This document shows positions 1 to 62,503 of a stretch of 62,503 bases of DNA, one piece after another (position 1 is the stretch's first letter; each line of letters begins with the position of its first letter). Where the stretch lies: positions 1-62,503 of IMG/VR virus record IMGVR_UViG_3300027834_000006; one strand, given 5' to 3'. Source of the stretch: a virus. The notes below the pieces were generated by a model. The model saw only the letters and a list, made by a program, of their open reading frames with translations. It ran no database searches and was not told where the DNA came from. A program made the translations under genes and the position numbers.

Positions 1-127
1 CCGGTGGTGTCTTGAGCAATCTGACGTTATCTATGCATATTTTTGCCGGGGTATCGCCGGACGCCCTTGAATTACCCTTGAGACTGACACGGAATGTACT
101 GATAGCACTCCAACCGGTAGGGCTTCC
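1..127. repeat. Terminal direct repeat (circular overlap), left copy
   Basis: Bases 1-127 are identical to 62377-62503 at the other end. A reading frame continues across the join without interruption, so this is best read as the overlap of a circular or circularly permuted assembly rather than a biological repeat. The exact length of 127 also matches a common assembly word size. A true 127-bp terminal repeat of the packaged DNA cannot be excluded from sequence alone. Confidence 0.95.
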
Positions 128-1012
128 CACCAGTCTGAACCACGCTCTCTGGATTCTCATGTTGAACATCTGATTGTCCAGTGGGTTCACATTCCATTTG
201 GCATTAAACGTCGTCTGATGAGGATGAAATAAGTTCCATGTTTCCCCGCTGGGCAGTGTTGTTGTGGGTGTTGAAATAATCGTACATGAATAATAATTTG
301 TCCACCCACCTGACGTAAGATCCAGTGTTATCTCTGATATGGCATCTTTATTGAATCTGAATATATCTAAGGCAATGAAATCGGAATCCGACGCAGTAGT
401 ACCATCCTTGAAAGTGTTTAGGTTCAGTGTGGCTGATTCCATTGCCGTGATACTATATGTGAGAGTCGTGGTTTCACCATCGGTTTCCTGCGTCAAATAG
501 AGAGAGCCAGACCCTTCAAGTCTATGAAGAGGGCTCTTGTCTATACCGGCCTCACTCGTTCCCGATCCACCCTTAGTCCATTCGGCAGTCTCATCGCATC
601 TGTTTATAACACGTTCAGCATTGGGGTCGGGCAGTCCGGCTTTAAACACATAGTTCTCATCGGTATCTCCAGACGATGACCTGGGACGCAATTGCAACAC
701 ATCATGTTCGTAATTGCTGTAATACACCTTATCCAAAAACCGCACTAAGTCACCAGGTGTTATACCTGTTATTGACAAAGCTGCACTCGTTACGGCATCT
801 ATCAGGGTGGTGCTTTCCCATGTTCCACCTGAATCTTTGACAAACTTAATGATCGTTTGATTCGTGGTGGTGGATGTGTGCCCGGTAACGGCGAATAACG
901 TGTCTACATACTCAGATGCGCCACTGGCTTCGGGATAGAATTTGCTGGTATCCGTATGGTAGAACTTAAATAGAGATGTTACATCTGCGCTTGAATCGTT
1001 TATTACGCCCAT
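1..1012 (-). CDS. Large virion protein, N-terminal part (continues at 62376)
   Basis: This is the first part of a gene that starts with ATG at 1012 (MGVINDSS) and runs off base 1. Joined to 59606-62376 it gives one open frame of 3783 nt (1260 residues), which supports circularity. The N-terminal half repeats a pattern of beta-strand-rich segments ending in carbohydrate-binding-like cores (an 'ICIDNVRLLK' strand occurs near the join and a related 'YYVDDMRLERPE' further on), as in jelly-roll CBM-like modules. The gene starts 12 bp after the LamG gene at 1025-1918. It probably forms part of the tail hub, nozzle or receptor-binding assembly; the exact role is inferred. Confidence 0.85.
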   Translation of the reverse strand, partial: MGVINDSSADVTSLFKFYHTDTSKFYPEASGASEYVDTLFAVTGHTSTTTNQTIIKFVKDSGGTWESTTLIDAVTSAALSITGITPGDLVRFLDKVYYSNYEHDVLQLRPRSSSGDTDENYVFKAGLPDPNAERVINRCDETAEWTKGGSGTSEAGIDKSPLHRLEGSGSLYLTQETDGETTTLTYSITAMESATLNLNTFKDGTTASDSDFIALDIFRFNKDAISEITLDLTSGGWTNYYSCTIISTPTTTLPSGETWNLFHPHQTTFNAKWNVNPLDNQMFNMRIQRAWFRLVGSPTGWSAISTFRVSLKGNSRASGDTPAKICIDNVRLLKTPP

Positions 1013-1024
1013 GGCTATGTTATC

Positions 1025-1918
1025 CTATGGTCTGTATTCGCCTTTTCTTATCTCCGACATCTCGGCTGTAGTCAGCATGTCTTTCATGACTCCCCACTCA
1101 TCCATCAATCCATCGAAATAAGAAGAGCCACCAAATTTTCCAATAGTGAAATCAGCAGACGACGGCGACATATCGCCCGCCGCAGTATCCGTTCCCTGGT
1201 CTATCAAAGCACTTGTAGCCACATTCCATATATACATGCTCATTCTGTTGTTACTGGCCTGATATGTCGCGCACACCCAGTACCAGGTTGCCAGGGATAA
1301 CTCTGCCGTAAGCGCTAGCGTTGAAGCTGCACAACCACCATTATATCCGATCTTTAACTGACAGGTACCTGCTGACATAACAACGGTGCCGAATGTTCTG
1401 TCGGCGGTCGTTCCTCTATGTTTACAGCATAAACCCGCGTCTCCCCCCACCCTATATGATTCTATTTTGAAAAAACCGAATAGAGAGAAGTCGGTTTCTG
1501 CTTCCCCCTTTTTACCGGGAAATCCTGCATCGAGATTGGTGTCTGTTATAGTAAGATATGCGGAATCATCCCTTTCCAGATCAACCGCATAATCTCCCTC
1601 TGATACATCTGCGGTAGTATAAACAACAGTGCCACTGGACGTTAGGTGGTTACCGCCGATTGTGTCATTGGCGTTATTCTCGAATCTCCAAACCGCTACA
1701 CAGTTGGGATCTCCAGAGAAATCATTGCCTGTCGGAGCTGCCGTAATGGATCCAGTAAAAACAAACTCGGTAATTCCTTTCCTGGTTTCCAGGGATTCTT
1801 TTTCTGGTATATAGTTTTTCAATTTCTGAAAAAAACCGCTTGGCAATTGAGGCTCGGAAGCATCCCAGTCTTTATTTAGGGTATACGGTGGTGAAATATT
1901 TATGTAGTGATACTTCAT
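1025..1918 (-). CDS. LamG/concanavalin-like virion protein 1
   Basis: The 297-residue product has an N-terminal segment (about residues 1-55, with 'NYIPEKESLETRKGI') shared with the next gene, then a LamG/concanavalin A-like jelly roll. Recognisable signatures are 'NCVAVWRFENN' at its start, 'TWYWVCATY' in the middle and 'YFDGLMDEWGVMKDMLT' near the end, the typical end of Laminin_G_3 domains. Such domains bind glycans and are common on phage tail appendages. It is one of three LamG paralogues in this region (also 1932-2810 and 4904-5695). No clear Shine-Dalgarno sequence precedes the ATG, so translation may be coupled to the gene before it. Confidence 0.85.
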   Translation of the reverse strand: MKYHYINISPPYTLNKDWDASEPQLPSGFFQKLKNYIPEKESLETRKGITEFVFTGSITAAPTGNDFSGDPNCVAVWRFENNANDTIGGNHLTSSGTVVYTTADVSEGDYAVDLERDDSAYLTITDTNLDAGFPGKKGEAETDFSLFGFFKIESYRVGGDAGLCCKHRGTTADRTFGTVVMSAGTCQLKIGYNGGCAASTLALTAELSLATWYWVCATYQASNNRMSMYIWNVATSALIDQGTDTAAGDMSPSSADFTIGKFGGSSYFDGLMDEWGVMKDMLTTAEMSEIRKGEYRP

Positions 1919-1931
1919 TTGATTATTTTTT

Positions 1932-2810
1932 CTACAACACCCTGTTTCTAATGCTGTCTATTTTGGCTATAATATTGTCTTGTGTGGCAGGCACTCCCTT
2001 TAAAACGATATAATCATCTATTTCTGCCCTACAATTATCATACCCTATCTCAAAATAGTCCGTGTCGGATTTAAGTCCCAGTCCATACCAAGTACCCGTG
2101 TGCGTGTTGTGTTCTGCATAAGGACCATCCGTATAGCGATACAGCCTCATGCCACACGTAGATAGGTCTTGAGAGTTCCATAATCCGATATGATACCATT
2201 TTTCCGTATTCACCTTGGCCGTTGACTCAACAAATGTTGGGTCGCCACCATCGTTCTCTATACTGAACTGAAGTTTTATGCCTGATACGGCGGCTGTGAT
2301 TGATCTCAGGTTAATTGCCCCGGGCTGTCCTTCCGGCGCTTTGTTGGTAAAATAAATATGATCGCCACCCCAGTCTATATTGACCCAAAAGCAAATCATG
2401 AAGTTGCGTGATCCCACACCCGGGAAGTCGGCCCTTAAAGCGGTGTTGGCTTTACGCAGATAATTTCCGCTCCCTGTAAAAGCATCGGTGTGCATAGAAC
2501 CCGATCCTTCCATGTACGAAGCAGAAGCGGACGGGGCTCCAACTTTATCCATGTAGTCGTTGCCGTTGATCTCACAGTTTCTTAGAGTACCTGTACTTTC
2601 CATTCTCAGCCACATTACACAGTCAGGATCATCTGCTGGATTATATACACCACCTGAAAAGAAAAATTCAGAGATGCCCTTTCTTGTTTCAATTACATGC
2701 TTATTGGGAATATAGTTTTTGAACTCAGAAAAGCTTCCGGTAGGATGAGGAGAAGTGTCACTCCCCGCCTTATCTAGGGAAAAGGGCGACATGATGGGCA
2801 GGTAACTCAT
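1932..2810 (-). CDS. LamG/concanavalin-like virion protein 2
   Basis: The 292-residue product is a paralogue of the neighbouring 297-residue protein. The N-terminal anchor is conserved ('FKNYIPNKHVIETRKGISEF' compared with 'LKNYIPEKESLETRKGITEF'), while the LamG-like body has diverged. 'DPDCVMWLRMES' opens the jelly roll and 'CRAEIDDYIVLKGVPATQ' closes it. The conserved start and variable body suggest that the first ~60 residues dock onto the virion and the rest binds different host surface sugars. The gene starts 5 bp after the adaptor-like gene at 2815. No strong ribosome binding site is visible. Confidence 0.85.
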   Translation of the reverse strand: MSYLPIMSPFSLDKAGSDTSPHPTGSFSEFKNYIPNKHVIETRKGISEFFFSGGVYNPADDPDCVMWLRMESTGTLRNCEINGNDYMDKVGAPSASASYMEGSGSMHTDAFTGSGNYLRKANTALRADFPGVGSRNFMICFWVNIDWGGDHIYFTNKAPEGQPGAINLRSITAAVSGIKLQFSIENDGGDPTFVESTAKVNTEKWYHIGLWNSQDLSTCGMRLYRYTDGPYAEHNTHTGTWYGLGLKSDTDYFEIGYDNCRAEIDDYIVLKGVPATQDNIIAKIDSIRNRVL

Positions 2811-2814
2811 AGGA

Positions 2815-3447
2815 TTAATCCGCCGCAGATTGGTTTGCTATGCTTTGCTTTATACTATTAACCATAAATTTGGTGGTAATAGTAGCCAGGATTCCTCCTA
2901 GTTCCTCATCATATTGCTGAGCAACCGCTCCAGCTAATTCAAAAGACCTCCGCTTCTGATATGCCTTATACGTTGCATATAAAGGTACTAGATGGTGGTA
3001 ACAGCCAGGAATGCCCAAAGTCCCTGCCGCCGTGCATCCTTGCTCAACCAGAACCAGGGGTTTAAGCGTATATATCGCAGTGGGAACTGGTGTAATTATA
3101 AACTGTCTCCCCCAGTCAGACCATTTCATCTCACTTGCATCGCCCACTCTTCCTATGAGATCAGGAGTAATGTATTGAAGAGCAATGTTCGCAGATGATA
3201 TAATGGTTTTTATGGCTATGGTCTCAATGGCTGTGGCATTATAAGTCGTGGGATATGTGTATTCGGCACAGTTAACCACAGTAGCGATAGCCGTACAGAG
3301 CACCTGACTACACATTGTCTTGAGACTGATGTCCCGTACCCCATCATCTATGAACTCGTTTATTTCTACATCCGTGAAGAAACGCGCTACGGGTTCAGCA
3401 ATCAAACTTCGTGTTCTTGAACGACATGCTGTTCTGGTAAGGCTCAT
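2815..3447 (-). CDS. Head-tail adaptor-like protein
   Basis: The 210-residue product begins with the helical pattern of phage adaptor proteins of the kind seen in SU10-like and other short-tailed phages: 'RTRSLIAEPVARFFTDVEINEFIDDG'-type spacing, with an R-x-LI then F(T/S)D-x-EI and IDDG. A beta-rich middle and a helical C-terminus ('LVPLYATYKAYQKRR') follow. Adaptors join the portal to the tail hub. A second adaptor-like gene lies directly upstream (3459-4379), which is common in such phages. The assignment rests on pattern and context and is moderate. Confidence 0.6.
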   Translation of the reverse strand: MSLTRTACRSRTRSLIAEPVARFFTDVEINEFIDDGVRDISLKTMCSQVLCTAIATVVNCAEYTYPTTYNATAIETIAIKTIISSANIALQYITPDLIGRVGDASEMKWSDWGRQFIITPVPTAIYTLKPLVLVEQGCTAAGTLGIPGCYHHLVPLYATYKAYQKRRSFELAGAVAQQYDEELGGILATITTKFMVNSIKQSIANQSAAD

Positions 3448-3458
3448 GTTTGTTCTCG

Positions 3459-4379
3459 TTAGCTATCTGCGGGATCATGAGAAACCATCCACTTTTGACC
3501 CCTATGATGAGACGATGAAGTATTATCGGTAACATACCTGCTACGATTTCTTTTTCTATCATCTTGATCTATGGCAATTCTCAATAATTCCCCCAATGTA
3601 CTCGATGAGGCCGCCAGCATATCCACTGAAACGACTCCGGGGTTGAGAAGATGTTTTCTTTTCATGAGTTCAACTTCTGCATAACCCATAATAAGAGTAG
3701 AATCAAGAAGAGGGTAAGAAGTGGCAGTGAGAGTTTCGGTTCTCTTATTCCCCCTTCCCCTGATCTCGTACACATCATCTATGCGTGCCGGATAGAGCTG
3801 TATCAATGTAACATGTGCAGAATTCATTCCCGCGCTTCTCCACTTTGAGGGCTCACCCTCTGATCTCAGATCGGGGTCTCTCCGCTCAAAATCTATGGTG
3901 TCCATCTCTTCAAGGAAACTGTCGTGCATTAGCCTGACAACTGACTCTACGCCGCTCTCTATGGCATAGATATGCTTGAACACCACATACCCATCGCCTG
4001 CTGTTGCGGCAGCAGTAGTGGTTTTGCCTAGATAATTTCCTGTCAGAGTTATCAATACTGACGTGGAGGCCGTGATACTATAATATGATGCTTCCTCATC
4101 CTTCTTAACAAACATCCCGGCGAATCCATCGCTTATTCCGGCACTCCAACCGGCACACGTAGATGCTGTGATTTCTGTGGAACCGTTTGTGAAATTCGCA
4201 CCACCGGAAGAAACAGATTGCTTGGTAACAAAATTAAACTCTGTTTCCAGGTCAGACCAATGGCGCATCCTGCCCAAGTCATTATATGCCCTGTTAATAG
4301 CCGATGATACCGCAGTAGGATTAAACCCCGGAATCCATGCCATTAATTCGTTTCGCATTTCTGCTAATGTCAGATACAT
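3459..4379 (-). CDS. Head completion/adaptor-like protein
   Basis: The 306-residue product opens with 'LTLAEMRNELMAWIPGFN', followed by 'INRAYNDLGRMRHW'. This helix-turn-helix pattern is typical of phage adaptor and head-completion proteins. A central Ser/Thr-rich beta region contains 'TASTCAGWS' and ends with a helix before a basic, disordered C-terminus. Its position between small virion genes and a second adaptor-like gene fits a connector role. The ATG overlaps the stop of the upstream gene as TAATG at 4379-4381, a coupling signal used repeatedly on this strand. Confidence 0.6.
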   Translation of the reverse strand: MYLTLAEMRNELMAWIPGFNPTAVSSAINRAYNDLGRMRHWSDLETEFNFVTKQSVSSGGANFTNGSTEITASTCAGWSAGISDGFAGMFVKKDEEASYYSITASTSVLITLTGNYLGKTTTAAATAGDGYVVFKHIYAIESGVESVVRLMHDSFLEEMDTIDFERRDPDLRSEGEPSKWRSAGMNSAHVTLIQLYPARIDDVYEIRGRGNKRTETLTATSYPLLDSTLIMGYAEVELMKRKHLLNPGVVSVDMLAASSSTLGELLRIAIDQDDRKRNRSRYVTDNTSSSHHRGQKWMVSHDPADS

Positions 4380-4570
4380 TATTTTTTCTTCTTTTTTGAA
4401 TCAGAAACCATTAACGGAAGTATTGCCAAAACCAGTGCCACAAAACATTCTACGACTTCATTGAAATCAAGCTTGTCATCGTTGTTCTTTTTTTCGTTCA
4501 GACATGATATGAAATTCATAACCGCCTTTATAACCGGATCACCCATGCCTATAAAATCACCTAAACCCAT
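4379..4570 (-). CDS. Small protein with lysine tail and hydrophobic segment
   Basis: The start is placed at 4570 because AAGGAGGTGATT lies 3 bases before that ATG; a longer in-frame start at 4591 would put the binding site inside the gene. The 63-residue product has an amphipathic N-terminus, a charged stretch 'NEKKNNDDKLDFNE', a hydrophobic segment 'CFVALVLAILPLMV', and ends 'DSKKKKK'. The charged stretch resembles an EF-hand calcium loop without its first ligand, which may be chance. A small membrane protein is possible. No family was recognised. Confidence 0.7.
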   Translation of the reverse strand: MGLGDFIGMGDPVIKAVMNFISCLNEKKNNDDKLDFNEVVECFVALVLAILPLMVSDSKKKKK

Positions 4571-4601
4571 GCTAATCACCTCCTTGTCCATATATGTATT
4601 T

Positions 4602-4892
4602 CTATAGTTTATTTATTTCCAGTTTTCCGCTGCTCATTGTCTGAAGATATAGATCGATAAAAGTTCCTGGTTGTGGGAATATCGTCATATCTATCCCGCT
4701 TTTCCCCTTCCTGCGACAAATGATACTGGCCTCTGCGGAACTGCTGTCCTTTGAAAGTATGAGATCTGAACTATCCGCCGTAATATCGCACCATACTATG
4801 GACTGATAGGATAGGCAATGTCCTTTACAAATCCATGTTTCGGCGGCTGTTTCTCTTATGGGATTGCCTGACGGTTCTACTTTGGTAGCCAT
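4602..4892 (-). CDS. Small virion-cluster protein, unknown
   Basis: The 96-residue product is predicted to be mostly beta ('ETWICKGHCLSYQSIVWCDI' then 'ASIICRRKGKSGIDMTIFP'). It has four cysteines and no signal peptide or membrane segment. It lies between LamG protein 3 and the small lysine-tailed protein in the tail cluster. A minor structural or decoration role is plausible from context only. Confidence 0.65.
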   Translation of the reverse strand: MATKVEPSGNPIRETAAETWICKGHCLSYQSIVWCDITADSSDLILSKDSSSAEASIICRRKGKSGIDMTIFPQPGTFIDLYLQTMSSGKLEINKL

Positions 4893-4903
4893 TATGTTTC
4901 TCC

Positions 4904-5695
4904 CTATCCTCCCATTGCAAAAGACAATCCAGTGTTCAAGCCCAACCCGAGATTGCCTCCCTCATTATAATTGTAAGTTCCTTTTCTGACTTTTTCAATA
5001 TCACCTATTGATTTTTTAACATTCCAGACAACCACTTCGTCGAGATATGCGTTTGCGTGAAGGCCGGGATTGCCGGTAGCACCTAGAGACACCGACGCGG
5101 ATTCCAGTGAAATTGTTTCCGCGAAAGTTCCGGTCAATGGGGCGCCCAAGGCCGCGCTAGCGTTGTCGTCGTAAACACAAATAAAATAAGTTTTATCAGA
5201 TGCTCTGTAACCAAAACCCACATGATACCAATTAGTGGCATCACAACTAACTGAAAAATAATCGCTTTCACTAGATGCCCCGCCATTATATCCTATAAAT
5301 ATAGATATCTTGTCGCTTGTTGCTTCACCTCTAATCATCAAAGTGCGACCATTAAATGAATAGTCATACTTACATAACAACGCATAATTCTTGACAGCCA
5401 CGCTTGGTTTAACGTCAAAATAACACCAGAAACACCCTGAAATATCCGTTCGTGTGCTTGTTCCGTCAGATTGTTTGAGGGGAAATCCCGTATCTAGCGC
5501 AGTATCGGCAATATGCATATAGTCGGAATTCGCCCGAATAAACCTGGCGGACTGATTGCCTTCTTTCTTGATGATAAGTTCTGGGTCGGCACCGACGTTG
5601 GTCAGAGTGTTCGTTCCCTTGGAATCATCCGTGATCCCGGCTGTCTCAAATCTCCATACCGCAACACAATTATTGTCGTGAGAAAAATCATTCAT
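4904..5695 (-). CDS. LamG/concanavalin-like virion protein 3 (no anchor)
   Basis: The 263-residue product starts almost at the LamG domain ('MNDFSHDNNCVAVWRFETAG') and lacks the ~60-residue N-terminal segment shared by the other two LamG paralogues. It retains 'TNWYHVGFGYRA' and 'HANAYLDEVVVWNVKKS', and then adds a Gly-rich end 'NLGLGLNTGLSF'. The ATG overlaps the upstream stop as TAATG at 5693-5697. It may therefore attach differently or act as a free glycan-binding protein. Confidence in the fold is good, in the role low. Confidence 0.82.
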   Translation of the reverse strand: MNDFSHDNNCVAVWRFETAGITDDSKGTNTLTNVGADPELIIKKEGNQSARFIRANSDYMHIADTALDTGFPLKQSDGTSTRTDISGCFWCYFDVKPSVAVKNYALLCKYDYSFNGRTLMIRGEATSDKISIFIGYNGGASSESDYFSVSCDATNWYHVGFGYRASDKTYFICVYDDNASAALGAPLTGTFAETISLESASVSLGATGNPGLHANAYLDEVVVWNVKKSIGDIEKVRKGTYNYNEGGNLGLGLNTGLSFAMGG

Positions 5696-6090
5696 TAGCT
5701 ATTCTCGAAATCTTTTGCCACCTGTGGATCGCCTCCACAGAAAGAAGTTTGCTCAATGTTTTGTCCATTTCTTCTTCTGATGGTGACTTTGTATGCCCGT
5801 TTCTCTGCATGAGCTGCATAACCACCTTGAGCGCTGTTTACAAATATAGACTGTCCTATTATGATCTGAGTGTCTTTTGCAGTGGGAATAAAGGGTATAT
5901 TGTTTTGATGACCCGAATCACGTTTTCCAATGAATCTTGGTAATCTCGTTATTTTGTTGTCAGAACCTTCAGAGGGGAGAAGTCGCGGAATGGGGCCATC
6001 GGTTTCAAAATATTTTCCGTATTGAGCAAAATAAGCATCCTGCAAATTCCTAATATTCAAAATATCATCTTCTATCCCTTTGTCTGCCAT
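5695..6090 (-). CDS. Conserved virion-cluster protein, unknown
   Basis: The start is set at 6090 (MADKGIEDD), 6 bases after GGAGAAGGAATA and overlapping the upstream stop as TAATG. A longer in-frame start would lie entirely inside the preceding gene. The 131-residue product has an N-terminal helix 'DILNIRNLQDAYFAQYGKYF', reminiscent of pilin-like or minor tail proteins, and a beta-rich remainder with 'YAAHAEKRAYKVTI'. No family is claimed. Confidence 0.7.
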   Translation of the reverse strand: MADKGIEDDILNIRNLQDAYFAQYGKYFETDGPIPRLLPSEGSDNKITRLPRFIGKRDSGHQNNIPFIPTAKDTQIIIGQSIFVNSAQGGYAAHAEKRAYKVTIRRRNGQNIEQTSFCGGDPQVAKDFENS

Positions 6091-6446
6091 TATTCCTTCT
6101 CCACAATTCCTAATCCGTCTACGCATCCTGGCTGAATAGAATCTTTGTCGAAAAAGAGCGGCTCGCATAAATCGCTTTCGTTCGCACTCTGATCATAGGC
6201 CGAAACAGCTATATAGCTTTCATTGGGTATAACGCCGGTGAGATCTTGCTCAACATTCAAGCCGCAATCAATCCGTTGATCATTGGAAAACTCCTGGGCT
6301 TCGCCTCTCCAGTAAAAAAAATAACCAGCCAGATCAGTTTCCGTGTTAGCATTCCATACTGCCTTCCAGGTCGCAGTACTTGGCAACCCGAACACCTGTG
6401 ATGCAAAAAGTAAAACCATCGCCATTACAATCAAAAATCTTTTCAC
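6090..6446 (-). CDS. Exported fibronectin type III-like protein
   Basis: The 118-residue product has a clear Sec signal peptide ('MKRFLIVMAMVLLFASQVFG', cleavage expected near residue 20). A single fibronectin type III-like domain follows ('WNANTETDLAGYFFYWRG', then 'YIAVSAYDQSANESDLCEP'). A cleaved, exported FN3 protein inside a virion gene cluster is unusual. It could be displayed on the host surface or periplasm during infection, or be a virion part acquired outside the cytoplasm. GCAAACGTG precedes the ATG and the binding site is modest. Confidence 0.8.
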   Translation of the reverse strand: MKRFLIVMAMVLLFASQVFGLPSTATWKAVWNANTETDLAGYFFYWRGEAQEFSNDQRIDCGLNVEQDLTGVIPNESYIAVSAYDQSANESDLCEPLFFDKDSIQPGCVDGLGIVEKE

Positions 6447-6487
6447 GTTTGCTCCTTTATATTATTTTTATTCAATAAATCAGTTAC

Positions 6488-6736
6488 TTACTTCCAGACT
6501 TTAACCACAAAAGCAACAACACCTGCCCATGCCAATACCACAAGAGTTCCTACCACTTTTATCCTTCCCAGAATCACGTCATGTTCACAGATAATTGTTT
6601 CTGCCTTTGCTATGCGTTTGGCTTGCGAATTCATCAGTTCTTTCAAGTCGTCAAAACGACGGAGATTTTCTTCATGATTGGCAGTGATTAGTCTCTCTAG
6701 TCCATTCATATGCGTAGGGTGTTTGCCTCCGATCAT
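6488..6736 (-). CDS. Coiled-coil protein with C-terminal membrane segment (XhlA/holin-like)
   Basis: The 82-residue product has an N-terminal helical coiled-coil region ('GLERLITANHEENLRRFDDL' and onwards) and one C-terminal membrane helix ('VVGTLVVLAWAGVVAFVVKV'). This layout resembles XhlA-type haemolysin/holin accessory proteins. The start overlaps the previous stop as ATGA at 6733-6736. A role in lysis with the endolysin at 49686-50153 is a reasonable guess, but the gene lies in the virion cluster and could equally be structural. Confidence 0.65.
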   Translation of the reverse strand: MIGGKHPTHMNGLERLITANHEENLRRFDDLKELMNSQAKRIAKAETIICEHDVILGRIKVVGTLVVLAWAGVVAFVVKVWK

Positions 6737-7179
6737 TCAATGAAGTGAACGAAAAGCTTCCCCGCTGTGGTAGATACGGTGAAAGCTGCCGTAAGAGTCA
6801 ACTCAATACTTTTACCGGCGCCAAGATCCAAGACTTTTTTCTTTTCAGTGGAAAGTGCGGATACCTCTACATTGGTATAAGAACCGGCGGCAGTAGAAGA
6901 TTTTGCCTGGATTAAAACACTACTGGCCGTATCCTGAACGGTGACAGTTTGATCGACAGTATTGGCAGCCGTAAGTTGCATTATAACATCCAATATTGTC
7001 ACGGCAGCCGTGCCAGTCCAAGTCAGCAGTACGGAAACACCAGCCGTTACCGCCACTGTCGGGATAGTCGTCTTTGACCACCTGCCGACCGACAATGCCA
7101 TTTTATCAGTTGTTATGGCGCAGGCACCTATATCGGTCGCAGTGGCCGTAACATCTGCTATTAATTCTTTGATTCCCAT
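6733..7179 (-). CDS. Beta-rich virion protein, possible decoration protein
   Basis: The 148-residue product is rich in Thr, Ala and Val with alternating beta strands ('TVAVTAGVSVLLTWTGTAAV', 'SIELTLTAAFTV'), like head decoration or small tail-tip proteins. A strong GGAGGAATCAAT precedes the ATG at 7179. It follows the second decoration-like gene (7291-8019) after a 111-bp gap. Function is inferred from composition and position. Confidence 0.65.
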   Translation of the reverse strand: MGIKELIADVTATATDIGACAITTDKMALSVGRWSKTTIPTVAVTAGVSVLLTWTGTAAVTILDVIMQLTAANTVDQTVTVQDTASSVLIQAKSSTAAGSYTNVEVSALSTEKKKVLDLGAGKSIELTLTAAFTVSTTAGKLFVHFIE

Positions 7180-7290
7180 ATTGATTCCTCCAGAAAAACA
7201 CTATAGGGTATCAGTGCATGCTGACCGGATCGCACAAAGAATTTATTGCACGACCCGGTAGCATTTCCCGGTCAGGGGAGGGGATACACA
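7180..7290. other. Intergenic gap with imperfect inverted repeats
   Basis: This 111-bp gap between two virion genes holds an imperfect inverted repeat (gacccgg at 7250-7256 against cccggtc at 7268-7274, one mismatch) and two short ctatag words at 7201-7206 and 7291-7296. No T-run follows, so it does not look like an intrinsic terminator. It may be a processing site or carry an unrecognised late promoter. Confidence 0.35.
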
Positions 7291-8019
7291 CTATAGTTTA
7301 AAATCACAAATACCAAAACCACTTGCACTTGCAGTTGCCCTACATGCGCCAACCAATTCATCGGTGATTGCAGCAGCAGGCATCGCGGTTCCAGCAGCGC
7401 TACCCGCAGCCAACTGACATCCTACTACCCAGGTACCCTCAGTATCTACAGGCCATTCGCCTTTCTTGCCAAGATATGTGTAGTAGTTGGCCGATGCGCT
7501 ACAAAGAGCCACACCCACTACAGGTCCTGTTTGAGCAGCACAATCAGTGGTGGGGCCTACTCCGTTACATTTATTTTTCAATAACGTGCAAAGGGATGCC
7601 GTGGTGAGCGCAACTTCGACACCGTCTTTAAGTGTCAGCTTCAGATCTGCCGATGCCGCAGCGGATGGATGACCGGCAATCATGTAGCTATATCCGGTTC
7701 CAGCTCCACACTCTACGACCAAAAGACCATTCTTGTATAAATCTTTAGCAGCGGCAGTGGCTCCCAGGGTAACCGTGATGGACTTATCGCTGACGGAAGC
7801 GGTTACAGAAACCGCCGTCCTTCCATGATTTGCCACAGCAGCAGGCCCTTGGCATAATTGACCAATAGTAACAGCGGTTGTTACTTTGCAATATATAACT
7901 TCTCTATCATACGCCAGTGGTTTCACGGAACCCACGATAGTGGTGGCGGCTGATTTACTTTCACGGATACCCTGAACAGAAATTTTAGGGTGTCCACCTT
8001 CGGTTAGAACTCTATCCAT
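7291..8019 (-). CDS. Ala/Thr-rich head decoration-like protein
   Basis: The 242-residue product lies directly downstream of the major capsid gene, the usual place for a head decoration or stabilising protein. It is rich in Ala, Thr and Val with short beta segments ('AVTIGQLCQGPAAVANHGR', 'LKLTLKDGVEVALTTASLC') like head fibre and decoration proteins. It contains nine cysteines, unusual for this class. GGGAGGTTTTTACA precedes the ATG. The gap of 79 bp to the capsid gene contains a short GGCC-N4-GGCC hairpin. Confidence 0.65.
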   Translation of the reverse strand: MDRVLTEGGHPKISVQGIRESKSAATTIVGSVKPLAYDREVIYCKVTTAVTIGQLCQGPAAVANHGRTAVSVTASVSDKSITVTLGATAAAKDLYKNGLLVVECGAGTGYSYMIAGHPSAAASADLKLTLKDGVEVALTTASLCTLLKNKCNGVGPTTDCAAQTGPVVGVALCSASANYYTYLGKKGEWPVDTEGTWVVGCQLAAGSAAGTAMPAAAITDELVGACRATASASGFGICDFKL

Positions 8020-8098
8020 TGTAAAAACCTCCCATATACGTTATGAGCAACCTTAGAGGGCCAGTGGGCCTGACCCCAGGAGGGCTGCAAGATTATTG

Positions 8099-9034
8099 TT
8101 AAGAAATATTCTGAATCTGCTCGAAATACCGGGGTGCTTTGCATATCAAATTACCCATCCAATAGAATCTCCCGGTCTGAGCATCTTCGTCGAGATGCGG
8201 CATGAAATCCTGCCAGTGCATATTCCTCTCTGTATGAACGACAAACTCCAAGAACTCGGTATTGACAAAAAATGCAAGACCTGTATCAAGATCATCGTCC
8301 ACCAGAACCATAGCCTCATTGAACTCAATGCCACTAAAGCCCAAGGCTCTCAGGTCGGCATGAGCATCAGACTGATTATATCTTTGCTGAGGGGTCATCT
8401 TCCCCCACATGGAATTATATACCGCTTGTGTGGTCATGATCATATCGGGGTGTTTATTGTTTTTGGAGCAATTACCATACGCGGTCTGAAACATGCTATT
8501 GCTATATACCCCGCCGGTAGCGTCGAGATTGGCCTTCGCCCATGTATCGGTAGAGCGGGTTATGTTGCCGTAGGTTGCGTAGTTTGTACCGTCATCACAA
8601 ATGGCCGGAAGACCGTCAATCTGCCCATCTTCTCCGCCACTTCTCATGCCATCGTTTAAGATCTTGGACATGGTTTCTCTACCGTTGTCCATCTTATCTT
8701 CCACAATATTGCGGATCTTATTGCTCCCGAGCGCAATTGCTTCAGTCCAGCCATCAACAGTAACATCCACATATGCCTGCTTCCAGTCGTGGATATACTC
8801 CTTGACAGTTTCTTTCTGTACCGTACTGAACTTGGCTCCTCTTTCGTAAAAACCACCAGGCAGATGCGCATACCTAGCTCCGGTCCTGATATGCTCTCCA
8901 GAATCGGCGAAGTACTTATCCTTGCCTTCGATCCGGGCAAGAATAGCATTGTTCATTATTATCTGGGACTCGATCTTCGTCAGAACTTCATCGCGGACGA
9001 AAGCATCGAGTTCAGTTGTGTTTAACAGGCTCAT
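8099..9034 (-). CDS. Major capsid protein (HK97 fold)
   Basis: The 311-residue product matches a phage coat family seen in short-tailed and siphovirus genomes. The N-terminal helix contains 'DEVLTKIESQIIMNNAIL', then comes 'YAHLPGGFYERGAKFSTV', an E-loop-like part, and the A-domain signature 'HPDMIMTTQAVYNSMWGKM' followed by 'LGFSGIEFNEAMVLVDDDL'. Scaffold and portal genes lie immediately upstream in the usual order. The binding site TTTGGAGGAATATAGAA is strong, as expected for an abundant protein. Assignment by motifs and order is secure; the exact family name was not checked. Confidence 0.92.
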   Translation of the reverse strand: MSLLNTTELDAFVRDEVLTKIESQIIMNNAILARIEGKDKYFADSGEHIRTGARYAHLPGGFYERGAKFSTVQKETVKEYIHDWKQAYVDVTVDGWTEAIALGSNKIRNIVEDKMDNGRETMSKILNDGMRSGGEDGQIDGLPAICDDGTNYATYGNITRSTDTWAKANLDATGGVYSNSMFQTAYGNCSKNNKHPDMIMTTQAVYNSMWGKMTPQQRYNQSDAHADLRALGFSGIEFNEAMVLVDDDLDTGLAFFVNTEFLEFVVHTERNMHWQDFMPHLDEDAQTGRFYWMGNLICKAPRYFEQIQNIS

Positions 9035-9061
9035 TTCTATATTCCTCCAAAGAAAAGCGAA

Positions 9062-9805
9062 CTATCTTCGTTCGCGTGGAATCACTTTCAACTGTTTTCT
9101 TCCAGAGGACATTTTTGTGCTAAGAACATTGGTTTTTGCTTTTTCTTCCCAAACAGCTTTTTCGCGGGCAACCGCAGCCTTGATCTTATCTTCGAGAATT
9201 TTCTCGCTATAAGTCATTTCAAATGCTTTTTTAATATCGGTTATCCCTTCTTTTTGGGCAACGGCAATGACTTTTTTTGGATCGATTTTGAGTTCTGGAT
9301 TATCTCTTTGAATATCCATAAGGCCCAAAATAGTATTGAAACCAGAAGTAAAAAGACCGTTCAGGTCTTCTCTGACTTTGTTGGTTTCTCTTTTTATGCT
9401 ATCCTTATCATTGGCGTCATAATCCAAATCGCCATCCAGAGATCCCGCAGATGATTCTCCGCCGGAGTCTTTTGCCTTCTTCCAAGTGTTATATTCGTCA
9501 ATCAACGGTTGATTATCATTGACCCAAGTATTCCATTTTTCAGCGTGTGCTATTTTCTCGTCATGCTCTTTTTTCGCTTCCGATAGAGTTTGGGTCTTCT
9601 TGGTATAATCAGCCTGGTATCCCTTGGCAATCTTGGAAAGTTCGGCTTTTACAATATCTTTTATCTTGGGCGGAAGATGATCCAGGTCTTTGATTTTATC
9701 GACATCAATATCGTCAATGTTCAAAGTCCCGTCTGCACTCAAGCTTCCTATGGCCGTGATCGTGGCCGTAGTCCCGGATGCTGTAGCTGCTGCTGTTCCT
9801 GGCAT
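9062..9805 (-). CDS. Scaffolding protein
   Basis: The 247-residue product sits just before the major capsid gene. It has an acidic, Ala/Thr-rich N-terminus, a long helical, coiled-coil middle ('KGYQADYTKKTQTLSEAKKE'), and a basic C-terminus ('SSGRKQLKVIPRERR'). That layout is typical of phage scaffolds, whose C-terminal basic end binds coat protein. No protease catalytic residues are apparent, so a separate maturation protease may be absent. AAAAAAAAGGGGGCATT precedes the ATG. Confidence 0.85.
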   Translation of the reverse strand: MPGTAAATASGTTATITAIGSLSADGTLNIDDIDVDKIKDLDHLPPKIKDIVKAELSKIAKGYQADYTKKTQTLSEAKKEHDEKIAHAEKWNTWVNDNQPLIDEYNTWKKAKDSGGESSAGSLDGDLDYDANDKDSIKRETNKVREDLNGLFTSGFNTILGLMDIQRDNPELKIDPKKVIAVAQKEGITDIKKAFEMTYSEKILEDKIKAAVAREKAVWEEKAKTNVLSTKMSSGRKQLKVIPRERR

Positions 9806-9974
9806 AATGCCCCCTTTTTTTTCGACCTATTGATTAGTGAAATTCATTGTCTGATTGAGTCGCGACTATCATAATGAATAACCTGTTAATCAATGTCATA
9901 AAAAAATCTGAATAGAATTGATGCTCCCTGTTATGGGGAGTCTCTTCTAAACGCTTGTTCATGTAATCACACAT
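9806..9974. other. 169-bp gap with hairpin and palindrome
   Basis: This is the largest gap within the head genes. It contains a stem CTCCC/GGGAG (9924-9928 and 9936-9940, 7-base loop) with a T-run 24 bases further on in the - direction (rc of 9899-9906). That is too far for a classical terminator but could attenuate. AGTCGCGACT (9858-9867) is a perfect 10-bp palindrome. The gap lies just upstream of the highly expressed scaffold and coat genes, so a late promoter or regulator site would fit here, but no known consensus is seen. Confidence 0.4.
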
Positions 9975-10283
9975 TTAATACTTCATCGCTTCTTCGAGCT
10001 GGTTTCTTTTTTGCTCGAATACATTTTTGTATTTCTGTGAAATAGACTTTTTCTTTTTTTGAGGTTCCGCGGTAGTGGTGGTACTGGGTCTCGCGCTGGT
10101 AGTTGTAGTGCTTGGTCTCATGCTGGTGGTAGTTGTGGTGCTAGGCCTCGCAGTAGTGGTTGTAGTAGTAGGCTTCGCAGTAGTAGTTGTAGTGGGAGCG
10201 CTTATCCCATGCGATTTTCTTCTTATGGCTTCTAGCGTTATTGGTTTGCCACCTATTTTTACCGTTCCTCGTAAACGTCCCAT
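9975..10283 (-). CDS. Thr-rich mucin-like repeat protein
   Basis: The 102-residue product has a basic N-terminus ('MGRLRGTVKIGGKPITLEAI'), a central low-complexity region of Thr runs separated by Ala/Arg-Pro ('TTTTTAKPTTTTTTARPS' type units, about residues 30-72), and a charged, helical C-terminus ('QKYKNVFEQKRNQLEEAMKY'). It lies between portal and scaffold. Such Thr/Pro repeats are classical targets for O-glycosylation, and this phage carries a glycosyltransferase cassette 8-18 kb upstream in the same transcription direction. It could be a glycosylated head stalk or a minor scaffold. No family was recognised. Confidence 0.75.
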   Translation of the reverse strand: MGRLRGTVKIGGKPITLEAIRRKSHGISAPTTTTTAKPTTTTTTARPSTTTTTSMRPSTTTTSARPSTTTTAEPQKKKKSISQKYKNVFEQKRNQLEEAMKY

Positions 10284-10302
10284 AATGTATTCCCCTTACA
10301 TA

Positions 10303-12063
10303 TTATATGTTTTTGCTCATTCCCTCTTGGATTCCCTGAACCGCATGAGGGCTTCTAATATCGCTGACTTTCGGGGCACTACCACCCGCATTACCGCTGA
10401 GGCTGTTCTGTTCGAGGGCCATCATTTTTTCAAGCTCAGCCGCTTCCTCTATTTCGAGCCTTTGGATGATATCCGTACGACCAGGCCAGTCCATTGTTTC
10501 CAGGACACCCAGTCTATCGATCAACGGTTTGGGTTGTGCCTGATACATCTGGAGTGCAATCATTGATTTCTGCCAATTATTCATGGCAAGCGAGGACCCG
10601 GGCCTGATCTTAAAAAGAAAATCTTTAAAAGCTTCGCGAGGATTCTTAAACATTTTTTTATCTTTAATAATTTTCTCACGAAAAAACTCAAACTTCTCAT
10701 AATCTTGCCCATTCTTCATTCTCCACATCAATCTCTTGCTTGATTCAAATTGAAATATTCTGGATATCATTTTCTGTCCAACACGTTCCAAAAGAGATTC
10801 AATGGTTCTTGATTTCAATCGTATGATAGCCATGGCTGCTGTTTGCAGAGCTTCTATGGCTATGCCCGATTTAACCTGCCCGGGAGTGCCCCCCCGTACC
10901 ACCTCTGTGTTGCCGGATAGTTTCTCTATAGCCGACTCAAGATAGGCAACCGTGCTAAAGAGACTTTGAGACAAAGGAGGGGGAGGTTCTCTTCTGAGTT
11001 CGGATCTGGGTTTTTTCTTAACCTTAAGTCCCGGAACATTATCCAGTTCCTCCCATTGTTCTGGTGATAAGGCATCCGAATCTCCTACCCAAATCGAATT
11101 GGTCATCAACAAACCATTCTCAACAATCAATGCGATTAACTTATTGAGAAGAAGCTGAAGTTCTTTCAGGTCAACAATTTCTCCATCTCCCCATGCAGAA
11201 TCGGGGTTTCTATGCCAGTCTATAATGTCAATGGGGTGTTCTGCGTCCCAGTAAGGATTTTTTTCATCCACAACAATTTGTCCACCCGCTATTATTATAT
11301 GTCTACCGCCAGGATATTTTAGTTTTTTATGAACCAGCTCTCTATCTTGCAACCAATATTCCCTGACGAGCGACCGATCAATGGCTGATTTCTTCTTGAG
11401 CATGGAGACTACCTTGCGGATCACCTTGCCGCGCGGTCCTTTGCCCCGTTTCCCCCCCAAAAATGTAACCGGAGCATCCGACTTGATCTCGTCATTACCA
11501 TAGAGATATTTCAAAAGAGAAGTAGGCTGTATCTGTTCAATCCTAACATATTCAGACTGGTTCAAGTACTGAGGAGCGGTCACCATAGGATCGAAATTCA
11601 GGTTACGTGGATCAATGCAATGCATCGTGATATCGCCCTCGCCATGATGGAGGGATTTATCGAGTAATGTATTGACCCCGCATGTTCCGAAAAGCTCAGC
11701 ATAGAAAATGACATCAGTCAAAGTCATGTCGAGAGATTGCTCTGACCATTTAGAAATAACAATTTCCTGGAGAGCCTCGGAAACATCTTGAAGCTCGTCC
11801 CGGTACGGAAGGATATCTATGAAGGGTTTGGTGTCAGTCATCAAAGATGTCTTTCTCTCGATCGCCTGCCTGAGAAAATTCAACACCGGTGACATCTTAT
11901 GCTTAGGCCTGTATTGTCCCCAATGATTTCTACCGGAATAAAAATCGGGGATACTTCCCCATTCCTTAGAGATAACCGTTTCCTTGTAACCATCACACTC
12001 GTCATCCAGGCCCGTCAAATACTTCTTGATTTCTTTTTCGTCGGTTCCTATTTTTTCCGCCAA
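10303..12063 (-). CDS. Portal protein
   Basis: The 586-residue product has the features of portal proteins of short-tailed phages. 'HKMSPVLNFLRQAIERKTSLMT' near residue 55 is followed by 'PFIDILPYRDE'. The wing/stem region has 'DPRNLNFDPMVTAPQ', then 'DIIDWHRNPDSAWGDGEIVD', and the clip/crown helices contain 'VRGGTPGQVKSGIAIEALQT', a conserved portal signature. The C-terminus is acidic and low in complexity. It lies between the zinc-ribbon gene and scaffold gene and downstream of the terminase on the same strand. It forms the dodecameric DNA entry ring. Confidence 0.92.
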   Translation of the reverse strand: MAEKIGTDEKEIKKYLTGLDDECDGYKETVISKEWGSIPDFYSGRNHWGQYRPKHKMSPVLNFLRQAIERKTSLMTDTKPFIDILPYRDELQDVSEALQEIVISKWSEQSLDMTLTDVIFYAELFGTCGVNTLLDKSLHHGEGDITMHCIDPRNLNFDPMVTAPQYLNQSEYVRIEQIQPTSLLKYLYGNDEIKSDAPVTFLGGKRGKGPRGKVIRKVVSMLKKKSAIDRSLVREYWLQDRELVHKKLKYPGGRHIIIAGGQIVVDEKNPYWDAEHPIDIIDWHRNPDSAWGDGEIVDLKELQLLLNKLIALIVENGLLMTNSIWVGDSDALSPEQWEELDNVPGLKVKKKPRSELRREPPPPLSQSLFSTVAYLESAIEKLSGNTEVVRGGTPGQVKSGIAIEALQTAAMAIIRLKSRTIESLLERVGQKMISRIFQFESSKRLMWRMKNGQDYEKFEFFREKIIKDKKMFKNPREAFKDFLFKIRPGSSLAMNNWQKSMIALQMYQAQPKPLIDRLGVLETMDWPGRTDIIQRLEIEEAAELEKMMALEQNSLSGNAGGSAPKVSDIRSPHAVQGIQEGMSKNI

Positions 12064-12094
12064 GGTTACCTCTTTTTATCAAATAAATTGATGG

Positions 12095-12730
12095 TTAAGC
12101 TCCCTCTCTTTTAATCTCCCTTTCGTAGGCCTTTTCGTCGTTCTCTTCCTCGCTCCCATGGTCTTTATTTGGATTGGGATACATAACCCCAGTCTTGCCC
12201 GGACCACCCCTTCGGGCACACATGTTATTGCAGAAAACCTGTTTCAGGTTTTTGGGATCTTTGATTATGCGGCCACAGCTCTGACATATTAGGTTCGTGT
12301 CATAGCCCACCATTCTTTGTGACCATTCCGGTTCAAGATCGGGAGAGGAATAATCGCCTGCTTTGTATAGACGATTCAATAGTCCCAATATATGAATGCC
12401 AACATCTGTTTCGAGCCCAAAGTCCTTGGCTGCGACATAGAAATCGTTTTTCACCTGGGGTTCCATGCAATCCAATATGAAATCAGCATAATTATTGAGT
12501 GTTCTTATGCGTCGTTCATCTACCCCGGGAGGAGCTTTCGATTTTCCCCTGACCACCTTCTTCTTGTCGCTGATAGTAGGGGCAACGCATTCCCCCACCT
12601 CGGCGAAAGCATCTTTTGTGTCCAAACCCTCATTATTGGTTTTATCGGCAGGCCTTGGTTTGGCTTTCTTCTCGCCAGTAATAGTTCTGCTGGTTCCTTT
12701 GGGTTTTGCATCGTCCATAAAATCATCCAT
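12095..12730 (-). CDS. Zinc-ribbon protein of the packaging region
   Basis: The 211-residue product has a disordered, Lys-rich N-terminus (residues 1-75), a helical centre ('LNNYADFILDCMEPQVKNDF'), and a C-terminal zinc site 'CQSCGRII' with 'FCNNMCARR' 15 residues later. An acidic/basic tail follows. It lies between the methyltransferase and portal genes. The zinc site suggests nucleic acid or protein binding. A head-assembly or packaging accessory role is inferred from position. Confidence 0.7.
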   Translation of the reverse strand: MDDFMDDAKPKGTSRTITGEKKAKPRPADKTNNEGLDTKDAFAEVGECVAPTISDKKKVVRGKSKAPPGVDERRIRTLNNYADFILDCMEPQVKNDFYVAAKDFGLETDVGIHILGLLNRLYKAGDYSSPDLEPEWSQRMVGYDTNLICQSCGRIIKDPKNLKQVFCNNMCARRGGPGKTGVMYPNPNKDHGSEEENDEKAYEREIKREGA

Positions 12731-12766
12731 AGCTATTTCAAATCTCCTGATATTATGTCAAAAAAA

Positions 12767-14059
12767 TCATACAGGGATATGCAGGCAATCTGTGGCCCAT
12801 TTTTTTATAGAATTAATGGGATAACAAGAACCCTCTATGAGCATTTCCTTGTAGAAATTATATGTTTCTAACTTCGGGCATTTGTCTATGGCCCTCTTCA
12901 AACAATCCCTGGCGGCAACAAAATCGCCCAATTGTCTATGTGCTAAACTCTGTAATCCCAAAAAACTACCCTCGCAATAATCGACATCTTCGGACTGATT
13001 CATTTTCCACTCACCAGAGAGATCCAATGCTTCATTGTATCTTTTATTTTCCAGAAGATAATGAACATATCGAACCAGCAAAACATTGCTAAAATAAGTA
13101 TACTTTTTTAACATGTCTCTACTACTATAGGTATCTAGGCTGGGAAAATGATTCATTTGTATATCTTTTATGTTGGCAATGAGAAGATCGTTTTCGTCAA
13201 GGGCACCAGCAATCTCTTCCCGCGATACCCCATCCAAACGCATGTCTGCATCGGGATTCTCCGATAAAAGAAAAAACATACACTTCTTATGGCCTGCATA
13301 GTCGAAAGAGTCCACTTGGAACCCGCACCGTGCGGCCAATGATTTGAATGTCCTGTATGAAAAAGTATAATTATGTGCAGATGACAAAAAGGCATCGGAC
13401 GCAATAAGTGGATACGGAAACATAACCGATGGTACTTCAACCAATGCCTGTCCCCCATCGTTCAAAAGCAAACGCACCGACTCCAATGTTTCGCCGGGAT
13501 CATACATGTGTTCTATAACATTACACATCACAACCAAATCATATTTTTTGCAATCTTTGTGGTCCTTGTGAAATCTGCCATGTTCAACCTCAATGCCATT
13601 GACCTTCATTGCCAATTCACAACTTCTCCTGTCGGGGTCCATACCGTATACCTCTGCTCCCATACTGCGCATACCCCTCATAAGCGTCCCCATACCGCCC
13701 CCAATCTCCAACACGGATTTCCCCTTCAGGTCATACCCGATTTCCTTCAACCAGTCCAATGTGTATACTGTTGTCATAACTCCATCCACAACCGCTGTAC
13801 CGGGAATTCCCGCTTGCAGTCTCGACTTGTATTTCATGGCGTAATCTTTGTCGTAAAAATCACGCTGGGTTTCCCTTGTCATCATTGGATTTTTGTATAC
13901 CATCCCGCAATCATCGCACACCACGTCTGTCTTATGATAAACCCTACCGTCTTCATCGTCTATAAAAACCAATGGCTGCCATGGTTTCTTGGTTCTTAGG
14001 GTAGAGCAACAAGAACTCCCACATATGATACAATCCCTGGTTTCTTCTTCGTATTTCAT
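12767..14059 (-). CDS. Zinc-binding SAM methyltransferase with TPR-like C-terminus
   Basis: The start at 14059 is chosen because AAGGAGACTCAA precedes this ATG; a longer frame overlaps the upstream gene. The 430-residue product has an N-terminal zinc site (CIICGSSCC with CDDCG ~45 residues later) as in sugar C-methyltransferases and related enzymes. A class I SAM fold follows with motif I 'SVLEIGGGMGTLM', an acidic end to strand 2 in 'VYGMDPDRRS', and motif 'DLVVMCNVIEHMYDPG'. A C-terminal helical, TPR-like region follows ('RYNEALDLSGEWKMN', 'AARDCLKRAIDKCP'). It probably methylates a sugar or protein within the surface-modification cassette. Confidence 0.8.
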   Translation of the reverse strand: MKYEEETRDCIICGSSCCSTLRTKKPWQPLVFIDDEDGRVYHKTDVVCDDCGMVYKNPMMTRETQRDFYDKDYAMKYKSRLQAGIPGTAVVDGVMTTVYTLDWLKEIGYDLKGKSVLEIGGGMGTLMRGMRSMGAEVYGMDPDRRSCELAMKVNGIEVEHGRFHKDHKDCKKYDLVVMCNVIEHMYDPGETLESVRLLLNDGGQALVEVPSVMFPYPLIASDAFLSSAHNYTFSYRTFKSLAARCGFQVDSFDYAGHKKCMFFLLSENPDADMRLDGVSREEIAGALDENDLLIANIKDIQMNHFPSLDTYSSRDMLKKYTYFSNVLLVRYVHYLLENKRYNEALDLSGEWKMNQSEDVDYCEGSFLGLQSLAHRQLGDFVAARDCLKRAIDKCPKLETYNFYKEMLIEGSCYPINSIKKWATDCLHIPV

Positions 14060-14700
14060 TTGAGTCTCCTTGAGGTTATGTGTCGAATAAACTGCTTTCC
14101 TATGAATTCTGTATACGCCGGAGGAATACATTCCTTCAAACCCTTAAAGTCCATCCAGTCAATTCCATACGCAAGAGGAGCATTTTTTATTGTTTTTGGC
14201 AAAATTCCAAGTTTTTTTCTTAATTTTCTGCTTGCCTGACTTGCTGTTGTCACCAATAGTGGAACCTGAGCATGATTACACTGCATCGCTACTTCAACGG
14301 GGAAAGATGTCTCAAAGTATCTATGCCTTTGGCAGCGCAAGCCAAACATTGATCCGCACAGCATTATAGGATCGTTAAGCTCTTTTTTTGCTCCAGCGAC
14401 ATTCTCAATGATATAGTGCTTCATGGATCGTATAAGCTTTTGCCTGACACTATTAATTGATTTTTCATGGTTGCCTCGAAATTCTTTAGGTGTTAAATGA
14501 CTATATGCTTGGCACGGTGGACTCGCGTGGATCACATCAAAGCCATCGAGCGGAAAATTCAAGGCATCTGCCAGATAAAATTCAAAAGGGTATCTCGGTT
14601 GGGGTTCATTATCTACACCAACAATTTCAAAGCCCGCCAAGTCATACCCCATGGAAGCTCCCCCAGACCCACAATATAAGTCTAATAATTTCAACTTCAT
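14056..14700 (-). CDS. Short DNA (cytosine-5) methyltransferase
   Basis: The 214-residue product carries C5-methyltransferase motifs. Motif I is 'LLDLYCGSGGASMGYDLAGF', motif IV with the catalytic Cys is 'HASPPCQAYSH', and motif VI is 'YIIENVAGAKK'; 'LCGSMFGLRCQRHRYFETSF' matches motif VIII. It is much shorter than bacterial enzymes of ~330-400 residues, so the target recognition part is minimal, as in other phage enzymes. It would protect phage DNA from host restriction. No restriction partner is present. It overlaps the next gene by four bases (ATGA-like). Confidence 0.88.
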   Translation of the reverse strand: MKLKLLDLYCGSGGASMGYDLAGFEIVGVDNEPQPRYPFEFYLADALNFPLDGFDVIHASPPCQAYSHLTPKEFRGNHEKSINSVRQKLIRSMKHYIIENVAGAKKELNDPIMLCGSMFGLRCQRHRYFETSFPVEVAMQCNHAQVPLLVTTASQASRKLRKKLGILPKTIKNAPLAYGIDWMDFKGLKECIPPAYTEFIGKQFIRHITSRRLK

Positions 14701-14764
14701 TATATTCTCCCCATGTTGACCCTATGTCCTCCTCTTATGGTATTTTTTATGCAAACAATAGTTT

Positions 14765-15907
14765 TTACTTTAAAAGCACGGAAGGATCACCCATCAGATT
14801 CATGCAAGCTAATTGCATGGCAACGGGACGACTGATGACATTCGGAGCATTCCTATAATATTCTATACCATTATTAATCCATTCTTTTGCTGCCATTCCG
14901 AGATTATCGCATTCGCTCATATAATCAAATAAACACTTGCCGCCAATCTTTTCGTCTTGTTTGGTTCCTGCCTGGATCAACCCGGACACCACCAAACTTC
15001 GGATATTGGATCTAAAAAAAGAATTAAGCATGTTCCCTGTAATGGTGAAATTCTGCCCACTGTAAAAAGGGGTCACTTTTCTATTCCACTCACCGACTTG
15101 ACAACCGAATACTATGATAACTGACGGACCCCTGTCTCGCTGCAAGAGATTGAATGCATCACTGGCCTTGAAATCCCCGATCTGCCCCGAGTGACTATGC
15201 CCCAAAAGATACATAGTCCCGATATCTTTACTGAAAAACAATTCTTGGGTTTGCTCATTGACCCTTATGCTGGTTTTTAAGCCTCTAATCGGATCGCAGA
15301 CTTTATCGAAACAATGATGGAGGGTTTCCATTTTTACTTGCCATTCACTAACCTGACCAGTGAATTTGCCTTTTGTGTTTACGATAACACCACATGAATC
15401 CATGGCGTTATTCCGTTGTGGTTTAATCTTAGCTGTAAATTCTTCCAGTTTATCCGAGTAACCAGCATTGCCATACCCGGAAATTGTATTGGCAAATCTT
15501 CTCCATGGAGTATTAAAATAATTCCTTGAACATGGAATCCATCGCGAAACCCAAACATCCTGAGTGTAATTCAAGGGAAATTCACTTTCCTCAAATACTC
15601 CGCTATTATTGGAATCTAGCCACCTGTTAGTAAAATTACCATATAGATTGTCGGTGATTCCCAAGTCTTCCTCTAATGATTGCCGATGAATTCTAGCATA
15701 AGGAACCATCTCATCAAAAATCATAATGCCTTTAACTATGTCCTTATATTTCAATACTTTATTCCGCCAACCATTAAAATCAGAAGAACCATGCATGAGA
15801 AGAATACCTTCCATGCCCATGCGTAAGTTTGAACTCATGGCATCTAGCGTTTCTCTGACTTTCCCATAATGTTTGGCATTTTTATAATGCAATAGTCCCA
15901 AAATCAT
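14765..15907 (-). CDS. Gingipain (C25)/caspase-like clan CD cysteine peptidase
   Basis: The 380-residue product has the clan CD layout: a hydrophobic strand then 'MYLLGHSHSGQIGDF' (His 237/239 followed by Gly) and, 30 residues later, 'SVIIVFGCQVGEW' with Cys 269. A C25-type ending 'NLMGDPSVLL' closes the protein. Upstream, 'GILLMHGSSDF' and 'DVWVSRWIPCSR' also fit the C25 family. There is no signal peptide, so it would act in the cytoplasm, unlike gingipains. It directly follows a HigA-like regulator gene. A GTG at 15916 is an alternative start. Toxin, maturation protease and anti-defence roles are all possible. Confidence 0.75.
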   Translation of the reverse strand: MILGLLHYKNAKHYGKVRETLDAMSSNLRMGMEGILLMHGSSDFNGWRNKVLKYKDIVKGIMIFDEMVPYARIHRQSLEEDLGITDNLYGNFTNRWLDSNNSGVFEESEFPLNYTQDVWVSRWIPCSRNYFNTPWRRFANTISGYGNAGYSDKLEEFTAKIKPQRNNAMDSCGVIVNTKGKFTGQVSEWQVKMETLHHCFDKVCDPIRGLKTSIRVNEQTQELFFSKDIGTMYLLGHSHSGQIGDFKASDAFNLLQRDRGPSVIIVFGCQVGEWNRKVTPFYSGQNFTITGNMLNSFFRSNIRSLVVSGLIQAGTKQDEKIGGKCLFDYMSECDNLGMAAKEWINNGIEYYRNAPNVISRPVAMQLACMNLMGDPSVLLK

Positions 15908-15908
15908 G

Positions 15909-16160
15909 TCAATCACCCATCCTTTCTTCGTAGTTTTTCTGCAAATTATTCCAAAAATCTTCAGACATTAAAAAAACCAACGAAAGAGAGCGTGCTATTT
16001 CTGGAGAAATAGGGTCTTTCCCGGACAAAATGTCATCGATTACAACAGGATGCAGTCTCATGCGAATAGCCAACTTTGCCCGCGACATATTATATGTTTC
16101 CAAAACTTCTCTCAATGTCTCACCTGGATGTATTGCCATCGGCGCTTTATAGTTGCTCAT
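15909..16160 (-). CDS. higA: HigA-type XRE-family regulator/antitoxin
   Basis: The 83-residue product closely follows the HigA pattern: 'IHPGETLREVLETYNMSRAK' (helix-turn-helix entry), 'RLHPVVIDDILSGKDPISPE', and the typical ending 'SEDFWNNLQKNYEERM'. HigA proteins repress their own operon and neutralise partner toxins. No HigB-type RelE toxin is next to it; the partner gene is instead the C25-like peptidase, starting within a few bases of its stop. GAAAGGAGATT precedes the ATG. Two near-identical inverted repeats lie immediately upstream (16171-16232) and could be its operators. Confidence 0.88.
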   Translation of the reverse strand: MSNYKAPMAIHPGETLREVLETYNMSRAKLAIRMRLHPVVIDDILSGKDPISPEIARSLSLVFLMSEDFWNNLQKNYEERMGD

Positions 16161-16170
16161 AATCTCCTTT

Positions 16171-16232
16171 CAAGCTTGTTTATAGGTCAAGCCATGAATA
16201 ATTAGCCTGGCTTGTTTACAGATCAAGCCAGG
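16171..16232. repeat. Paired palindromic repeats at the terminase 3' end / HigA upstream region
   Basis: Two copies of a 24-base word differ at three positions. Copy 1 includes the last codons of the terminase and forms a perfect palindrome (CCTGGCTTG, 9-base loop, CAAGCCAGG; 16206-16232). Copy 2 lies 36 bases away, just before the HigA gene, with arms GCTTG/CAAGC (16174-16192). Read on the - strand, both copies encode Ser-Trp-Leu-Asp-Leu-stop and the three differences are all in third codon positions. They may be operators for HigA, or copy 2 may be a remnant of a terminase 3' end left by insertion of the HigA-peptidase pair. Confidence 0.7.
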
Positions 16233-17988
16233 ACTTACCGGTGGTTGTTTTCCCATAACCAAAGGTATCGTAATATAGGGGATTTTTTTTGCTAGGCTCT
16301 CTTTCGCGCGAGGGCTGCATTACGCCCAGGGCATCTATATTGGTCCCGCCATACTCCAATTGAATCCCCTTGATGCCAATCAAAAACGCCATTACACGGT
16401 CATCCTTGCCCTTCCCGTAGGCGCTCGCCCCCTGGCTGGTATCATCACGAACAAATATCATCATCTCGCGTACAAGCTCGGCACTGTGAATAATCACAGA
16501 TCCATTATTTACGCAGTATCTTCCATGTGTAAGAAGATCAGGTTTGGACTGTGCTGTTGTCATCCATCCCAATTGACTGTTGGAAAACTCATTTATAGAG
16601 TCACGAACAACTCTTCTTATGACGTTCCAATACCCAGCCTTCTGAATGGCAGATAAAACAGCATGGCCATAACCAAATACTTCAGGCACCAATAGCGCAT
16701 TATTGTATATAGTACCCAGGGCTACGGCATAATTACCCAGTACCTCCGCATCTACCTTGCCATGCCATTCCGCTGCTTGACAGGCAAGCCATCCCTGGCG
16801 CATATCCATGACCCGTAAAACTTCCAAACATCCAAAATCAGTACTACCCGGTTCACCCGATGACGGGTCTATAGACACAACATACCTTTCTCCCTCTACT
16901 GGTCTTTCCCATATCTTCAGGCTCCCCAACGATTCCTTCCTAATGATACTGCCATCTATCTCGCCCACACTAACAGGATCACTGCATTTTTGTAGATATT
17001 TTTTCAGCTTATCTCTATCGAAAACGGTTCTTCCGCTCACCACGAAAGCCTCATCATCCGTGGTCGGATACTGTTCGTGAAAATTCTCCAGTCCCGTCTT
17101 GAGAACATTGCCGCTCACGCCTTCACCCAAAAAAGAGATTTGATATCTTCGCCAATTGAGTTGTTCCAATGTGGCGTTGTGCACATCTCTCAACTCCACC
17201 TCTTCATCGTTGAAGGTGTCGAGCAGTTCTTCTCTCTCATTGCCCATCAGCGGGCGGGTGTAACCTTCGTGCTTCAACCAACTGAAAAATAAAGGTTTAA
17301 ATACACTTTTACCCGCGGTTGCCTTCTTCCATTCATCGTAAAATGGTTCGCCGTTACCAGCCATACCATTAGCCGTAGACTCGATCACAACGAATGTACC
17401 GGGCAAATTGAAGGTGGTGGGTACAACTGCTTTTCTGACAGCATCGGCATCCCTATAGAAGGCATACTCCGAAAAATGTATGAAATGATTTCCGGTACTC
17501 AACCCGGCCTTGTCGGTACAAGATACTGTTTTCATGGAAGACTTCAGTCCCATAGATCTGCCTGTTTTTGTAAGAGCTGTACTCGGAGCATCAAAAACAA
17601 GCCTGGAACCACTCTTGTACTTAACCATGGGTTTGAGTTGGCGGGGAAGATACTCATAAAATACATGAGACATATTATGTATATACTCACACCCTTTATC
17701 ATCAGCAGAAATAGTGATCCCCTGACGATGCGACTTCAAATGGCATTGCTGAAACATTCTTGATTGAACATACGTTGATACGCCATGTCTCCTTGCCTTG
17801 AGTATGATCAATAGCACCGGTTTCTTTTGCCCAATAAAGCCATTCCATACCCTATTTACCTCAACCTGAACATATCGATCATTGAAATCGAACTTCACCA
17901 ACCCCTCACCGGCCTGGATATACAATAAATTAGGCGAATAATAATCATAATTACCCAGGCGTTTCAAGTCGATTATTCTTTTTCCCAT
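16216..17988 (-). CDS. terL: Terminase large subunit
   Basis: The 590-residue product has an ATPase with a Walker A variant 'KARRHGVST' (residues 64-72), Walker B 'HFIHFSEYAF' ending in Glu 174, and a coupling motif 'IESTANGM' (~202). The RNase H-like nuclease begins 'VVSIDPSSG' (Asp 374) and ends with 'KGKDDRVMAF'. It powers DNA packaging through the portal. The start overlaps the upstream zinc-finger gene by 16 bp. Its stop lies inside a palindrome, and its last five codons are echoed just downstream. Confidence 0.95.
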   Translation of the reverse strand: MGKRIIDLKRLGNYDYYSPNLLYIQAGEGLVKFDFNDRYVQVEVNRVWNGFIGQKKPVLLIILKARRHGVSTYVQSRMFQQCHLKSHRQGITISADDKGCEYIHNMSHVFYEYLPRQLKPMVKYKSGSRLVFDAPSTALTKTGRSMGLKSSMKTVSCTDKAGLSTGNHFIHFSEYAFYRDADAVRKAVVPTTFNLPGTFVVIESTANGMAGNGEPFYDEWKKATAGKSVFKPLFFSWLKHEGYTRPLMGNEREELLDTFNDEEVELRDVHNATLEQLNWRRYQISFLGEGVSGNVLKTGLENFHEQYPTTDDEAFVVSGRTVFDRDKLKKYLQKCSDPVSVGEIDGSIIRKESLGSLKIWERPVEGERYVVSIDPSSGEPGSTDFGCLEVLRVMDMRQGWLACQAAEWHGKVDAEVLGNYAVALGTIYNNALLVPEVFGYGHAVLSAIQKAGYWNVIRRVVRDSINEFSNSQLGWMTTAQSKPDLLTHGRYCVNNGSVIIHSAELVREMMIFVRDDTSQGASAYGKGKDDRVMAFLIGIKGIQLEYGGTNIDALGVMQPSREREPSKKNPLYYDTFGYGKTTTGKSWLDL

Positions 17989-18569
17989 GACGGCGTCTCC
18001 ACTTCTATTGTGTCTGCTCCCTCGCGTATTTCTTCAAAGATTTTCTCACGTTCTTTTTTGTTCTTACCGGCGGTGAAACTATCGATGTATTTTTTTATGT
18101 CCAACGCCATCTTTGCGAGAATGGACTCGGGTACTTTATGCGAACAAAACATGGAATTAATCTCATTCGCCAAAGCCGCCATGGTTTTAACGTCGAGCAA
18201 TGAAGTTGAACCCAGAAGATAAATGATTATCTGTCGTTTGACAGCCGAATCCAGATCGGGTCTTTTCAATATAGCAACCATCCTGTCAAAGCGAAACTTC
18301 TCGGTATCCCGCAACATCTTCATTGCCATGTTTGTGGTGGTCTCAAAGTCCTTGTGGGCTACTGAAATTCTTGGGGCATTGTTCTTGGGGCTTTTAGATA
18401 TTGAATAATCATCACCCAACATACTATATTTATAGCCTTTGCGCATCTTACTAAACATCTTCTCCTTACACTCCTTGCAAATACGTTCGCCCCTCTCCCT
18501 TGAAGATAGAAACACATTGTTTTCATCGAGAGTCCTTCCGCATGCCTTGCATCTTTTTTCAGTCTGCAT
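17973..18569 (-). CDS. Zinc-finger protein, candidate small terminase
   Basis: The start at 18569 (MQTEKRC) is preferred over 18581 because GGCGGTGAAA precedes it. The 198-residue product has an N-terminal zinc finger 'RCKACGRTL...ICKECKEKM' followed by a helical body ('MAMKMLRDTEKFRFDRMVAI', 'VKRQIIIYLLGS') and an acidic end. It overlaps the terminase large subunit gene, the usual place of the small terminase subunit, whose DNA-recognition domain could be replaced here by the zinc finger. Assignment is from position and architecture only. Confidence 0.6.
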   Translation of the reverse strand: MQTEKRCKACGRTLDENNVFLSSRERGERICKECKEKMFSKMRKGYKYSMLGDDYSISKSPKNNAPRISVAHKDFETTTNMAMKMLRDTEKFRFDRMVAILKRPDLDSAVKRQIIIYLLGSTSLLDVKTMAALANEINSMFCSHKVPESILAKMALDIKKYIDSFTAGKNKKEREKIFEEIREGADTIEVETPSWEKE

Positions 18570-20499
18570 TTTCACCGCCATTCAATAGGGTTTTACTGTT
18601 TTTATAATTGTCGCTGATCCCATCCCCTATGAGGTCGTATAGGATTCTCAATCCATAGAAAAACTCAAAGATCTTCAACAGTTGGGCTATTTCTTTCTCC
18701 TCTCCATCACAGTAATCACCCAAACATCTTAGAACATTCTCTACCCCCATGCACCAGGACTGGATTACATGCATCGTAGCAAAATAGCACATCGGGTCAT
18801 GGAGGACTTCCATTCTAACCTTATTGGCGTAGCCGAGCAACTGCTGACGACCCGTTTGATCCAGATTCCCATCGTTATACATGCCGAACCCTTCCTCGCA
18901 ATCCACTAAAAATCTATCAATTGCAGCCCTGCTCCTGTCAATATAATCCCTTCCCTTGACAATCTGTGTATCAACCTTTTTTCTATCGCAATCTATTTTC
19001 TCTTTATCAATAACCAGCAGGCTGTCCAGAGTTTTCATGGGAGAGAACACTTCGTCCATATGCCTATTGATGGCATCTCGAAGAGGCATGATCTCTGTGC
19101 CCCTGATCAGAGCCCCACCCTCAGTGGCATTTATGCAAGTACCTTTCCAATTTGCTATGTCCAGCTCAAACCGTTTCAGCATTCCCACCCAAGTTTCCAG
19201 GGATTCAAGTTTTTGCCCGTTGTTCCCCATTACACTGGTTCTTTGCTGAATCAAAGGCGACCCCTTAAGGCCACTGCTGGCATGATCGGCGCCCTTCACA
19301 TGAGTCTTGCCGTCTGGAGCAAAAGCCAAATCCTGTCCTACCAATATGATCGGATCACATCCCATGAATACCGCCATCTGAAACGCCATATTGGTTACTG
19401 ACTTTCCCGTATTAAGAATACCCTTATCAAGATCCAACCATTTGAAATGTGCGAAATCACGAAACACAATCATCTTCTTCCCATGCCATTCATCGTAAAC
19501 CTGCGGCTTCACTACCGGACAAGCACCCAGCCACATCTGTTTCATAAATGCTTTTTTGTCGTCGGAGATCTGTTTGAAATGTTTACATGTGGTCAGATTT
19601 CTTTCAAGAGAACATACTATGTCTGGTATGATGGGAGTCTCATAATTAAAAAAGGTATTCAAGGATGCATCAGCCGCAAAAAATACTGCCCTGTCTTTAA
19701 TCTCGGGCAACAAATGAATGTTGTTGTTGAGTGATGGACCGGTGGCAACTATTACCGCAGGTTTTTCCTTGAATTGATCCCTTAACAAACCAACGCCGGG
19801 ATTGCCAATTATCGTTTCCATGTTCAGCAGCATATTATCTATTCCAGACCAGCTATCCAGGGGGTCATTGCCGTATGAACTCCTTATGTCGAAACATATT
19901 CTTTTGATTTCAGAACATGCTCTTTTATAATATTCTTTATTGAAACGAATAAGTATGGGATGTTCCACAAAATAGAATGAAGTGAATAGATTTCTCGCCA
20001 TGTCATTGATGAGACTGTATAGATGGTGATAAATATTGTTGGGGTCTTCTCCAACCACAAACCTTATGGCCGGATGTTCAAAAATACCAAACTTCTCGCC
20101 TCCGCTTGAAGTCAGATGTAATGCCCTGTTTTCTATAAATTTTCTGAATAACTGTATGTCATTCTCAATGACAATAAATAGGCTGGTTTTACCGGAAAAC
20201 TTATGGATGATATTGGCGAGTTCATAGCCCATCCCCACGCCCAACACAACCACCACGGCAGGCGACTGAATGTCTTCGGATAAAACCGAATCTACAAAGA
20301 ACCTTGCTTGCCCCGCCGGATCATCCTTGGAATGAATCAACCACTGCTGCCCTCCACGCTGAACAGTGCATGTGCATTCGTCTGCTTTATTGCTGGGCGC
20401 CACCTTTACAGAGTAATCATCGTTCATTCCCTTCATTTTTTCAACAATATGCGGATAGTGTTTTCTCAGTTGTTCCATGTTCACATCAATTATGCTCAT
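18559..20499 (-). CDS. Maf/DUF115-type glycosyltransferase
   Basis: The 646-residue product carries the MAF_flag10/DUF115 core: 'AVIVATGPSLNNNIHLLPEI' near residue 250, then 'AVFFAADASLNTFF' and 'PDIVCSLERN', followed by 'IILVGQDLAFAPDGKTHVKG'. Maf proteins transfer pseudaminic or legionaminic acid from the CMP-sugar to Ser/Thr of flagellins. The N-terminal 200 residues form the usual accompanying Rossmann-like domain ('VVVVLGVGMGYELA'). Its neighbours NeuA, NeuC and NeuB would supply the CMP-sugar. AGGGGATACTGA precedes the ATG. The acceptor is unknown; virion or host proteins are both possible. Confidence 0.85.
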   Translation of the reverse strand: MSIIDVNMEQLRKHYPHIVEKMKGMNDDYSVKVAPSNKADECTCTVQRGGQQWLIHSKDDPAGQARFFVDSVLSEDIQSPAVVVVLGVGMGYELANIIHKFSGKTSLFIVIENDIQLFRKFIENRALHLTSSGGEKFGIFEHPAIRFVVGEDPNNIYHHLYSLINDMARNLFTSFYFVEHPILIRFNKEYYKRACSEIKRICFDIRSSYGNDPLDSWSGIDNMLLNMETIIGNPGVGLLRDQFKEKPAVIVATGPSLNNNIHLLPEIKDRAVFFAADASLNTFFNYETPIIPDIVCSLERNLTTCKHFKQISDDKKAFMKQMWLGACPVVKPQVYDEWHGKKMIVFRDFAHFKWLDLDKGILNTGKSVTNMAFQMAVFMGCDPIILVGQDLAFAPDGKTHVKGADHASSGLKGSPLIQQRTSVMGNNGQKLESLETWVGMLKRFELDIANWKGTCINATEGGALIRGTEIMPLRDAINRHMDEVFSPMKTLDSLLVIDKEKIDCDRKKVDTQIVKGRDYIDRSRAAIDRFLVDCEEGFGMYNDGNLDQTGRQQLLGYANKVRMEVLHDPMCYFATMHVIQSWCMGVENVLRCLGDYCDGEEKEIAQLLKIFEFFYGLRILYDLIGDGISDNYKNSKTLLNGGENAD

Positions 20500-20523
20500 T
20501 CAGTATCCCCTAATAAAGATATT

Positions 20524-21552
20524 TTATGTTCCAATCATACAATCAGCCCCATTATAGACCACAATATTCGCTTCCTTGCCATAAACATTTTTTACATGCA
20601 AAAGAAATTCCTTCATTTCTTTGCACAATAAAACGCTTACGTCAAAATATTCCTGAATAGCTTCGTAAGAAACTTTATCTGTAACAAACGCCAGTGTTTT
20701 ACAGTACAATTCTTTTTCAAAGATACCATCATACGTAGCCGGGGTCAGGCCATTGGGCTGTTGAAATAAATAATGCACTCCTATTCCCTCCGGCATGGGA
20801 CTCCAGATACAAATCGTTCCTCCATTACGGACCACACTTTTGTTCTTGCAAACCTGCAAGGCATTCATAGACTGAAGAAAATCAATATTCTTGAACAGGG
20901 GAATTAGAATAGCAACATCCATATTATCACGTATGCATACCTCGTAATTTTGTTTAACAACACCAAAAACCTGTTCCCTGACCAACAATGGATCGCCCAC
21001 AAAGAGATCGACCACCTCCCCCTTATCATTAATAACAGAATTCACCAAAACATCTACATAGCGTACAGATTCCGTCATAGAATCCTCAATGCAATCCCCG
21101 GAAAAACCGTGAAAGTCCTGCACGCTTTTATAGTCGGACAACCCGGGACAGATTATTTTACCCCCGCCGCTGATCCCGGCATGAGTATGCGGCAATGCAG
21201 TGCCTACGGCTATAACATAACCCGACAAGGGAAACCGCCTAAGAGGATTGTGGTGATACACCCTTAATTCACTGGCAAAAAAACCCAACCGTCTTTCCAT
21301 GACTCGCATAGAAGCAGCCTGGTGCATGCCCGACGCCACAACAACAACAGTCTTATCAACACCTACTCTCTGCACGACATAATCCACAACACAGAACGCA
21401 ACGTGTGTATCGGGTCGAGTTAAGTCATCAATGACAATAGTGATTGTTTCATTGCTGGGCAGTGAAATCCAGCTTATCCTATCGTATACTTCCTGATTAG
21501 ACAATTGCTCTGCGGTTCCATCGCCCATTTTTACTTCCGTAATGTTAAACAT
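20524..21552 (-). CDS. LarA-like (lactate racemase family) racemase/epimerase
   Basis: The 342-residue product belongs to the LarA family. It has 'IDDLTRP' near residue 42, 'ASGMHQAASMRVMERRLG', and the diagnostic block 'PHTHAGISGGGKIICPG'. His 122, Lys 132 and His 148 are spaced as the His-Lys-His set that binds the nickel-pincer cofactor in lactate racemase (as I recall, 174/184/200). It would need host LarB/C/E to make the cofactor. Within a sugar cassette it may epimerise a sugar acid. The ATG at 21552 is preferred to the upstream GTG because GGAGGGGTGGCT precedes it. Confidence 0.82.
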   Translation of the reverse strand: MFNITEVKMGDGTAEQLSNQEVYDRISWISLPSNETITIVIDDLTRPDTHVAFCVVDYVVQRVGVDKTVVVVASGMHQAASMRVMERRLGFFASELRVYHHNPLRRFPLSGYVIAVGTALPHTHAGISGGGKIICPGLSDYKSVQDFHGFSGDCIEDSMTESVRYVDVLVNSVINDKGEVVDLFVGDPLLVREQVFGVVKQNYEVCIRDNMDVAILIPLFKNIDFLQSMNALQVCKNKSVVRNGGTICIWSPMPEGIGVHYLFQQPNGLTPATYDGIFEKELYCKTLAFVTDKVSYEAIQEYFDVSVLLCKEMKEFLLHVKNVYGKEANIVVYNGADCMIGT

Positions 21553-22198
21553 AGCCACCCCTCCGAGCGAAAGCTTCCGCTATGGCAAAATCCTCGTCAA
21601 CATTCAAATTATACCCTCTTTCTTTGGGTATTTCAATGAAATGATAGGCGGGAAATCGGCATTGATCATATGCCTTTAGAAGAAATTCCCTGCTATATAC
21701 ATATAGGTTCCCACTGTGAACGCGTGGACAATCAGAACCATAACCACCATAGTTTATCATATAGCTCACCTTGAGATTGTGATCCGTATACGAAGTCCCC
21801 AAACAAGTATTGCACGCTACCCTGTCAAGTTCACCCAGCATCAGATCTACATCCCCGGCATACCGCAAAGGATTGGTGACCTGGAATAACATGACATACT
21901 CGATCTCATCACGACAATCTTTCTCCGTCTCTACCAGGGCATGTTGAACCGACAGGGTATGAGGGGCAAAATCCTCACAAAGTATCCTTGGCCTCTGGAC
22001 CCTGATAAACCCAGAGGGGACATTAAAAGAATGAGGAACATCACTGGAAAAAACCATTACAGCAAATTTGTTTTTGATTGTTTCGATGAAATCAGTTGTC
22101 CATTGATAAAGAGGTTTGCCACAAAACTCTTTAAAACTCTTCCCGTGAACTCTCTTGCTGAATCCCTTAACCGTTACTAAAGCCATTACATTTGCCAT
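21545..22198 (-). CDS. neuA: CMP-nonulosonate (sialic acid) cytidylyltransferase
   Basis: The 217-residue product is a short NeuA/PseF/LegF-type enzyme that activates a nonulosonic acid with CTP. It shows the N-terminal nucleotide loop 'VKGFSKRVHGKSFKEFCGKP' (Lys in place of the usual Arg), 'RVQRPRILCEDFA', 'VMLFQVTNPLR' and 'YNLNVDEDFAIAEA'. ATAGGAGGAAACA precedes the ATG. It overlaps the methyltransferase gene by 32 bp and the LarA-like gene by 8 bp, so these genes are translated together. The sugar could be Neu5Ac, legionaminate or a variant. Confidence 0.86.
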   Translation of the reverse strand: MANVMALVTVKGFSKRVHGKSFKEFCGKPLYQWTTDFIETIKNKFAVMVFSSDVPHSFNVPSGFIRVQRPRILCEDFAPHTLSVQHALVETEKDCRDEIEYVMLFQVTNPLRYAGDVDLMLGELDRVACNTCLGTSYTDHNLKVSYMINYGGYGSDCPRVHSGNLYVYSREFLLKAYDQCRFPAYHFIEIPKERGYNLNVDEDFAIAEAFARRGGYV

Positions 22199-22811
22199 TG
22201 TTTCCTCCTATATCGTGTTTCATTTTATGGTATATGTACCCCTTGCCCAAAAATCTGTTGGTTATCCATCCTCTGCCCATACACGGGAACACCCATACCC
22301 CGTTGGTTGACTCTATCAATTCAGTACATCTGTGCCTTGGAACATCACGGCTCTCAAAAAGGTTGGATAGTTTGGCGGGTACAACATAAGAAATATAGAT
22401 ACCCCCCGTTTTCATTACCCCACAAACATTCCTCCATATCAGTCTCAGTTCATCCCGGTCAAAGTGTTCTTCCAGGCCATAAGAAAACACCAGGTCAAAT
22501 GTTTTTTCCTCATAGGGAAAAGGCTTGAGAACATCTCCCTTTTTAAAATTGTTAATCAACCCGCTAAAAAGTTCACGTTGATCCATCTTATGGGCTTGAA
22601 CTTCATAGAGCTCAAACATGGTAGATATTGTGGCACGACCGCAGCCTATCTCCAGGGATTTTTTCCCTCTAAGATTTTTATCGAGAGAATATTTTTCGTA
22701 CAGTTTCTTCATAACATCAAAGTTCTTAACAAATGGATCTATGTCAAACGGCGCCTTGCCGCCTCCGCGCTTATCCCAAAACTTTGCCCATCCATTATTT
22801 GAAGAGTTCAT
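22167..22811 (-). CDS. SAM-dependent methyltransferase of the sugar cassette
   Basis: The 214-residue product is a class I methyltransferase: 'KKSLEIGCGRATISTMFELY' (motif I), 'DLVFSYGLEEHFDRDEL' (motif IV region) and 'MKTGGIYISYVVP' (motif VI region). GGAGAAAAAATAA precedes the ATG. It lies between NeuC and NeuA with overlaps on both sides, so it probably methylates the nonulosonate or a lipid-linked or protein-linked form of it. The substrate is inferred from context. Confidence 0.8.
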   Translation of the reverse strand: MNSSNNGWAKFWDKRGGGKAPFDIDPFVKNFDVMKKLYEKYSLDKNLRGKKSLEIGCGRATISTMFELYEVQAHKMDQRELFSGLINNFKKGDVLKPFPYEEKTFDLVFSYGLEEHFDRDELRLIWRNVCGVMKTGGIYISYVVPAKLSNLFESRDVPRHRCTELIESTNGVWVFPCMGRGWITNRFLGKGYIYHKMKHDIGGNNGKCNGFSNG

Positions 22812-23970
22812 TTATTTTTTCTCCTATTTTAATTCCCGCCATACCATCTCCATAAAGAGAAGAAGCAGGATAACCATCAACCGAAAACTGACGTTCTACG
22901 GCATTCACGATAGACCCCGCATCACAATCAACACTTATGACGTTTTTGCCATGCTCCCTACCCTTTTGCCTGTTCCCTATATTAACAGCCGGGACACCCA
23001 AAAAAGACGCTTCTCTTATGCCGGTAGAGCTATTCCCAATTATGCCTTTGCTCTTCAACAAAAGCGCCCCGAAGTCAGCCGGATCGATATGGCGAATAAA
23101 CTGTATGGGAAAATCTCGATGACGCGATACTTCCATCCTCCACATTTTTGCTATAGCTTCGCCACCGGGGTCTATGTTATTCCAAAAAACAATCTTTGAG
23201 ATCTCAATTCTTCTAATGGCTTCGGAAAATTCCTTCAGATTATGCAAGAAATTATCATCTTTGGTGTCTGCATGATACAATACAATAACGTAATTATAAG
23301 AACACACATTAACGCGATCTCCGGTTCCGCGAAGTTTTAATAGGTTGTTTAAATATCGGGGCAATTTATCAGTTGTGGTATATCTGCCCTTTTTTGAATC
23401 CTTGTTTCCTATATGCTCATTGTCACACAACAAATCCATCGAAGGGCATCCGAAACAATATACATTTGAATGATCGTCGGGTTTCATTTTGTGGATCCGT
23501 TTCTCAGCCGCTTTGGTAGCAGGGAAATGAATATCGGATAACTGAGTGACCGCGTTTCTAACCTTATCATCAATGCTCCCGGTTTTTTCACCGCCCTGTA
23601 AATGTATCAAGGGAATATTGACATAAGAAGCCGCAGTTGCCATAGCCAACACTTCAAACCTATCGGCTATAACCAACACCGCATCTGGTGTAAGTTCCTT
23701 CAAAATAGTCGTGGCCTCTATGATTCCCAATCCTACAGTCAAAGACATCTTTTCAAGTCCATCCCCCTCCACGGCAAGTGCAATATCATGAGTGGCAATC
23801 CCCGGGAAATCCCAATACATATCAGCAGACGCGTTCCCATATTTATAAAGACGCATACTGCCCCCCAGGACCAAATGTACTTCAATGTCGGTATCTTCCC
23901 GGAAGTATCGAATAATCGTTTTTACCTTATTGTACGATGATCTATTCGTTATCAATATTGCAATTTTCAT
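22795..23970 (-). CDS. neuC: UDP-HexNAc 2-epimerase, hydrolysing (NeuC/LegG type)
   Basis: The 391-residue product matches hydrolysing UDP-N-acetylglucosamine 2-epimerases. 'KIAILITNRSSYNKVKTII' opens the first Rossmann domain, 'AVLVIADRFEVLAMATAA' and 'PLIHLQGGEKTGSIDDKV' mark the active site, and 'GIIGNSSTGIREA' with 'VPAVNIGNRQKGRE' marks the second domain. NeuC/LegG enzymes release UDP and a 2-epimerised HexNAc for NeuB. The start overlaps the ribonucleotide reductase stop as ATGA. Full length for the family. Confidence 0.9.
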   Translation of the reverse strand: MKIAILITNRSSYNKVKTIIRYFREDTDIEVHLVLGGSMRLYKYGNASADMYWDFPGIATHDIALAVEGDGLEKMSLTVGLGIIEATTILKELTPDAVLVIADRFEVLAMATAASYVNIPLIHLQGGEKTGSIDDKVRNAVTQLSDIHFPATKAAEKRIHKMKPDDHSNVYCFGCPSMDLLCDNEHIGNKDSKKGRYTTTDKLPRYLNNLLKLRGTGDRVNVCSYNYVIVLYHADTKDDNFLHNLKEFSEAIRRIEISKIVFWNNIDPGGEAIAKMWRMEVSRHRDFPIQFIRHIDPADFGALLLKSKGIIGNSSTGIREASFLGVPAVNIGNRQKGREHGKNVISVDCDAGSIVNAVERQFSVDGYPASSLYGDGMAGIKIGEKINELFK

Positions 23971-25730
23971 TTTTTGTCTGATCCCCCATTTGCTATCTTG
24001 AGAAGCTCACTATCAGAAAGTTTGTAATCCATTGGTATGAGAATTTCCTGCATTTTCGAACCTTCACGGTACATTGTAACGCCTTTCACTTCATGTAAAT
24101 GCTCCAGCAATAAACCCCCTAATTCATCGCAGGGAAAATCTTTCTTCAGTAATATGGTTTTTGAAATTGCACTGTCAATATATTGCTGAGCAGTTATCTG
24201 TACCTCCATGTGTTCTCTGGGAGAAATATCATATCCCCCTACAAAATACTCATGCGGCTCGCCTTTGATTATCTTCTCCCTGAATAATTCATCCATCTCC
24301 ACCACCGAAGCCATCTCTGATTTACCATCATTATTATTGGCATTGTAATGTCTCTTGTAGATAGGACAAAAAATGGGTTCAACACCATTGGAAACTCCGG
24401 CAACAATTGAAGTTGTACCAGTCGGTTGCATGGAGAGTATGGTTCCGTTTCTAAGACCATATTTCTTGATACCGGATCTGATTCTTCGTGGAAGCCGTTT
24501 GACAAATTCTCCCTCCAAATGTTTCTCGGCATTAAATTTCTCAAAGGAACCTCTTTCTCGGGCCAATCCAATCGAAGCATTGTAGGCATAGTCTCTGATA
24601 TTCAGAAAAAGGGAATCCATGAACTCAAGGCTTTTTTCTGAACCGTATTCCTCTATGCCCATCTTCAGCATCAAGTAATGGAGGCCCATAACCCCCAGGC
24701 CGATCTGTCGGGTTTGATGGGCATTGAGCTCTATGGTGCTCAGGGGATAATGTGAAATATCCAAAACATCATCCAGGAACCTGACTGCAAGCCCTATAGT
24801 GCGTTCCAATTTATTCCAGTCTACGTCACTGGTTTTTTCGTCATACATCTCAGATAGGTTAATGCTACCCAAACAGCACGATCCGTATACGGGAAGCGGA
24901 ATCTCTCCGCATGGATTAAGCGTATAAACATCATGGACATACCACAAAGGATTATACCTGGCGATAGTATCCAAATTAATAAGCCCGGGATCTCCGCAAT
25001 CCCATAAATTCTTGACTATATAATCCCACAATTCCACCGCCTTTACTGTATCATACACCTTGTTCTTAAAAACCAAATCCCATTCCTGATTGTTCTTAAC
25101 AGCTTTCAGGAATTTATCCGTTATGCCTATGGAGATATTGAAGTTCTGGAGCTCTCCCTCTTCTACCTTACTGCCAATAAACTTGTATATTTCTGGATGA
25201 TCGATCCGCAGAATTCCGATACATGCTGCTCTTCGTTGTCCTCCCAATTCTACGGTAGATAGGATCGAATTCAGTGCCTTCATAAATGACACCACCCCTG
25301 AAGAGCAACCGCCCTTACCGACAATGGGAGTGCCGACAGGTCTGAGGTTGCTGAAATTTATTCCAATGCCTCCCCCGGTAGAAGAAATCATCAATGCATC
25401 CTTGTATAGCTCTGCTATGCTTTCTATATTATCATCTACGCCCAGCGCGTAGCAATTGATGAGCATCCCTTTGTTCCTGCTGGCATTTCTCAGCACCCTT
25501 CCCCCTGGAACAAAAAGGGAATCGGTCATAATTTTCTCGAACTCTGCGATTACTTTCTCGTCCTCTCGCAGTCCCACTGCCTTGGCAACCCGATTGCAAG
25601 CAGTTTCCCAGAGCTTTTCGTTCTTATCGAAAGCATAACGTAAATCAAATATCTTCTTCCTATATCCCGTCAAGTCTGTGGCTCCGTCAAGCATACACTC
25701 ATCAACACTACAATCAACACATTCGACCAT
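23967..25730 (-). CDS. nrdJ: Class II (B12-dependent) ribonucleotide reductase
   Basis: The 587-residue product carries the ribonucleotide reductase core: 'VPGGRVLRNASRNKGMLINC', 'ISSTGGGIGINFSNLRPVG', the thiyl-radical loop 'NPCGEIPLPVYGSCCLGSIN', and 'MQPTGTTSIVAGVSNGVEP'. The length and sequence fit adenosylcobalamin-dependent NrdJ rather than class I. The usual C-terminal CxxC redox pair is absent, whereas the N-terminus has 'VECVDCSVDECM', an unusual Cys cluster that might substitute. CAGGAGTAAAAAAAA precedes the ATG. It supplies dNTPs for phage replication. Confidence 0.93.
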   Translation of the reverse strand: MVECVDCSVDECMLDGATDLTGYRKKIFDLRYAFDKNEKLWETACNRVAKAVGLREDEKVIAEFEKIMTDSLFVPGGRVLRNASRNKGMLINCYALGVDDNIESIAELYKDALMISSTGGGIGINFSNLRPVGTPIVGKGGCSSGVVSFMKALNSILSTVELGGQRRAACIGILRIDHPEIYKFIGSKVEEGELQNFNISIGITDKFLKAVKNNQEWDLVFKNKVYDTVKAVELWDYIVKNLWDCGDPGLINLDTIARYNPLWYVHDVYTLNPCGEIPLPVYGSCCLGSINLSEMYDEKTSDVDWNKLERTIGLAVRFLDDVLDISHYPLSTIELNAHQTRQIGLGVMGLHYLMLKMGIEEYGSEKSLEFMDSLFLNIRDYAYNASIGLARERGSFEKFNAEKHLEGEFVKRLPRRIRSGIKKYGLRNGTILSMQPTGTTSIVAGVSNGVEPIFCPIYKRHYNANNNDGKSEMASVVEMDELFREKIIKGEPHEYFVGGYDISPREHMEVQITAQQYIDSAISKTILLKKDFPCDELGGLLLEHLHEVKGVTMYREGSKMQEILIPMDYKLSDSELLKIANGGSDKK

Positions 25731-25736
25731 TTTTTT

Positions 25737-26318
25737 TTACTCCTGTATTTCAAGAGAATCTATTTGTTCTTTGGGTTTGCGAGTTTTTTTGTCGGTATCC
25801 CATGAACCAGCTAGCATAGCACTGAAATAATGTTGTGCCGTTTCAATCACGCGTCTCAATAATCGCATGTCATCTTGTTGCATGTCTCTTACACTAAGAA
25901 GTTTACGTATTTTGCCAGCATTAAATACACCATACAATTGACCTATGGCGGCGTTGAGGAACCCGGGGGTCAACGTAGTAACATTAAAAAATGAAAGGCT
26001 GACACACTGGTCTTTTTTCATGGCAACCTCAATACGGTCATAAACCTTCTGGCCTTCGCTTGGTACAATACATACCGGATGTCCTATGATTTCAAACACA
26101 GACAATCCCAAGCTCCTATACCTCATTGCTCCACTCCTGTATTCCAAAAAAGCGGGAGTCGTCTTAGGCGGCGGGCCGTCCCGCCCTTTCTTTTTTAGCA
26201 CACAACCTAAACAACAAGTACAACCAGGATAGTCTTCATAGGGATGCTCTTTGTGAAAATCGCAATCCTTACGCGTTATAACGGTTTCATAGTCATCTGG
26301 ATTATGTTCAATTAACAT
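25737..26318 (-). CDS. STAS-like DUF4325 protein with N-terminal Cys cluster
   Basis: The 193-residue product has a cysteine-rich N-terminus ('YPGCTCCLGCVLKKKG') and then a STAS-like domain of the DUF4325 type ('VSLSFFNVTTLTPGFLNAAI'). A helical end follows. Such domains occur next to ATPase and signalling genes and often regulate. Two ATGs are adjacent; the second (26318) has better spacing from TTTGGAGG. It lies between thymidylate synthase and ribonucleotide reductase genes. Its role in this cluster is unknown. Confidence 0.7.
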   Translation of the reverse strand: MLIEHNPDDYETVITRKDCDFHKEHPYEDYPGCTCCLGCVLKKKGRDGPPPKTTPAFLEYRSGAMRYRSLGLSVFEIIGHPVCIVPSEGQKVYDRIEVAMKKDQCVSLSFFNVTTLTPGFLNAAIGQLYGVFNAGKIRKLLSVRDMQQDDMRLLRRVIETAQHYFSAMLAGSWDTDKKTRKPKEQIDSLEIQE

Positions 26319-26351
26319 CATTAACCTCCAAACAAAATAACATCAAAATGC

Positions 26352-27017
26352 TCACCGGACACCCAGCCCCATACGCATCTTGACCAGGTCTATGGCATAC
26401 CCGTAAAGATGCAATCCTTTTGAGGCCACAATCATTTCTCCGTCTTCTACCCCGATATTCTTTGCCATATATTCTTTGACCTGCTGGAGTCCGGCAAGAT
26501 TCGCCGGGAACCCACCCCATAAATCCCAACTTCTGAAATACATGATAAAATGAAGCTTGTCATCTTTAATCCGTGTGTCGATATGTCTCAGACAGGGGGG
26601 ATCTTCCAGGTCGATGTCTGAAGGCTGACCTATTTGCATAATAAGCTGGTTTGTACCGAAACCAAGTTTTTTATAACGATCGATCACCTTGTCCATTGAT
26701 AGCAGGAGACGTTCCCCGTAAGTGTATTGTTCATTGTCTTCCTTGATTCCGGTCATAAGGTAACGGGCTGCATATTCGTCAACATATTCCTGGGTAGTGG
26801 GAGGGGGTATTCCCAGCCATTGCGGAATGTCAGGCACATGGGGCATGGCTCCTGGGTGTTTGATGTGTATGGTGATATAGTCAAATTCCCTTCGCACTTG
26901 CCCTTCGAAACTTCCCAAGTCTATTTTATACTCGGCTACGTCTTTTTCCAGAATGCGACTCATTGTCTGAAACCAGGCATCCGGGATGGTAGTCGCCTCA
27001 ATTGAAATCGTGTCCAT
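26352..27017 (-). CDS. Thymidylate synthase, methanogen (archaeal) type
   Basis: The start at 27017 follows AAAGGAGAGTAACATA; a much longer open frame would overlap NeuB and has no binding site. The 221-residue product has the ThyA catalytic block 'DLEDPPCLRHIDTRI' with the nucleophilic Cys, then 'FIMYFRSWDLWGGFPANL', as in the short thymidylate synthases of methanogens rather than the 264-residue E. coli type. It would make dTMP, or alternatively hydroxymethylate a pyrimidine nucleotide, for phage DNA. It is four bases from the NeuB stop, linking nucleotide and sugar genes in one unit. Confidence 0.85.
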   Translation of the reverse strand: MDTISIEATTIPDAWFQTMSRILEKDVAEYKIDLGSFEGQVRREFDYITIHIKHPGAMPHVPDIPQWLGIPPPTTQEYVDEYAARYLMTGIKEDNEQYTYGERLLLSMDKVIDRYKKLGFGTNQLIMQIGQPSDIDLEDPPCLRHIDTRIKDDKLHFIMYFRSWDLWGGFPANLAGLQQVKEYMAKNIGVEDGEMIVASKGLHLYGYAIDLVKMRMGLGVR

Positions 27018-27021
27018 TATG

Positions 27022-27858
27022 TTACTCTCCTTTCGTTTCGGGGAGTTCTTCAAGATACCGATCTTTGTATTTCTCTTTTGTTTCCAGTTCCCTGAATTGC
27101 ATGCCCAGTGCACCGTTACCCAACAACTCACTGGCTTCTTTGGCATCCCTGCAAAGAGCAGCCAGCTTTTCCGGTCCATATGCTATCTCTGAGGTTGGCC
27201 CGTAGGATCTTCCTATCTTTATATGTACCTCTATGTATTTTACGCCCATACCCATAACAATCGCGGGGACTATCCTGTTATAACAATGATCGGAATAACC
27301 GATTTCAACATTGGAACCCTGCGAAAACGTGTCCCGTAAAGTATCAATTCGGTTCAAATTAGCCTCGTTTGGGTATGTCGGGTACAGTGAGACACAATGC
27401 ATTAGAACGATTTTGTCTCCTGGAAGATCCTGCTTGATCAAATCGATTGCTGACATATCGTTCCACATTCCAGTAGAAAGAAAAATGGTTTCCCAGTAAT
27501 GTTTTTTGATACGTTCCAGCATTTTTTCGGTTATCTGCCCGCTTGCAATTTTGATGTTCTTGACGTTTAACTCGGCCAGAATATCTACTATATGCGGGTG
27601 GTTCGCAGTTACGGCAAACTTCATACCCAGCTCTTCGGTCAGGTTTTTGAAAAGCATTAGGTTGTCAGTCGTCAATTGATCGCCTTTGTATTTTTTGACT
27701 TTATGCTGCCATCGCTCACCCATATAGTCAGTATCGAACATCTGTAATTTGAAATAGTGGGCACCGGACCGTGCCGCGTTTGCCAGGGTCTCTCCCAAAA
27801 GATCATAATTCCCATTCCAGTAATTAGCCGGATCACAAATTATCTTTATTTCTTGCAT
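27022..27858 (-). CDS. neuB: Nonulosonate (sialic acid) synthase, no SAF domain
   Basis: The 278-residue product is a NeuB-type TIM barrel: 'AARSGAHYFKLQMFDTDY', 'IKIASGQITEKMLERI', 'ETIFLSTGMWNDMSAIDL', 'IVLMHCVSLYPTYPNEANL', 'NVEIGYSDHC' and 'VKYIEVHIKIGRSYG'. It condenses a HexNAc with phosphoenolpyruvate. Family members are usually ~340 residues with a C-terminal antifreeze-like SAF domain that completes the neighbouring active site; that domain is missing here and was not found nearby. AGGAGGACAGTAC precedes the ATG. The substrate would come from NeuC. Confidence 0.88.
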   Translation of the reverse strand: MQEIKIICDPANYWNGNYDLLGETLANAARSGAHYFKLQMFDTDYMGERWQHKVKKYKGDQLTTDNLMLFKNLTEELGMKFAVTANHPHIVDILAELNVKNIKIASGQITEKMLERIKKHYWETIFLSTGMWNDMSAIDLIKQDLPGDKIVLMHCVSLYPTYPNEANLNRIDTLRDTFSQGSNVEIGYSDHCYNRIVPAIVMGMGVKYIEVHIKIGRSYGPTSEIAYGPEKLAALCRDAKEASELLGNGALGMQFRELETKEKYKDRYLEELPETKGE

Positions 27859-27881
27859 GTACTGTCCTCCTATTATAAAAA

Positions 27882-28142
27882 TTAATCTAAATTTAATTTA
27901 TGGTTTCTTATGCGTCCCGCAAGGGAAAGAGGAAATTGCGGTGTATTTTTTTTTGTTCTTGGCACATGGAGGTTATCGAGCTCTCTGTGTGCATGCTCTA
28001 TCTCTGTCAATGCTACCCTTAATTTAGTAGATACTTCTGTATGGGAATTTTCTATCTTTCTTGCAACCGATAGAGGAACTGCTTTTTCTTTTTTCGAAAC
28101 GTATCTACCATAAAAAGCATTAAAATCCGATATTTCGGTCAT
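27882..28142 (-). CDS. Small helical protein, unknown
   Basis: The start at 28142 lies four bases after the upstream stop and follows GGGGTAGCGAG. The 86-residue product is helical and basic at the C-terminus ('KLRVALTEIEHAHRELDNL', 'FPLSLAGRIRNHKLNLD'). No cysteines, signal peptide or membrane helix are present. It is part of a string of small overlapping genes in the nucleotide section. Confidence 0.65.
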   Translation of the reverse strand: MTEISDFNAFYGRYVSKKEKAVPLSVARKIENSHTEVSTKLRVALTEIEHAHRELDNLHVPRTKKNTPQFPLSLAGRIRNHKLNLD

Positions 28143-28146
28143 CTCG

Positions 28147-28530
28147 CTACCCCTCGTCCGGTGTCTTGCTGCAACTATCGAATGACTTTTCAAATACTTC
28201 GATTTGATTTTGTCGGCATCGCTGCCTGAACAACCCCTCCAACAAAATCAGATAATTGATAAAGTCTCCGATTTTTGCATCGACCAAAGCTTCAGTAATC
28301 CTGGTCGGCTCCGAGTCTGCCATCTCAATCAAATCCATTACAGACACTTCGTGCTTTACCATCATGCCATGCAGTGACTCTTCTGGAGACTCCGCTTTTA
28401 TTCGCGCTGCAACTTTGAAATTATGAAACCTATCACCATCGACAGCGTATTCCTCGGCTTTTGACACCAATGTTGTTTTTATTTTCTCCAGTCTTGCATC
28501 TAACATTTCATCGAATTCTTCAGAAGTCAT
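28147..28530 (-). CDS. Conserved phage all-alpha protein (MazG/Nmad-like)
   Basis: The ATG at 28530 follows AAAGGAGGAAAC, so the in-frame ATG 15 bases upstream is not used. The 127-residue product is helical, with 'SKAEEYAVDGDRFHNFKVAA', 'SLHGMMVKHEVSVMDLIEMA' and 'DAKIGDFINYLILLEGLF', a pattern seen in many phages near nucleotide genes. It resembles all-alpha NTP pyrophosphohydrolase or nucleotide-modification-associated families, but the exact family was not confirmed. Confidence 0.65.
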   Translation of the reverse strand: MTSEEFDEMLDARLEKIKTTLVSKAEEYAVDGDRFHNFKVAARIKAESPEESLHGMMVKHEVSVMDLIEMADSEPTRITEALVDAKIGDFINYLILLEGLFRQRCRQNQIEVFEKSFDSCSKTPDEG

Positions 28531-28541
28531 GTTTCCTCCTT

Positions 28542-28826
28542 TCATATCAATTGTACCGTGTGCTTAAATTCATGCTCGAAGCCACATTTGTCACAGTGAC
28601 AATAGTAGCCGATGCTAAAGCAACCGTCCGAATCTGTGCGTATTTCGTAGTCTTCACGGAGGGTATCTTTTAAAATGGTCGGCTTTGTCGCTTCGTTCAT
28701 TAGTTTCATATAGTCATCGCTTGATATTTTGCCATATTCTTTTCTTGCTTTTTTGAACGTAGCGCTCTGCTTTTCTGTTGCTATTTTTTTACATCGCGGG
28801 CATACCCCCCAACTATCTGCGCTCAT
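28542..28826 (-). CDS. Small two-site zinc protein
   Basis: The 94-residue product has 'GVCPRCKKI' near the start and 'YYCHCDKCGFEHEFKH' near the end, likely a single zinc ribbon made from both ends. AAAAGGAGGTATAAAG precedes the ATG. The stop overlaps the leader of the next gene. Nucleic acid binding is plausible. Confidence 0.7.
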   Translation of the reverse strand: MSADSWGVCPRCKKIATEKQSATFKKARKEYGKISSDDYMKLMNEATKPTILKDTLREDYEIRTDSDGCFSIGYYCHCDKCGFEHEFKHTVQLI

Positions 28827-28927
28827 CTTTATACCTCCTTTTTTAATTTAAGTGCTGACAACGGCAAAACCATCTGTTATGCTATATCTAATCCATAAAT
28901 CATGGAGGTGGATGGTATCTTGCCATT

Positions 28928-28950
28928 AGGGGGGGGCGAAAGCTCCCCCT
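28928..28950. other. GAAA-tetraloop hairpin in a 254-bp gap
   Basis: AGGGGGGGGC-GAAA-GCTCCCCCT forms a strong stem capped by a GNRA tetraloop when read on the + strand. On the - strand, the transcribed one, the loop is TTTC and no T-run follows, so it is not a typical terminator there. The gap 28827-29080 has otherwise only a candidate 28-residue frame. A processing, attenuation or RNA-stability role is possible. Confidence 0.5.
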
Positions 28951-28960
28951 TTCCACTATA

Positions 28961-29047
28961 TCATTCCCCTGCATTATCATAATCTTGAGGCCCACGAAAG
29001 GTACGTGTTCCACCGGTCTCTGAAATGATATCGATGGGTTTGTCCAT
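28961..29047 (-). CDS. Candidate 28-residue open frame
   Basis: This short frame would encode 'MDKPIDIISETGGTRTFRG' followed by PQDYDNAGE. It has a protein-like composition, but no ribosome binding site precedes the ATG. It may be the remnant of a longer gene. Included as a low-confidence call because it fills an otherwise empty gap. Confidence 0.25.
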   Translation of the reverse strand: MDKPIDIISETGGTRTFRGPQDYDNAGE

Positions 29048-29080
29048 TTCTGTGCAATCAACAGAAGTTTCGACAATTCC

Positions 29081-29197
29081 TCATATCCTCGTTAGCCACT
29101 CATATTCCCCCGTAAAAACATGAACGACAAACCCTAAAAATGCCAAAAAAAGATAAAAATAAATAATTTTTTTTACTCCCGAAGACAGGTTGTCCAT
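29081..29197 (-). CDS. Small single-pass membrane protein
   Basis: The start at 29197 follows AATAGGTGAGAAA and lies four bases after the stop of the preceding small zinc protein. The 38-residue product is 'MDNLSSGVKK' followed by one membrane helix ('IIYFYLFLAFLGFVVHVF') and 'TGEYEWLTRI'. A longer in-frame start overlaps the preceding gene and is less likely. Function unknown. Confidence 0.65.
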   Translation of the reverse strand: MDNLSSGVKKIIYFYLFLAFLGFVVHVFTGEYEWLTRI

Positions 29198-29201
29198 TTT
29201 C

Positions 29202-29354
29202 TCACCTATTCCTATTGATCCACCAAGTTTCTTCCACGGTTTTTGCTGTCTTCTCGCACCCAGGACGGGTGCACACATATCTTATTTGATCGCTTATCCA
29301 CAACGAGAACGGAGATTGCCTGAATTTATGTCCGAATATCTTACATACCCACAT
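29202..29354 (-). CDS. DUF1660-like small prophage/phage protein
   Basis: The 50-residue product begins 'MWVCKIFGHKFRQSPF' and contains 'YVCTRPGCEKTAK', the Cys/His pattern of small DUF1660-type phage proteins (CxxFGHK then CxxxxC). A strong GGAGGGTTTAGC precedes the ATG, which lies one base after the primase stop. It shares no frame with the overlapping longer open frame on the same strand. Confidence 0.72.
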   Translation of the reverse strand: MWVCKIFGHKFRQSPFSLWISDQIRYVCTRPGCEKTAKTVEETWWINRNR

Positions 29355-29355
29355 G

Positions 29356-30303
29356 CTAAACCCTCCTGCCCCATAAAAGTTCGTTCACCATTTCCATATT
29401 ACTGCATATGCCCGGTACGCGTAAATCGTATTTCAGCATGGGTGCAATGTTTCTCACTATTTTAACCCGGCCTTTCAATGTAGAATCATCATGTTCCGAA
29501 AAAACTCTCTGCACATATCGATCAATCAGAGGAACCGCCAATTCATCCAGAACCTCATTAATCAAATAACCTGTTTCACCAAGAAAAACCGAGTCGGGAT
29601 CTTTACCTTCAGGCAATTCTACGATCTTCGGTGATATCCAACGATCAAGAAAAAGAGAAAGCGACTTGTACATGGCATTCCTACCGGCCTTATCTCCATC
29701 GAAAACGAGTGTGACGTTATTCGTTATACGAGACATCAATAGAACATGGCCCTTGGTGACGGCAGTTCCATTAGAGGCAACCACATTATATTTCCCCATG
29801 GCCTGTAGCGCGAAACAATCAAAAATGCCCTCCACCATATACAATACTTTCTTCGAATCAGGAGAATCCAGGGCTTTATCTATGCCAAAAAGACACTTTC
29901 CCTTTGAATATATCTCCGATGTAAGCGAATTGATGTATTTGGATCTCGTCCCTTCATCTATAGAACGACCAACAAACCCCACTACATGCTTATCAAGGTC
30001 ATATATGGGGATCATGATTCTGTCCCTATAGAAATCGTAAATGTCATTACCCTTTCTCACCACCAGGCCAACCGCGAAGGCCAGGTCAAGAAGGATGGGC
30101 CTGTTTTTGATCTTTTGATAAAAAGAATTACCCCGCCGTATAGCCAGTCCCAAGTTATTGCTCCTGCAAACTTTCTCGGATACCCCCCTTTTCGACATAT
30201 ACAACCTTGCCCTTTTGCCCACAGCAGTAATCCCCCAGAACTTCTTCTCGTAAAATCGTGCTGCTATCTGATTAATTCTATACAGGTTCCTAGGTTTTCT
30301 CAT
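29356..30303 (-). CDS. DnaG-type primase catalytic (TOPRIM) half
   Basis: The 315-residue product corresponds to the RNA polymerase core of DnaG. 'YMSKRGVSEKVCRSNNLGLA' aligns with the N-subdomain, 'DRIMIPIYDLDKHVVGFVGR' follows, and the TOPRIM part has 'VLYMVEGIFDCFALQAMG' (catalytic Glu) and 'NVTLVFDGDKAGRNAM' (DxD). The N-terminal CHC2 zinc domain is missing; a separate gene for it is at 41633-42112 on the other strand. The start overlaps a 31-residue gene as ATGA. It makes replication primers. Confidence 0.9.
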   Translation of the reverse strand: MRKPRNLYRINQIAARFYEKKFWGITAVGKRARLYMSKRGVSEKVCRSNNLGLAIRRGNSFYQKIKNRPILLDLAFAVGLVVRKGNDIYDFYRDRIMIPIYDLDKHVVGFVGRSIDEGTRSKYINSLTSEIYSKGKCLFGIDKALDSPDSKKVLYMVEGIFDCFALQAMGKYNVVASNGTAVTKGHVLLMSRITNNVTLVFDGDKAGRNAMYKSLSLFLDRWISPKIVELPEGKDPDSVFLGETGYLINEVLDELAVPLIDRYVQRVFSEHDDSTLKGRVKIVRNIAPMLKYDLRVPGICSNMEMVNELLWGRRV

Positions 30304-30395
30304 TTGCCTGTCTTCTCCAGATAATGATCAACCAAAATATAAAATTCTAACCTGTCGGCAATAGCAGAATGTTGGCAAAAAACTTCAAATTTCAT
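30300..30395 (-). CDS. 31-residue leader gene of the primase
   Basis: The frame starts with ATG at 30395 after CCGGGGAGAAACTC and ends in an ATGA overlap with the primase start. The product begins 'MKFEVFCQHSAIADRLEF' and ends 'DHYLEKTGK'. It lies directly downstream of a good promoter (30427-30455). It could be a small regulator or act mainly to couple translation of the primase. Confidence 0.6.
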   Translation of the reverse strand: MKFEVFCQHSAIADRLEFYILVDHYLEKTGK

Positions 30396-30426
30396 GAGTT
30401 TCTCCCCGGGAAAGTCAGTTTAACAA

Positions 30427-30455
30427 ATAATAACACACAATAAATAACATGTCAA
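30427..30455 (-). promoter_or_regulatory. Early promoter, family TTGACA-N17-TAnnnT (primase)
   Basis: On the - strand TTGACA (30450-30455) is followed after exactly 17 bases by TATTAT (30427-30432), with TGT just before it as an extended -10. The sequence ahead of the -35 includes ATTATTC, shared with the other family members. It lies upstream of the 31-residue gene and the primase. Confidence 0.75.
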
Positions 30456-30461
30456 GAATAA

Positions 30462-31199
30462 TCACAAATAAAGAGGTACCCCGTTTGGACCAAATGAGGT
30501 GGCATCAATATGACTCATAACATAATCTTCTACGGTTATACGCCCCTCCAAATCCACTTTTTTAATCATGGCCTCGTTACCCCTATAGCTCATCCCCCAG
30601 TTATCACAAAGTAACTGGCCCACTCTATTTCGGAGTTCATCACTGATAATCCTGTGAAGTATAATATGATCCGCTACGTATTGGGCGGAAGAAGGGTTTT
30701 GTGAGTATTTACCTGTTATTTTCTTAACTTCTTTATAGGTGGGGCCATCAAACCATTTTATGCGGATACCTGTTCCCCAAAAACCATCACCGTATCTTGC
30801 CAGTAAAATAAAACCAATTCCCGGAAATTGGTCTTTTAATTCTCTTCCGATTTTCTCCTTTCCCAATATCAACTTATCTCCCGGGGGAGTTTTGTACAAG
30901 GCCTGTTCCGTCTCTTTAATGTCACACGATATCCCGTTCCTTAGTTTTGTAACTTCTGTTTGCAAGGAAGACATTAGTTTTATTATTTCAGAATGGGTAG
31001 ATTCGGGATCGATGCAGGAACTACAAAGCTCAGGGTATAGAGGGCAAGTCTGACAATAACTACGCAAGCCCTGGTTATACAACTTGCAATATCCACATCC
31101 TTCAATCATCATTTTGTCAACACGTTCAAGCTCCCTCGATATATCCCTCCATTTATCTGCTGTATCATTTTTTTGTTTTAAAAATTCATCATTATTCAT
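30462..31199 (-). CDS. Fused Cys-rich + LPD29-like protein
   Basis: The 245-residue product joins two modules that occur as separate genes on the + strand. Residues 1-75 match the Cys-rich family ('EGCGYCKLYNQG', 'CQTCPLYPELCSSC'). Residues ~115-190 match an LPD29-like domain ('IGRELKDQFPGIGFILL', 'IKWFDGPTYKEVKKITGKY'). The C-terminus ('LCDNWGMSYRGNEAM...VEDYV') matches the tails of the paralogues at 35334 and 38680. This is the only member on the - strand. Fusion suggests the two modules act together. GGGGAGGGGAAAAAAC precedes the ATG. Confidence 0.82.
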   Translation of the reverse strand: MNNDEFLKQKNDTADKWRDISRELERVDKMMIEGCGYCKLYNQGLRSYCQTCPLYPELCSSCIDPESTHSEIIKLMSSLQTEVTKLRNGISCDIKETEQALYKTPPGDKLILGKEKIGRELKDQFPGIGFILLARYGDGFWGTGIRIKWFDGPTYKEVKKITGKYSQNPSSAQYVADHIILHRIISDELRNRVGQLLCDNWGMSYRGNEAMIKKVDLEGRITVEDYVMSHIDATSFGPNGVPLYL

Positions 31200-31226
31200 G
31201 TTTTTTCCCCTCCCCTTATAAGGTTA

Positions 31227-31415
31227 TCATATCAAATCCCAGAAATGCTCATCGACTGTTGCTGTATAATCGTAATTCAAATCCTCTGATTCCTCTATGA
31301 GAAGAGATGCGAATCGATGAATAATTTCTATTTGGGCATCAGTTACGTTGACAGTTTTCCCGGCAGTAATCTTAGCGCCTTTTTTACCGGTAACCATCGT
31401 TTCAGGCTTTTTCAT
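31227..31415 (-). CDS. Small acidic helical protein, unknown
   Basis: The 62-residue product starts 'MKKPETMVTGKKGAKITAG' and then has a helical acidic part ('QIEIIHRFASLLIEESEDL'). GAGGAATGAATC precedes the ATG. No motif was recognised. It belongs to the leftward early cluster of small genes. Confidence 0.65.
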   Translation of the reverse strand: MKKPETMVTGKKGAKITAGKTVNVTDAQIEIIHRFASLLIEESEDLNYDYTATVDEHFWDLI

Positions 31416-31425
31416 GATTCATTCC

Positions 31426-31635
31426 TCATTTTGCTCTTTCCTCCAAAGTTCTTCTTACCTGCTCCATCGCCCAATCAAGCTTATCTTCTGGCATAGCATC
31501 AACAGCTTCATTAATAGGTGTTTCCAACCTATGAAAGCAATACATTTGTTTAAATAGATGTTGCTGTTCTTTCGTACACTCAGCCAATCCTTCCTTCAGT
31601 TGCTTTCTCGCAAAATCCTGTAACTGATTGTTCAT
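31426..31635 (-). CDS. Small helical protein, unknown
   Basis: The start at 31635 follows TTTAGGAGGGAGTAGC. The 69-residue product is helical and charged ('LQDFARKQLKEGLAECTKEQ', 'EDKLDWAMEQVRRTLEERAK'). It is transcribed from its own promoter (31683-31711), whose leader resembles that of the gene at 32925-33200. Confidence 0.7.
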   Translation of the reverse strand: MNNQLQDFARKQLKEGLAECTKEQQHLFKQMYCFHRLETPINEAVDAMPEDKLDWAMEQVRRTLEERAK

Positions 31636-31682
31636 GCTACTCCCTCCTAAATGATTTTCCAAATTCACCAAACTCAACAAAA

Positions 31683-31711
31683 ATACTAACACATGAGAGG
31701 GCTTGTGTCAA
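31683..31711 (-). promoter_or_regulatory. Early promoter, family TTGACA-N17-TAnnnT
   Basis: TTGACA (31706-31711, - strand) and TAGTAT (31683-31688) are separated by 17 bases, with TGT before the -10. The leader that follows contains GAATTTGGAAAATCATTTAGGAGG-like sequence, shared in form with the leader at 33201-33244. Confidence 0.75.
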
Positions 31712-31726
31712 GAAAAAAAATAATAT

Positions 31727-31918
31727 TCATGAGGTCTCGGGTTTGTATCCCGAGCAAAGATGAACTCCCAAAATCGTAAGAGTGCAATTTTGTTTTGAGT
31801 CATAATCTCTTGTGAATTCAGATATCTTGTTGTTTCTGGTAATTTCCCAATTCGTACACCTACCCTCTGTATTCCAGTAGCAATTATTTATACCCCCCTC
31901 TAATTCTATCCCATGCAT
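31727..31918 (-). CDS. Small Cys-containing protein, unknown
   Basis: The start at 31918 follows TTAGGAGAGAGTAGA. The 63-residue product has five cysteines ('NCYWNTEGRCTNWEI', 'NCTLTILGVHLCSGYKPE'), consistent with a small zinc or disulphide fold. A longer in-frame start at 31954 lacks a binding site. It lies between two leftward small genes. Confidence 0.65.
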   Translation of the reverse strand: MHGIELEGGINNCYWNTEGRCTNWEITRNNKISEFTRDYDSKQNCTLTILGVHLCSGYKPETS

Positions 31919-31947
31919 TCTACTCTCTCCTAAGTAAGTTGTGCAGT

Positions 31948-32163
31948 CTACCAAAAATCAATACTGCAATAAACCGGTCCTATCCACAGGCTAAGCCCAA
32001 AATCATAGTGATAGCCCATGTCAAAGCCGAAGCCCCAACGGAGCAAGGTTATCTCAACCTGGATATGGTCTGATTCAAACTGCCAATGATACCAGGGTTT
32101 ATTGTGTGAAAAAGGTTTGAATGTATCAGTCACTCTACCTCCCAAGTAATTCTTTGAGCGCAT
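31948..32163 (-). CDS. Small aromatic-rich protein, unknown
   Basis: The product is 71 residues from the ATG at 32163, which overlaps the upstream stop as TAATG, or 61 residues from a GTG at 32133 preceded by TTGGGAGGTAGA. It is rich in Trp, Tyr and Phe ('PWYHWQFESDHIQVEITLL', 'GYHYDFGLSLWIGPVYCSI') and may be a small beta-barrel or membrane-associated protein. Which start is used is uncertain. Confidence 0.6.
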   Translation of the reverse strand: MRSKNYLGGRVTDTFKPFSHNKPWYHWQFESDHIQVEITLLRWGFGFDMGYHYDFGLSLWIGPVYCSIDFW

Positions 32164-32333
32164 TAGTCTTTTACATAATCATCGGTCTGAAATGCACCGT
32201 CCCCCTCAAGAAGTTCCGCGCGGGATATGTCAACAATTACTTTGCTCTCTGGGGAGCAGTTTTCGTTCAACCATCTTATCAAAGGCCTGGCAGCCTCCTC
32301 AAATGTTATGTATTGATAGGTTTTAAAAATCAT
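32163..32333 (-). CDS. 56-residue early protein, unknown
   Basis: The frame starts at ATG 32333 behind a very strong GGAGGAGGTACGC. The product begins 'MIFKTYQYITFEEAARPLI' and includes 'WLNENCSPESKVIVDISRAE'. It looks like a small alpha/beta protein. It has its own promoter (32367-32395) and its stop overlaps the next ATG. Confidence 0.72.
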   Translation of the reverse strand: MIFKTYQYITFEEAARPLIRWLNENCSPESKVIVDISRAELLEGDGAFQTDDYVKD

Positions 32334-32366
32334 GCGTACCTCCTCCGTGAATTAGTTTAGAAAAAG

Positions 32367-32395
32367 AGAGTAACATACAAAAGATCCCTTGTCAA
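32367..32395 (-). promoter_or_regulatory. Early promoter, family TTGACA-N17-TAnnnT
   Basis: TTGACA (32390-32395, - strand) is followed after 17 bases by TACTCT (32367-32372), with TGT before it. It drives the 56-residue gene. Upstream ATTATTC is shared with the primase promoter. Confidence 0.7.
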
Positions 32396-32778
32396 GAATA
32401 ATGTTTGGAGTATTTCGCAATCCACTCCTTCAATTCTATTATCTTTTTGTCTTCCGCTTGCATTTTGTTTCGTTTTTGCATGTGACCACAGGACACAAAT
32501 TTCCATACATGGTTTTTCTGACTTCCTCCCAACGATGACCGTATTCGAGATTTTTCTTTTTTTTCACTTTCGGCATCAACCAATCGAACAAGACAACCCA
32601 ACCTATGGTGCTTAAATTCACCAACCAAAGCAGTTTCCATCCATTCTACCAATGTTCGATCCTCAATGCAATATTGGACGCTCATCCATCTCCAAAGATT
32701 TTGTAAATCGTCAGCATTTTGTACTTCTCTAGCCTCCATGCCACCATCAACAGACTCAAAATATATAAAATTTTTCAT
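32392..32778 (-). CDS. Early protein, unknown
   Basis: The 128-residue product starts 'MKNFIYFESVDGGMEAREV' and contains a helical part with several Trp ('LWRWMSVQYCIEDRTLVEWM') and a basic C-terminal half. No family was recognised. It follows its own promoter at 32810-32838. Its stop codon overlaps the next promoter's -35 region. Confidence 0.7.
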   Translation of the reverse strand: MKNFIYFESVDGGMEAREVQNADDLQNLWRWMSVQYCIEDRTLVEWMETALVGEFKHHRLGCLVRLVDAESEKKEKSRIRSSLGGSQKNHVWKFVSCGHMQKRNKMQAEDKKIIELKEWIAKYSKHYS

Positions 32779-32809
32779 CGGATATCCCCCAAGAAAGTTA
32801 TTTCAGCAA

Positions 32810-32838
32810 ATGGTAACACGTAAAGGATTTTATGTCAA
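32810..32838 (-). promoter_or_regulatory. Early promoter, family TTGACA-N17-TAnnnT
   Basis: TTGACA (32833-32838, - strand) and TACCAT (32810-32815) are 17 bases apart, with TGT before the -10. A run of T and AT-rich sequence lies upstream, resembling an UP element. Confidence 0.72.
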
Positions 32839-32924
32839 GAAAAAAAATAATAATTTTTGTTTTTTCAGAATTTTCTGCAAGGTTAAATTTCGGAGAGTTG
32901 ATTTAATCCTCCCATTCCTGCACC

Positions 32925-33200
32925 TCAATGGCATTCGCACATCCCCCCATTGTAAGCGTATGGGCCATGGTATCCTTGTGGGTCTTCAGTGTTATAATGT
33001 TCTCCTGGAACGCCGTACCAATATCTGCCATTTCCACAACAATCACAAATCCGAACATCATAATCTTCTCCATGTTCTCTTATCCAGGTCAACACACCGG
33101 CCACAAAGTAATCCAATTTTTTTAATTTTATCATTACATCCTGCGGAATTTGATGTGTGTTTATAAACCCGGTTCCGTCACATCTAGTACATGTCTTCAT
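32925..33200 (-). CDS. DnaJ-type zinc-finger early protein
   Basis: The start at 33200 follows CTTGGGAGGTAAATAT. The 91-residue product has two CxxCxGxG motifs as in the DnaJ central zinc domain ('CTRCDGTGF' near the start and 'CDCCGNGRYW' in the middle). The rest is rich in Gly, Tyr and His. There is no J domain, so it is not a co-chaperone in itself. It is the first gene of the leftward unit. Confidence 0.75.
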   Translation of the reverse strand: MKTCTRCDGTGFINTHQIPQDVMIKLKKLDYFVAGVLTWIREHGEDYDVRICDCCGNGRYWYGVPGEHYNTEDPQGYHGPYAYNGGMCECH

Positions 33201-33244
33201 ATATTTACCTCCCAAGTGATTCTCCAAATTTGTTAACTTAACAG

Positions 33245-33273
33245 ACGATAACATTCAGAAGGTTTCTTGTCAA
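33245..33273 (-). promoter_or_regulatory. First leftward early promoter
   Basis: TTGACA (33268-33273, - strand) is followed after 17 bases by TATCGT (33245-33250), with TGT ahead of it. It is the outermost leftward promoter and borders the non-coding origin-like region. Confidence 0.75.
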
Positions 33274-34079
33274 GAAGAAAATAATTTTTTTTGTTTTTTT
33301 GAGAATTTTACACCTGGGGACTATACCCCCCTTTTCTTATATATCAATACCAAAACCCCACGTGCCACCCCTCTCCACGCGCGCACATAACGCACACGCA
33401 CGCCTACACACACATATAACAACAACTAACAACTGACAAAAGACTCACAAGGTTTAGTCTTTTCACATAACAAACAACACTCATAAACTACAATACTAAC
33501 AAAAGACAAGGGTATACCCCTATTGTCCCTATTGAGTACACTTGACCAAGGTCTAGCCATAGATACTTAATGTCTAAGTACTGAGTGCAAGATATTTAGC
33601 GTGGAATATCTAGCCCTCAGTCATAGCCATCAAGTACCAATGCCTACATATTTGGTATTAGATACCCAGCATCAACTACCGGGTGTCAAGTATGAACACC
33701 GAGTATTGAGTACTTAATGCAGGGGACTTAGTGCTTGTTACTGAGTACCAACTGAGAAACCCTAACATTATCAGTCTTTTGGGAACAATGGAATATTGAG
33801 AGGTTCCGAGTGTCTCAGCATATTGTAAAAACGCTAAGGTGGCTTATAGCATCGACGATCAGAGGGCAAGGCATACGAATGTATCAGTTTTGTGCTTGCG
33901 TCTGTTAGAGGGCAAATAAGGGCTGTTAAATTGGATTTAAGGGTTTTTGTTGGGTTAGTCATGATAATAGTTACCTCCATAAAGTACTGTAAGTGTTTGA
34001 TATTGTTGAAGATTGTTCCCTTTATGGGTTAAAACGTAGGGACTATACATTTTCCCAAAACCCTCCTATTAGTTTTCAA

Positions 34080-34275
34080 TACTGATGTTTTCTTAATTTC
34101 CTTCTTAACTTCTTACTTCTCTTTAACTACCTTACAAAAAAACATTCAAGTCTTAGTTTCTTTAACTTCTTCTTGCTTTCTCTTTAATAGCTTCTTATTT
34201 TCTTTAACTAAACACTTTCTATTATCTTCTTTTAATCCCTTCTTATTCCTTTATTTTCTCTTTACTGGTTTTTAT
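34080..34275 (+). repeat. Pyrimidine-rich tract
   Basis: About 200 bases of the + strand are almost all T and C with scattered A, built from irregular copies of words such as CTTCTTA and TTTCTTTAACT. Such strand asymmetry is typical of DNA unwinding or primase entry regions and of some terminator-like RNA sequences. No coding frame is present. Confidence 0.6.
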
Positions 34276-34304
34276 ATAACTTCTTTTTAATAAAATCTTT
34301 TGAT

Positions 34305-34505
34305 AAGATCTTTTAATAATCTATTCTGTAAGGGTTTCTTAACAAGTCTTTACTTAGTAGTTTTTTAAAGACAAAAGAAGCCTGTAGGAGAATGAAAAGT
34401 ACTAAAAACATGTAAAGACTTGATAAAAAGATGAAGATCTTTTATTAAGGTTTCTTTATTATTCTTTCATTAAAGACTTTTATTATTCTTGTATAAAGAT
34501 CTTTA
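34305..34505. repeat. Three AAGATCTTT palindromes in AT-rich DNA
   Basis: AAGATCTTTT occurs at 34305-34314 and 34434-34443, and the perfect 12-bp palindrome TAAAGATCTTTA at 34494-34505. Related TAAAGACTTT words lie between them. The regular recurrence in AT-rich DNA next to the main rightward promoter suggests binding sites of a phage initiator or regulator. Confidence 0.5.
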
Positions 34506-34604
34506 TATTAATATCTTTTATTATAGTACCTGACTGGGGGGATTTTGTCAAGGAGAAAAAAGCTTTTTATTTCGTTTTGCGTACCGGGCATTGAAGTTTT
34601 TTAC

Positions 34605-34633
34605 TTGACAAGAATAATCTTATTTGGTATAAT
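34605..34633 (+). promoter_or_regulatory. Main rightward early promoter (perfect consensus)
   Basis: TTGACA (34605-34610), 17 bases, then TATAAT (34628-34633) preceded by TGG as an extended -10. This is a perfect sigma-70 consensus. It lies 51 bp before the first + strand gene and should be recognised by the host polymerase at once after DNA entry. Confidence 0.9.
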
Positions 34634-34684
34634 CTGATTATGTATCGTTGAGAAGTAAAAAAACTAATAAAAGGGAGAAAGAAA

Positions 34685-34969
34685 ATGACAAGATTAGAGT
34701 TAGGAACCCAAAATATTACTCAGGACCTGAAGAAGGCTTTCCCAGGATGTGACTTTACGGTTATTCCCACCATCTTAGATAGCCAAAAATCATTCATCGG
34801 TGTATATTGGATGCCAGGTCCATCCCTCAAAGCAGTTGACAAAGTAGTAGCTAAATATGCCCTAGGTGTTTGGAATGATAAGACTGAAGTTTATGATTAT
34901 AGTCCTGAAGCTATCGCCTTTGGTGATGAAAGGGGAGGAGCAACTTTTATCTGGACAAAGACAATATGA
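34685..34969 (+). CDS. LPD29-like protein, copy 1
   Basis: The 94-residue product is a diverged member of the LPD29-like family: 'LGTQNITQDLKKAFPGCDF', then 'VYWMPGPSLKAVDKVVAKY' and an ending 'GGATFIWTK' that matches the paralogues. It is the first gene after the main rightward promoter. LPD29 domains were described in polyvalent proteins of phages and conjugative elements that enter the cell early. The biochemical role is unknown. AAAGGGAGAAAGAAA precedes the ATG. Confidence 0.78.
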   Translation: MTRLELGTQNITQDLKKAFPGCDFTVIPTILDSQKSFIGVYWMPGPSLKAVDKVVAKYALGVWNDKTEVYDYSPEAIAFGDERGGATFIWTKTI

Positions 34970-34997
34970 TAACTTAATTCAAGAAAGGGAGAAAAAA

Positions 34998-35306
34998 ATG
35001 AATAAAGAGGAAATCTTAAAAAACAAACTGCAATCACAAGAAAAGTGGAACGATGTATTGAAGGGCATCCACGCCCTGGAAAGTAATATTATCGACAAAG
35101 AAGGTTACTGTAGAATATATCAAGATTGCACGATAAGCAGAAAACACGAGTGCCACGATTGCCCTTTATATCAATGTGAAGCCTGTAGCCCTGAAGAAGA
35201 TGATAACTCACTCTATACACAGATCTTAATTGCACTTGATAAAATGGAGCGGCTTACTGCGGGCTTGCTAGAAGATATAAAAGACGATATCGCTGCAACC
35301 ATCTAA
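34998..35306 (+). CDS. Cys-rich early protein, copy 1
   Basis: The 102-residue product begins 'MNKEEILKNKLQSQEKW', has a Cys cluster ('EGYCRIYQDC', 'ECHDCPLYQCEACSP'), and ends in a helix ('KMERLTAGLLEDIKDDIAATI'). The layout (helix, CxxC-type zinc site, helix) recurs in six other genes here. AAGGGAGAAAAAA precedes the ATG; a longer frame starting in the previous gene is not supported. It alternates with LPD29-like genes. Confidence 0.8.
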   Translation: MNKEEILKNKLQSQEKWNDVLKGIHALESNIIDKEGYCRIYQDCTISRKHECHDCPLYQCEACSPEEDDNSLYTQILIALDKMERLTAGLLEDIKDDIAATI

Positions 35307-35333
35307 TGTAAACCAAAAAAAGAGAGGTGAAAC

Positions 35334-35786
35334 ATGAAAAGACAGATGAGAGATTACACGTTAGGAGCAAAGAATATAAGGAAAGAATTGAAGGCTGCGT
35401 TTCCCGCCATTAAGTTTTCTGTGCGCTCAAAAGGGTATGCTGGAGGTTGCAGCATCCATATAGATTGGATCGAAGGGCCAACCGAAGAAGCAGTAGAGAA
35501 GATAACCAACAAGTATGAGCAGGGATCTTTCGACGGGATGATAGATCTATACACATACGATACAGACAGAGAATTTACCGACAAAAACGGAGGAGCAAAA
35601 TATGTCTTTACTCATCGAAAATATAAAGCTGAAACCGAAGAAGCACTTGGTAGAAAACTTTGCAAAGAAAACGGCGTAGAGTATGACGGCGAAGAAACAA
35701 GGCATTTATGGGGATCACAAGACCCAAGACTTTTAAGGACTCATGTTTGGGAAGAGCTTAGCAAAACATCTTTTAACACCAACTAA
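35334..35786 (+). CDS. LPD29-like protein, copy 2
   Basis: The 150-residue product is a full LPD29-like protein: 'LGAKNIRKELKAAFPAIKFS', 'IHIDWIEGPTEEAVEKITNK', 'GSFDGMIDLYTYD' and a C-terminal tail 'YDGEETRHLWGSQDPRLLRT'. It is collinear over its whole length with the protein at 37599-38051 (both 150 residues). GAGAGGTGAAAC precedes the ATG. See the LPD29 entry at 34685 for the family. Confidence 0.85.
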   Translation: MKRQMRDYTLGAKNIRKELKAAFPAIKFSVRSKGYAGGCSIHIDWIEGPTEEAVEKITNKYEQGSFDGMIDLYTYDTDREFTDKNGGAKYVFTHRKYKAETEEALGRKLCKENGVEYDGEETRHLWGSQDPRLLRTHVWEELSKTSFNTN

Positions 35787-35817
35787 TAGCAATAACTTTA
35801 TGAAAAAGGGAGAAAAC

Positions 35818-36891
35818 ATGCATATAACTATTGAGCAAAAAACACTGAAAGACGCGCTAAAGAAAATTCAAGACTGTGTTAAAAAAGACAGGAACCTTGC
35901 CCTCACTTCACACGTATCAATCACAACAGGTGTTGACTCTGTGACCTTCTCCGCTACAAACCTGGACGTTTACCTTGATATGCAATGTAAGGCTGTTGTG
36001 GCTACTCATGGTTCTTGTGTTGTAGACAGAGAAGCACTTAAGGTTTTGACCAAACAGGCGACAAAAGAAACAATTACTATTTTCACAGAGAGAAACAATG
36101 AAATAGGGTTTCGCAAGGGAACTTTAAACACAACACTTGACGCACATGACCCGCTTCCTGTTGCTCCAGCCGAAGGCGCCCTCCCTTTTAGTTCCATTAA
36201 TGCCAAAAACCTGGCCGAAATGATAAAAAACACATCTTATGCGGTGTCCACTGATGAAGATCGAGCAGATGTAATGTGCGTTTACCTGGAAAGTCAAAAC
36301 CAAGGAATGAGTATGGTAGCAACAGACGGGCACCGCCTGTCCTTCATGAGGCTAGAAGATAAAATAGATTCATTTTCTTCTATTCTTATCTCCAAAAAAA
36401 GCACAGACGCACTGTATAAACTACTTAAAAAATGCCCTCAAAACCTGGTAATGATGGGTGCTAGCGATGAAACACTAGTAATTAAAAGCGATACTGAAAT
36501 TATGTCAATAAGAATTCAAGGGGATATTTTCCCTGATTATAAGAAAATAATTCCCAAAAACAATGACATAAGAATTGAGGTTAATGCAGCCACTTTAAAA
36601 GAAGCAATTCTTTCTTGTCCCTTCTCTAAAAAGAATTATATTCTTGGCCTGGAAATAACAAAAGACAAGATTACAATTACCGGAACGAACACACCCCTTG
36701 ATATTGCCACGCTAAACCCCATAAGTGAAGACATCAGCATAAACCTTAATTATAAATATCTGCTCGATGTTTTGGCGACAATCGACGGAACGATGGTTGA
36801 ATTGGCTTTCTTGGATTCCGCCTCTTCCGTTCTAATAACAGAACCGGGAAATTATTGCAAGCTGGCCCTGATAATGCCAATACAAACTTGA
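35818..36891 (+). CDS. dnaN: DNA polymerase III sliding clamp (beta subunit)
   Basis: The 357-residue product is a bacterial-type beta clamp: 'MHITIEQKTLKDALKKIQDC' at the start, 'VATDGHRLSFMRL' in domain 2, 'GDIFPDYKKIIPKNN' and the terminal 'LALIMPIQT' that matches the usual VMPM ending. Length fits the family (~366). Phages usually borrow the host clamp, so an own copy is unusual, and no phage DNA polymerase was recognised in this genome. AAAGGGAGAAAAC precedes the ATG at 35818. It may redirect host polymerase or protect against clamp-directed defence. Confidence 0.93.
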   Translation: MHITIEQKTLKDALKKIQDCVKKDRNLALTSHVSITTGVDSVTFSATNLDVYLDMQCKAVVATHGSCVVDREALKVLTKQATKETITIFTERNNEIGFRKGTLNTTLDAHDPLPVAPAEGALPFSSINAKNLAEMIKNTSYAVSTDEDRADVMCVYLESQNQGMSMVATDGHRLSFMRLEDKIDSFSSILISKKSTDALYKLLKKCPQNLVMMGASDETLVIKSDTEIMSIRIQGDIFPDYKKIIPKNNDIRIEVNAATLKEAILSCPFSKKNYILGLEITKDKITITGTNTPLDIATLNPISEDISINLNYKYLLDVLATIDGTMVELAFLDSASSVLITEPGNYCKLALIMPIQT

Positions 36892-36916
36892 TGTAAACCA
36901 AATAAGGGGGATAAAC

Positions 36917-37015
36917 ATGAGTTACAAGGAAATTTGGCTCACAGCGCTTACGGCAATCGGTATAACGGCAATTGTTATTACCTTAATGGCTATAGCTGAA
37001 AGAATAGGTTTCTGA
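36917..37015 (+). CDS. 32-residue membrane protein
   Basis: The frame begins at ATG 36917 after AAGGGGGATAAAC and encodes 'MSYKEIWLTALTAIGITAI' followed by 'VITLMAIAERIGF', i.e. one membrane helix. It is too short for most gene finders. Function unknown. Confidence 0.6.
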   Translation: MSYKEIWLTALTAIGITAIVITLMAIAERIGF

Positions 37016-37053
37016 AAGCAAAAAAAACAAACCAAAAAAAAGGAGAACGTATC

Positions 37054-37287
37054 ATGGAAAGAGACAATGATTGGAATGTGAAAGCCGATGCATTTCTTAA
37101 GGTGCTTGAAAATATTAGAGTGAGCGTGCGACTTTATCAAGAAGGAGAACCGAGGAAACAGGCAGAAACCCATATCAAAAAACTTTTAGCTTGCAATAAT
37201 CTTCCTGATTATCATTCTGGGCTTATTATGCGAGCTGTAGATTCTTGCATATTTGACATCATTCATGTTATAGAGTATGATAGATAA
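37054..37287 (+). CDS. Small helical early protein, unknown
   Basis: The 77-residue product is helical ('DAFLKVLENIRVSVRLYQEG', 'SGLIMRAVDSCIFDIIHVIE'). AAAAAGGAGAACGTATC precedes the ATG. No homology was recognised. It interrupts the Cys-rich/LPD29-like series. Confidence 0.7.
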   Translation: MERDNDWNVKADAFLKVLENIRVSVRLYQEGEPRKQAETHIKKLLACNNLPDYHSGLIMRAVDSCIFDIIHVIEYDR

Positions 37288-37335
37288 ATCCAGGTCAAAC
37301 CTTGACATTTATAAAGGCAAAAAAAGGAGAATACA

Positions 37336-37584
37336 ATGAGAGTGAGAGAATTTGAGGCCATGATCGAGAGAAGAAGTGGCTTTTGTTTTCTATACCTGGC
37401 AGCTCATGGCGAAAAGGGAAAAGCTTGCGATAATTGCCCTCTGCATAAAAATGGAGCGTGTAGCGTATACTATGAAGATAATTCACTTTTTACGCAAGTC
37501 CGAAATGCACGCGCAAAAATGGAACGATTAACAAAACAATTATGGCAAAAAATAGAAAAAGCAATCGAGAACCCAACCAAATAA
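37336..37584 (+). CDS. Cys-rich early protein, copy 2 (shortened)
   Basis: The 82-residue product lacks the usual N-terminal helix and starts near the Cys cluster ('RRSGFCFLYLAAHGEKGKAC' then 'DNCPLHKNGACSV'). The shared 'EDNSLFTQV' and 'KMERLTKQL' segments follow. The start ATG has AAAAAGGAGAATACA before it. It pairs with the LPD29-like gene 15 bp downstream. Confidence 0.78.
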   Translation: MRVREFEAMIERRSGFCFLYLAAHGEKGKACDNCPLHKNGACSVYYEDNSLFTQVRNARAKMERLTKQLWQKIEKAIENPTK

Positions 37585-37598
37585 AAGGAAGGTGTGAA

Positions 37599-38051
37599 AT
37601 GAAAAGAGAACTGAGTGAACAGGCGCTAGGAGCAAAGAACATCAGGAAAGAGTTGAAGGCTGCGTTTCCGGGCATTAAGTTTTCTGTATGTTCAGAGTCG
37701 TTTGCAGGCGGGAACGCTATTGAGGTAGACTGGACCGACGGACCCACAAGAACGGAAGTGGAGAGAATAACGGCTAAGTACAAACATGGGAATTTTGACG
37801 GAATGACCGATTCTTATACGTACAAGCCGGACAGTGCCGAGAGTGCCGAGAGAGGCGGCGCCATGTATGTGCAAATACAACGGCATTACAGCGCTGAGAC
37901 AATGGAGAAGCAAGGCAGAGAACTTTGCCGTAAACAGAAGATAGAATACGAAGGGAACGCCACCAGATATCTTTACGGCCCATCAGACTGCGACCGTCTA
38001 TCTGTTCACGTTTACAGAGAACTTGCGAAAAAATCTTTTAAGACTAACTGA
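37599..38051 (+). CDS. LPD29-like protein, copy 3
   Basis: The 150-residue product closely matches the 35334-35786 protein over its full length ('LGAKNIRKELKAAFPGIKFS', 'VDWTDGPTRTEVERITAKYK', 'GNFDGMTDSYTY', 'HVYRELAKKSFKTN'). The start at 37599 follows AAAGGAAGGTGTGAA; a longer frame overlaps the previous gene without a binding site. It is the best preserved family member. Confidence 0.86.
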   Translation: MKRELSEQALGAKNIRKELKAAFPGIKFSVCSESFAGGNAIEVDWTDGPTRTEVERITAKYKHGNFDGMTDSYTYKPDSAESAERGGAMYVQIQRHYSAETMEKQGRELCRKQKIEYEGNATRYLYGPSDCDRLSVHVYRELAKKSFKTN

Positions 38052-38065
38052 AAGGGAGGGAAAAG

Positions 38066-38374
38066 ATGGACAAAAAAGAGATCTTAAGAATGAAACAAGG
38101 AACAAAAGTGAAATGGGATGGTATTGCAAGAAAACTACGTCTTATTGAGAAAGACATCGCTACTTGCTGCGGTTATTGTATGGCATATAAAAAAGAATCT
38201 TTAACTAAAAAACATCCCTGTTGTCATTGCCCACTATATAAAAGTAGATCTTGTAGCGCGAAAGTGGAAGACAATTCCGTTTTCACTCAAGCTCTGAATA
38301 CGATTAAAAAGTTAGAAGGTTTTACGAAAATAATCCAGAAAGATATAAAAGACGATATCTCCGCAACTATCTAA
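38066..38374 (+). CDS. Cys-rich early protein, copy 3
   Basis: The 102-residue product has the same length as copy 1 and the same plan: 'MDKKEILRMKQGTKVKW', 'CCGYCMAYKKES', 'PCCHCPLYKSRSCSA', then 'DIKDDISATI' at the end, which matches copy 1 ('DIKDDIAATI'). GGGAGGGAAAAG precedes the ATG, 14 bp after the previous stop. Confidence 0.8.
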   Translation: MDKKEILRMKQGTKVKWDGIARKLRLIEKDIATCCGYCMAYKKESLTKKHPCCHCPLYKSRSCSAKVEDNSVFTQALNTIKKLEGFTKIIQKDIKDDISATI

Positions 38375-38397
38375 TAAACAAAAAAAGGAGAACGACC

Positions 38398-39468
38398 ATG
38401 GAAACATTAACAAAAGAAAATGCTCCACGGGTGGATACAATAAAATTAAAATGTTTTCCTTTTTTTATTGCAAGAAAGTTTAATTACAAAAAGCACCACT
38501 TTAGCAATGATGCTTTTGTGAGTTCATATGAAGGCCCAGGATATAGAATGGGCCTTCGAGAAAATAATTATCACTTATGGACTGTTGCATCTTGGAAAAA
38601 GGGAGGAAAAGCCATGGATACAATATTAGGCTATGAAGATATTAAGGTAGATCGAATAATATTTAAAAAGAGGAGAACCATGAATAAAAACGAGATTTTA
38701 AAACAGAAGATTGAATCAGCGGAGAATTGGGACAAGAGGTTACTTGAGCTTGAGCGTCTCGGTAATAAAATGGGTGAAAAATGCGGGTATTGCAACTTAT
38801 ACAGAAAAAGTGCTGCTAATTATCATCCTGATTGCCGCTGTTCTGACTGCCCTTTATATCCAAAGCTTTGCAGTATGAAGAAAGAAACCCCCTCTACTTA
38901 TACTAAGATATGGGAATTAATGGAGGCCTTACAGGAGGAATGCTCTGAATTAAAAGACGGAATCGAAAAAGACATTGAGCATACAAGGGAAACCCTCAAA
39001 GAAGAGAAGCCCTTGGACAACTTAGCCCTGGCAGTAGAAAACCTTATTAAAGAGTTAGGGGAGGCGTTTCCGGGGATCAAATTTATTTTGAGATCAAAAA
39101 AACATGAAGCTCCCTGGGGGTGTGCCATTCACGTAAGGTGGATTGATGGACCTACCAAAAAAGAAGTAAAAAAAATAACCGATAAATACGAACGCAAGAA
39201 CCACCTCGGTGGCGTTCTCCCTAATGGTGTGGTAACTTATGTTGCAAGCCGGAGAATTCATAGCCATAAAACCAAAACCAGGATAGGGCAAATCCTCTGT
39301 GATTCGTTTTCGATGAAATACAGGGGAAACGAGGGCAGCCACGTATACGGGCAGCCGGGGTGTAAAACTATTGATGACTATGTCAAAAAAAACATCCGAG
39401 ATACTTCATTTGATTCAAAAGGCAATATATTGCACATAGATCAAGATCCCACGTATCTTGAACGATAA
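38398..39468 (+). CDS. Long frame: N-terminal domain + Cys-rich + LPD29-like
   Basis: The 356-residue open frame has three parts. Residues 1-94 are a separate small domain ('FSNDAFVSSYEGPGYRMGLR', 'LWTVASWKKGGKAMDTILGY'). From Met 95 (38680, after AGAGGAGAACC) a Cys-rich module ('EKCGYCNLYRKS', 'CSDCPLYPKLC') is joined to an LPD29-like domain ('LIKELGEAFPGIKFILRSKK', 'VRWIDGPTKKEVKKITDKY') and the shared tail. A third start at 38614 also has GGGAGGAAAAGCC. The upstream gene may have fused by loss of its stop, or two proteins may be made from one frame. Confidence 0.78.
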   Translation: METLTKENAPRVDTIKLKCFPFFIARKFNYKKHHFSNDAFVSSYEGPGYRMGLRENNYHLWTVASWKKGGKAMDTILGYEDIKVDRIIFKKRRTMNKNEILKQKIESAENWDKRLLELERLGNKMGEKCGYCNLYRKSAANYHPDCRCSDCPLYPKLCSMKKETPSTYTKIWELMEALQEECSELKDGIEKDIEHTRETLKEEKPLDNLALAVENLIKELGEAFPGIKFILRSKKHEAPWGCAIHVRWIDGPTKKEVKKITDKYERKNHLGGVLPNGVVTYVASRRIHSHKTKTRIGQILCDSFSMKYRGNEGSHVYGQPGCKTIDDYVKKNIRDTSFDSKGNILHIDQDPTYLER

Positions 39469-39493
39469 CTTTATAAAAAGGGAGGGGCGACCC

Positions 39494-39787
39494 GTGGGAA
39501 AAGAATACATCTTGAAAAAGAAAAAGAAAGCAGAAACAAAATGGAAAAGCATATTGAGGAAAACCCAAGCATTAAAACGCCAATTATATAGCCGCTGCGG
39601 TTACTGTGAATTGAGCACCACTTGTGCCGATTGTCCATTGAGCGGGAATGTGTGTGGACCGCGCAAGGGCATGACGGATTCACTCTATGGCAATATTGCA
39701 TATAGAATTAGAGAGCTCGAACATGACGTGGAAAGTTTCAATCTTGCCATTAAAAGAGATATCAAAAAAACTAACGACTCTAAATAA
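39494..39787 (+). CDS. Cys-rich early protein, copy 5
   Basis: A GTG at 39494 with GGGAGGGGCGACCC in front is preferred over an upstream ATG. The 97-residue product has 'SRCGYCELSTTCADCPLSGN' followed by VCG, i.e. the same CGYC...CxxCPL...C core with a shorter spacer, plus the flanking helices ('KKKKKAETKWKSIL', 'ELEHDVESFNLAIKRDIKK'). It follows the fused gene at once. Confidence 0.75.
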   Translation: MGKEYILKKKKKAETKWKSILRKTQALKRQLYSRCGYCELSTTCADCPLSGNVCGPRKGMTDSLYGNIAYRIRELEHDVESFNLAIKRDIKKTNDSK

Positions 39788-39804
39788 AGGGGGAGATTGC
39801 AATC

Positions 39805-40092
39805 ATGAATGAAAAAGAGATCATGGCAAAGAAAAATGAGTCAAAGAAAAGGTGGAGTAATATAAAGGAATCTACCTTCGACTTACTGATAAGGGCAAAA
39901 GCCCCCTGTGGCTACTGTAATATATTTGAAGATCTCTGTAGTGAGTGCCCCCTCGATGGTAAAATATGCTCTTCCGACAACTCTCTTCACGGTAAAGCAG
40001 TAAGTGCATTAAAAACAGCCTATGAAAACGCTTTAGCCCTGCGCGATGCGATAGTGAAAGACATTGAGCAAAGCAAATTAAGGGGAAGTTAA
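39805..40092 (+). CDS. Cys-rich early protein, copy 6
   Basis: The 95-residue product has 'MNEKEIMAKKNESKKRWSNI', the core 'PCGYCNIFEDLCSECPLDGK' with ICS, and a helical end 'ALALRDAIVKDIEQSK'. AAGGGGGAGATTGCAATC precedes the ATG. It is the last of the series before a terminator. Confidence 0.78.
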   Translation: MNEKEIMAKKNESKKRWSNIKESTFDLLIRAKAPCGYCNIFEDLCSECPLDGKICSSDNSLHGKAVSALKTAYENALALRDAIVKDIEQSKLRGS

Positions 40093-40104
40093 AAAGATAG
40101 CCTA

Positions 40105-40124
40105 CCTGGAGGGCCAAGTCCAGG
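40105..40124 (+). terminator. Hairpin with T-rich tail
   Basis: CCTGGA/TCCAGG (40105-40110 and 40119-40124, 8-base loop) is followed by AACTTTCTCTCTTTTT. It could be a first, weak termination or pausing site ahead of the stronger terminator 30 bases later. Confidence 0.45.
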
Positions 40125-40151
40125 AACTTTCTCTCTTTTTCCCTGGCTTAT

Positions 40152-40184
40152 CGGGGTCGCAGGGTAAGAACCGACCCCGTTTTA
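40152..40184 (+). terminator. Intrinsic terminator after the Cys-rich/LPD29 block
   Basis: CGGGGTCG (40152-40159) pairs perfectly with CGACCCCG (40172-40179) across a 12-base loop and is followed by TTTTAAACTTT. It would reduce transcription from the early block into the replication genes. Confidence 0.75.
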
Positions 40185-40206
40185 AACTTTATAATATGAG
40201 GGAAAA

Positions 40207-40368
40207 ATGGAACAAGATATTAAAAAATGTGACTGCGGAAAAGTGGCTACCGGACGATATTATTATCCATATTTAGGAGGCTTATGGAAATATCAATGCG
40301 CAAAGTGCGCTGCTGGGTTTCAAGCATTTGAACCGCTACCGGATTTTAAAGGGGGTGGCTATGAATAA
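40207..40368 (+). CDS. 53-residue zinc-ribbon protein
   Basis: The frame starts at 40207 after TGAGGGAAAA and encodes a zinc ribbon with 'KCDCGKVATGRYYYPYLGG' and 'YQCAKCAAGFQAF' (CxC and CxxC). Its last codons overlap the next gene by 8 bp. It is the first gene after the terminator. Confidence 0.65.
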   Translation: MEQDIKKCDCGKVATGRYYYPYLGGLWKYQCAKCAAGFQAFEPLPDFKGGGYE

Positions 40369-40642
40369 TTTTAAAACCCAGTTTGAATTATTCGGGAAGA
40401 TTGCGCCTGGGTGGAAGATGATTCGTCCCCTAGAGATAACAATAGAACAAGACGACAATGAAGATCATATGGCAAACGATGATGAATTTTGCGTTTATGG
40501 TTACGGAAACACACAACTTCTCGCGCTACGAGATTATGCTACATCACTGATTGAATATTACCAACTTATCGAAAAACATATGGCTTTTTCGACACAAGCA
40601 ATATTTGTTTCTTTGAAATCATACATTAACCGCATTCAATAA
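40361..40642 (+). CDS. Small conserved-looking protein, unknown
   Basis: The start at 40361 follows AAAGGGGGTGGCT. The 93-residue product has an acidic first half and 'EFCVYGYGNTQLLALRDYAT' followed by a helix, a GxG-x-eAl-D-type pattern seen in small phage and antitoxin-like proteins. No family is claimed. Confidence 0.65.
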   Translation: MNNFKTQFELFGKIAPGWKMIRPLEITIEQDDNEDHMANDDEFCVYGYGNTQLLALRDYATSLIEYYQLIEKHMAFSTQAIFVSLKSYINRIQ

Positions 40643-40664
40643 AGATTCCGAAGGAGCCGCGACA

Positions 40665-40913
40665 ATGGAGACCCTATATATATGTTTTAAAGAATGCATG
40701 TCTTTACGGGGATACCAGTTCGTATGCGTGTTGTTATTATGGATAGTAGTTTTTTTGTGGGTATTCGGTGCGCTTTATTCTATAGCAGAAGAGATTACGC
40801 TATTCATGAATGAGTCTATTACGGAAATACTTGATGACACGCAAAAGAAGCAGGCAAACAAGCTTTTTGTGATTTTTATCTTGTGTCTATGTGTGTTTTT
40901 GTCTTTTTTTTAG
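40665..40913 (+). CDS. Small two-pass membrane protein
   Basis: The 82-residue product has two membrane helices ('FVCVLLLWIVVFLWVFGALY' and 'LFVIFILCLCVFLSFF') joined by a charged loop. CGAAGGAGCCGCGACA precedes the ATG. Such early membrane proteins often alter host envelope functions or anchor replication. Function unknown. Confidence 0.7.
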   Translation: METLYICFKECMSLRGYQFVCVLLLWIVVFLWVFGALYSIAEEITLFMNESITEILDDTQKKQANKLFVIFILCLCVFLSFF

Positions 40914-40937
40914 TTCTGGTTTTTTATGAGGTACAAC

Positions 40938-41141
40938 ATGAAACCCGGATCTTTGATTCTTTTGGTTTTGTTGATTTTCTCATTCGTTGTCATTTGCTGT
41001 TTAAACCGTGATCTTCACAGAGTAAAAAACATGCTTGAACGCCAAAACGAACTCAGCAGACAAATGGTTGAGATGACACAGAACAAAACATTGATTCTTT
41101 TGGAGGGAACAATAGATGAAAGAAAAGAATTTTCAGAGTGA
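40938..41141 (+). CDS. Small membrane-anchored coiled-coil protein
   Basis: The 67-residue product has an N-terminal membrane helix ('LILLVLLIFSFVVICCL') and a cytoplasmic coiled-coil ('LHRVKNMLERQNELSRQMVE'). GAGGTACAAC before the ATG at 40938 favours it over the ATG at 40926. It overlaps the RecU-like gene by 26 bp. This layout resembles Rz/i-spanin or small anchor proteins, but its early position argues against lysis. Confidence 0.6.
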   Translation: MKPGSLILLVLLIFSFVVICCLNRDLHRVKNMLERQNELSRQMVEMTQNKTLILLEGTIDERKEFSE

Positions 41142-41655
41142 GTTCAAGAAAAACAACAAGATACATGGCGTGTTTGAACTGAAGCTTTGCAAGGGTGTTT
41201 CTCTGCCGTTCTCTTCCGTAAAACCGCATCAGGAAAAGGCCCTGCTGGCCGCAACTACTATGGAGGGCTTGTATTACAAGATCCCCGATCAGCCCGTTTC
41301 TGAAATGGAAGAAGATGCCCCGAAGGAAAACGAAAACAACAAGCAAAAGGGAAAGAAAATACGATTCACCCTGCCGAAACCGTTCGACTGTTTTCTGGTT
41401 AAGAATACTCCCGCATACGTTGTCATAATGTTTTATGTTCCTCGAAAGAAAAAAACGGTGTATTATATCCCTATCGGGGATTTTCTTGAAATGAAAAACT
41501 CAGTGACACGAAAATCAATGACCGAAGAAATGTTGGGCAAATATGCCACATCGATTCAATCATGGTTGAAGGGATGCAGGACTTTTACGGTGGGCGAAAA
41601 TCAAAGAGACTGTTCGATAATAGGGGACTGGTTTGGACAACCGAAAAAAAAATAA
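41116..41655 (+). CDS. RecU-like Holliday junction resolvase
   Basis: The 179-residue product resembles RecU/PBP-related factor A type nucleases. The PD-(D/E)XK core has Glu in 'HGVFELKLCKGVSLPFSSV' (E-x-K), followed by 'KPHQEKALLAA' with the conserved HQ, and beta strands 'FDCFLVKNTPAYVVIMFYV'. An insertion with charged residues follows the HQ helix. It would resolve replication or recombination intermediates. GGAGGGAACAATAG precedes the ATG. Confidence 0.72.
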   Translation: MKEKNFQSEFKKNNKIHGVFELKLCKGVSLPFSSVKPHQEKALLAATTMEGLYYKIPDQPVSEMEEDAPKENENNKQKGKKIRFTLPKPFDCFLVKNTPAYVVIMFYVPRKKKTVYYIPIGDFLEMKNSVTRKSMTEEMLGKYATSIQSWLKGCRTFTVGENQRDCSIIGDWFGQPKKK

Positions 41656-42112
41656 ATGTGTTGACAAAGAAAACATTTATGATATAATGGTTTCAGAATC
41701 CATTGAGTTGATGGACCATGGGAATTGCCTGAAGGCACTCTGCCCGTTTCATGATGACACGAACCCTTCCATGGCGGTATATCCCCAGAAAAATCGTTGG
41801 TGGTGTTTTGTATGCCAGGAGGGGGGAGATAGCATAGATTTTATAATGAGATACAAGAAGATGAACTTTGTGAGGGCATGTGATTATTTGGGTGTTTACA
41901 AAACCTCCGCACATAAGAAAAATGACAAAAAAAACGTATTGGATCTGGCCGTTTGCAGGAATGAGAAGGATAGGAACGTGATCAATAAGTTACTGAAGGA
42001 TGAGTTCGAGCAAATTATCGCAGACGGAGACAATTACAGGGTTAACGTGAAGTTTACATCCGACAATAAAATAATGGTTTTCCGGGTTATGTCCCGGAGT
42101 CAAACAGAATGA
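41633..42112 (+). CDS. Primase CHC2 zinc-binding half
   Basis: The 159-residue product (TTG start at 41633 after AGGGGACTGGT) corresponds to the N-terminal domain of DnaG: 'IYDIMVSESIELMDHGNCLK', then 'LCPFHDDTNPSMAVYPQKNR' and 'WWCFVCQEGGDSIDFIMRY', giving the Cys-His-Cys-Cys zinc site. The RNA polymerase core is encoded separately at 29356-30303 on the opposite strand. The C-terminal ~60 residues are unrelated to DnaG and may bind the partner. The two would have to assemble to prime. Confidence 0.88.
   Translation: MDNRKKNKCVDKENIYDIMVSESIELMDHGNCLKALCPFHDDTNPSMAVYPQKNRWWCFVCQEGGDSIDFIMRYKKMNFVRACDYLGVYKTSAHKKNDKKNVLDLAVCRNEKDRNVINKLLKDEFEQIIADGDNYRVNVKFTSDNKIMVFRVMSRSQTE
41661..41688 (+). 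promoter_or_regulatory. Consensus-like promoter inside the primase zinc gene
   Basis: TTGACA (41661-41666), 16 bases, then TATAAT (41683-41688) match both sigma-70 hexamers. The site lies within the first codons of the primase zinc gene, so any transcript would lack this gene's start and serve the genes that follow. It may be a secondary promoter or coincidence in AT-rich coding DNA. Confidence 0.5.
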
Positions 42113-42138
42113 AGTTTTGGTGGAGGGAGGTGGAAAAC

Positions 42139-42324
42139 GTGTATTCTTATAACGATTTTGAATGTCTGAATTGTGGGACCAGGTGGGATGCCGTGTGGAA
42201 TTGCAATGACGGACCGCCTCCATGCCTGAAATGCGGTGGAGAATCAAAGAAGATCCTGAGCGTTACTTCATGGAGGCTCGGCAAGTTTGATACCAAAACG
42301 ACACATAAAATAAGTAAAGATTGA
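42139..42324 (+). CDS. FmdB-like zinc-ribbon protein
   Basis: A GTG at 42139 with GGAGGTGGAAAAC in front gives a 61-residue protein starting 'MYSYNDFECLNCG', the typical opening of FmdB-type zinc ribbons, with the second pair in 'PPCLKCGGES'. A basic tail follows. The upstream ATG at 42109 overlaps the previous gene and is less likely. It probably binds nucleic acid. Confidence 0.75.
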   Translation: MYSYNDFECLNCGTRWDAVWNCNDGPPPCLKCGGESKKILSVTSWRLGKFDTKTTHKISKD

Positions 42325-42342
42325 AACAAAAGGGGGTTCACA

Positions 42343-42435
42343 ATGAAATCAGGGACAAAAAGGGTTGCAGCGTTTGTAGCTTGGGTGGTTATTGTGATAC
42401 TGGGGGTATTTTTGGTGAGATGGTTGTTTTGCTAA
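42343..42435 (+). CDS. 30-residue membrane protein
   Basis: The frame starts at 42343 after AAAGGGGGTTCACA and encodes 'MKSGTKRVAAFVAWVVIVIL' followed by GVFLVRWLFC, a single membrane helix with a basic N-terminus. Too short for usual gene calling. Confidence 0.55.
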   Translation: MKSGTKRVAAFVAWVVIVILGVFLVRWLFC

Positions 42436-42461
42436 TCACTGAAGAAAGGAGGGCATACAAA

Positions 42462-42728
42462 ATGAAAGGGGCCATTGTTTTACGGCGGCTGACTTATGTG
42501 ATGAGGAGTTATGCAAGATCAAGCCTGGTAAAAAAACTTTTTTCAACAATGTTTTTTGGCCGTGTTTCGTTGGTACTTGGGGCATTTGGTGTATTGATTA
42601 TTTTTATTGGGCGACTGACTGGCGTGATCGCGGACGGTGACGGGGCTGTATGCGGTTTGATAGTGGCAATTGGAACTAGTGTGGGGATAGCGGTGGAGGG
42701 TTATATCGATGATATTAGAGAAGAATAA
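42462..42728 (+). CDS. Membrane protein of a three-copy N-terminal family
   Basis: The start at 42462 follows AAAGGAGGGCATACAA. The 88-residue product opens with 'MKGAIVLRRLTYVMRSYARS', closely matching the openings of the genes at 43508 and 43727, then has two membrane helices ('VSLVLGAFGVLIIFIGRL', 'AVCGLIVAIGTSVGIAVEG'). No LPD29-like domain follows, unlike the 43727 product. Confidence 0.7.
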   Translation: MKGAIVLRRLTYVMRSYARSSLVKKLFSTMFFGRVSLVLGAFGVLIIFIGRLTGVIADGDGAVCGLIVAIGTSVGIAVEGYIDDIREE

Positions 42729-42790
42729 GAAGAAGAAAAAGAAACAGATTTATGGGCATAACTTGTTAAAACCAGTAAAAGGAGGTAACG

Positions 42791-43480
42791 ATGGGTATTT
42801 TTTCACGGTTGTTTGAAATAGGTGAAGCAAAGGTCAACAGTGTGATTGATGTACTTGAAAGGCCAGAGTTGATGTTGGAACAAGCCATTCGAGATAAAGA
42901 GAAACAGATTAAAAGTGTCAAGCAGTCCGTACAGTCGTGCATAACAACCGAAAGACAGACCAAGGCCCTTCTTGACAGAGAAAAGTCAGATAAGATAACT
43001 TGGGATAAAAAGGCTAAAACCGCTCTTGATGCAGGCGATGAAGACCTTGCGTTTAGATCTCTTGCGAGAGCTGCCGAACACGAAAAAAATGCTCAGACCC
43101 TTGAGGTTAACTGGCAGTCCCAGCGTTCAAGCGTCGATGCCCTGAAACAGGATATCTTTGAGTTAGAGGATGGACTTGCTATGTTTAAGCGTAACAAGCA
43201 TTTTATTGTAGCACAGAGTAAGACCTCGGATGTAAAGAAGGAACTTTACGAGGCAAAGGCGAGAATACAAAAGAAAAGCAGTGGCGATGATCTTATGAAG
43301 CGGATGATGGTTAAGGCGCAGAGATCGGCATTTGGGGCTGATGCGGCGAAGGAAATGGCCGACACCTTTGAAGGCGGAGACAGGCTGGGGAAAGAGATTG
43401 AAGTACTGGAGGATGCTTCCGCGAACGCCGAAACCCAAAGGAAGTTAACAGCATTAAAAGAAGAACTGGGAAAGAGGTAA
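42791..43480 (+). CDS. pspA: PspA/IM30 (ESCRT-III-like) protein
   Basis: The 229-residue product is a PspA-family coiled-coil protein: 'MGIFSRLFEIGEAKVNSVID', 'ERPELMLEQAIRDKEKQIKS', 'DAGDEDLAFRSLARAAEHEK', and helices to the end with 'RLGKEIEVLEDASANAE'. PspA/IM30 proteins bind and remodel the inner membrane and respond to membrane stress. A phage copy is unusual. It is surrounded by small membrane proteins (40665, 42343, 42462, 43727), so it may protect the membrane during replication, or block host phage-shock or abortive systems. AAAAGGAGGTAACG precedes the ATG. Confidence 0.9.
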   Translation: MGIFSRLFEIGEAKVNSVIDVLERPELMLEQAIRDKEKQIKSVKQSVQSCITTERQTKALLDREKSDKITWDKKAKTALDAGDEDLAFRSLARAAEHEKNAQTLEVNWQSQRSSVDALKQDIFELEDGLAMFKRNKHFIVAQSKTSDVKKELYEAKARIQKKSSGDDLMKRMMVKAQRSAFGADAAKEMADTFEGGDRLGKEIEVLEDASANAETQRKLTALKEELGKR

Positions 43481-43507
43481 CCCCATGAATGTGCGAGGGC
43501 ATACAAC

Positions 43508-43684
43508 ATGAAAGAGGACCTTGTTTTACGGCGGCTGACTTACGTGATGAGGAGTTATGCCACGGCCATTTGTGGTATGATTTCTGGGAAAGTAAAGGCA
43601 ATAAGATGGAGAGACGGACCTGGGTTTTTTGTGTTCTGGATTGTTTCTTGGGGAGGGGCATATTTGTTGAGCCTCCTCCGGTAG
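43508..43684 (+). CDS. Truncated member of the three-copy membrane/LPD29 family
   Basis: The 58-residue product starts 'MKEDLVLRRLTYVMRSYATA' and shares a 41-base identical DNA stretch (43553-43593) with the gene at 43727 (43772-43812). It has one membrane helix and then stops (TAG at 43682). Just past this stop another frame reads 'VALKTEL', matching the start of the LPD29-like domain in the longer copy. The gene therefore looks like a decaying duplicate that lost its C-terminal domain by frameshift. Confidence 0.6.
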   Translation: MKEDLVLRRLTYVMRSYATAICGMISGKVKAIRWRDGPGFFVFWIVSWGGAYLLSLLR

Positions 43685-43726
43685 CACTTAAGACCGAACT
43701 ATAACAAATGACGGAGGGCATCCAAA

Positions 43727-44176
43727 ATGGAAGAAGAGCTTGCCTTGAGGCGCCTGGCTTGCGTGATAAGAAGTTATGCCACGGCCATTTGTGGTATGAT
43801 TTCTGGGAAAGTGAAAAAATTGAGCGAAGTGAGATCAGGCGTGATATCGGGAATTGTAATTTGGTTGTGCATTGTTGTTTTTGTGTGGGGTTTCTTGCGG
43901 TTGAAGATTTCCCCCTATACCGCGTTAGCGCTCAAGGCCGAACTAAACAGCGAGTTCCCTGGGGTTGAGTTCTCGATTGAACGTAACAGATGGCATTCCG
44001 TGATTGTTGACTGGACCGACGGACCCGAAAACAATCAGGTAACTCCAATAGTGAGGGGATACGCGTGCGGGCAGACAATTCGTTATACTTCGACTGAGGA
44101 ATCAGGCAAAGAGGGGGTCTGTCTCAATGTATTTCATGAAGCCTGGCCTTGTCCAATGATGAGAAGAGGTTCATAA
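43727..44176 (+). CDS. Membrane-anchored LPD29-like protein
   Basis: The 149-residue product has the family opening 'MEEELALRRLACVIRSYATA', a membrane helix ('SGVISGIVIWLCIVVFVWGF'), and a C-terminal LPD29-like domain ('ALKAELNSEFPGVEFSIERN', 'VIVDWTDGPENNQVTPIVRG'). It is the only family member predicted to sit at the membrane, with the domain on one side. ACGGAGGGCATCCAAA precedes the ATG. Its stop overlaps the next ATG. Confidence 0.78.
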   Translation: MEEELALRRLACVIRSYATAICGMISGKVKKLSEVRSGVISGIVIWLCIVVFVWGFLRLKISPYTALALKAELNSEFPGVEFSIERNRWHSVIVDWTDGPENNQVTPIVRGYACGQTIRYTSTEESGKEGVCLNVFHEAWPCPMMRRGS

Positions 44177-44739
44177 TGAAAAACCAAAATAAGATAAAGA
44201 AAATATTGGCTGATTCAAGAGCCGCTAGCGATGAACTGAATAGGGTTTTGTCTCTAGGCGTCGTCAAGATAACCACTGAGCTGGATCATGACGTAATCCC
44301 CTGGAATCCTGATATTTCCAGGGTTTTTGACTATTGGCAGAAGGCGGGTATAATCAAGCATCGGACCATAGAAAAGGTTGAGTCAAAAATCAGAGCTGCA
44401 CTGAAAGTATATCCGGTCGATGAGATTACGGAAGCAATCGACAATTACAAAAAAGTTCTTGACTCTAATGAACATTTCTTCAATTATAGATGGGGACTGG
44501 GCGATTTTCTGGTTAGGGGACTGGAAAAATTTCATACCGAAAATGATCCATTCAGTAATTATTCGGCATTTCCAGGCAAAAATAAGATCCAAACGAATAC
44601 GACCACCGAGAGTGATAGTTCTGCTTCTCCAGAATTCAAGGAAAAATGGGCAAACTGGAAAAAATCCACTCCAGATGAACGAAAAATCCTGGAAATGGAA
44701 TGGAGAAAGAAGCTTGAGCGAGACGTTGAAAGCAATTAG
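44176..44739 (+). CDS. Putative helicase loader / replisome organiser
   Basis: The start at 44176 follows AGAAGAGGTTCATA. The 187-residue product has 'VFDYWQKAGIIKHRTIEKVE' then 'IRAALKVYPVDEITEAIDNY' and 'NYRWGLGDFLVRGLEKF', a helical pattern seen in C-terminal parts of phage replisome organisers, and a charged end. It lies immediately before the helicase gene, where loaders are usual. Assignment is tentative. Confidence 0.6.
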   Translation: MKNQNKIKKILADSRAASDELNRVLSLGVVKITTELDHDVIPWNPDISRVFDYWQKAGIIKHRTIEKVESKIRAALKVYPVDEITEAIDNYKKVLDSNEHFFNYRWGLGDFLVRGLEKFHTENDPFSNYSAFPGKNKIQTNTTTESDSSASPEFKEKWANWKKSTPDERKILEMEWRKKLERDVESN

Positions 44740-44760
44740 CGAAAGAGCCAGGGAGACTTT

Positions 44761-45543
44761 ATGGAATCTGCGGAATTATCAACAAAAGTAGTTACAAATC
44801 TGGATAAGGTTGAACTGCTTGAAGCGGAAGAACTGAGAAGAGGGTACAAAGAATATAAAATACGCACCGGTTTTGAATCATTGGACGAGTGTACCGATGG
44901 TCTGGTGGCCGGAGAACTGGTGGTTGTTAGCGGAGCAACCAAGTCCGGCAAGAGCTTGTTCATGAAAACCATTATATCTAATCTATGCAAGACTGGAATC
45001 CCGCCACTGGTTTTTGAATGGGAAGAGATTAATAGATATTTTTTAGATTCTTTTCCCAACAGAAGCAAAGATATGTTGTTTTACATGCCTGAAAAGATGG
45101 TGGCCTATGAAGTTGACTGGGTTGTTAAGACCATCTTAAGGGCTAAGAGGGAGATGCACATCAGATGCGTGATGCTCGATCATGGAATGTTTATGGCTCA
45201 TCTGAACGCACAAAGAAATCCATCACTGGCTATAGGCGATCTTGTTAGTAGATTAAAAACACTGGCAGTGGAAGAAGAGTTGATCATATTTTTTCTATGG
45301 CATTTCCAAAAGGCAAAAGTAGAGAGTGAAAACGATCTGGATTATGGGTTGCTGAGAGATAGTGGATTAATTGCTTGTTATTCCGATGCCGTATTTTTGA
45401 CGTACCGGATGGTGAAATCGGATGGCATTATCGAAAGCACAACGTCTTCGATCATGGTAAGCTTCACCAGAAGAACCGGTGTTTTCAGAAAAGTTATTCC
45501 AACCGAAAAAGATGGGTCTTTCCTCAAGGAGGTTGTTTTTTGA
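44761..45543 (+). CDS. DnaB-type replicative helicase/ATPase domain
   Basis: The 260-residue product is a RecA-fold ATPase of the DnaB group: 'RTGFESLDECTDGLVAGELV', Walker A 'SGATKSGKSLFM', 'IRCVMLDHGMFMAH' (Walker B region) and 'IIFFLWHFQKAKVESENDLD' followed by 'LRDSGLIACYSDAVFLTYR', matching the usual arginine-finger and end motifs. It lacks the N-terminal DnaB collar domain (E. coli DnaB is 471 residues), like some phage helicases. CAGGGAGACTTT precedes the ATG. Confidence 0.85.
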   Translation: MESAELSTKVVTNLDKVELLEAEELRRGYKEYKIRTGFESLDECTDGLVAGELVVVSGATKSGKSLFMKTIISNLCKTGIPPLVFEWEEINRYFLDSFPNRSKDMLFYMPEKMVAYEVDWVVKTILRAKREMHIRCVMLDHGMFMAHLNAQRNPSLAIGDLVSRLKTLAVEEELIIFFLWHFQKAKVESENDLDYGLLRDSGLIACYSDAVFLTYRMVKSDGIIESTTSSIMVSFTRRTGVFRKVIPTEKDGSFLKEVVF

Positions 45544-45671
45544 AACTTACCCATAGTAAACATTGCCCTTGCATAGATCGTCGATCCTGGGGCAACCTCG
45601 TAAGGCAGGATGGTTATTATGGGGGTAAACAAAACGGATATTTGTTGAAACAACTGATTTTTCACCAATAA
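45540..45671 (+). CDS. 43-residue protein overlapping the helicase stop
   Basis: A TTG at 45540 with AAGGAGGTTGTTTT in front overlaps the helicase stop. The product contains 'HSKHCPCIDRRSWGNLVRQD' and 'YYGGKQNGYLLKQLIFHQ'. It has one Cys-Pro-Cys and basic residues. Function unknown; the binding site supports translation. Confidence 0.55.
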   Translation: MKLTHSKHCPCIDRRSWGNLVRQDGYYGGKQNGYLLKQLIFHQ

Positions 45672-45690
45672 TAACAAAGGAGGTAGTAAC

Positions 45691-46374
45691 ATGAAATCGT
45701 ACAGAGGACATTTGGGGAAGATTAAAAATGCTAGCCAGGCGCACCAGTCATATTATAACGCAGCCGGGCAAAGAGTTCCGGGCACAACCACCATTACGGG
45801 TGTACTGGATAAACCCGCCTTACCGTACTGGGCCAATACGATTGGACTTCAGGGTATTGCAATCAGAGATTTTGTGGATTCTCTCGCCCAGATAGGCAAA
45901 TGCGGCCATTACTTGGTCGAGTGCTATTACAGGGGAACCAAGCCGGACCTGGGAACATATACCGGAGACCAGATTGAGCTTGCCAAAGTGTGTTTGAAGA
46001 AGTTTTTCGATTGGCAGGATGAAAACCATTTTGAACCACTTGAAATCGAACTTGATCTGGTTTCAGAACAGCACCAATACGGAGGCAGACTGGATTTGTA
46101 CGGAATCTTGCATGGCAAAAAAACACTGCTTGACATTAAAACCTCCAAGGCCATATACCCGGAACATTTCACGCAGGTTGCCGGAGGTTACAGAAGGCTC
46201 GCTCGTGAGAATGGCATGGAAGTTGAGGATGTGAGGATACTCAGGATAGGAAGGGACGACAAAGAGGGGTTTGAATGTCTGGGGATCAGTCCGGCCCTAA
46301 CCGAAGTCCATGATGAATTGTTTCTTTTGTGTCGGAAAATATATGAACTGAAGAAAAAAGTAAACAAGAAATAA
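45691..46374 (+). CDS. PD-(D/E)XK exonuclease
   Basis: The 227-residue product has the RecB/Cas4-type nuclease signature: 'YGGRLDLYGILHGKKTLLDI' with Asp in the first strand and D-x-K in 'LLDIKTSKAIYPEHFTQVAG', where the Gln-x3-Tyr motif follows. The N-terminal part ('TTTITGVLDKPALPYWANT') matches the helicase-associated entry helix of phage exonucleases. It lies two genes before a RecT-like recombinase, so the pair probably forms an exonuclease-annealase recombination system. AAAGGAGGTAGTAAC precedes the ATG. Confidence 0.87.
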   Translation: MKSYRGHLGKIKNASQAHQSYYNAAGQRVPGTTTITGVLDKPALPYWANTIGLQGIAIRDFVDSLAQIGKCGHYLVECYYRGTKPDLGTYTGDQIELAKVCLKKFFDWQDENHFEPLEIELDLVSEQHQYGGRLDLYGILHGKKTLLDIKTSKAIYPEHFTQVAGGYRRLARENGMEVEDVRILRIGRDDKEGFECLGISPALTEVHDELFLLCRKIYELKKKVNKK

Positions 46375-46387
46375 ACAGGGAGGACTT

Positions 46388-46567
46388 ATGGGTGAAATTT
46401 ATGTTGTTGTTACCGAAAACAATAAACCGTATTACGATGATGAGGGGCCTATGGTTTTTGAACAATATGTTAGAAATGCAGATCTTGAAAGAGCTAAGAA
46501 ATTTGCCAAAAAGATGGAGCCCGACTATGGCAAATGTCGCGTAGCACGGTTAGTGTTCGTGGACTAA
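46388..46567 (+). CDS. 59-residue alpha/beta protein, unknown
   Basis: The frame begins at 46388 after CAGGGAGGACTT. The product starts 'MGEIYVVVTENNKPYYDDEG' and ends with 'GKCRVARLVFVD', an alpha/beta pattern of a small nucleic-acid-binding or regulator protein. It lies between exonuclease and RecT-like genes. Confidence 0.65.
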   Translation: MGEIYVVVTENNKPYYDDEGPMVFEQYVRNADLERAKKFAKKMEPDYGKCRVARLVFVD

Positions 46568-46604
46568 ACCCAAAAAAACATATCAGACAAAGGAGACTAT
46601 AACA

Positions 46605-47810
46605 ATGGATATTGTCAATGATGTTTCCGAATTTACATTGAGCCAAAAAAGAGCCGTGTTGTATTTTGAGAGTGGTTTGTTCACATCCGTGGAATCACCC
46701 GCTGCTATTTGGGCAATCATAAATTATGGCAAAGAACTATCTCTTACCGAAATGTATTCCCTGCAAAACATAACCATCATAGAGGGGAAGTTCAGTGTTT
46801 CGGCCCAGGCGATGCTGGCATTGGGTATGATGAAAGGAGTGACATACGAGATCCTTGAGGAAAGCGTTAAGGGATGTAAGGTTGAGTTTAAGCGTGGAGA
46901 CAGAAAATACGTTGCAAGTTTTGACGAGGAGGATGCTCGCCGAGCTGGGTTATTGGATGTGCATTTGAAAGGGGACAAAAAAGGCCTGATGCGGAGGCCT
47001 GTATGGGGTAATTATCCCCTGGAAATGTACAGGTGGAGGGCCGTGACAAAAGGGCTGAGGGTTATCGCGCCGGATTGCGTGGCCGGGATGTATCCGCCCG
47101 AAGAGCTTAGGAGTATAGCTCGTGAAAAACCACAAGCCTTACCTGAGCAAACCAAAAAAGCACTGCCGGAAACTGCCAAAAAGCCCGCTCCGAAGTGTCA
47201 AGTGCGACACCAGGGGGATGCTTCCAAGGACCAGTTCGACAACATTGTGAGCGCACTGTCTTCGCTGGGGCTGTGGGGGCATAGCTCTCCGATCAAAAGC
47301 TATTTCGCGGACTATTCTTTTATGCTTAAGAAAGAAGATGAATTCGAAGACATGACAGAAGGCAGTGTGAATAATTTTCTGACGAATTTTAACAAAAACA
47401 TATTGACATTTTTCAGTGAACCATGCTACCATAAGGAATTGATCGACTATTTTACGGCAAGCAACGCGAGCGTGCAGGATAAATTATTGAATGCTGTGGA
47501 GGGGCTGGTTGAGAAAGTAATTAAGGTGCCCGAGCTGATTGATGCTGAAGAGGCACGGGCATATTTTGCACTTTACCTTGACGCTCTTCTTTCCGAAACA
47601 CAGGGCGATCAACAAACAAAACCGGAGGATAAAAATGAAAGTGAGGAAACAACACCCGACAACCAACAGAGTGGGGACACCGGGCCAAAAGACGAGAAGA
47701 AAGGGGTGACAGTAGAAGACGTTAAGGATGCTTTTGGCGTTGAAGGACTGGAACCATCTATGGTTAGCAAGAAAAATGATAGCAACACATCAGACGAAGA
47801 CTTTTTCTAA
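46605..47810 (+). CDS. RecT-like recombinase with acidic tail
   Basis: The 401-residue product has a RecT-type core in residues 1-175: 'IWAIINYGKELSLTEMYSLQ' then 'NITIIEGKFSVSAQAMLALG', 'SFDEEDARRAGLLDVHLK' and 'NYPLEMYRWRAVTKGLRVIA' followed by PDCVAGMYPPEEL. The C-terminal half is extra and acidic, ending 'NTSDEDFF', similar to the acidic-aromatic tip of SSB proteins. It would anneal single strands made by the exonuclease. CAAAGGAGACTATAACA precedes the ATG. Confidence 0.85.
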   Translation: MDIVNDVSEFTLSQKRAVLYFESGLFTSVESPAAIWAIINYGKELSLTEMYSLQNITIIEGKFSVSAQAMLALGMMKGVTYEILEESVKGCKVEFKRGDRKYVASFDEEDARRAGLLDVHLKGDKKGLMRRPVWGNYPLEMYRWRAVTKGLRVIAPDCVAGMYPPEELRSIAREKPQALPEQTKKALPETAKKPAPKCQVRHQGDASKDQFDNIVSALSSLGLWGHSSPIKSYFADYSFMLKKEDEFEDMTEGSVNNFLTNFNKNILTFFSEPCYHKELIDYFTASNASVQDKLLNAVEGLVEKVIKVPELIDAEEARAYFALYLDALLSETQGDQQTKPEDKNESEETTPDNQQSGDTGPKDEKKGVTVEDVKDAFGVEGLEPSMVSKKNDSNTSDEDFF

Positions 47811-47826
47811 GAAAGGAGTATGAATT

Positions 47827-48042
47827 ATGGCATTAGTTACGATTGGAGCACTGTGGAAAAATGAGGATAAGAATGGCAAAACGTATCTATCGGGGAGGAT
47901 AAATGACGATCTGAAGATATACATTTTCAAAAACGGTCCCTCAAGAAATCCCAACGCGCCTCAATATACGATTTATGAGGCGGCAGATCATGGAAGTAGG
48001 AGCAAACCTAAAAGCGAAGAATCAAACGATCCCCCTTTTTAA
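47827..48042 (+). CDS. Small protein with SSB-like C-terminal tip
   Basis: The 71-residue product starts 'MALVTIGALWKNEDKNGKTY' and 'LSGRINDDLKIYIFKNGPSR', a pattern close to DUF736-like small phage proteins with an OB-like beta sheet. It ends 'KSEESNDPPF', resembling the conserved tip of SSB (DDDIPF) that recruits repair and replication proteins. It may bind single strands or mimic SSB. AAGAAAGGAGTATGAATT precedes the ATG. Confidence 0.7.
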   Translation: MALVTIGALWKNEDKNGKTYLSGRINDDLKIYIFKNGPSRNPNAPQYTIYEAADHGSRSKPKSEESNDPPF

Positions 48043-48093
48043 CCGATGAAATGACGGTTGTTATCAGTGAAACCGAATAGAGGAGGCCATGCA

Positions 48094-48693
48094 TTGAGTA
48101 GAAAACGTGCGAAGAAACGAACAAAAACAAGGGAAGTCGTTCATGCTCCCGACGTTGCCGCGGTAAATCATATTACTCCGATAAACGTGTCAACTCCAAT
48201 GAAAATGAACAGACTTATTTTCCAGCAAATGTCTGAGGAATTGAAAGCTGAATGTCTCAACTATTACACGGTAACGAAAATCTTAAACTCCACAAAAAAC
48301 ATAAAGGGATTCCCGAACTACGCTGAGACCAAAAGAAGGTTCTCCGATGGCAGTCTGAAGTCAGTTGAACCCCCAATAGGCAAAAAACAAATCGATGGTG
48401 GTTCAATAAAGGCAGTGATACGCTTGTCGTTGGTGGATGGTGAAAAACACGACTTGCTTTTTAATGGGCAAAAGTATGGAATGACTGATTCATTTGACGT
48501 GGAGGGGTTGTGGACCGTAGAATATTATTTCTATGAAACCCATGGACTTGAGGGTTTGGGGGATTTTGTAATTAACGAAAAATCATACAAGGTTTGTTTG
48601 CCCACGGTTGGGCCAAAGTCCGCAGACATGCTGCTTTTTCATCAGAAAAAGACAAATAACATTGTTATTGGTATATGCCGTGAAAACAAATGA
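48094..48693 (+). CDS. Conserved-looking early protein, unknown
   Basis: A TTG at 48094 follows GAGGAGGCCATGCA and gives a 199-residue product with a basic N-terminus ('SRKRAKKRTKTREVVH'), a helical centre ('IFQQMSEELKAECLNYYTVT') and a beta-rich C-terminal half ('YYFYETHGLEGLGDFVI'). A longer upstream start is possible. No family was recognised. It lies just before the sigma factor gene. Confidence 0.65.
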   Translation: MSRKRAKKRTKTREVVHAPDVAAVNHITPINVSTPMKMNRLIFQQMSEELKAECLNYYTVTKILNSTKNIKGFPNYAETKRRFSDGSLKSVEPPIGKKQIDGGSIKAVIRLSLVDGEKHDLLFNGQKYGMTDSFDVEGLWTVEYYFYETHGLEGLGDFVINEKSYKVCLPTVGPKSADMLLFHQKKTNNIVIGICRENK

Positions 48694-49267
48694 GAACCAA
48701 GAAACCGACGAAGTATTGATGGCCCGGTTTTGCAAAGGTGATAAAGATGCATTCCGTGTGCTCTATGAACGCTATCAAAGAAAAATAATTAATCTTTTGT
48801 ATGAATTTACCAAAGAGAAACAACAGTCGGAAGATTTGTCTCAGGAAGTTTTTATCAGGATGATGTCACTCACCGATCGATACAAGGCGGAACTTGGCAA
48901 ATTTTCTGCTTGGTTGAATACAATAGCTAGGGGCGTAGGTTTAAATTATAAGAAAAAGATCAAGACCAGGAATAAGCATCTTAATGTACAGGCAAGAGTC
49001 TATTGGGAACAGATTGCATTTGGCAGGGTGTGGTCTCAAGATAGGATGAGCCGATACGGGGAGGCATGTGATTTATTGGACAGGGCTATTCTGTTGATGA
49101 CCCCGAATCAGGGTCGGATTTTCTTTATGAGACATAGATTAGACATGAACAACGAGGAGATCAGCGCCGCACTTAACATTTCAAATAGTGCGGTGCGCAA
49201 CAGGTTGAGACGTGCCAGGAAGAGAGCGGCGGAGTATCTAAAAGGGGTGAGAGAAGAGTTTGATTGA
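48680..49267 (+). CDS. ECF-type sigma factor
   Basis: The 195-residue product (GTG at 48680, overlapping the previous gene) has sigma region 2 ('DAFRVLYERYQRKIINLLYE', 'QSEDLSQEVFIRMM') and region 4 ('LLMTPNQGRIFFMRHRLDMN', 'NEEISAALNISNSAVRNRLR'), without regions 1 and 3: the ECF plan. Its place at the end of the early unit suggests that it redirects host polymerase to late phage promoters. An upstream ATG would overlap further and is less likely. Confidence 0.9.
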   Translation: MKTNENQETDEVLMARFCKGDKDAFRVLYERYQRKIINLLYEFTKEKQQSEDLSQEVFIRMMSLTDRYKAELGKFSAWLNTIARGVGLNYKKKIKTRNKHLNVQARVYWEQIAFGRVWSQDRMSRYGEACDLLDRAILLMTPNQGRIFFMRHRLDMNNEEISAALNISNSAVRNRLRRARKRAAEYLKGVREEFD

Positions 49268-49280
49268 CGGTTACCATCGT

Positions 49281-49298
49281 CGTGAAACAAACTTCACG
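49281..49298 (+). other. Short hairpin between sigma factor and membrane gene
   Basis: CGTGAA/TTCACG (49281-49286 and 49293-49298, 6-base loop) lies just before the AAAGGAGGT of the next gene. It has no T-run. It may influence translation of the downstream gene. Confidence 0.4.
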
Positions 49299-49315
49299 AA
49301 AGGAGGTATCAAATC

Positions 49316-49663
49316 ATGATAGAAGGAAAATTGGAAAGAATAATCTATGCGTTGGATCGTGGCATAAGCGATGAACTTGTGTGGCTGGTATCGGTGATCG
49401 CAGTGGCAGTGGTGGCAGTTCCTATGGTAATCCTGGTGTGTAGAGATATGATGAGAGCATTGGGTTTGCACAGAGACATCCCGCATAAATGGAGTGCCGC
49501 ATTCACGGTTTGTGCAATGTGGTCCGTGGCTTTTGTGTATTTCATAACGGGGAGTTTTATGCTGAAACCAATATTGGTTATTTTTGCGGTAGCTGTTGTG
49601 CTTTGCATGCTTTTATTGTCGAGAGCGGAAAGTGAGTATAAATTCACTGACAAAGGAGAATGA
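49316..49663 (+). CDS. Three-helix membrane protein (possible holin)
   Basis: The 115-residue product has three hydrophobic helices ('WLVSVIAVAVVAVPMVILVC', 'AAFTVCAMWSVAFVYFI', 'ILVIFAVAVVLCMLLLS') and a charged C-terminus, a class I holin-like layout. GAAAGGAGGTATCAAATC precedes the ATG. It is the last + strand gene and meets the endolysin gene tail to tail. Its place in the early unit argues somewhat against holin function. Confidence 0.6.
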   Translation: MIEGKLERIIYALDRGISDELVWLVSVIAVAVVAVPMVILVCRDMMRALGLHRDIPHKWSAAFTVCAMWSVAFVYFITGSFMLKPILVIFAVAVVLCMLLLSRAESEYKFTDKGE

Positions 49664-49685
49664 CGCAAATATCATCTCTTATGTG

Positions 49686-50153
49686 TTACCATCGTCTTTT
49701 GCCGCCGTCTGCTGTGTCAAGGTGGAATCCCCAGTCATATCGGTGAAACCCGGCGGGCCATGAATCCCTGAGATCATAATAGATCTCTTCGTGTAGTGTT
49801 TTTTGGGGGATTGCTTCCTTGACATCTACTGCCTCAAAATCAGTAGCACAGGGATAGTTCCTGCCCGGGCGGAACATATGACAAGAATCCCAGTTTACAG
49901 GCAATCCCAGATCTTTGTAAATCTGTTCGTGCCTGTCAGCGCAGCTCCAACCGCGGGAAAGGATGATCCTGATTGAATCCGTTTCGTGTCTCCCGTTTAA
50001 ACCCGCCCTGATCGTCTCTAGTGCCCACAATATCGGCATCATCCTGCTGATTATTGTTTCTATATTATACCGGTCATGAAACGGGCAATGCTTCCCGGTA
50101 CAATATATTTCATGTAGCTTGATGTGCGGAGTCAATAGCCGGTCTGAGTACAT
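49686..50153 (-). CDS. Endolysin, peptidase M15A-like
   Basis: The 155-residue product matches M15A (D-Ala-D-Ala carboxypeptidase-like) endolysins: 'IRIILSRGWSCADRHEQIY', 'DSCHMFRPGRNYPCATDFEA' (zinc His and Asp), and 'AGFHRYDWGFHLDTADGG' (final zinc His). It would cleave the peptide stems of the host cell wall. It is the last gene of the leftward unit in the circular map. No signal peptide is present, so a holin is needed. Confidence 0.85.
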   Translation of the reverse strand: MYSDRLLTPHIKLHEIYCTGKHCPFHDRYNIETIISRMMPILWALETIRAGLNGRHETDSIRIILSRGWSCADRHEQIYKDLGLPVNWDSCHMFRPGRNYPCATDFEAVDVKEAIPQKTLHEEIYYDLRDSWPAGFHRYDWGFHLDTADGGKRRW

Positions 50154-50163
50154 GGATTATGAC

Positions 50164-53100
50164 CTATTGATTTGGTGGTTTTAACAATTTGGTTGCCGGT
50201 TTTTTATTTGCTGATTGTTCTTTTTTGAATTGCTCTAAATCTTTCTTGTGTACCCGGTCGTCATGTTCTTTGTCCGCTTTTTCAATTTCTCTATGTAACA
50301 CACTGGCTTTCTTTTTGAATTCATCCATGAGACGTTTTGCGACTTCAGGCGTATATTTGTTGTCTCTTTTCAATTTATACATAACTTTTCTCACATCCTG
50401 CTGCATCATATATAATTGAGTTCTTTTGCGCTTGGATGATGGATCTCTTAAATAAGTAAAGGTAGCGGGTTTCATAATAGAAGACAGGACAAACCCAATA
50501 TCTTTCTGAAAATGTTTCCATGCTTCCTTCTGATCTTCTTTGTCGTCAATATACTCAAATACTCTCCAGATTTCTTTTGATATGTATTTCAATCTTTTAG
50601 CAGTTGATACCCCCGGGCTGTCTCCGGGAGTGTATATGTAATCATTTTTATCGTCTATGTTTCTTCCTAGATTGTAAGCTATCCTGTAAATAGGGTGAAT
50701 GTCCCATTTAAACGCATTTACTGCACCAATAAGCTTGTTATCTCCGTAATACATGGTCCTTGCTAATCGATTTAACTTGATTACATATTTTGGGATCATG
50801 GTCAGTGGGTTGGCAAACACCACAACACTTTCCTTGGTGCCTTCGTCCGTATCCACCGACTTGTAATATCGCCTTGCGAACTGATCTCTCTCATAACCCA
50901 GCATTTTGGTCATTACCACATCCATGCCACCCATAACTCCCGCCACGGTTGTCAACCCTCCACGAGCAATCAGCTTTTCCTGGGTAGTAAGATCTGCGTG
51001 CCTACCGGTCATGGTTTTGTATGGAACCTTAGCCATGTTTTTTGCCATAGAAGCATACAGCTTAGCCATAGTAATTTTGAATGTTCCGGTAAATAGAATC
51101 TTGTTCAGGTGCTTGGTGGTAGTCTTGGGAACATCTGCATAAGCTGAATGGAAAAAGGATGAGAGGTCAGCCGCTTCGCTAAGGGACATTTTCTTGCCAC
51201 GAGTCAAATAGCTGTTGCTCATTAGGCGTATAAGCGTATCGCCCATCCAGGCTGTTTCCCAGAGTACTTCATATACTGGTTTTACTATTGATTTGTTTCT
51301 TTTTGCCATACCAAGAAACATTTCACCCAGGGTGGTTTCCGAGTATGCCTCCATAAGATTTTTAGTGGTTTTCCACGGCAGGTCAAAGGGCTTAGAAGAT
51401 AACCCTTCACCCAGTATATCGTAATACTCTTTGGGTTTGGTCGCCATCAGCCTTATGGCGTGATAGAGGTCTCGTCCCACTCCGTATGGATTCAGACTAT
51501 CGTAACTTCTCAATGCTATATGCTGAAAGGTATCGTAATACGGGAGAAACAATGGTTTGGCAAATTGCCACATCTTTACCATAGAGAATGTCTTGCCTAT
51601 CCAGTTCTGGTGAGAAGTCTGGGCGTTCCAATTGTATATCCAATCCTTGAAAGCCGGATGTATGTAGGAGTCCGCAAAAAGAGGCGCCACCCTTCCATCT
51701 ATTCTGGAGAACCCGGCAGGTATGTTGGCCTTCTTCAGTCCTTTCATGGGAACCAGGAGACCTTCCGCACGCCCCGCGTTCTTTATGTCCAGCACGGCGA
51801 AATCTTTAGCCATTTTGCGGGAGTAACTTGCTATAACATCAAAGACATTTATCTTGTTCTTTTCTATGGCACCTGATTCTACTAGGTCGGCAATGGCTAT
51901 TGTTTTTCTCTTTTTTAAGTTTGCTAACCTAAGTGCTTTAGTTGCGGCACCCCGGTTTACCAATCCCTGCTCAAACCACATGCCATAGGGAATATGCACA
52001 TACTCCAATTTCCCCAGTCGATCAATGATCTCTTTATTTTCCTTTATGGTTTTTTTTAGTATTTCATGGACTTGTTTCACGTTCTTTGGATTGTATTTTG
52101 TTTCCTTCGGTAATCGGATTCCCAATTTAGCTAAATCATTTTTGGTGAACCTTGTTATACTGCCGTCCAGTATATCCTTTTGTGTTTTTTCCATGCGCAA
52201 TATGTCGTCTTCAAACTGAACAATCATATTGTTTTTGAAATCAGGGTTCGCACCCCGTTTTCTATATGCTTTTTGGCTATCTGCAAAAAACTTTTGCAAT
52301 CGCTTTACGGCTCCACCCAGTTTATCTTGGGTTTGCTGGGGAAGTTTAGCGAATTCACCCTTGGACAACTCCGCATTCAGAACGATGTCCGAGAGATCAT
52401 TGTGTGTGAATCTCTCGCTCTCTTTCGCAAGAGGTTTCTTTAATACTCGAATACCCGTCCTGCCTAATTTGCTTATATCCTTCATGACGCTATTGCCGTA
52501 TTCCTCTACGGTTTCCATCATGGAATATATATTGGATATCTTCCTTCCGGTTTCGGGCTTCTTCATGTCTTCCCATGGTTTGCGCACTCCCCACCATCTG
52601 GTTCGTAATCGCATTTCGCTTGCTGTTGGTTCCACGCCCTCTCTTTTGGCTGCTTTCTTCATGAACCATTTCTCTGCTCCACCAAACATGGAGCCCATAT
52701 ACTCACCACTGTCTTCAAGGGCTTGTTCCTCGGTGGATTTTTTGCCCCAATGCTCTTTGAGCCATTTGTCGGCGGCTTTTTCACCATGTTCTGATTTTAT
52801 TTTCCTATATGATTCCAGCGTTTTTTCCGTTACCTTGTATCCCCCTCCTTTGCTTACTGTGAAATCAACACCAGAAGTTTCCCTGATATCCTTTGACATT
52901 CTGTCTGTGACCTTTTTGTTCGTCCATAATTCCGGCCTCTCGGCGTCTGGACGTGGCTTGACGTATTCTCCCTGTCTTATCTTGCCTCCTTGTTTTTCCC
53001 AATCACGTATCCCCTGTTCATAAGATACTTCTTTTCGTGGCCCGCTTTCGGTGATTATGGTATCTTTCTTGGTGGGTGTGACAAGGGTTTTACCGGGGGG

Positions 53101-54255
53101 CTGCAATGTTTTGGGCGAAGTCTTTGCGGCTTTGAGACTCTCTACTTTTCCGGCGTACTCGGCTAGCTTGTCCTCCACACCTTTTTTCGAGAACTTGCTC
53201 AAAGGTATTTCCAGGGTAGATCTGTCTATGGGTTCATGAACATTAACGTAATCTTCCCATCCCTTTTTTTTGAGTATCTCTTCCCGCTCGATCACTCCTC
53301 CGAATTTTCCTCCCGCGTCCTCCACGATCTTCTTCATTTCCAGTTCGGTGAATTTAGTGCCCGGTACTTTCTCGGCTGCCTTGGTGACTTTGGGAGCACG
53401 TGAAATATTACGTCCCTTTAACTCCATTTTGGCCGGAACCTTGCCCATGGCATCCTTTGTTTGCTTAACTAAGTCGAGAATCTTTTCGCCTTCTGGAGGC
53501 AATTTTTCTTTGGATGCTTTTGTAATGATATCGTCTAAAGTCTTGGTGACCGTACTTTTTTTTCGCACCAAGGTTTCGAGAGGATATTTGAGGATCTTTT
53601 CAAGACGAGGGAACGACTTCAGTAGCATACCCCCGGCCTTAATACCTTTGCCGAATAGATAAAATTCTGCTGCTTTGCCAAGTTCGCCCAATACGTCCTC
53701 AAGCTTTGTCTCTGGAGTGCTGTCTTCCGGTATGGGTGATTTATATGGTACACCAAGAACATGTTCGGGAAGAGAAAATAGCCCCCCCGGTTTCTCTCCC
53801 GTGCTACGGTCTTCCGGCAGGGGTGTCTCCTGACTCTTACCTGGAATGATCGCTGGGAGATCCATGAACTTCTCGCGTTCCTCGGGGTATAGTAATTTGG
53901 TAAAGGGCGTCATCTCAAGGAATTCTTTTGTCCCTGGACCCGTCAATAGTTCTGTGGGGCTCGGTTGATACTGTAGCCCTTTCTCTAGGAGCTGTTCTTT
54001 GGACCCTGCTGCAATTTGTCTGGGAATATTGGCGAATGCCCCCCAGGGTCCAGGCTCCACAGTAGGCTCAGGTCTATGCTCCAAAACATCGTAAAGACTT
54101 TTTGTGGGTGTCTTCTTTTGTGCAACTTTTTTGCTTTCTTGTTTGACCACCGCTGTATGCTTTTGTGTAACTGGTTCTGAGGGGGCACCCTGTTTGGCCG
54201 TGGGTGTTCCCTCCATAACATCGAACAAGCTTTTGGACGATTTGTTATCTGGCAT
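50164..54255 (-). CDS. Very large internal virion / polyvalent protein
   Basis: The 1363-residue product is the largest complete protein here. The N-terminal ~450 residues are disordered and Lys/Pro-rich ('KQESKKVAQKKTPTKSLYDV'), the middle is helical ('NAELSKGEFAKLPQQTQDKL'), and the C-terminal third has several helical and weakly hydrophobic segments ('LTTVAGVMGGMDVVMTKMLG'). This resembles internal ejection proteins or polyvalent proteins carried into the cell with the DNA. It lies next to tail genes and the endolysin. No catalytic motif was secured. Confidence 0.75.
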   Translation of the reverse strand: MPDNKSSKSLFDVMEGTPTAKQGAPSEPVTQKHTAVVKQESKKVAQKKTPTKSLYDVLEHRPEPTVEPGPWGAFANIPRQIAAGSKEQLLEKGLQYQPSPTELLTGPGTKEFLEMTPFTKLLYPEEREKFMDLPAIIPGKSQETPLPEDRSTGEKPGGLFSLPEHVLGVPYKSPIPEDSTPETKLEDVLGELGKAAEFYLFGKGIKAGGMLLKSFPRLEKILKYPLETLVRKKSTVTKTLDDIITKASKEKLPPEGEKILDLVKQTKDAMGKVPAKMELKGRNISRAPKVTKAAEKVPGTKFTELEMKKIVEDAGGKFGGVIEREEILKKKGWEDYVNVHEPIDRSTLEIPLSKFSKKGVEDKLAEYAGKVESLKAAKTSPKTLQPPGKTLVTPTKKDTIITESGPRKEVSYEQGIRDWEKQGGKIRQGEYVKPRPDAERPELWTNKKVTDRMSKDIRETSGVDFTVSKGGGYKVTEKTLESYRKIKSEHGEKAADKWLKEHWGKKSTEEQALEDSGEYMGSMFGGAEKWFMKKAAKREGVEPTASEMRLRTRWWGVRKPWEDMKKPETGRKISNIYSMMETVEEYGNSVMKDISKLGRTGIRVLKKPLAKESERFTHNDLSDIVLNAELSKGEFAKLPQQTQDKLGGAVKRLQKFFADSQKAYRKRGANPDFKNNMIVQFEDDILRMEKTQKDILDGSITRFTKNDLAKLGIRLPKETKYNPKNVKQVHEILKKTIKENKEIIDRLGKLEYVHIPYGMWFEQGLVNRGAATKALRLANLKKRKTIAIADLVESGAIEKNKINVFDVIASYSRKMAKDFAVLDIKNAGRAEGLLVPMKGLKKANIPAGFSRIDGRVAPLFADSYIHPAFKDWIYNWNAQTSHQNWIGKTFSMVKMWQFAKPLFLPYYDTFQHIALRSYDSLNPYGVGRDLYHAIRLMATKPKEYYDILGEGLSSKPFDLPWKTTKNLMEAYSETTLGEMFLGMAKRNKSIVKPVYEVLWETAWMGDTLIRLMSNSYLTRGKKMSLSEAADLSSFFHSAYADVPKTTTKHLNKILFTGTFKITMAKLYASMAKNMAKVPYKTMTGRHADLTTQEKLIARGGLTTVAGVMGGMDVVMTKMLGYERDQFARRYYKSVDTDEGTKESVVVFANPLTMIPKYVIKLNRLARTMYYGDNKLIGAVNAFKWDIHPIYRIAYNLGRNIDDKNDYIYTPGDSPGVSTAKRLKYISKEIWRVFEYIDDKEDQKEAWKHFQKDIGFVLSSIMKPATFTYLRDPSSKRKRTQLYMMQQDVRKVMYKLKRDNKYTPEVAKRLMDEFKKKASVLHREIEKADKEHDDRVHKKDLEQFKKEQSANKKPATKLLKPPNQ

Positions 54256-55534
54256 ATTTTTTACCGGTATATTTGTAGCCTTTTGTTTTTTCCATGATTT
54301 CTATGATTTCTTCTACTGTTCTTGTGTTCCTGGGATCACGCAAGGTCGCCTCTATCTCTTCATCCCCGAAGACCTGCTGTTCTCGTCCAAACATCTCATT
54401 CCAGAAATCTTTCAAAAACCCTGTTAACCCTTTGCCGCCTTCTTTGTATAGATCGTCATCACCTATTTCCGATACCGTTACCCCTCTTTTTTTAGCCAAC
54501 CGTTCCCTGCCCATTCGTTTCATCTCGTCACCAGAAATGAAATCATACACTATCGGTTGTCCTTCATCGTCAACGGCTTCTTTGTCGTAAAACATTGCGC
54601 CTTGTGTCGCGCCGAATTCTCCCTTGATGATTTTCACATCAATTTTTTCATTGCTTAATTTTTTGAGATTTATTGCTTCGTGTTCCCCGGTGCCTCTATT
54701 TATTTTTACCAGTGTATTCCCTTTAATGTAAGTAGTATAGTTGTTTTTGTTTTGTCCCGAATGAGCTAAACGTGCCTTAAAATCACTTGCTCCGGGATGT
54801 TCGGCTCGATAACCCTTTATGAACTCGGCTTTCTCCTTCGCTGCCCTACTTTCTCTGATTTGTTTTCCGCCCGGTGCCACTAGCTCATCTTTTTCGCCCA
54901 TCTTTATATTTTTAATTAAATTCCCCATGGGAATACCGGCATCTTTAAGTTGGGTTGGGGTCATGAACAATGCCATCCTGGGGTCATTCACGGAAGTAGG
55001 TCGCTCAGGGTTTTTTATGCCGGTTAATTCGTGCAGGGGTTTTTCTGCTTCTTCGGGTGATATTATTATCTCTTGACCTCCACCCACATCGACACTGATA
55101 CCCTCCTGTCCTTCTGGTGCTGACCAATCTTTTTCACCCATTAATTTCACTGCGTCAGCTATAGATACTTCAGGGGTTGCACCAAAAACGTCAGCCATTT
55201 CTTCTATGTCGGCAACATCCATGCCACGCTGTCTCATGAAAGCATCTTTTACCATAGATGTTTTGAGAAGTTCTTTGGCCTTTTTGGGATCGCTATCTGC
55301 AACCGAGAAAAAGTATTGCATTGACTGAACGTCTCGTTCTTCTGCTTTCCTCCTTTTTTCGGTTGATCTTGCCAGGGGCTCGGATGTTAGCAAATTAACA
55401 AAGGGTATAGGTTCTGTAGCTCCTGCCAGTGCTCTCTGCCAAAAAGGTACTTTCGGATAAGGCTCAGGGGGATCATTTGATTCTTGAGGCGGAGCCGGGG
55501 CTTTCAATTCAGATGATTCATTTTCATTCGCCAT
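54245..55534 (-). CDS. Virion protein, disordered N-terminus, possibly ejected
   Basis: The 429-residue product has an N-terminus rich in Pro/Glu, then 'VPFWQRALAGATEPIPFVNL', helical and Glu/Lys-rich middle parts, and a short C-terminal helix pair. Its stop overlaps the start of the 1363-residue gene, so the two are translated together and probably form one internal virion complex. GAGGTGACAA precedes the ATG. No family was recognised. Confidence 0.7.
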   Translation of the reverse strand: MANENESSELKAPAPPQESNDPPEPYPKVPFWQRALAGATEPIPFVNLLTSEPLARSTEKRRKAEERDVQSMQYFFSVADSDPKKAKELLKTSMVKDAFMRQRGMDVADIEEMADVFGATPEVSIADAVKLMGEKDWSAPEGQEGISVDVGGGQEIIISPEEAEKPLHELTGIKNPERPTSVNDPRMALFMTPTQLKDAGIPMGNLIKNIKMGEKDELVAPGGKQIRESRAAKEKAEFIKGYRAEHPGASDFKARLAHSGQNKNNYTTYIKGNTLVKINRGTGEHEAINLKKLSNEKIDVKIIKGEFGATQGAMFYDKEAVDDEGQPIVYDFISGDEMKRMGRERLAKKRGVTVSEIGDDDLYKEGGKGLTGFLKDFWNEMFGREQQVFGDEEIEATLRDPRNTRTVEEIIEIMEKTKGYKYTGKKYAR

Positions 55535-55555
55535 TTGTCACCTCGTATGAATGGT

Positions 55556-56050
55556 TTATTTTGTGCTCTTTAGCTTTGGCGTATCCACCGCCGGTAGGGG
55601 TAATTTTTTGTTGATGTAGCCCTCTGCAACTGTTCCGGCTAAGTCGGTGGCCGCAACTTGTCCGGGAGAATCCCTTTTGACTTTAGTTTTCTGACTCGGC
55701 GCGATGGGCAAACCGGCTATCATCTTCATCGCCTGAAGCGTTGTTTGTCTCTTCATTTCTGCTATATTTTTCAAAGCCTGCTGCATTGCTGTTTCATTGG
55801 TGCTCCTTTGAAGAGAAGCTCTTTCTCCGGCCCCCATCCCCGTTCTGCCTGCCATTTCCAGTATTGACTGAGTCTGCAATCCTCGTTGTTTCTCGGCCTG
55901 ATCCATGGCAGATTGTCCCAGAAGCCTGGTCAAGTCTGTTTCCTGCCCCCTAGCCATGGGAGCCGTGTCAGTTCCATGGTATCTCCATACTTGTTCCTGA
56001 CCTGGAAGCAATGTTGGCTTTGATGAACTTCTCGATCCTCCACCACCCAT
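55556..56050 (-). CDS. Virion-cluster paralogue A
   Basis: The start at 56050 follows AAGGAGGGTCGAATT. The 164-residue product begins 'MGGGGSRSSSKPTLLPGQEQ' and shares with the next gene the segments 'VWRYHGTDTAPMARGQET' and 'QRGLQTQSILEMAGRTGMGA'. It ends with a Lys/Pro-rich tail. It is probably a minor virion protein of the internal complex. Confidence 0.72.
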   Translation of the reverse strand: MGGGGSRSSSKPTLLPGQEQVWRYHGTDTAPMARGQETDLTRLLGQSAMDQAEKQRGLQTQSILEMAGRTGMGAGERASLQRSTNETAMQQALKNIAEMKRQTTLQAMKMIAGLPIAPSQKTKVKRDSPGQVAATDLAGTVAEGYINKKLPLPAVDTPKLKSTK

Positions 56051-56078
56051 AATTCGACCCTCCTTATTATCAAGCCCG

Positions 56079-56591
56079 TTACATTGATTCTGGGTAAGCT
56101 CCGGCTGCGCCACCTGCGGCAGCAACCGCTACAACTGGAGCCGCTGCGCCTGCTGTGCCAACCGTTATGGCTGCCCCTGCCGCTCCCAGGGCGACCTTCT
56201 TCCAAGGAGAACCCTTTCGGGTCTTGGTTTTCATGCTTGGACTTATAGGCAGACCTGCCACCATATTCATTGCCTGAAAAGCAGTCAACCGTCTCATCTC
56301 GGCTATGCCTACCAGTGCTTGTTCCATCGCCACCCTGCCCGCACCTCTTTGAAGTGAGGCTATTTCACCAACGCCCATCCCTGTTCTTCCCGCCATTTCT
56401 ATGATCCCCTGGGTTTGCAAACCCCTTTGTTTCTCGGATTCATCCATTGCTGATTGTTCTAGCAACCTTGTGAGGGGAGTTTCCTGCCCCCTAGCCATGG
56501 GAGCCGTGTCGGTTCCATGGTATCTCCATACTTGTTCCTGCCCGGCATGTAGTACCGGTCTTGATGAGCTGCTTGCACCTCCGCCACCCAT
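56079..56591 (-). CDS. Virion-cluster paralogue B with hydrophobic tail
   Basis: The 170-residue product is a tandem paralogue of the previous gene ('MGGGGASSSSRPVLHAGQEQ', 'RLLEQSAMDESEKQRGLQTQ'). In contrast it ends in a long Ala/Gly-rich hydrophobic stretch ('ALGAAGAAITVGTAGAAAPV') that could insert into a membrane, as expected for a protein helping DNA cross the host envelope. GGAGGATTAGACT precedes the ATG. Confidence 0.72.
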   Translation of the reverse strand: MGGGGASSSSRPVLHAGQEQVWRYHGTDTAPMARGQETPLTRLLEQSAMDESEKQRGLQTQGIIEMAGRTGMGVGEIASLQRGAGRVAMEQALVGIAEMRRLTAFQAMNMVAGLPISPSMKTKTRKGSPWKKVALGAAGAAITVGTAGAAAPVVAVAAAGGAAGAYPESM

Positions 56592-56594
56592 AGT

Positions 56595-57065
56595 CTAATC
56601 CTCCTTTTTCGGAAAAGCTTTTACGTAGATCTTTTCATCCGAAACTAAAAAATCGTATTTTCTACACCAAAGATCTGACTTCGCACCACTATGCAAGATA
56701 ACGTCTTTCAACTCAACGTCGGTTCTGCTCTGTACTGCATGGCACATGGCATCCATTATTTTAAGTCCTTCAGGCTGAGAGTTTACCAGATACCCGTGAT
56801 GAAAAAATATATCATTATCGGTGGTTATATAAATATTGGCATAACCTATATATTTTTTATGCTCGTCATAATCAATATACTGATTGGTGGAACCTTCCGA
56901 TATGACCAGTGTGTGCCTTGCCGGAGAGAATGCTTCACCAAAACAATCCCATTCGGGTCTGACAGTAATCCTAGCATATTCCATAACCATATCAAATATC
57001 TCTTTGGGTGAATCGAGTTCGTCAATAAATTCCAGATAGATTGTATCGGTGACCATTCGTTTCAT
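56595..57065 (-). CDS. Conserved-looking virion-cluster protein, unknown
   Basis: The 156-residue product is alpha/beta ('TIYLEFIDELDSPKEIFDMV', 'KYIGYANIYITTDNDIFFHH', 'VELKDVILHSGAKSDLWCRK'). No catalytic motif was recognised. GGAGGGATACA precedes the ATG. It lies between FN3-like and paralogue genes. Confidence 0.68.
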   Translation of the reverse strand: MKRMVTDTIYLEFIDELDSPKEIFDMVMEYARITVRPEWDCFGEAFSPARHTLVISEGSTNQYIDYDEHKKYIGYANIYITTDNDIFFHHGYLVNSQPEGLKIMDAMCHAVQSRTDVELKDVILHSGAKSDLWCRKYDFLVSDEKIYVKAFPKKED

Positions 57066-57081
57066 TGTATCCCTCCAATGA

Positions 57082-57696
57082 TCAGAAAATTATACGATGT
57101 ATTTTAAGGGCACCCGCTATTTGATCAGATGTAGTTGCAGTCATAGCAACAGAAATCGTACCAGCACTAGAGAGTGTGATCACGCCACTCCCCCAGAGAG
57201 TAGCCACTGCTGTTGTCTTGGTTGCGGCAAGGAACTCTGTTCCGCCTCCCGATATGGCAACAGTGCATCCATCTACGCTTGAAGCAGCCGTTACATGTAG
57301 TGCCAGGTTTAGTATAGAAGTATCTCCTGACGCAGTGTAGGTAGTGATAGTGGTTCCGCCTGCCGTAATTGCACAAGATACCCACCCTCCAGTACTTGGA
57401 GAAAAGGTAGTAACGGTAGTATGAGAGGCTGATATTTTTGCAGATGCAGCGCTGGACTTATCACCCCAGGAAATTGCCTTAACATAATAATTATATGCGG
57501 CAGTTTGATTGAGATTGGGGAATACATCTATGAAATGTGGGGTTTTTGACCAACCGACTTCAGCTATTTTGTCAGTAGTCAAAGGTGTGCTCGCATCTGT
57601 TCTACGGTATACCTTGAAATAGGCCACATCATCCTGGGATGGAGCCCCCCACTTGATTATGTTTCCGAATGCTGTATTGGTAGCCGATAATGCCAT
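57082..57696 (-). CDS. FN3-like virion protein
   Basis: The 204-residue product has an N-terminal fibronectin type III-like domain ('IIKWGAPSQDDVAYFKVYRR', 'NYYVKAISWGDKSSAAS') and a beta-rich, Thr/Ala-rich C-terminal half ('AGGTTITTYTASGDTSILNL'). Its N-terminal domain resembles the repeats in the 502-residue neighbour. It is probably a tail-fibre or surface protein. Confidence 0.75.
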   Translation of the reverse strand: MALSATNTAFGNIIKWGAPSQDDVAYFKVYRRTDASTPLTTDKIAEVGWSKTPHFIDVFPNLNQTAAYNYYVKAISWGDKSSAASAKISASHTTVTTFSPSTGGWVSCAITAGGTTITTYTASGDTSILNLALHVTAASSVDGCTVAISGGGTEFLAATKTTAVATLWGSGVITLSSAGTISVAMTATTSDQIAGALKIHRIIF

Positions 57697-57705
57697 TTTC
57701 TATTC

Positions 57706-59214
57706 CTATGCAGGTGCATCGGGTGTACTGCCGGATTCGATTGTATAATTCTGGGTATCGGCGGTGCCTTCTTGTGCCGGAACCCACATATTATTTGTTG
57801 GTATAACCTGAAAGGTATAGGTTTTGCCCACATAAAGAAACGGAAAAGTATGTTCCTGTATATGTTCTCCCAAATGGAGACCATAATCTTCCGTGAATGG
57901 AACATAAACACGAGGGGTGTACCCTTGACCGACTACTTTCTTTTGAACCCAAAACCCTTCGCAATCTCCCGCGCAAGTCCACTGAACTTTCCAGTTCTGT
58001 AGATTGCCCCATCCATCACCATCTGCTTCACCATTATATATGGAAGGAGTAGCCGGGAGCCCCAGCTTGGCGCCATCACGATTAGATAGGGCTCCGTCCT
58101 CATTTTCTTTGTTGACTGCCTTTACCCAATAATAATACTGAGTATCGTAGGCTGGTCCGTCAGGGGATGAATCGGCATCATAGGCCCAGTCCTTATAGAA
58201 CTTAAACTGTGTTGTAGCTATAATATCGCTTTCGGTTGGTGTAGTGGTGTCTGTTCTGCGATATATTTTCCAGCTACTTATTTTTTCCCATGTCTCCCAT
58301 GGCCCCATACCCGTTATCTCATAGGACAACGCAATGTGATTTCTGTAGAGACAAGGCACTGCGTCTATTGTTGGGGCGTCCAGTTCTTCATCGGCGGCGG
58401 TTGTACTGGCACACACAAAATTACTATACTTGTTTTTCCCGAATGTCCGTACTTTGACATAGTATGTTCTGCCGTCCCACTTGGGATTATTAAACCACCA
58501 CAATAGAGGTGTCCCGCCCAGAGCGAACGAAAAAGCTCCTTGGCCTACCAAGTTCCGGGGTCTCCATACATCCATGGAGTAAGCATCGTTAAGTTCCCAT
58601 TGCGCCCCGCCGGAAAGCGCACAGGTCATTTGCCAGGGAGCCGTCTTGCTCCAAACAGTTATGCTTCCCGATTCGTCTTTTGTAGTGTTGGTTACATTTA
58701 CTCCATCGGTTTGTAAATCCATGTCCGACCAAAAAGGAAGATCGGTATAGAAACCGGGAGCATCAGTATTTTCTGTTAGGCTTGCCGTATCGGAAAAAAC
58801 ATTACCTGCTGCAACCGTATCGTTCGTTCCCGTATAAGTGACCTTGGCGCTTTCAATGCGAAGTTCGAAATCAGGTTCAGTGGAACCAAAGAATTGAAAC
58901 CCCCGCACATGAGGATATTTAAACCTATTGATTTGATCGCAAGATATAAAGAAAATCCCGGGAAGGAGACGAACAACCGCTACGTTGGTCGGTTCAGGCA
59001 TAACCGTGGAAGATCCCATCTGATCCTGACGTTTATCGCCCTCTACACCAGATAATCTGCCCTCTAATCCCTTGACCTTTTTGTGTAAGAATTCCAACCC
59101 GGCACCACTGCCTAATTCAGACTTGCCAATGCTGTCATATATGTCTTCCATTGCCCTGGTAAAGACATCCTGATCGTACTCTCGCGGAGCTTTTTCAGTG
59201 GGAAATTTCTTCAT
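57706..59214 (-). CDS. FN3-containing tail-fibre-like protein
   Basis: The 502-residue product has an N-terminal coiled-coil ('LEFLHKKVKGLEGRLSGVEG'), a structural middle, and at least two FN3-like repeats ('KISSWKIYRRTDTTTPTESD', 'YYWVKAVNKENEDGALSNRD', then 'YTFQVIPTNNMWVPAQ'). The coiled-coil at the start suggests a trimer fixed to the tail. It sits next to the lipoprotein and the 1260-residue protein. Confidence 0.8.
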   Translation of the reverse strand: MKKFPTEKAPREYDQDVFTRAMEDIYDSIGKSELGSGAGLEFLHKKVKGLEGRLSGVEGDKRQDQMGSSTVMPEPTNVAVVRLLPGIFFISCDQINRFKYPHVRGFQFFGSTEPDFELRIESAKVTYTGTNDTVAAGNVFSDTASLTENTDAPGFYTDLPFWSDMDLQTDGVNVTNTTKDESGSITVWSKTAPWQMTCALSGGAQWELNDAYSMDVWRPRNLVGQGAFSFALGGTPLLWWFNNPKWDGRTYYVKVRTFGKNKYSNFVCASTTAADEELDAPTIDAVPCLYRNHIALSYEITGMGPWETWEKISSWKIYRRTDTTTPTESDIIATTQFKFYKDWAYDADSSPDGPAYDTQYYYWVKAVNKENEDGALSNRDGAKLGLPATPSIYNGEADGDGWGNLQNWKVQWTCAGDCEGFWVQKKVVGQGYTPRVYVPFTEDYGLHLGEHIQEHTFPFLYVGKTYTFQVIPTNNMWVPAQEGTADTQNYTIESGSTPDAPA

Positions 59215-59223
59215 TGTTCTCTT

Positions 59224-59580
59224 CTAGTTATTCTGTTGCTTTTCAACTGCACTGCCGGTCACGATAGAATCAGAAATATTTTGATCTTTAATATCGGTCT
59301 TTATTGCCACTGCCGGTGTTTTGAGTTCTCCGTCAGAAGTCGGAACCAATGTTGCCTTGTTAGATGCATACCCCAGTTTAATTTTGGGCATTCCAGATTC
59401 AGCCATGGTTTCAATGCTTAGGCCGATCATGGTCTGATTTCCTGCCGATATACATCCCTTCTCCACCTGCAACTGCATCAGTGACATACTGTATTCTTTT
59501 ATGCCCTCGGTATCCGTTGTAACAGACATCATGCAACCACTTAAAAACAATACACAAATCAAACACATTAAATATCTCAT
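59224..59580 (-). CDS. Small exported lipoprotein
   Basis: The start at 59580 follows GGGAGGGGCC. The 118-residue product has a lipoprotein signal peptide: 'MRYLMCLICVLFLSGCM' with the lipobox L-S-G-C at about residue 16. The mature part is acidic and lacks clear motifs. Phage lipoproteins often block superinfection at the envelope (as T5 Llp) or act in lysis. Its position in the tail cluster fits receptor blocking, which is inference. Confidence 0.78.
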   Translation of the reverse strand: MRYLMCLICVLFLSGCMMSVTTDTEGIKEYSMSLMQLQVEKGCISAGNQTMIGLSIETMAESGMPKIKLGYASNKATLVPTSDGELKTPAVAIKTDIKDQNISDSIVTGSAVEKQQNN

Positions 59581-59605
59581 GGCCCCTCCCATTATAAGTT
59601 GTTCT

Positions 59606-62503
59606 TTAAGGTGAATACTCCGAATCTTCTTCGGGTTGAATCTTCATTAGCATTTGTGTTATTTTATGCCTACCGACTCCATCTACCTTTACGCCCAGGT
59701 GTGTTCCAACTGCCCCCTGAGAGCTCTTTTCCGCATAAGTCTTTACATTAGTACTGGTCGCAGTAATAACGGATAGGGTCGCAGTGTGGGACTGATCAGC
59801 ATATATCGTGGGGGTGAGCGTTGCATTTGCCGTACCCAAGTTAGCTGTGGACACATAGAACGCTCTCATAAACTTATCATACTGAATGCCCGGCGTAGAA
59901 AAATCTTTGGTCTGGAGTATGGTGGAGATTGCCGTTCCATCATCATCTTCACCATCGAACATCTTATATATCTTTCCACTACTCCTACCGTAATAGACAT
60001 CGTTGTAATCTCCGCTACCATCCCATTTGCAGATCGATCTGACATCAAAAGGCCCGGTTAATTCAGAGAAAGTTCCCTCGTCAAGCTTGCAGACTATGGC
60101 ATCGCCAGTGCCCGCATCTGAGAAGTTATAGAAAAGATAATAGAATTTATCTATCATAACACCTACGGCAGTACTCAACTCGGTTTCAGTATAGTCTTCG
60201 AATAAAGAATTGATAGGAGCAAAAAACCTATCATTGACACTTGATATATCCCCTATCATAAGACCATCTCTTGATAACCATATAATCCCGTAGTCCGACA
60301 CAACAATACTTCTTCTGGCAATGTTTCCCTTGCTACTTCTCTTGACCGGAGTAGACAATCCCCTGGCCGTAGTCCACATAGAATCAGAGGTCCAAATAAC
60401 GATATGATTGTAGTAATCGGCCAACCCCGTTATTCCACTACCTTTTTTCTCTGGTATATCAATGCAAGAAAAATCGCTCACCCGGAAGGGACAAAACGCC
60501 TCACTCTTATACATACGATACGGTATCTTATTGTCAAACCTATCTACCACATTACCGTAGTACATGCAGTTGGCAATACTGGTCATCACCTTTGCTTTGG
60601 GTGGGGCGTAGGCATCCGGGGGCATTATAAGGCCCGTATCTTCATCGCTCACTTTGTCTACGAGTTTGGTCGCATCCGGGGCCATATCGGCCACATGCTT
60701 CCATTCCGTAGACATGCCTCCTATCCGGTAGATTCTCTTGTTCTTGACACGCTTCAAATCATGCTCAGATGGTGTGTATATCTTGGTTAAAACAATATCT
60801 TTCCTGTCAACTTTCCTGACTATAGACGGTTCCGAAGAAGAAGATAGAAACCCTTCATCGTCTTCCATTAAAAGCTTATAATGATATGATCCCTTCAATG
60901 CTCCTTCTTTTATCATTACCAAATTATCCACAACGATAGTTGCTTCTCCGCCATTCGATGTGACTTCTATGGACCACCCACGAACGCTTGTTAAGTCCGG
61001 CGCCGCCGAATCATGTTTGACCGCAATCATGTCGCTTCGTTTCCAGGAAAATACAGACGAAGGCCATCCGCCCCTATCCTTGCCGAGATACCTTATGGCA
61101 TTTGAAACAAATTCTTTTACTTCACCGGCTTGATTGGGATTCGTAAGTGTACCATACAACGTGGCAAGATCTTCTTTCCTGTTTTCACCGTCAGAATTAA
61201 AAATCTGTGTTATCGAACCCATTGTCTCTTCGGTCTCTTTGTCCTGCTTGGCTTGCTCACGAAGTTTGGCTGCCATTTCTTGCCCATGAATAGTGTATTC
61301 ATAATAACTATCCCTATTGAGCGCACCCCCAACATCTCCATGAATCTTAATGGTTACATCCTGAACGGTTTTGATATCCGGGGATGCTATCCACATTTCG
61401 AACTTATCGCTGGCTCCGGCTGTTATCTCCACGAATTCCACAACTCCCCATTTATTGGGGAAGTCCCATTCGGGAGGCCATAAAGCTTCGGCCACTTTAT
61501 AGGTGGTCAAATCGATTGGCTTCGCTGGATAGTGAAAAGTGATCCCAAAGGTCTTGCTACCATACGCTGTTAACCGGCACCCGGCTATACCTATAGAGGA
61601 ATGTTCGTAGTCAGGATATTGTTTATGGCCCATTCCATAGGTCTGATATTTGAGAGAACTCCATAGCCATTTTGCCGCTTCTCCAACCATTTCAACAAGT
61701 TCCCCATAATCTTTCAGTACTGCTCCCAAAAAGGTTGAGCCTGCATCGATAGCATACAAACCTAATGGCTCGAATGTATCCACCGGCATCATAACTTCCG
61801 GTCGTTCAAGTCTCATGTCATCCACATAATAGGGTTGTATTGTACCTGCCAGACCATCGGTTGAACTGGGTCCGAAAACGTGAATCCTGGTAATGTCTGT
61901 CCAGTCTGGAGCCGCAGTAACGGCAGCGCTCCAGGGAGCCACCCCTGATTCCGGTCTAAATCGTACGCTCAATTCGGCTCCTCCTCCTTTGAGGGAGGCA
62001 ACCACTCCCATATTAACAGACCGATACGCGTTTGCTGAATCGTAAAACCTGAACTTGGGGCATTTCCATAGGTTCCATGCAGTCCAATTCCCTACCGCTA
62101 TTCCCTTCCACGACAAGTTGATCTTGAGCACATCAGAGGTTGTGGCTGTAACACCGTCGGGGAACGTAGCCAGATCTTTGCCGCTGTCAAAAGTAAGTGC
62201 CTCACATGCAGTGCCCGTAGTATCAGGTGAAACTTCCAGGCAATACACTCCTTCCCTCGCCAGGAATGAGTTGAATGTAGATTTTGTTCCAGCCGCGCAG
62301 TTCTTGATCCAACCCGTACTCGACCCTGATTCCTGGGGCTCAAAAGTAGCCCACTGACATCTATAAGACGTAGCTACCGGTGGTGTCTTGAGCAATCTGA
62401 CGTTATCTATGCATATTTTTGCCGGGGTATCGCCGGACGCCCTTGAATTACCCTTGAGACTGACACGGAATGTACTGATAGCACTCCAACCGGTAGGGCT
62501 TCC
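59606..62503 (-). CDS. Large virion protein, C-terminal part (starts at 1012)
   Basis: This is the rest of the 1260-residue gene that begins at 1012; bases 62377-62503 repeat 1-127. It contains a second CBM/jelly-roll-like segment ('IQPYYVDDMRLERPE'), then 'GSYHYKLLMEDDEGFLSSSS' and a series of beta-strand blades ('YYNHIVIWTSDSMWTTARGL', 'SDYGIIWLSRDGLMIGDISS', 'IDKFYYLFYNF') typical of the beta-propeller of tail hub or nozzle proteins in short-tailed phages. It probably connects the adaptors to the receptor-binding proteins. Confidence 0.88.
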   Translation of the reverse strand, partial: GSPTGWSAISTFRVSLKGNSRASGDTPAKICIDNVRLLKTPPVATSYRCQWATFEPQESGSSTGWIKNCAAGTKSTFNSFLAREGVYCLEVSPDTTGTACEALTFDSGKDLATFPDGVTATTSDVLKINLSWKGIAVGNWTAWNLWKCPKFRFYDSANAYRSVNMGVVASLKGGGAELSVRFRPESGVAPWSAAVTAAPDWTDITRIHVFGPSSTDGLAGTIQPYYVDDMRLERPEVMMPVDTFEPLGLYAIDAGSTFLGAVLKDYGELVEMVGEAAKWLWSSLKYQTYGMGHKQYPDYEHSSIGIAGCRLTAYGSKTFGITFHYPAKPIDLTTYKVAEALWPPEWDFPNKWGVVEFVEITAGASDKFEMWIASPDIKTVQDVTIKIHGDVGGALNRDSYYEYTIHGQEMAAKLREQAKQDKETEETMGSITQIFNSDGENRKEDLATLYGTLTNPNQAGEVKEFVSNAIRYLGKDRGGWPSSVFSWKRSDMIAVKHDSAAPDLTSVRGWSIEVTSNGGEATIVVDNLVMIKEGALKGSYHYKLLMEDDEGFLSSSSEPSIVRKVDRKDIVLTKIYTPSEHDLKRVKNKRIYRIGGMSTEWKHVADMAPDATKLVDKVSDEDTGLIMPPDAYAPPKAKVMTSIANCMYYGNVVDRFDNKIPYRMYKSEAFCPFRVSDFSCIDIPEKKGSGITGLADYYNHIVIWTSDSMWTTARGLSTPVKRSSKGNIARRSIVVSDYGIIWLSRDGLMIGDISSVNDRFFAPINSLFEDYTETELSTAVGVMIDKFYYLFYNFSDAGTGDAIVCKLDEGTFSELTGPFDVRSICKWDGSGDYNDVYYGRSSGKIYKMFDGEDDDGTAISTILQTKDFSTPGIQYDKFMRAFYVSTANLGTANATLTPTIYADQSHTATLSVITATSTNVKTYAEKSSQGAVGTHLGVKVDGVGRHKITQMLMKIQPEEDSEYSP
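62377..62503. repeat. Terminal direct repeat (circular overlap), right copy
   Basis: This is identical to bases 1-127 (see that entry). The non-redundant genome ends at 62376. Confidence 0.95.

Follow-up and report, generated by a model that had tools for sequence, protein, structure and literature searches.

An Echo of the Terminase Gene End at the Seam of a Three-Gene Cargo Block in a Viral Genome

The Question Raised by the terL-HigA Gap

Why should the end of an essential phage gene be spelled twice? In the DNA analyzed here, which comes from an uncultured tailed phage (the window, a stretch of 62,503 nucleotides considered as a whole), the last codons of the large terminase gene terL recur, slightly altered, in the short gap that separates terL from a gene encoding a HigA-family helix-turn-helix protein. 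The original prediction offered two answers, namely, that the copies are tandem operators of the HigA-like protein or that the second copy is the leftover 3' end of a related terminase, left behind by an exchange that inserted a HigA-protease pair. The seams of phage mosaicism seldom keep readable traces, and in the window a terminase tail seems to survive beside a block of cargo. The relevant features are as follows.

16216..17988, minus strand: large terminase gene terL, 590 aa, with a conserved W-L-D-L-like C-terminus
16210..16233, minus strand: copy 1, comprising the last five terL codons, the stop and ACAAGC, and forming the core of an inverted repeat with perfect 9-bp arms (16206-16232)
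16161..16215, minus strand: gap of 55 bp between the terL stop and the HigA start, with no sigma-70-like promoter and no terminator-like site
16174..16197, minus strand: copy 2 (the echo), reading S-W-L-D-L-stop, lying within no open gene, with GCTTG-N9-CAAGC arms
15909..16160, minus strand: HigA-family helix-turn-helix protein, 83 aa (TIGR02607), first gene of the putative inserted block
14765..15916, minus strand: 383-aa orphan, matching no library; its GTG start overlaps the HigA end
14056..14700, minus strand: C5-cytosine DNA methyltransferase-like (Dcm-like) protein, 214 aa, last gene of the block
12767..14059, minus strand: SAM methyltransferase gene MT, found directly after terL in 9 of 11 relatives

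The Terminase Tail Is Present in Two Copies

Copy 1 (minus strand, 16233-16210) reads TCC TGG CTT GAT CTG TAA ACAAGC, that is, the last 18 bases of terL followed by six further bases, and encodes S-W-L-D-L-stop, the true terL end. Copy 2 (minus strand, 16197-16174) reads TCA TGG CTT GAC CTA TAA ACAAGC; taken as a terL ending, the echo has the sequence TCATGGCTTGACCTATAAACAAGCTTG. It lies downstream of the terL end, at a start-to-start distance of 36 bp, and its 3' end is about 5 bases ahead of the HigA ribosome-binding site. The predicted repeat was thus found at the right site, although its exact coordinates are 16174-16233 rather than 16171-16232, and the properties ascribed to it were confirmed: the copies are identical at 21 of 24 positions, their three differences (TCC/TCA, GAT/GAC, and CTG/CTA) are all silent third-position changes if copy 2 is read in the terL frame, and the inverted arms GCTTG-N9-CAAGC are present in each. 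The noncoding ACAAGC, six bases long, does not differ between the copies despite the three changed synonymous sites. The similarity breaks off sharply upstream of the serine codon, leaving only 18 coding bases in support of a terminase origin, and the repeat is not clearly continued in the bases that flank the 24-mer on either side.

In shuffled versions of the window, the two-copy pattern was matched 0.01 times per shuffle on average and no shuffle contained two matches, a test that is somewhat biased because the pattern was built from both copies. An unbiased scan for pairs of 24-mers with at least 21/24 identity within 300 bp returned three places in the window and none in 20 shuffles. The terL-tail repeat is real, and chance is excluded as its source. 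Both copies of the motif lie at the terL-HigA gap and none was found elsewhere in the 62.5-kb window, which rules out a dispersed, REP-like repeat family. The other two places returned by the scan are imperfect repeats near 10.1 kb and 43.5 kb: a tandem repeat with a period of 27-30 (10071-10190), near the end of a small minus-strand open reading frame (ORF; 9975-10283), and a direct repeat with copies 219 bp apart in a plus-strand region (43495-43780).

A Three-Gene Block at a Junction That Accepts Cargo

Searches with TerL and a TerL alignment identified eleven related IMG/VR contigs (L002-L011 and L014) with TerL proteins 53-59% identical to that of the window, all comparisons thus being made below 60% TerL identity. 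A portal-alignment search yielded no additional terL-MT junctions, and a terL scan of genome contigs gave one match only, which was distant. Where the contigs reach, the gene order of the relatives is MptE-like, g202, terL, MT, g211, and portal, without the cargo. In 9 of the 11, terL runs straight into MT; L010 carries a different small ORF of 122 aa between the two genes, and L011 carries an HNH-like ORF (a label given by eye to a motif that Pfam did not recognize) together with a structured RNA-like stretch of about 108 nt. Genes for HigA, the 383-aa orphan, and the Dcm-like protein were absent near terL in all 11 relatives. Given this absence and the other inserts in L010 and L011, the terL-MT junction is an insertion site for cargo, and the block of the window is most simply read as an insertion at this cargo-accepting junction, loss in all eleven relatives being less economical.

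The inserted unit consists of three genes and not of a pair as had been proposed. The first encodes a HigA-family antitoxin by its match to TIGR02607 (56 bits; cut-off, 47.7), but an adjacent HigB toxin gene is missing, the neighbors of HigA being terL and the 383-aa orphan without a family match. For the orphan, the designation as a protease found no support in searches of Pfam, PHROGs, NCBIfam, PADLOC, or the PDB and derives from a pattern seen by eye: the clan-CD-like GHSHSG...FGCQ (GHS...FGC) hints at a candidate caspase/CHAT-like peptidase. Its single-sequence fold has a pLDDT of 34, which is too low to use, and relatives of this protein were found neither in viral contigs nor among phage records or plasmids. 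The pair of HigA and the 383-aa protein was likewise absent from the relatives and viral contigs searched, and a search of the whole records of six relatives, run without a positive control, did not retrieve it. The stop of the Dcm-like gene overlaps the MT start (14059) as ATGA, the MT start having been placed where the relatives align, in preference to the first ATG in its frame.

Proteins from otherwise unrelated phage contigs (L083-L091) share 63-66% identity with the Dcm-like protein, and the contigs of its relatives (53-66%) had no match to the other nine window proteins searched. Judged by these identities, the Dcm-like protein seems nearer to its matches than is TerL to its own relatives, a pattern that a mobile gene would be expected to show. 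The GC3 values of the cargo genes (0.38-0.41) fall within the spread of the other genes (mean, 0.437; SD, 0.043), and GC3 was rejected as a means of flagging the cargo as foreign.

Like phage morons and the mosaic cargo segments described in PMC3029335, the block adds genes where relatives have two contiguous neighbors. It differs in that neither an own promoter nor an own terminator was recognized: the scan of the gap gave neither a sigma-70 promoter nor a terminator-like site, and the final cargo gene runs into the start of the next. The three-gene block is classed as a cargo insertion and not as a strict moron.

The Echo as a Possible Leftover Terminase Tail

The echo sits at the seam, on the terL side of the block. 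In the relatives, terL ends in WLNL, WLEL, WENL, WQDL, WLDD, WLDL, and similar C-termini, and L011 ends in KSWLDL, the same as the window. Since the C-terminus of the family is W-L-D-L-like, the W-L-D-L-stop of the echo spells a genuine terminase ending. Relatives that lack the cargo and still have both copies would speak against a leftover tail, and none was encountered: an echo of their own terL tail is absent in all 11 relatives, whose best matches of 12-15/21 represent background.

On this evidence we tentatively favor, at a little less than even confidence, the reading of the echo as a recombination scar, namely, the leftover tail of a donor terminase. A related phage would have supplied the block of HigA-like, 383-aa orphan, and Dcm-like genes, with the final bases of the donor's terL still on it, and recombination with little homology would have joined this block just behind the recipient's own terL stop. 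A homing-type nuclease at the junction may have provoked the recombination; this role is proposed because of the HNH-like ORF at the same junction in L011 and because nuclease genes are frequent near terminases. A published survey found homing endonuclease genes often beside terminase genes and at exchange boundaries (PMC10448857), but the cargo of the window contains no nuclease gene. An ATGA overlap links the terL stop to the MT start in L004 and L005; if the ancestor of the window had a similar overlap, one of these gene ends must have been rebuilt upon insertion. The inverted arms would already have belonged to the terminase tail and may or may not now serve as a HigA site or as an RNA hairpin. 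The donor, the involvement of a nuclease, and the order of events are all inferred.

The original prediction of an exchange thus stands in its insertion half, with a block that starts exactly at the terL end and is missing from 11 of 11 relatives; its donor-tail half is conjectural, as the viral-contig searches revealed no donor phage for the terminase tail and no related phage with a terL ending in TCATGGCTTGACCTATAAACAAGCTTG followed by HigA. A search of the viral contigs with the two-copy pattern also gave no match. The scar reading is weakened by the small number of coding bases (18), by the unchanged ACAAGC, and by the fact that in most relatives the next gene follows the terL stop almost immediately, without ACAAGC. 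The lack of a matching copy at the Dcm-MT end and the unremarkable GC3 of the cargo also count against it. A target-site duplication of a mobile element was rejected, the best match at the Dcm-MT end being 12/24.

Coding Pattern and Inverted Arms

The original prediction held that the synonymous pattern favors a leftover terminase end and the arms an operator. Each pattern exists, but both arguments are weaker than stated. Upon enumeration of random substitution triples, 6.8% were coding-silent, 18% left the ten arm bases intact, and 0.32% did both; the silent-pattern argument rests on three differences, too few to decide between the readings. All ten inner arm positions are identical between the copies, and the inner changes fall in the spacer. 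Coding constraint alone leaves the unchanged ACAAGC unexplained, and arm constraint alone leaves the silent pattern unexplained. The silent pattern and the intact arms together are modestly best fitted by a copy that was still a functional gene end while it diverged and whose arms were also kept or luckily remained unchanged. As the arms and the silent pattern are compatible, there is no need to choose between scar and operator; the two readings are not mutually exclusive, and the scar is possibly also used as a control site.

Copy 1 has perfect 9-bp arms and an RNA fold of -14.5 kcal/mol that was equaled by 1 of 200 shuffles. The fold of copy 2 (-7.8 kcal/mol) is bulged, with a weak extension of the arms. 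When the shared core was fixed and the flanks were randomized, the fold of copy 2 was equaled in 21-27% of trials and that of copy 1 in 0.1%. Because copy 2 folds no better than many random flanks, its arms came for the most part with the repeat and do not count as separate evidence of an operator. Palindromes with arms of at least 8 bp number 12 in the window versus 11.3 in shuffles, i.e., there is no excess. Since such palindromes sit at shuffle level across the window, a palindrome that arose by chance at the terL end and was duplicated together with the tail is a reasonable null hypothesis.

Less Probable Readings: Operators, Local Duplication, and RNA Hairpins

Under the operator reading, the HigA-like protein binds GCTTG-N9-CAAGC, with one site over the terL stop and the other before the HigA ribosome-binding site, and represses the cargo in an autoregulatory manner, as known for HigA and Aca proteins. 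This appears somewhat unlikely, although several features point to it: the TIGR02607 protein is encoded immediately downstream, the motif is confined to the region of the terL-HigA gap, and the inner arm positions are conserved. The 19-bp core has the overall length of the Vibrio cholerae HigA2 site, TGTACGC-N5-GCGTACA, which overlaps the -10 element (PMC11006873). The Pseudomonas aeruginosa HigA and V. cholerae HigA2 operators also share with the window an inverted repeat positioned directly ahead of a HigA-family gene. Nevertheless, the HigA2 site has 7-bp arms and a 5-bp spacer, as opposed to 5-bp arms and a 9-bp spacer here, a HigB gene is lacking, and the window has two direct copies 36 bp apart, one of them inside the terminase gene. 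This distance corresponds to 3.4 helical turns and places the sites on nearly opposite sides of the DNA. Furthermore, the scan of the gap, which covered promoters of the sigma-70 type only, detected none next to the inverted repeat, random flanks often match the extended pairing of copy 2, and the operator reading leaves unexplained why copy 2 should read as a terminase ending whose changes are all silent.

Aca autorepressors of anti-CRISPR operons are likewise small phage proteins with HigA-like folds that use one or two promoter inverted repeats (PMC9410906), but aca genes stand last in their operons, whereas the helix-turn-helix gene of the window is first in its block, no known acr gene accompanies it, and binding by the HigA-like protein is putative. 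Among phage records, HigA relatives reach no more than 39% identity; the operator comparison did not include them. Repressor sites that lie over gene ends are known from phages (PMC3029335); the stoperators of cluster A mycobacteriophages, which can overlap gene ends in this way, are asymmetric 13-base sites with many copies per genome, in contrast to the two sites at one place in the window. That the terminase stop region serves a dual use, as coding sequence and as a HigA-like operator, so that cargo with a spare tail brings its own control site, is improbable.

Local duplication is an unlikely alternative, in which replication slippage or a switch of strands at the copy 1 hairpin would have placed a second terL tail 36 bp further downstream within this phage, where it then drifted without function. 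The perfect 9-bp hairpin could promote template switching, and the copies, including the serine and ACAAGC, are closer to each other than to the tails of most relatives. A neutral copy, however, should not have all of its changes silent and outside the arms (a fraction of 0.0032 of random triples), and a repeat that is not clearly continued on either side of the 24-mer also speaks against it.

Least probable are two stem-loops that would keep terL translation apart from the HigA ribosome-binding site or act as a site of RNA processing or end protection: the fold of an 80-nt gap region has a z of -3.1, with AGGAG following immediately after the second stem, but hairpin 2 is weak, and no T-run, hence no intrinsic terminator, is present. 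A terminator was rejected because the gap contains no terminator-like site, copy 1 being followed by CTAATTATTC. Rfam gave no match in the window.

The terL Neighborhood as a Probable Site of Exchange

The recombination scar reading, with or without use of the arms, amounts to phage mosaicism of an ordinary type in which the seam is well preserved; readable tails at such seams are uncommon but do not represent a novel phenomenon. What is new here is that eleven relatives without the three genes point to the terL-MT junction as a cargo site, with the echo exactly at the seam. Other relatives carry other cargo at this junction, including the HNH-like ORF. If confirmed, the scar would document how accessory genes can enter a late operon without breaking an essential gene, and should HigA bind the arms, the seam would also illustrate how cargo of this type could arrive with its own control site.

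The 122-aa ORF of L010 (L010:5583-5936) is cysteine-rich; its frame opens ahead of the terL stop, and at its far end it overlaps the MT start. Inserts are also present just upstream of terL, in the form of a 266-aa ORF that is primase/Toprim-like by eye in L006 (L006:3377-4177) and several small ORFs in L010 (L010:3204-3820), and therefore both sides of terL accept cargo. In L011 (IMGVR_UViG_3300035698_012360), the stretch that follows the HNH-like ORF (L011:6483-6590) adopts a closed multi-branched predicted fold of about 108 nt, with -47.7 kcal/mol for 111 nt and a z of -4.8. It had no match in Rfam, and an exact 23-base pattern taken from it was absent from other viral contigs; the stretch may be a structured RNA associated with the nuclease gene.

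Follow-up and report, generated by a model that had tools for sequence, protein, structure and literature searches.

The window, the 62,503-nucleotide stretch of viral DNA analyzed here, encodes NeuC-, NeuB-, and NeuA-type sugar enzymes and a Maf-type transferase together with a methyltransferase and a LarA-type racemase. Most of their catalytic residues are retained, and the cassette is a conserved part of a phage lineage genome, its syntenic core. The reading that we favor, at slightly better than even confidence, is a phage-encoded short nonulosonic acid glycosylation system that would make a CMP-nonulosonate from UDP-GlcNAc, modify it, and use Maf to place it on Ser/Thr of what is most likely a virion protein. 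All features given below that lie between 10303 and 27858 are on the minus strand. The preliminary description had placed the four enzymes, the methyltransferase, and the LarA-like protein within 9.3 kb of one strand. All of these genes were found at 18559–27858, and the E-values of their family matches rule out chance, but the interval does not hold sugar genes only. A ThyA-like gene (26352–27017) and a STAS-like DUF4325 gene (25737–26321) lie between NeuB and NeuC, along with an adenosylcobalamin-dependent, NrdJ-type ribonucleotide reductase (23967–25730; TIGR02504, 511 bits, above cut-off) that was found in two of the three relatives whose sequence covers this region. With STAS and nucleotide genes intervening between NeuB and NeuC, the interval is no single dedicated operon, and this counts against the favored reading. 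The cassette reading frames mostly overlap or nearly abut, overlapping from the reductase through LarA, and Shine-Dalgarno-like motifs precede most starts.

The window represents a genuine phage genome, with SU10/P22-like virion genes, no tyrosine integrase found in it, and a circular gene map. Closure of the map was settled through a relative; terminal joining of the window alone gave no information. The large terminase subunit (16216–17988; PHROG terminase, E 1.8e-14 and 5.2e-11; 53–59% identity to the relatives' copies) ties the cassette to the phage genome, and a P22/SU10-like portal protein, a phage hallmark, is encoded at 10303–12063 (PF16510, E 5.9e-16; PHROG portal, E 1.8e-29). Maf adjoins this terminase and virion block on the same strand. 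A conserved small protein that overlaps Maf fills the gap to the terminase (17973–18581); family searches gave no match for it, and orthologues occupy the same place in most relatives.

Relatives in IMG/VR were reached by family alignments only, and single-sequence scans of IMG/VR with NeuC, Maf, and LarA gave no matches. The order NeuB...NeuC-methyltransferase-NeuA-LarA-Maf-terminase-methyltransferase-portal is also present in three other diverged phages. The segment from LarA through Maf, terminase, and the methyltransferase/TPR protein to the portal occurs, with its catalytic residues intact, in seven distinct lineage phages, and NeuB, NeuC, the methyltransferase, and NeuA are kept in all four lineage phages that reach far enough. 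The cassette proteins are 27–52% identical between relatives compared to 73–86% for the capsid protein. That diverged relatives have kept the set supports its real use by the phage. Such conservation also largely refutes the idea that the locus is a chimeric assembly, or host DNA in decay or carried as a passenger, with no phage function. The weak profile scores of NeuA and the nucleotide genes that interrupt the cluster fit that idea, but we consider it very improbable: the gene order is shared by diverged phages from different metagenomes, the frames are intact, the catalytic residues are invariant, and the terminase and portal flank the cassette on one side in every relative.

NeuC (22795–23970) is a hydrolyzing UDP-GlcNAc 2-epimerase that scores 275.1 bits against TIGR03568 (NeuC_NnaA), exceeding the curated cut-off of 235.9 bits, and it matches the human GNE epimerase (4zht) with E 2.3e-50 in phmmer. 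Its active-site residues R10, D103, H123, E128, D134, H233, S314, S315, E320, and R334 are invariant in the family alignment, and the lineage NeuC proteins form one clade with full local support in the tree. The nearest bacterial NeuC genes are scattered among Chloroflexota, Omnitrophota, Planctomycetota, and others.

NeuB (27022–27858; PF03102, E 1.6e-36) is a 278-residue synthase that consists of the TIM barrel only. Residues K37, Q39, T84, K103, S106, Y159, S189, H191, E210, and H212 are conserved, either among 82 NeuB proteins or within the lineage, and among them the PEP and metal ligand set is retained (K37, K103, S106, H191, E210, and H212). The NeuC- and NeuB-type assignments of the preliminary description hold, with the NeuC catalytic set and the NeuB PEP and metal set in place. 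The equivalent of E25 is D9 in the window protein and Glu in the relatives. Two features of NeuB count against the favored reading. The common GPD motif reads GPT in the phage, with Thr in place of Asp, and no match to the SAF/AFP domain was found in a protein that ends at 278 residues. In meningococcal NeuB, this C-terminal domain supplies the essential Arg314 (PMC6795526). SAF-less NeuB proteins are widespread beside NeuC in bacteria and viruses, and the structure of one such relative of 290 residues has been solved (PDB 6ncs).

The NeuA/PseF-type cytidylyltransferase (21545–22198) is divergent. It matches TIGR03584 (PseF) with E 9.5e-8 and CTP_transf_3 with E 4.5e-4; the latter falls just below the Pfam cut-off, which also weighs against the favored reading. 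A profile built from the phage proteins retrieves the NeuA genes that adjoin bacterial NeuC. The N-terminal nucleotide-binding motif is present as T/V-x-K-x-x-S-K/V/T-R...K in the phages, with Lys in place of the Arg of the family motif A-R-x-G-S-K...K-N. The DxD-type site, whose acidic residues we take to have a metal role in the NeuA family, reads N-I/L-N (N197/N199) in all four phages. Both acidic residues are lost, a further point against the favored reading, and at the position equated by alignment 40 of 40 other family members retain at least one Asp or Glu.

The SAF-less form and GPT of NeuB and the NxN of NeuA raise the alternative that the product is not sialic: the two enzymes would have shifted to make the nucleotide of another keto acid, tailored by the LarA-type enzyme and the methyltransferases and moved by Maf. 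This proposal agrees with the favored one on the transfer and differs on the sugar. Lineage-specific replacements are fixed throughout the four phages, a pattern to be expected of a change in specificity under constraint, and the Clostridium botulinum Maf (CbMaf) can use Neu5Ac and Kdo in addition to its native sugar (PMC11339370). Set against this are a NeuC above the NeuC_NnaA cut-off with its active site kept and the commonness of SAF-less NeuB beside NeuC, including the solved 6ncs. We regard a non-sialic product as quite possible, though short of even chances.

The SAM methyltransferase at 22167–22811 (Methyltransf_11, E 2.1e-6) overlaps the NeuC and NeuA frames, and its orthologues occupy the same place in three phages with 35–39% identity. 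The protein at 12767–14131 lies outside the 18559–27858 interval and is part of the same conserved neighborhood. It combines a Cys4 zinc-binding region, Methyltransf_23 (E 1.4e-19), and TPR; its CxxC..CxxCG N terminus is conserved, and homologues lie next to NeuB/NeuC in viral and bacterial loci elsewhere. It is probably a sugar methyltransferase.

The remaining enzyme (20524–21558; Lar_N, E 2.4e-11; NF052593 malate racemase family, E 5.9e-23) is a short phage form of the LarA superfamily of nickel-pincer nucleotide racemases and epimerases. Its model (pLDDT 75) resembles lactate racemases and has LarA 9eia as the top Foldseek match (E 1.8e-18). The phage enzyme shares with the superfamily (LarA_Ip, 9eia; malate racemase Mar2, 6d6z) its fold and the full set of six cofactor and catalytic residues: D45, R48, H79, H124, K134, and H150 correspond to D70, R73, H107, H173, K183, and H199 of LarA_Ip. 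The phage protein differs in its length, 344 residues compared to ~420, and is 11–19% identical to solved LarA-family structures. LarB, LarC, and LarE were not seen among the window proteins scanned. The enzyme is reliant on a host-made cofactor, and this counts against the favored reading. Strict patterns from the LarA alignment found the phage form within this phage lineage only, with no bacterial relative in 84,980 genomes. A phage-encoded nickel-pincer enzyme would be an addition to the family; no earlier description was found in the portion of the LarA literature consulted.

The Maf-type protein O-glycosyltransferase (18559–20499) is built around an MptE-like/GT42-fold core flanked by N- and C-terminal Maf domains and matches PF01973 (Maf/DUF115) with E 7.3e-40 and PseD with E 6.5e-45. 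Its model (pLDDT 86) matches the Magnetospirillum flagellin Maf (5mu5) over its whole length (Foldseek E 1.3e-21, Z 27, 543 residues), whereas CstII (Z 10) and the single-domain archaeal HPPK (Z 13) cover only the core. This whole-length agreement with a solved Maf confirms the Maf/DUF115-type assignment. PF01973 is named after MptE, and the reductase and ThyA neighbors would suit a pterin pyrophosphokinase amid genes of nucleotide or cofactor metabolism. The three-domain architecture, with Z 27 compared to Z 13, leads us to reject an MptE function for the protein, and the neighboring NeuB, NeuC, and NeuA are sugar enzymes; we give that explanation of the locus hardly any credence. The full-length architecture is shared with the flagellin glycosylation systems of Campylobacter, Aeromonas, and C. 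botulinum as well as Magnetospirillum, and it predicts that the phage Maf, like those enzymes, uses CMP-nonulosonates on Ser/Thr. Unlike them it adjoins a terminase, and it is 14% identical to the solved Maf.

From these features we infer the order of reactions, the sugar, the LarA and methyltransferase roles, and the acceptor. NeuC would convert host UDP-GlcNAc to ManNAc or a close N-acyl hexosamine, NeuB would condense this product with PEP into a nine-carbon sialic acid-like acid, and NeuA would convert the acid to its CMP-sugar. One or two methyltransferases, and probably also the LarA-type racemase, would modify this sugar or an acid substituent that it carries. Maf would then act in the cytoplasm, attaching the sugar to a protein at Ser/Thr. 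The phage genome yielded no DegT aminotransferase, as would suit a three-enzyme NeuC-NeuB-NeuA route better than the longer Leg/Pse routes. Also in line with the favored reading, NeuC is paired with Maf in five other P22-portal phages. The path from UDP-sugar through CMP-nonulosonate to Maf set out in the preliminary description stands in that no protein falls in an unrelated family and most catalytic residues are kept; it is weakened by the SAF-less NeuB and the NxN of NeuA.

The acceptor would most likely be a virion protein from the same late phase. The analysis identified no Ser/Thr site as acceptor; some virion proteins are rich in Thr, which is weak evidence. Candidate acceptors in the window are the major capsid protein, the proteins at 7291–8019 and 3459–4379, and three LamG-like proteins. 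Alternatively, the same pathway could serve a Maf that modifies host flagellin or another surface protein in infection, with hidden receptors, blocked superinfection, or disabled flagella among the possible outcomes. Maf enzymes of known function act on flagellin (PMC11339370), and phages do alter host nonulosonates: epaA/epaB of an Acinetobacter baumannii prophage are, like this cassette, phage genes acting on nonulosonic acids, and they epimerize host-made pseudaminic acid in the capsule (PMC12053666). Synthesis of the sugar, predicted for the phage cassette, is no part of what they do. That example is in prophages, however, and no tyrosine integrase was found here; the cassette adjoins the virion block, and a late change of the host surface is a smaller gain for a lytic phage. 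We consider a host target unlikely. No flagellin family or polysaccharide-export gene was matched among the window proteins scanned.

The expectation that a full route would be exceptional in a phage holds for annotated GenBank phages and the searchable literature, where none was found, but at least two dozen other uncultivated IMG/VR phage contigs also carry NeuC/NeuB/NeuA sets. In tblastn searches of annotated phages, Maf and the portal had no matches, NeuB had two weak matches, and LarA had one. The sole NeuC match was to a bacterial contig, from Moritella, that had been filed under phages. In the paper on Stenotrophomonas phage DLP4, an ORF of the lysis cassette is said to contain a NeuB-like domain, which does not amount to a pathway. 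Bacterial NeuC-NeuB-NeuA clusters (e.g. Moritella viscosa) hold the same three families in one neighborhood; the phage set differs in its SAF-less NeuB, the NxN of its NeuA, and the added LarA-type enzyme, and the nearest bacterial NeuC loci have neither the phage-type LarA nor the phage-type Maf. Virion glycosylation in mycobacteriophages was reportedly described by Freeman et al. in 2023. It resembles the proposed system as phage-encoded glycosylation of virion proteins, and the passage of PMC12619734 that cites it describes no nonulosonate synthesis. No published description of phage nonulosonate synthesis was found in the searchable literature, and the only phage action on nonulosonic acids that came to light is the modification of sugar made by the host.

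If the favored reading is correct, the virus could coat its own particle or a host protein with a sialic acid-like sugar and would open both virion glycosylation and the action of Maf outside flagella to testing. With a synthesis-and-transfer set as lineage core and NeuC/NeuB/NeuA in many uncultivated phages, phages would be a reservoir of sialic acid-like chemistry. A tentative and rather doubtful extension is that the lineage evolved its own protein glycosylation, in which a new nonulosonate-like sugar, made by the SAF-less NeuB, NxN NeuA, methyltransferases, and phage-specific nickel-pincer LarA, is put on the virion by Maf, and that NulO-Maf systems of a comparable kind arose in other podovirus-type phages.

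The window (62,503 bases, a single IMG/VR record) is the genome of a tailed phage. It encodes a capsid protein (8099–9034; PHROG major head protein, E 6.1e-36), a P22/SU10-like portal (10303–12063), a large terminase (16216–17988), an SU10-type adaptor, an internal virion protein, a primase, a DnaB-like helicase, and a sliding clamp. A tyrosine integrase was searched for in the window and none was found. The open frames at the window ends (1–1012 and 59606–62503) are a single continuous gene in the relative phage genome G001 (16325–20245), and the record is therefore probably a nearly complete, circularly permuted genome.

The preliminary description read the minus strand genes at 18559–27858 as a phage cassette for nonulosonic acid (NulO) synthesis and transfer, and NeuB, NeuC, methyltransferase, NeuA-like, LarA-like, and Maf/PseD-like genes were each located where it had placed them. 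NeuC scores above the curated equivalog cut-off, and membership is clear for NeuB, LarA, and Maf at the family or superfamily level. The NeuA assignment was weak when one sequence was searched alone, but a profile built from the phage homologues recovers bacterial NeuA genes adjoining NeuC. For Maf, the predicted structure (pLDDT 86) aligns with Magnetospirillum Maf 5mu5 across residues 1–635 (Z 27), and the next-best matches, archaeal HPPK (Z 13) and the sialyltransferase CstII (Z 10), are restricted to the core. The best 18 PDB matches of the LarA model (pLDDT 75) are all LarA-family enzymes. NeuB and NeuC are separated by ThyA-like, STAS-like, and B12-type RNR genes. The ThyA-like protein (26352–27017) adjoins the B12-type RNR, and its nearest model is a methanogen thymidylate synthase, at a score below the cut-off.

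All family-invariant residues of NeuC are kept. NeuB retains the PEP/metal-site lysines, serines, histidines, and glutamate, but the C-terminal SAF domain is absent, and the window protein has Q108 and GPT versus E/D and GPD in most relatives. Arg314 of the SAF domain is essential in meningococcal NeuB (PMC6795526); SAF-less NeuB relatives exist, including the 290-residue PDB chain 6ncs. The NeuA site is N-x-N in all four phages compared, and at least one acidic residue is found there in 40/40 other aligned family members. The LarA-type protein keeps 6/6 residues for nickel-pincer cofactor binding or catalysis (comparison enzyme numbered as in PMC12611868). By the simplest route, NeuC would convert UDP-GlcNAc to ManNAc, NeuB would form a sialic-acid-like acid, NeuA would activate it as a CMP-sugar, and Maf would move the sugar to Ser/Thr. 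Gene order suggests that the methyltransferases and the LarA enzyme probably tailor the product. A search for the aminotransferase of the Leg/Pse routes did not find one. We consider it likely that the gene set yields a CMP-activated nonulosonate or a close relative, and attachment of the product to a protein by Maf is reasonably probable.

NeuC alignment recovered three phages (L011, L012, and L013) with the gene order of the window: NeuB, a variable stretch, NeuC, methyltransferase, NeuA, LarA, Maf, g17973 (a small conserved gene, 17973–18581), terminase, a Cys4-methyltransferase-TPR protein (12767–14131), g12095, and portal. LarA and Maf scans added four contigs, one of which, by its scores, resembles a copy of L011; these begin within or close to the cassette, and the upstream genes fall outside their coverage. 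The lineage comprises seven distinct phages, counting the window. Identities to the window are 73–86% for capsid (contigs holding enough of it), 57–66% for portal, and 53–59% for terminase; within the cassette they are 44–52% for Maf, 45–47% for NeuC, 37–46% for NeuA, 37–39% for NeuB, and 27–41% for LarA. The cassette has long been part of the lineage and is evolving faster than the capsid. Support for the gene set and for its conservation is firm, close to certainty. Between the terminase and the Cys4 methyltransferase lies a 383-residue protein (14765–15916) with His/Cys motifs that by eye resemble caspase/C25 proteases; searches for family matches and for counterparts in the relatives returned none.

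NeuC relatives were found at 78 viral loci, 44 of which have both NeuA and NeuB within 10 kb. A terminase was identified by PHROG in 24 of the 50 records tested, and 16 of these 24 contain NeuC, NeuB, and NeuA; L011 and L013 are two more three-gene phages, counted by synteny. All three genes also occur with Terminase_6N or a P22-type portal in a further set of records, L019, L033, L045, L047, L052, L055, and L068. NeuC is paired with Maf in five records (L040, L045, L047, L052, and L062), all with a P22-like portal, and these are apparently a second NulO-Maf phage group. The NeuC tree has several virus-only clades, among them the window lineage, which has full support. The virus/bacterium labels require 7 changes on this tree, compared with 45 when they are shuffled; bacterial sequences were selected for their similarity, which calls for caution in reading origins from the tree. 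FPLJ01000048.1 (L003), although filed among phage records, is a bacterial contig from Moritella viscosa and carries a capsule/NulO cluster.

The main alternative for the acceptor is host flagellin or another host protein; characterised Maf enzymes modify flagellin. The cassette adjoins the terminase in co-directional frames in a genome in which no tyrosine integrase was found, which tips the balance modestly toward a virion protein. Phages are already known to carry genes for modifying host nonulosonates (PMC12053666), and virion glycosylation is known as well (Freeman 2023, as cited in PMC12619734); we found no description in the open-access literature of a phage that both makes and transfers a nonulosonate.

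The virion region also encodes three paralogous LamG/ConA-lectin-like proteins (1025–1918, 1932–2810, and 4904–5695), a possible glycan-binding set. Elsewhere the phage encodes a PspA/IM30 homologue (42791–43480; E 1.7e-31) and an ECF-like sigma factor (48608–49267; Sigma70_r2 E 2.7e-15) that may regulate late genes. A long non-coding stretch (33300–34640) between divergent gene blocks, at the GC-skew switch, contains a TTGACA...TATAAT promoter near 34607 and is a possible origin region.

Follow-up and report, generated by a model that had tools for sequence, protein, structure and literature searches.

A DnaG-type primase core and a separate CHC2 zinc-domain protein encoded on opposite strands of a tailed phage genome

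The genome and the two genes

We analysed an entire IMG/VR virus record of 62,503 bp, referred to here as the window. An exact 127-bp repeat at its two ends suggests a circular, complete phage genome of ~62.4 kb (about 62,376 bp), and matches to portal, terminase, major head and internal virion proteins among its products indicate a tailed phage. The gene map divides near 34 kb into two diverging strand blocks. The minus block holds structural genes and genes for nucleotides and sugars; the plus block (34.7-49.7 kb) carries clamp, resolvase-like, CHC2, DnaB-like, exonuclease and RecT-like genes. An assembly chimera was rejected in view of the terminal repeat and the colinearity of the strand blocks with those of a sister phage contig, G008. 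A scan of genome contigs with the capsid alignment, for a host or prophage, returned nothing useful.

Several further features of the window were recorded. A sugar module on the minus strand (18559-28193) includes NeuB-like (27022-27858), UDP-GlcNAc 2-epimerase (22795-23970), cytidylyltransferase-like (21545-22198) and Maf/MptE-like glycosyltransferase (18559-20499) genes, with homologues in the sister contigs L012, L013 and G008. The early block on the plus strand encodes a PspA/IM30 family protein (42791-43480) and, near its end, the phage's own sigma factor (48608-49267; phrog_1740, 3.1e-25). A 109-nt direct repeat is present in three copies (42442-42550, 43488-43596 and 43707-43815), the outer two matching the reference copy at 67% and 83% identity.

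Table 1. Genes, domains and predicted promoters around the two primase-related genes
Feature	Position	Strand	Basis or remark
Small zinc-ribbon-like DUF1660 protein, gene following the core	29202..29354	-	
DnaG-type primase RNA-polymerase core, 315 aa	29356..30303	-	Pfam, PHROGs, phmmer against PDB
Parts of the core	residues 28-144, DNAG_N; 155-239, TOPRIM; then C-terminal helical part	-	
31-codon leader ORF, stop overlapping the core ATG	30300..30395	-	by eye
Predicted sigma70-like promoter upstream of the core, TTGACA-N17-TATTAT with TG	30427..30455	-	sequence
Two-domain gene immediately upstream of the core, Cys motif and LPD29	30462..31199	-	Pfam
Predicted promoter, head of the plus-strand early block	34605..34633	+	12/12 sigma70 consensus
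DNA polymerase III beta clamp	35743..36891	+	
Holliday-junction-resolvase-like protein, overlaps the CHC2 start	41116..41655	+	phrog_843, 6.4e-12
CHC2 zinc-binding domain protein, 159 aa, TTG start	41633..42112	+	Pfam, PDB, fold model
CHC2 domain proper	41657..41890	+	ligands C37, H40, C58, C61
Promoter-like site within the CHC2 gene, codons ~10-19	41661..41688	+	12/12 sigma70 consensus, extended -10
C-terminal extension of the CHC2 protein, residues ~96-159 (~64)	41918..42112	+	
Small zinc-ribbon-like protein, overlaps the CHC2 stop	42109..42324	+	Pfam matches under cut-offs
DnaB-like RecA-fold ATPase, 260 aa, without N-terminal primase-binding domain	44761..45543	+	

The first-pass annotation of this DNA had placed a TOPRIM core without a CHC2 domain on the minus strand, and both the coordinates and the strand proved right (Table 1). 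Pfam recognizes DNAG_N (1.4e-27) and Toprim_2 (3e-17) in the protein, with no match at E<=0.1 to CHC2 or to a DnaB-binding domain. In phmmer searches of the PDB, residues 7-298 align with the Pseudomonas aeruginosa DnaG core (5vaz, 6.8e-36) and residues 4-298 with Escherichia coli DnaG (1dd9, 5.8e-35). The motifs VEGxFD (at 157), FDGDKAG (201) and KDPDS (234), which we take to hold the metal-binding acidic residues, are intact and align with their DnaG counterparts. As only 17 residues remain past the core alignment, the helicase-binding domain is absent as well. An AlphaFold model built from a two-row alignment had a mean pLDDT of 41, too poor for use. The short ORF that overlaps the core start makes translational coupling possible. 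A CHC2 relic beside the core was considered and rejected, since this 31-codon ORF carries no CHC2 ligands by eye.

The plus-strand protein was likewise correctly described as a CHC2 domain with an unrelated extension. Zn_ribbon_DnaG (Pfam) matches residues 9-86 at 1.1e-21, and the motifs CPFH (37) and CFVC (58) have all four ligands in place. Sequence matches in the PDB include the Bacillus stearothermophilus zinc domain (1d0q) and 2au3, and 1d0q is also the best PDB match of the fold model (Foldseek E 4.3e-7), whose block-mean pLDDT is 89-97 across residues 11-80. The extension has no credible family match (best E: Pfam 0.041, PHROGs 0.12); its predicted structure, of low confidence, consists of one helix and two strands. 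In the overlapping upstream gene, the Pfam match to RecU (0.0011) falls short of its cut-off.

The two genes are separated by 11,329 bp, in line with the 11 kb noted previously, and encode complementary pieces. The best PHROG for both is phrog_6444, a primase family of 577 positions, on which the CHC2 protein covers positions 18-117 and the core 113-401, so that the ranges abut. Across the entire record there is one CHC2 place, one Toprim_2 place and no Prim-Pol match; these searches for a second full primase, whose discovery would have spoken against a split enzyme, gave none. Of the features of a DnaG-type primase, the genome provides a catalytic core with its acidic motifs and a CHC2 domain with C-H-C-C ligands, the latter in a separate gene; zinc domain and core in a single polypeptide were not found, nor was a C-terminal helicase-binding domain. 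The abutting ranges and single copies are good evidence at the sequence level for complementarity, as distinct from contact. Domain trees (22 and 20 rows) both place the window loosely near the phage primases L074 and L075, on long branches and without starred support, and none of the groupings put to AU tests was rejected. Given these weak supports, the trees do not show a common origin of the two halves.

Promoters and transcription units

The genome has 12 sites of the pattern TTGACA-N16-18-TANNNT; 200 first-order Markov simulations gave an expectation of 2.4 and a maximum of 8. For the full 12/12 sigma70 consensus there are two sites where 0.055 would be expected, and one of the 200 simulations had as many. 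Six minus-strand sites (30455, 31711, 32395, 32838, 33273 and 34551) resemble members of a single promoter family, and the site nearest the core (30455-30427) ends 124 bp ahead of that gene. No enrichment of terminator-like sites was seen (11 against an expected 13.8). The 12/12 match within the CHC2 gene may be a chance occurrence; if it acts as a promoter, its transcript would begin past the CHC2 start and would probably supply genes farther downstream or a truncated zinc protein.

The first-pass annotation had assigned the two genes to different early units. Predicted promoters make two separate transcription units a fair reading, and this support extends to the separation and not to the early timing. 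Because both units start with near-consensus predicted sigma70-like promoters, nothing points to units that are timed differently, and the host polymerase may read both from the start. The accompanying proposal, that priming must await expression of both early units, is a deduction and draws no support from the sequence. Host DnaG is presumably present as well.

Relatives and sister phages

Relatives were drawn from matches to either half and scanned with HMMs built for this analysis, after removal of loci from the window itself and of repeated cuts from the same contig. The resulting 48 loci carrying either domain are therefore a non-random set, in which many IMG/VR loci are near copies. Fused versions, for which a survey had been suggested, are frequent: 24 of the 48 have both domains in one ORF by HMM, and in two more (L076 and L090) the core ORF begins, by eye, with a Cys-rich stretch. 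Two overlapping neighbour ORFs on one strand were found at 16 loci (Streptomyces phage Ponzi, Mycobacterium phage Danforth, L034, L036 and L039-L050), a broken Helicobacter prophage gene at one (L006), CHC2 without core at four (L035, L037, L038 and L059) and core without CHC2 at one (L015). Halves on opposite strands were seen at none of the 48 loci and in none of the named phages compared. By these matches, relatives of the core appear usually to be fused to CHC2. Among 13 whole phage-collection records searched for CHC2, 12 gave a single match, within or overlapping the primase gene, and the whole record of S-CAM4 gave none. Single-sequence scans of viral contigs with core, CHC2 and RecT-like queries returned nothing useful.

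The four CHC2-only contigs, fragments of 14-27 kb, have no Toprim_2 match over their whole length, so a core partner is not obligatory for a CHC2 protein. In three of them the orphan domain is C-terminal in a protein that is otherwise uncharacterized (L035:9542-10168, L037:467-829 and L038:3138-3818; ORFs of 120-226 aa).

Scans with terminase, capsid and portal identified 14 close-kin contigs, with a best segment at least 53% identical and most of them short fragments; the core gene was found in one and CHC2 in none. The 60,840-bp G008 is colinear with the window and opens inside the plus block; its sequenced part has no CHC2, Toprim_2 or beta-clamp match, and because of where it opens, these genes may lie in its missing piece. 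In L015, a 265-aa core-only gene (phrog_6444, 1.6e-44), 28% identical to the window core, lies directly upstream of the terminase. The terminase junction has no core in the window or in any of the eight other sister contigs that cover it; the site of the core gene therefore varies within this phage group. More distant portal relatives (L101-L105, 28-34% identical) carry neither half in the DNA examined, and a DnaB-like scan found no new sister phage besides G008.

The neighbourhood of the core hints at how the split may have arisen. Genes with the Cys motif and LPD29 form a paralogue family (30462-31199 on the minus strand and 34685-40092 on the plus strand) in which two genes are fused and the others separate. 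The nearest paralogue of the two-domain gene upstream of the core lies on the CHC2 side (38398-39468, plus strand; 41% over 254 aa), from which we infer that sequence has passed between the strand blocks. On the CHC2 side the two domains are also found as separate adjacent genes, so domain fission or fusion can be seen in this genome.

Interpretation and comparison with known systems

Reportedly, Corn et al. found in 2005 that the zinc domain of one DnaG monomer can act on the core of another monomer. The reading we favour, and hold to be reasonably probable from the sequences, is a two-subunit DnaG-type primase in which the minus-strand protein would be the catalytic core and the plus-strand CHC2 protein would serve in trans as the zinc domain that reads the template. 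With one of each in the genome, abutting phrog_6444 ranges and intact motifs, cooperation in trans is the simplest reading. The two proteins would meet without a covalent link, probably on the single-stranded template, and the C-terminal extension of the CHC2 protein would perhaps help them to do so. We infer a physical association, primer synthesis in trans and descent from a fused ancestral gene. Also in favour of this reading are the match of the CHC2 fold model to 1d0q, the many relatives with fused or overlapping halves and the standalone zinc ribbons reported for jumbo phages. Counting against it are the orphan CHC2 proteins, the trees, which do not show a shared origin, and the scarcity of either half among the close-kin contigs.

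A rather unlikely alternative is that the CHC2 protein is an orphan with a DNA-binding or regulatory role of its own, the core borrowing the zinc domain of host DnaG or priming less specifically without one. The three C-terminal orphan domains in contigs without Toprim_2 show that such proteins occur, and the window's CHC2 gene adjoins a resolvase-like gene, not the polymerase core. However, this is the only CHC2 domain in the genome and supplies what the core lacks, and its order, with CHC2 leading and a tail behind, agrees with DnaG and the actinophage zinc genes and differs from the orphans.

Pol III alpha was not found in the record although a beta clamp is encoded, and no polymerase appeared among the window proteins scanned against PHROGs, a subset of the ORFs. 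The phage would thus use the host polymerase with its own clamp, and the CHC2 protein could act on host DnaG or on the host replisome, as an adaptor or inhibitor, leaving the core an accessory. We consider this quite unlikely, as there is no sequence sign of an interaction with host DnaG, and it would be difficult to account for a core gene that is intact and has a promoter-like site of its own.

That the core was recently moved or acquired, is dispensable or decaying, and that the split has no function is very improbable: the core beside the L015 terminase, its absence there from the other eight sisters and the lack of both domains in the sequenced part of G008 are in keeping with it, but the window core is a full-length frame with all motifs intact and its own promoter-like site.

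If the halves cooperate as we propose, they would constitute a two-polypeptide DnaG-type primase whose parts could be expressed, titrated and mixed at will. This would make it possible to ask what the covalent linker contributes to primer length and start-site choice, and whether primase cores swap partners between phages. A more speculative extension, with a slim chance of being right, is a roaming primase core that moves without its zinc domain and pairs with any resident zinc subunit, the separate promoters and the CHC2-internal promoter setting the zinc-to-core ratio and so tuning the choice of primer start as infection proceeds.

Bacterial DnaG (E. coli, B. stearothermophilus, Aquifex aeolicus and P. 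aeruginosa) has a zinc domain and core homologous to those of the window. In contrast to the window proteins, it is one polypeptide and carries a C-terminal helicase-binding domain. T4 gp61 has a zinc domain and a core that dock at separate helicase sites (PMC10359460); it resembles the window pair in having both parts without the large DnaG helicase-binding domain, but is a single polypeptide whose parts are joined by an 18-residue loop. The T4 helicase gp41 is described there with an N-terminal domain, which the DnaB-like protein of the window lacks. According to a review (PMC6163395), dinucleotide synthesis persists in T7 primase that lacks the zinc domain.

Closer parallels are found in two other groups of phages. 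In group 2 jumbo phages, DnaG-like primases tend to have a standalone primase-type zinc ribbon, according to a passage of Iyer et al. 2021 (PMC7824862), so that, as here, one genome encodes a DnaG-like TOPRIM primase alongside a zinc ribbon in a gene of its own. The present phage, of ~62 kb, is not a group 2 jumbo phage; its halves lie 11.3 kb apart on opposite strands, whereas that passage gives neither distance nor strand, and its zinc protein has an added C-terminal tail. Actinophages such as Ponzi (genes 30/29) and Danforth (genes 60/59), together with the IMG/VR loci L034, L036 and L039-L050, encode a CHC2 ORF of 133-137 aa and a TOPRIM ORF of its own of 217-236 aa, and their records label both overlapping genes DNA primase. 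There, however, the halves are adjacent, overlapping and on one strand, and the TOPRIM piece is shorter than in the window. These ORFs overlap by ~145-190 nt in different frames (L005:4998-5925, L077:2908-3784, L034, L036 and L039-L050), and a frameshift fusion product is possible because of the overlap.

We found no description of DnaG halves on opposite strands in the literature searched, a scope that excluded most subscription journals. Given the standalone zinc ribbons that the passage on jumbo phages describes and the two-gene primases of actinophages, a split primase is already known in kind. What is new here is that the halves are physically separated, and that in sister phages the core lies at another locus (L015) or at neither known site. 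The window thus presents a modest variation on this kind, a probable two-subunit primase encoded in two transcription units.
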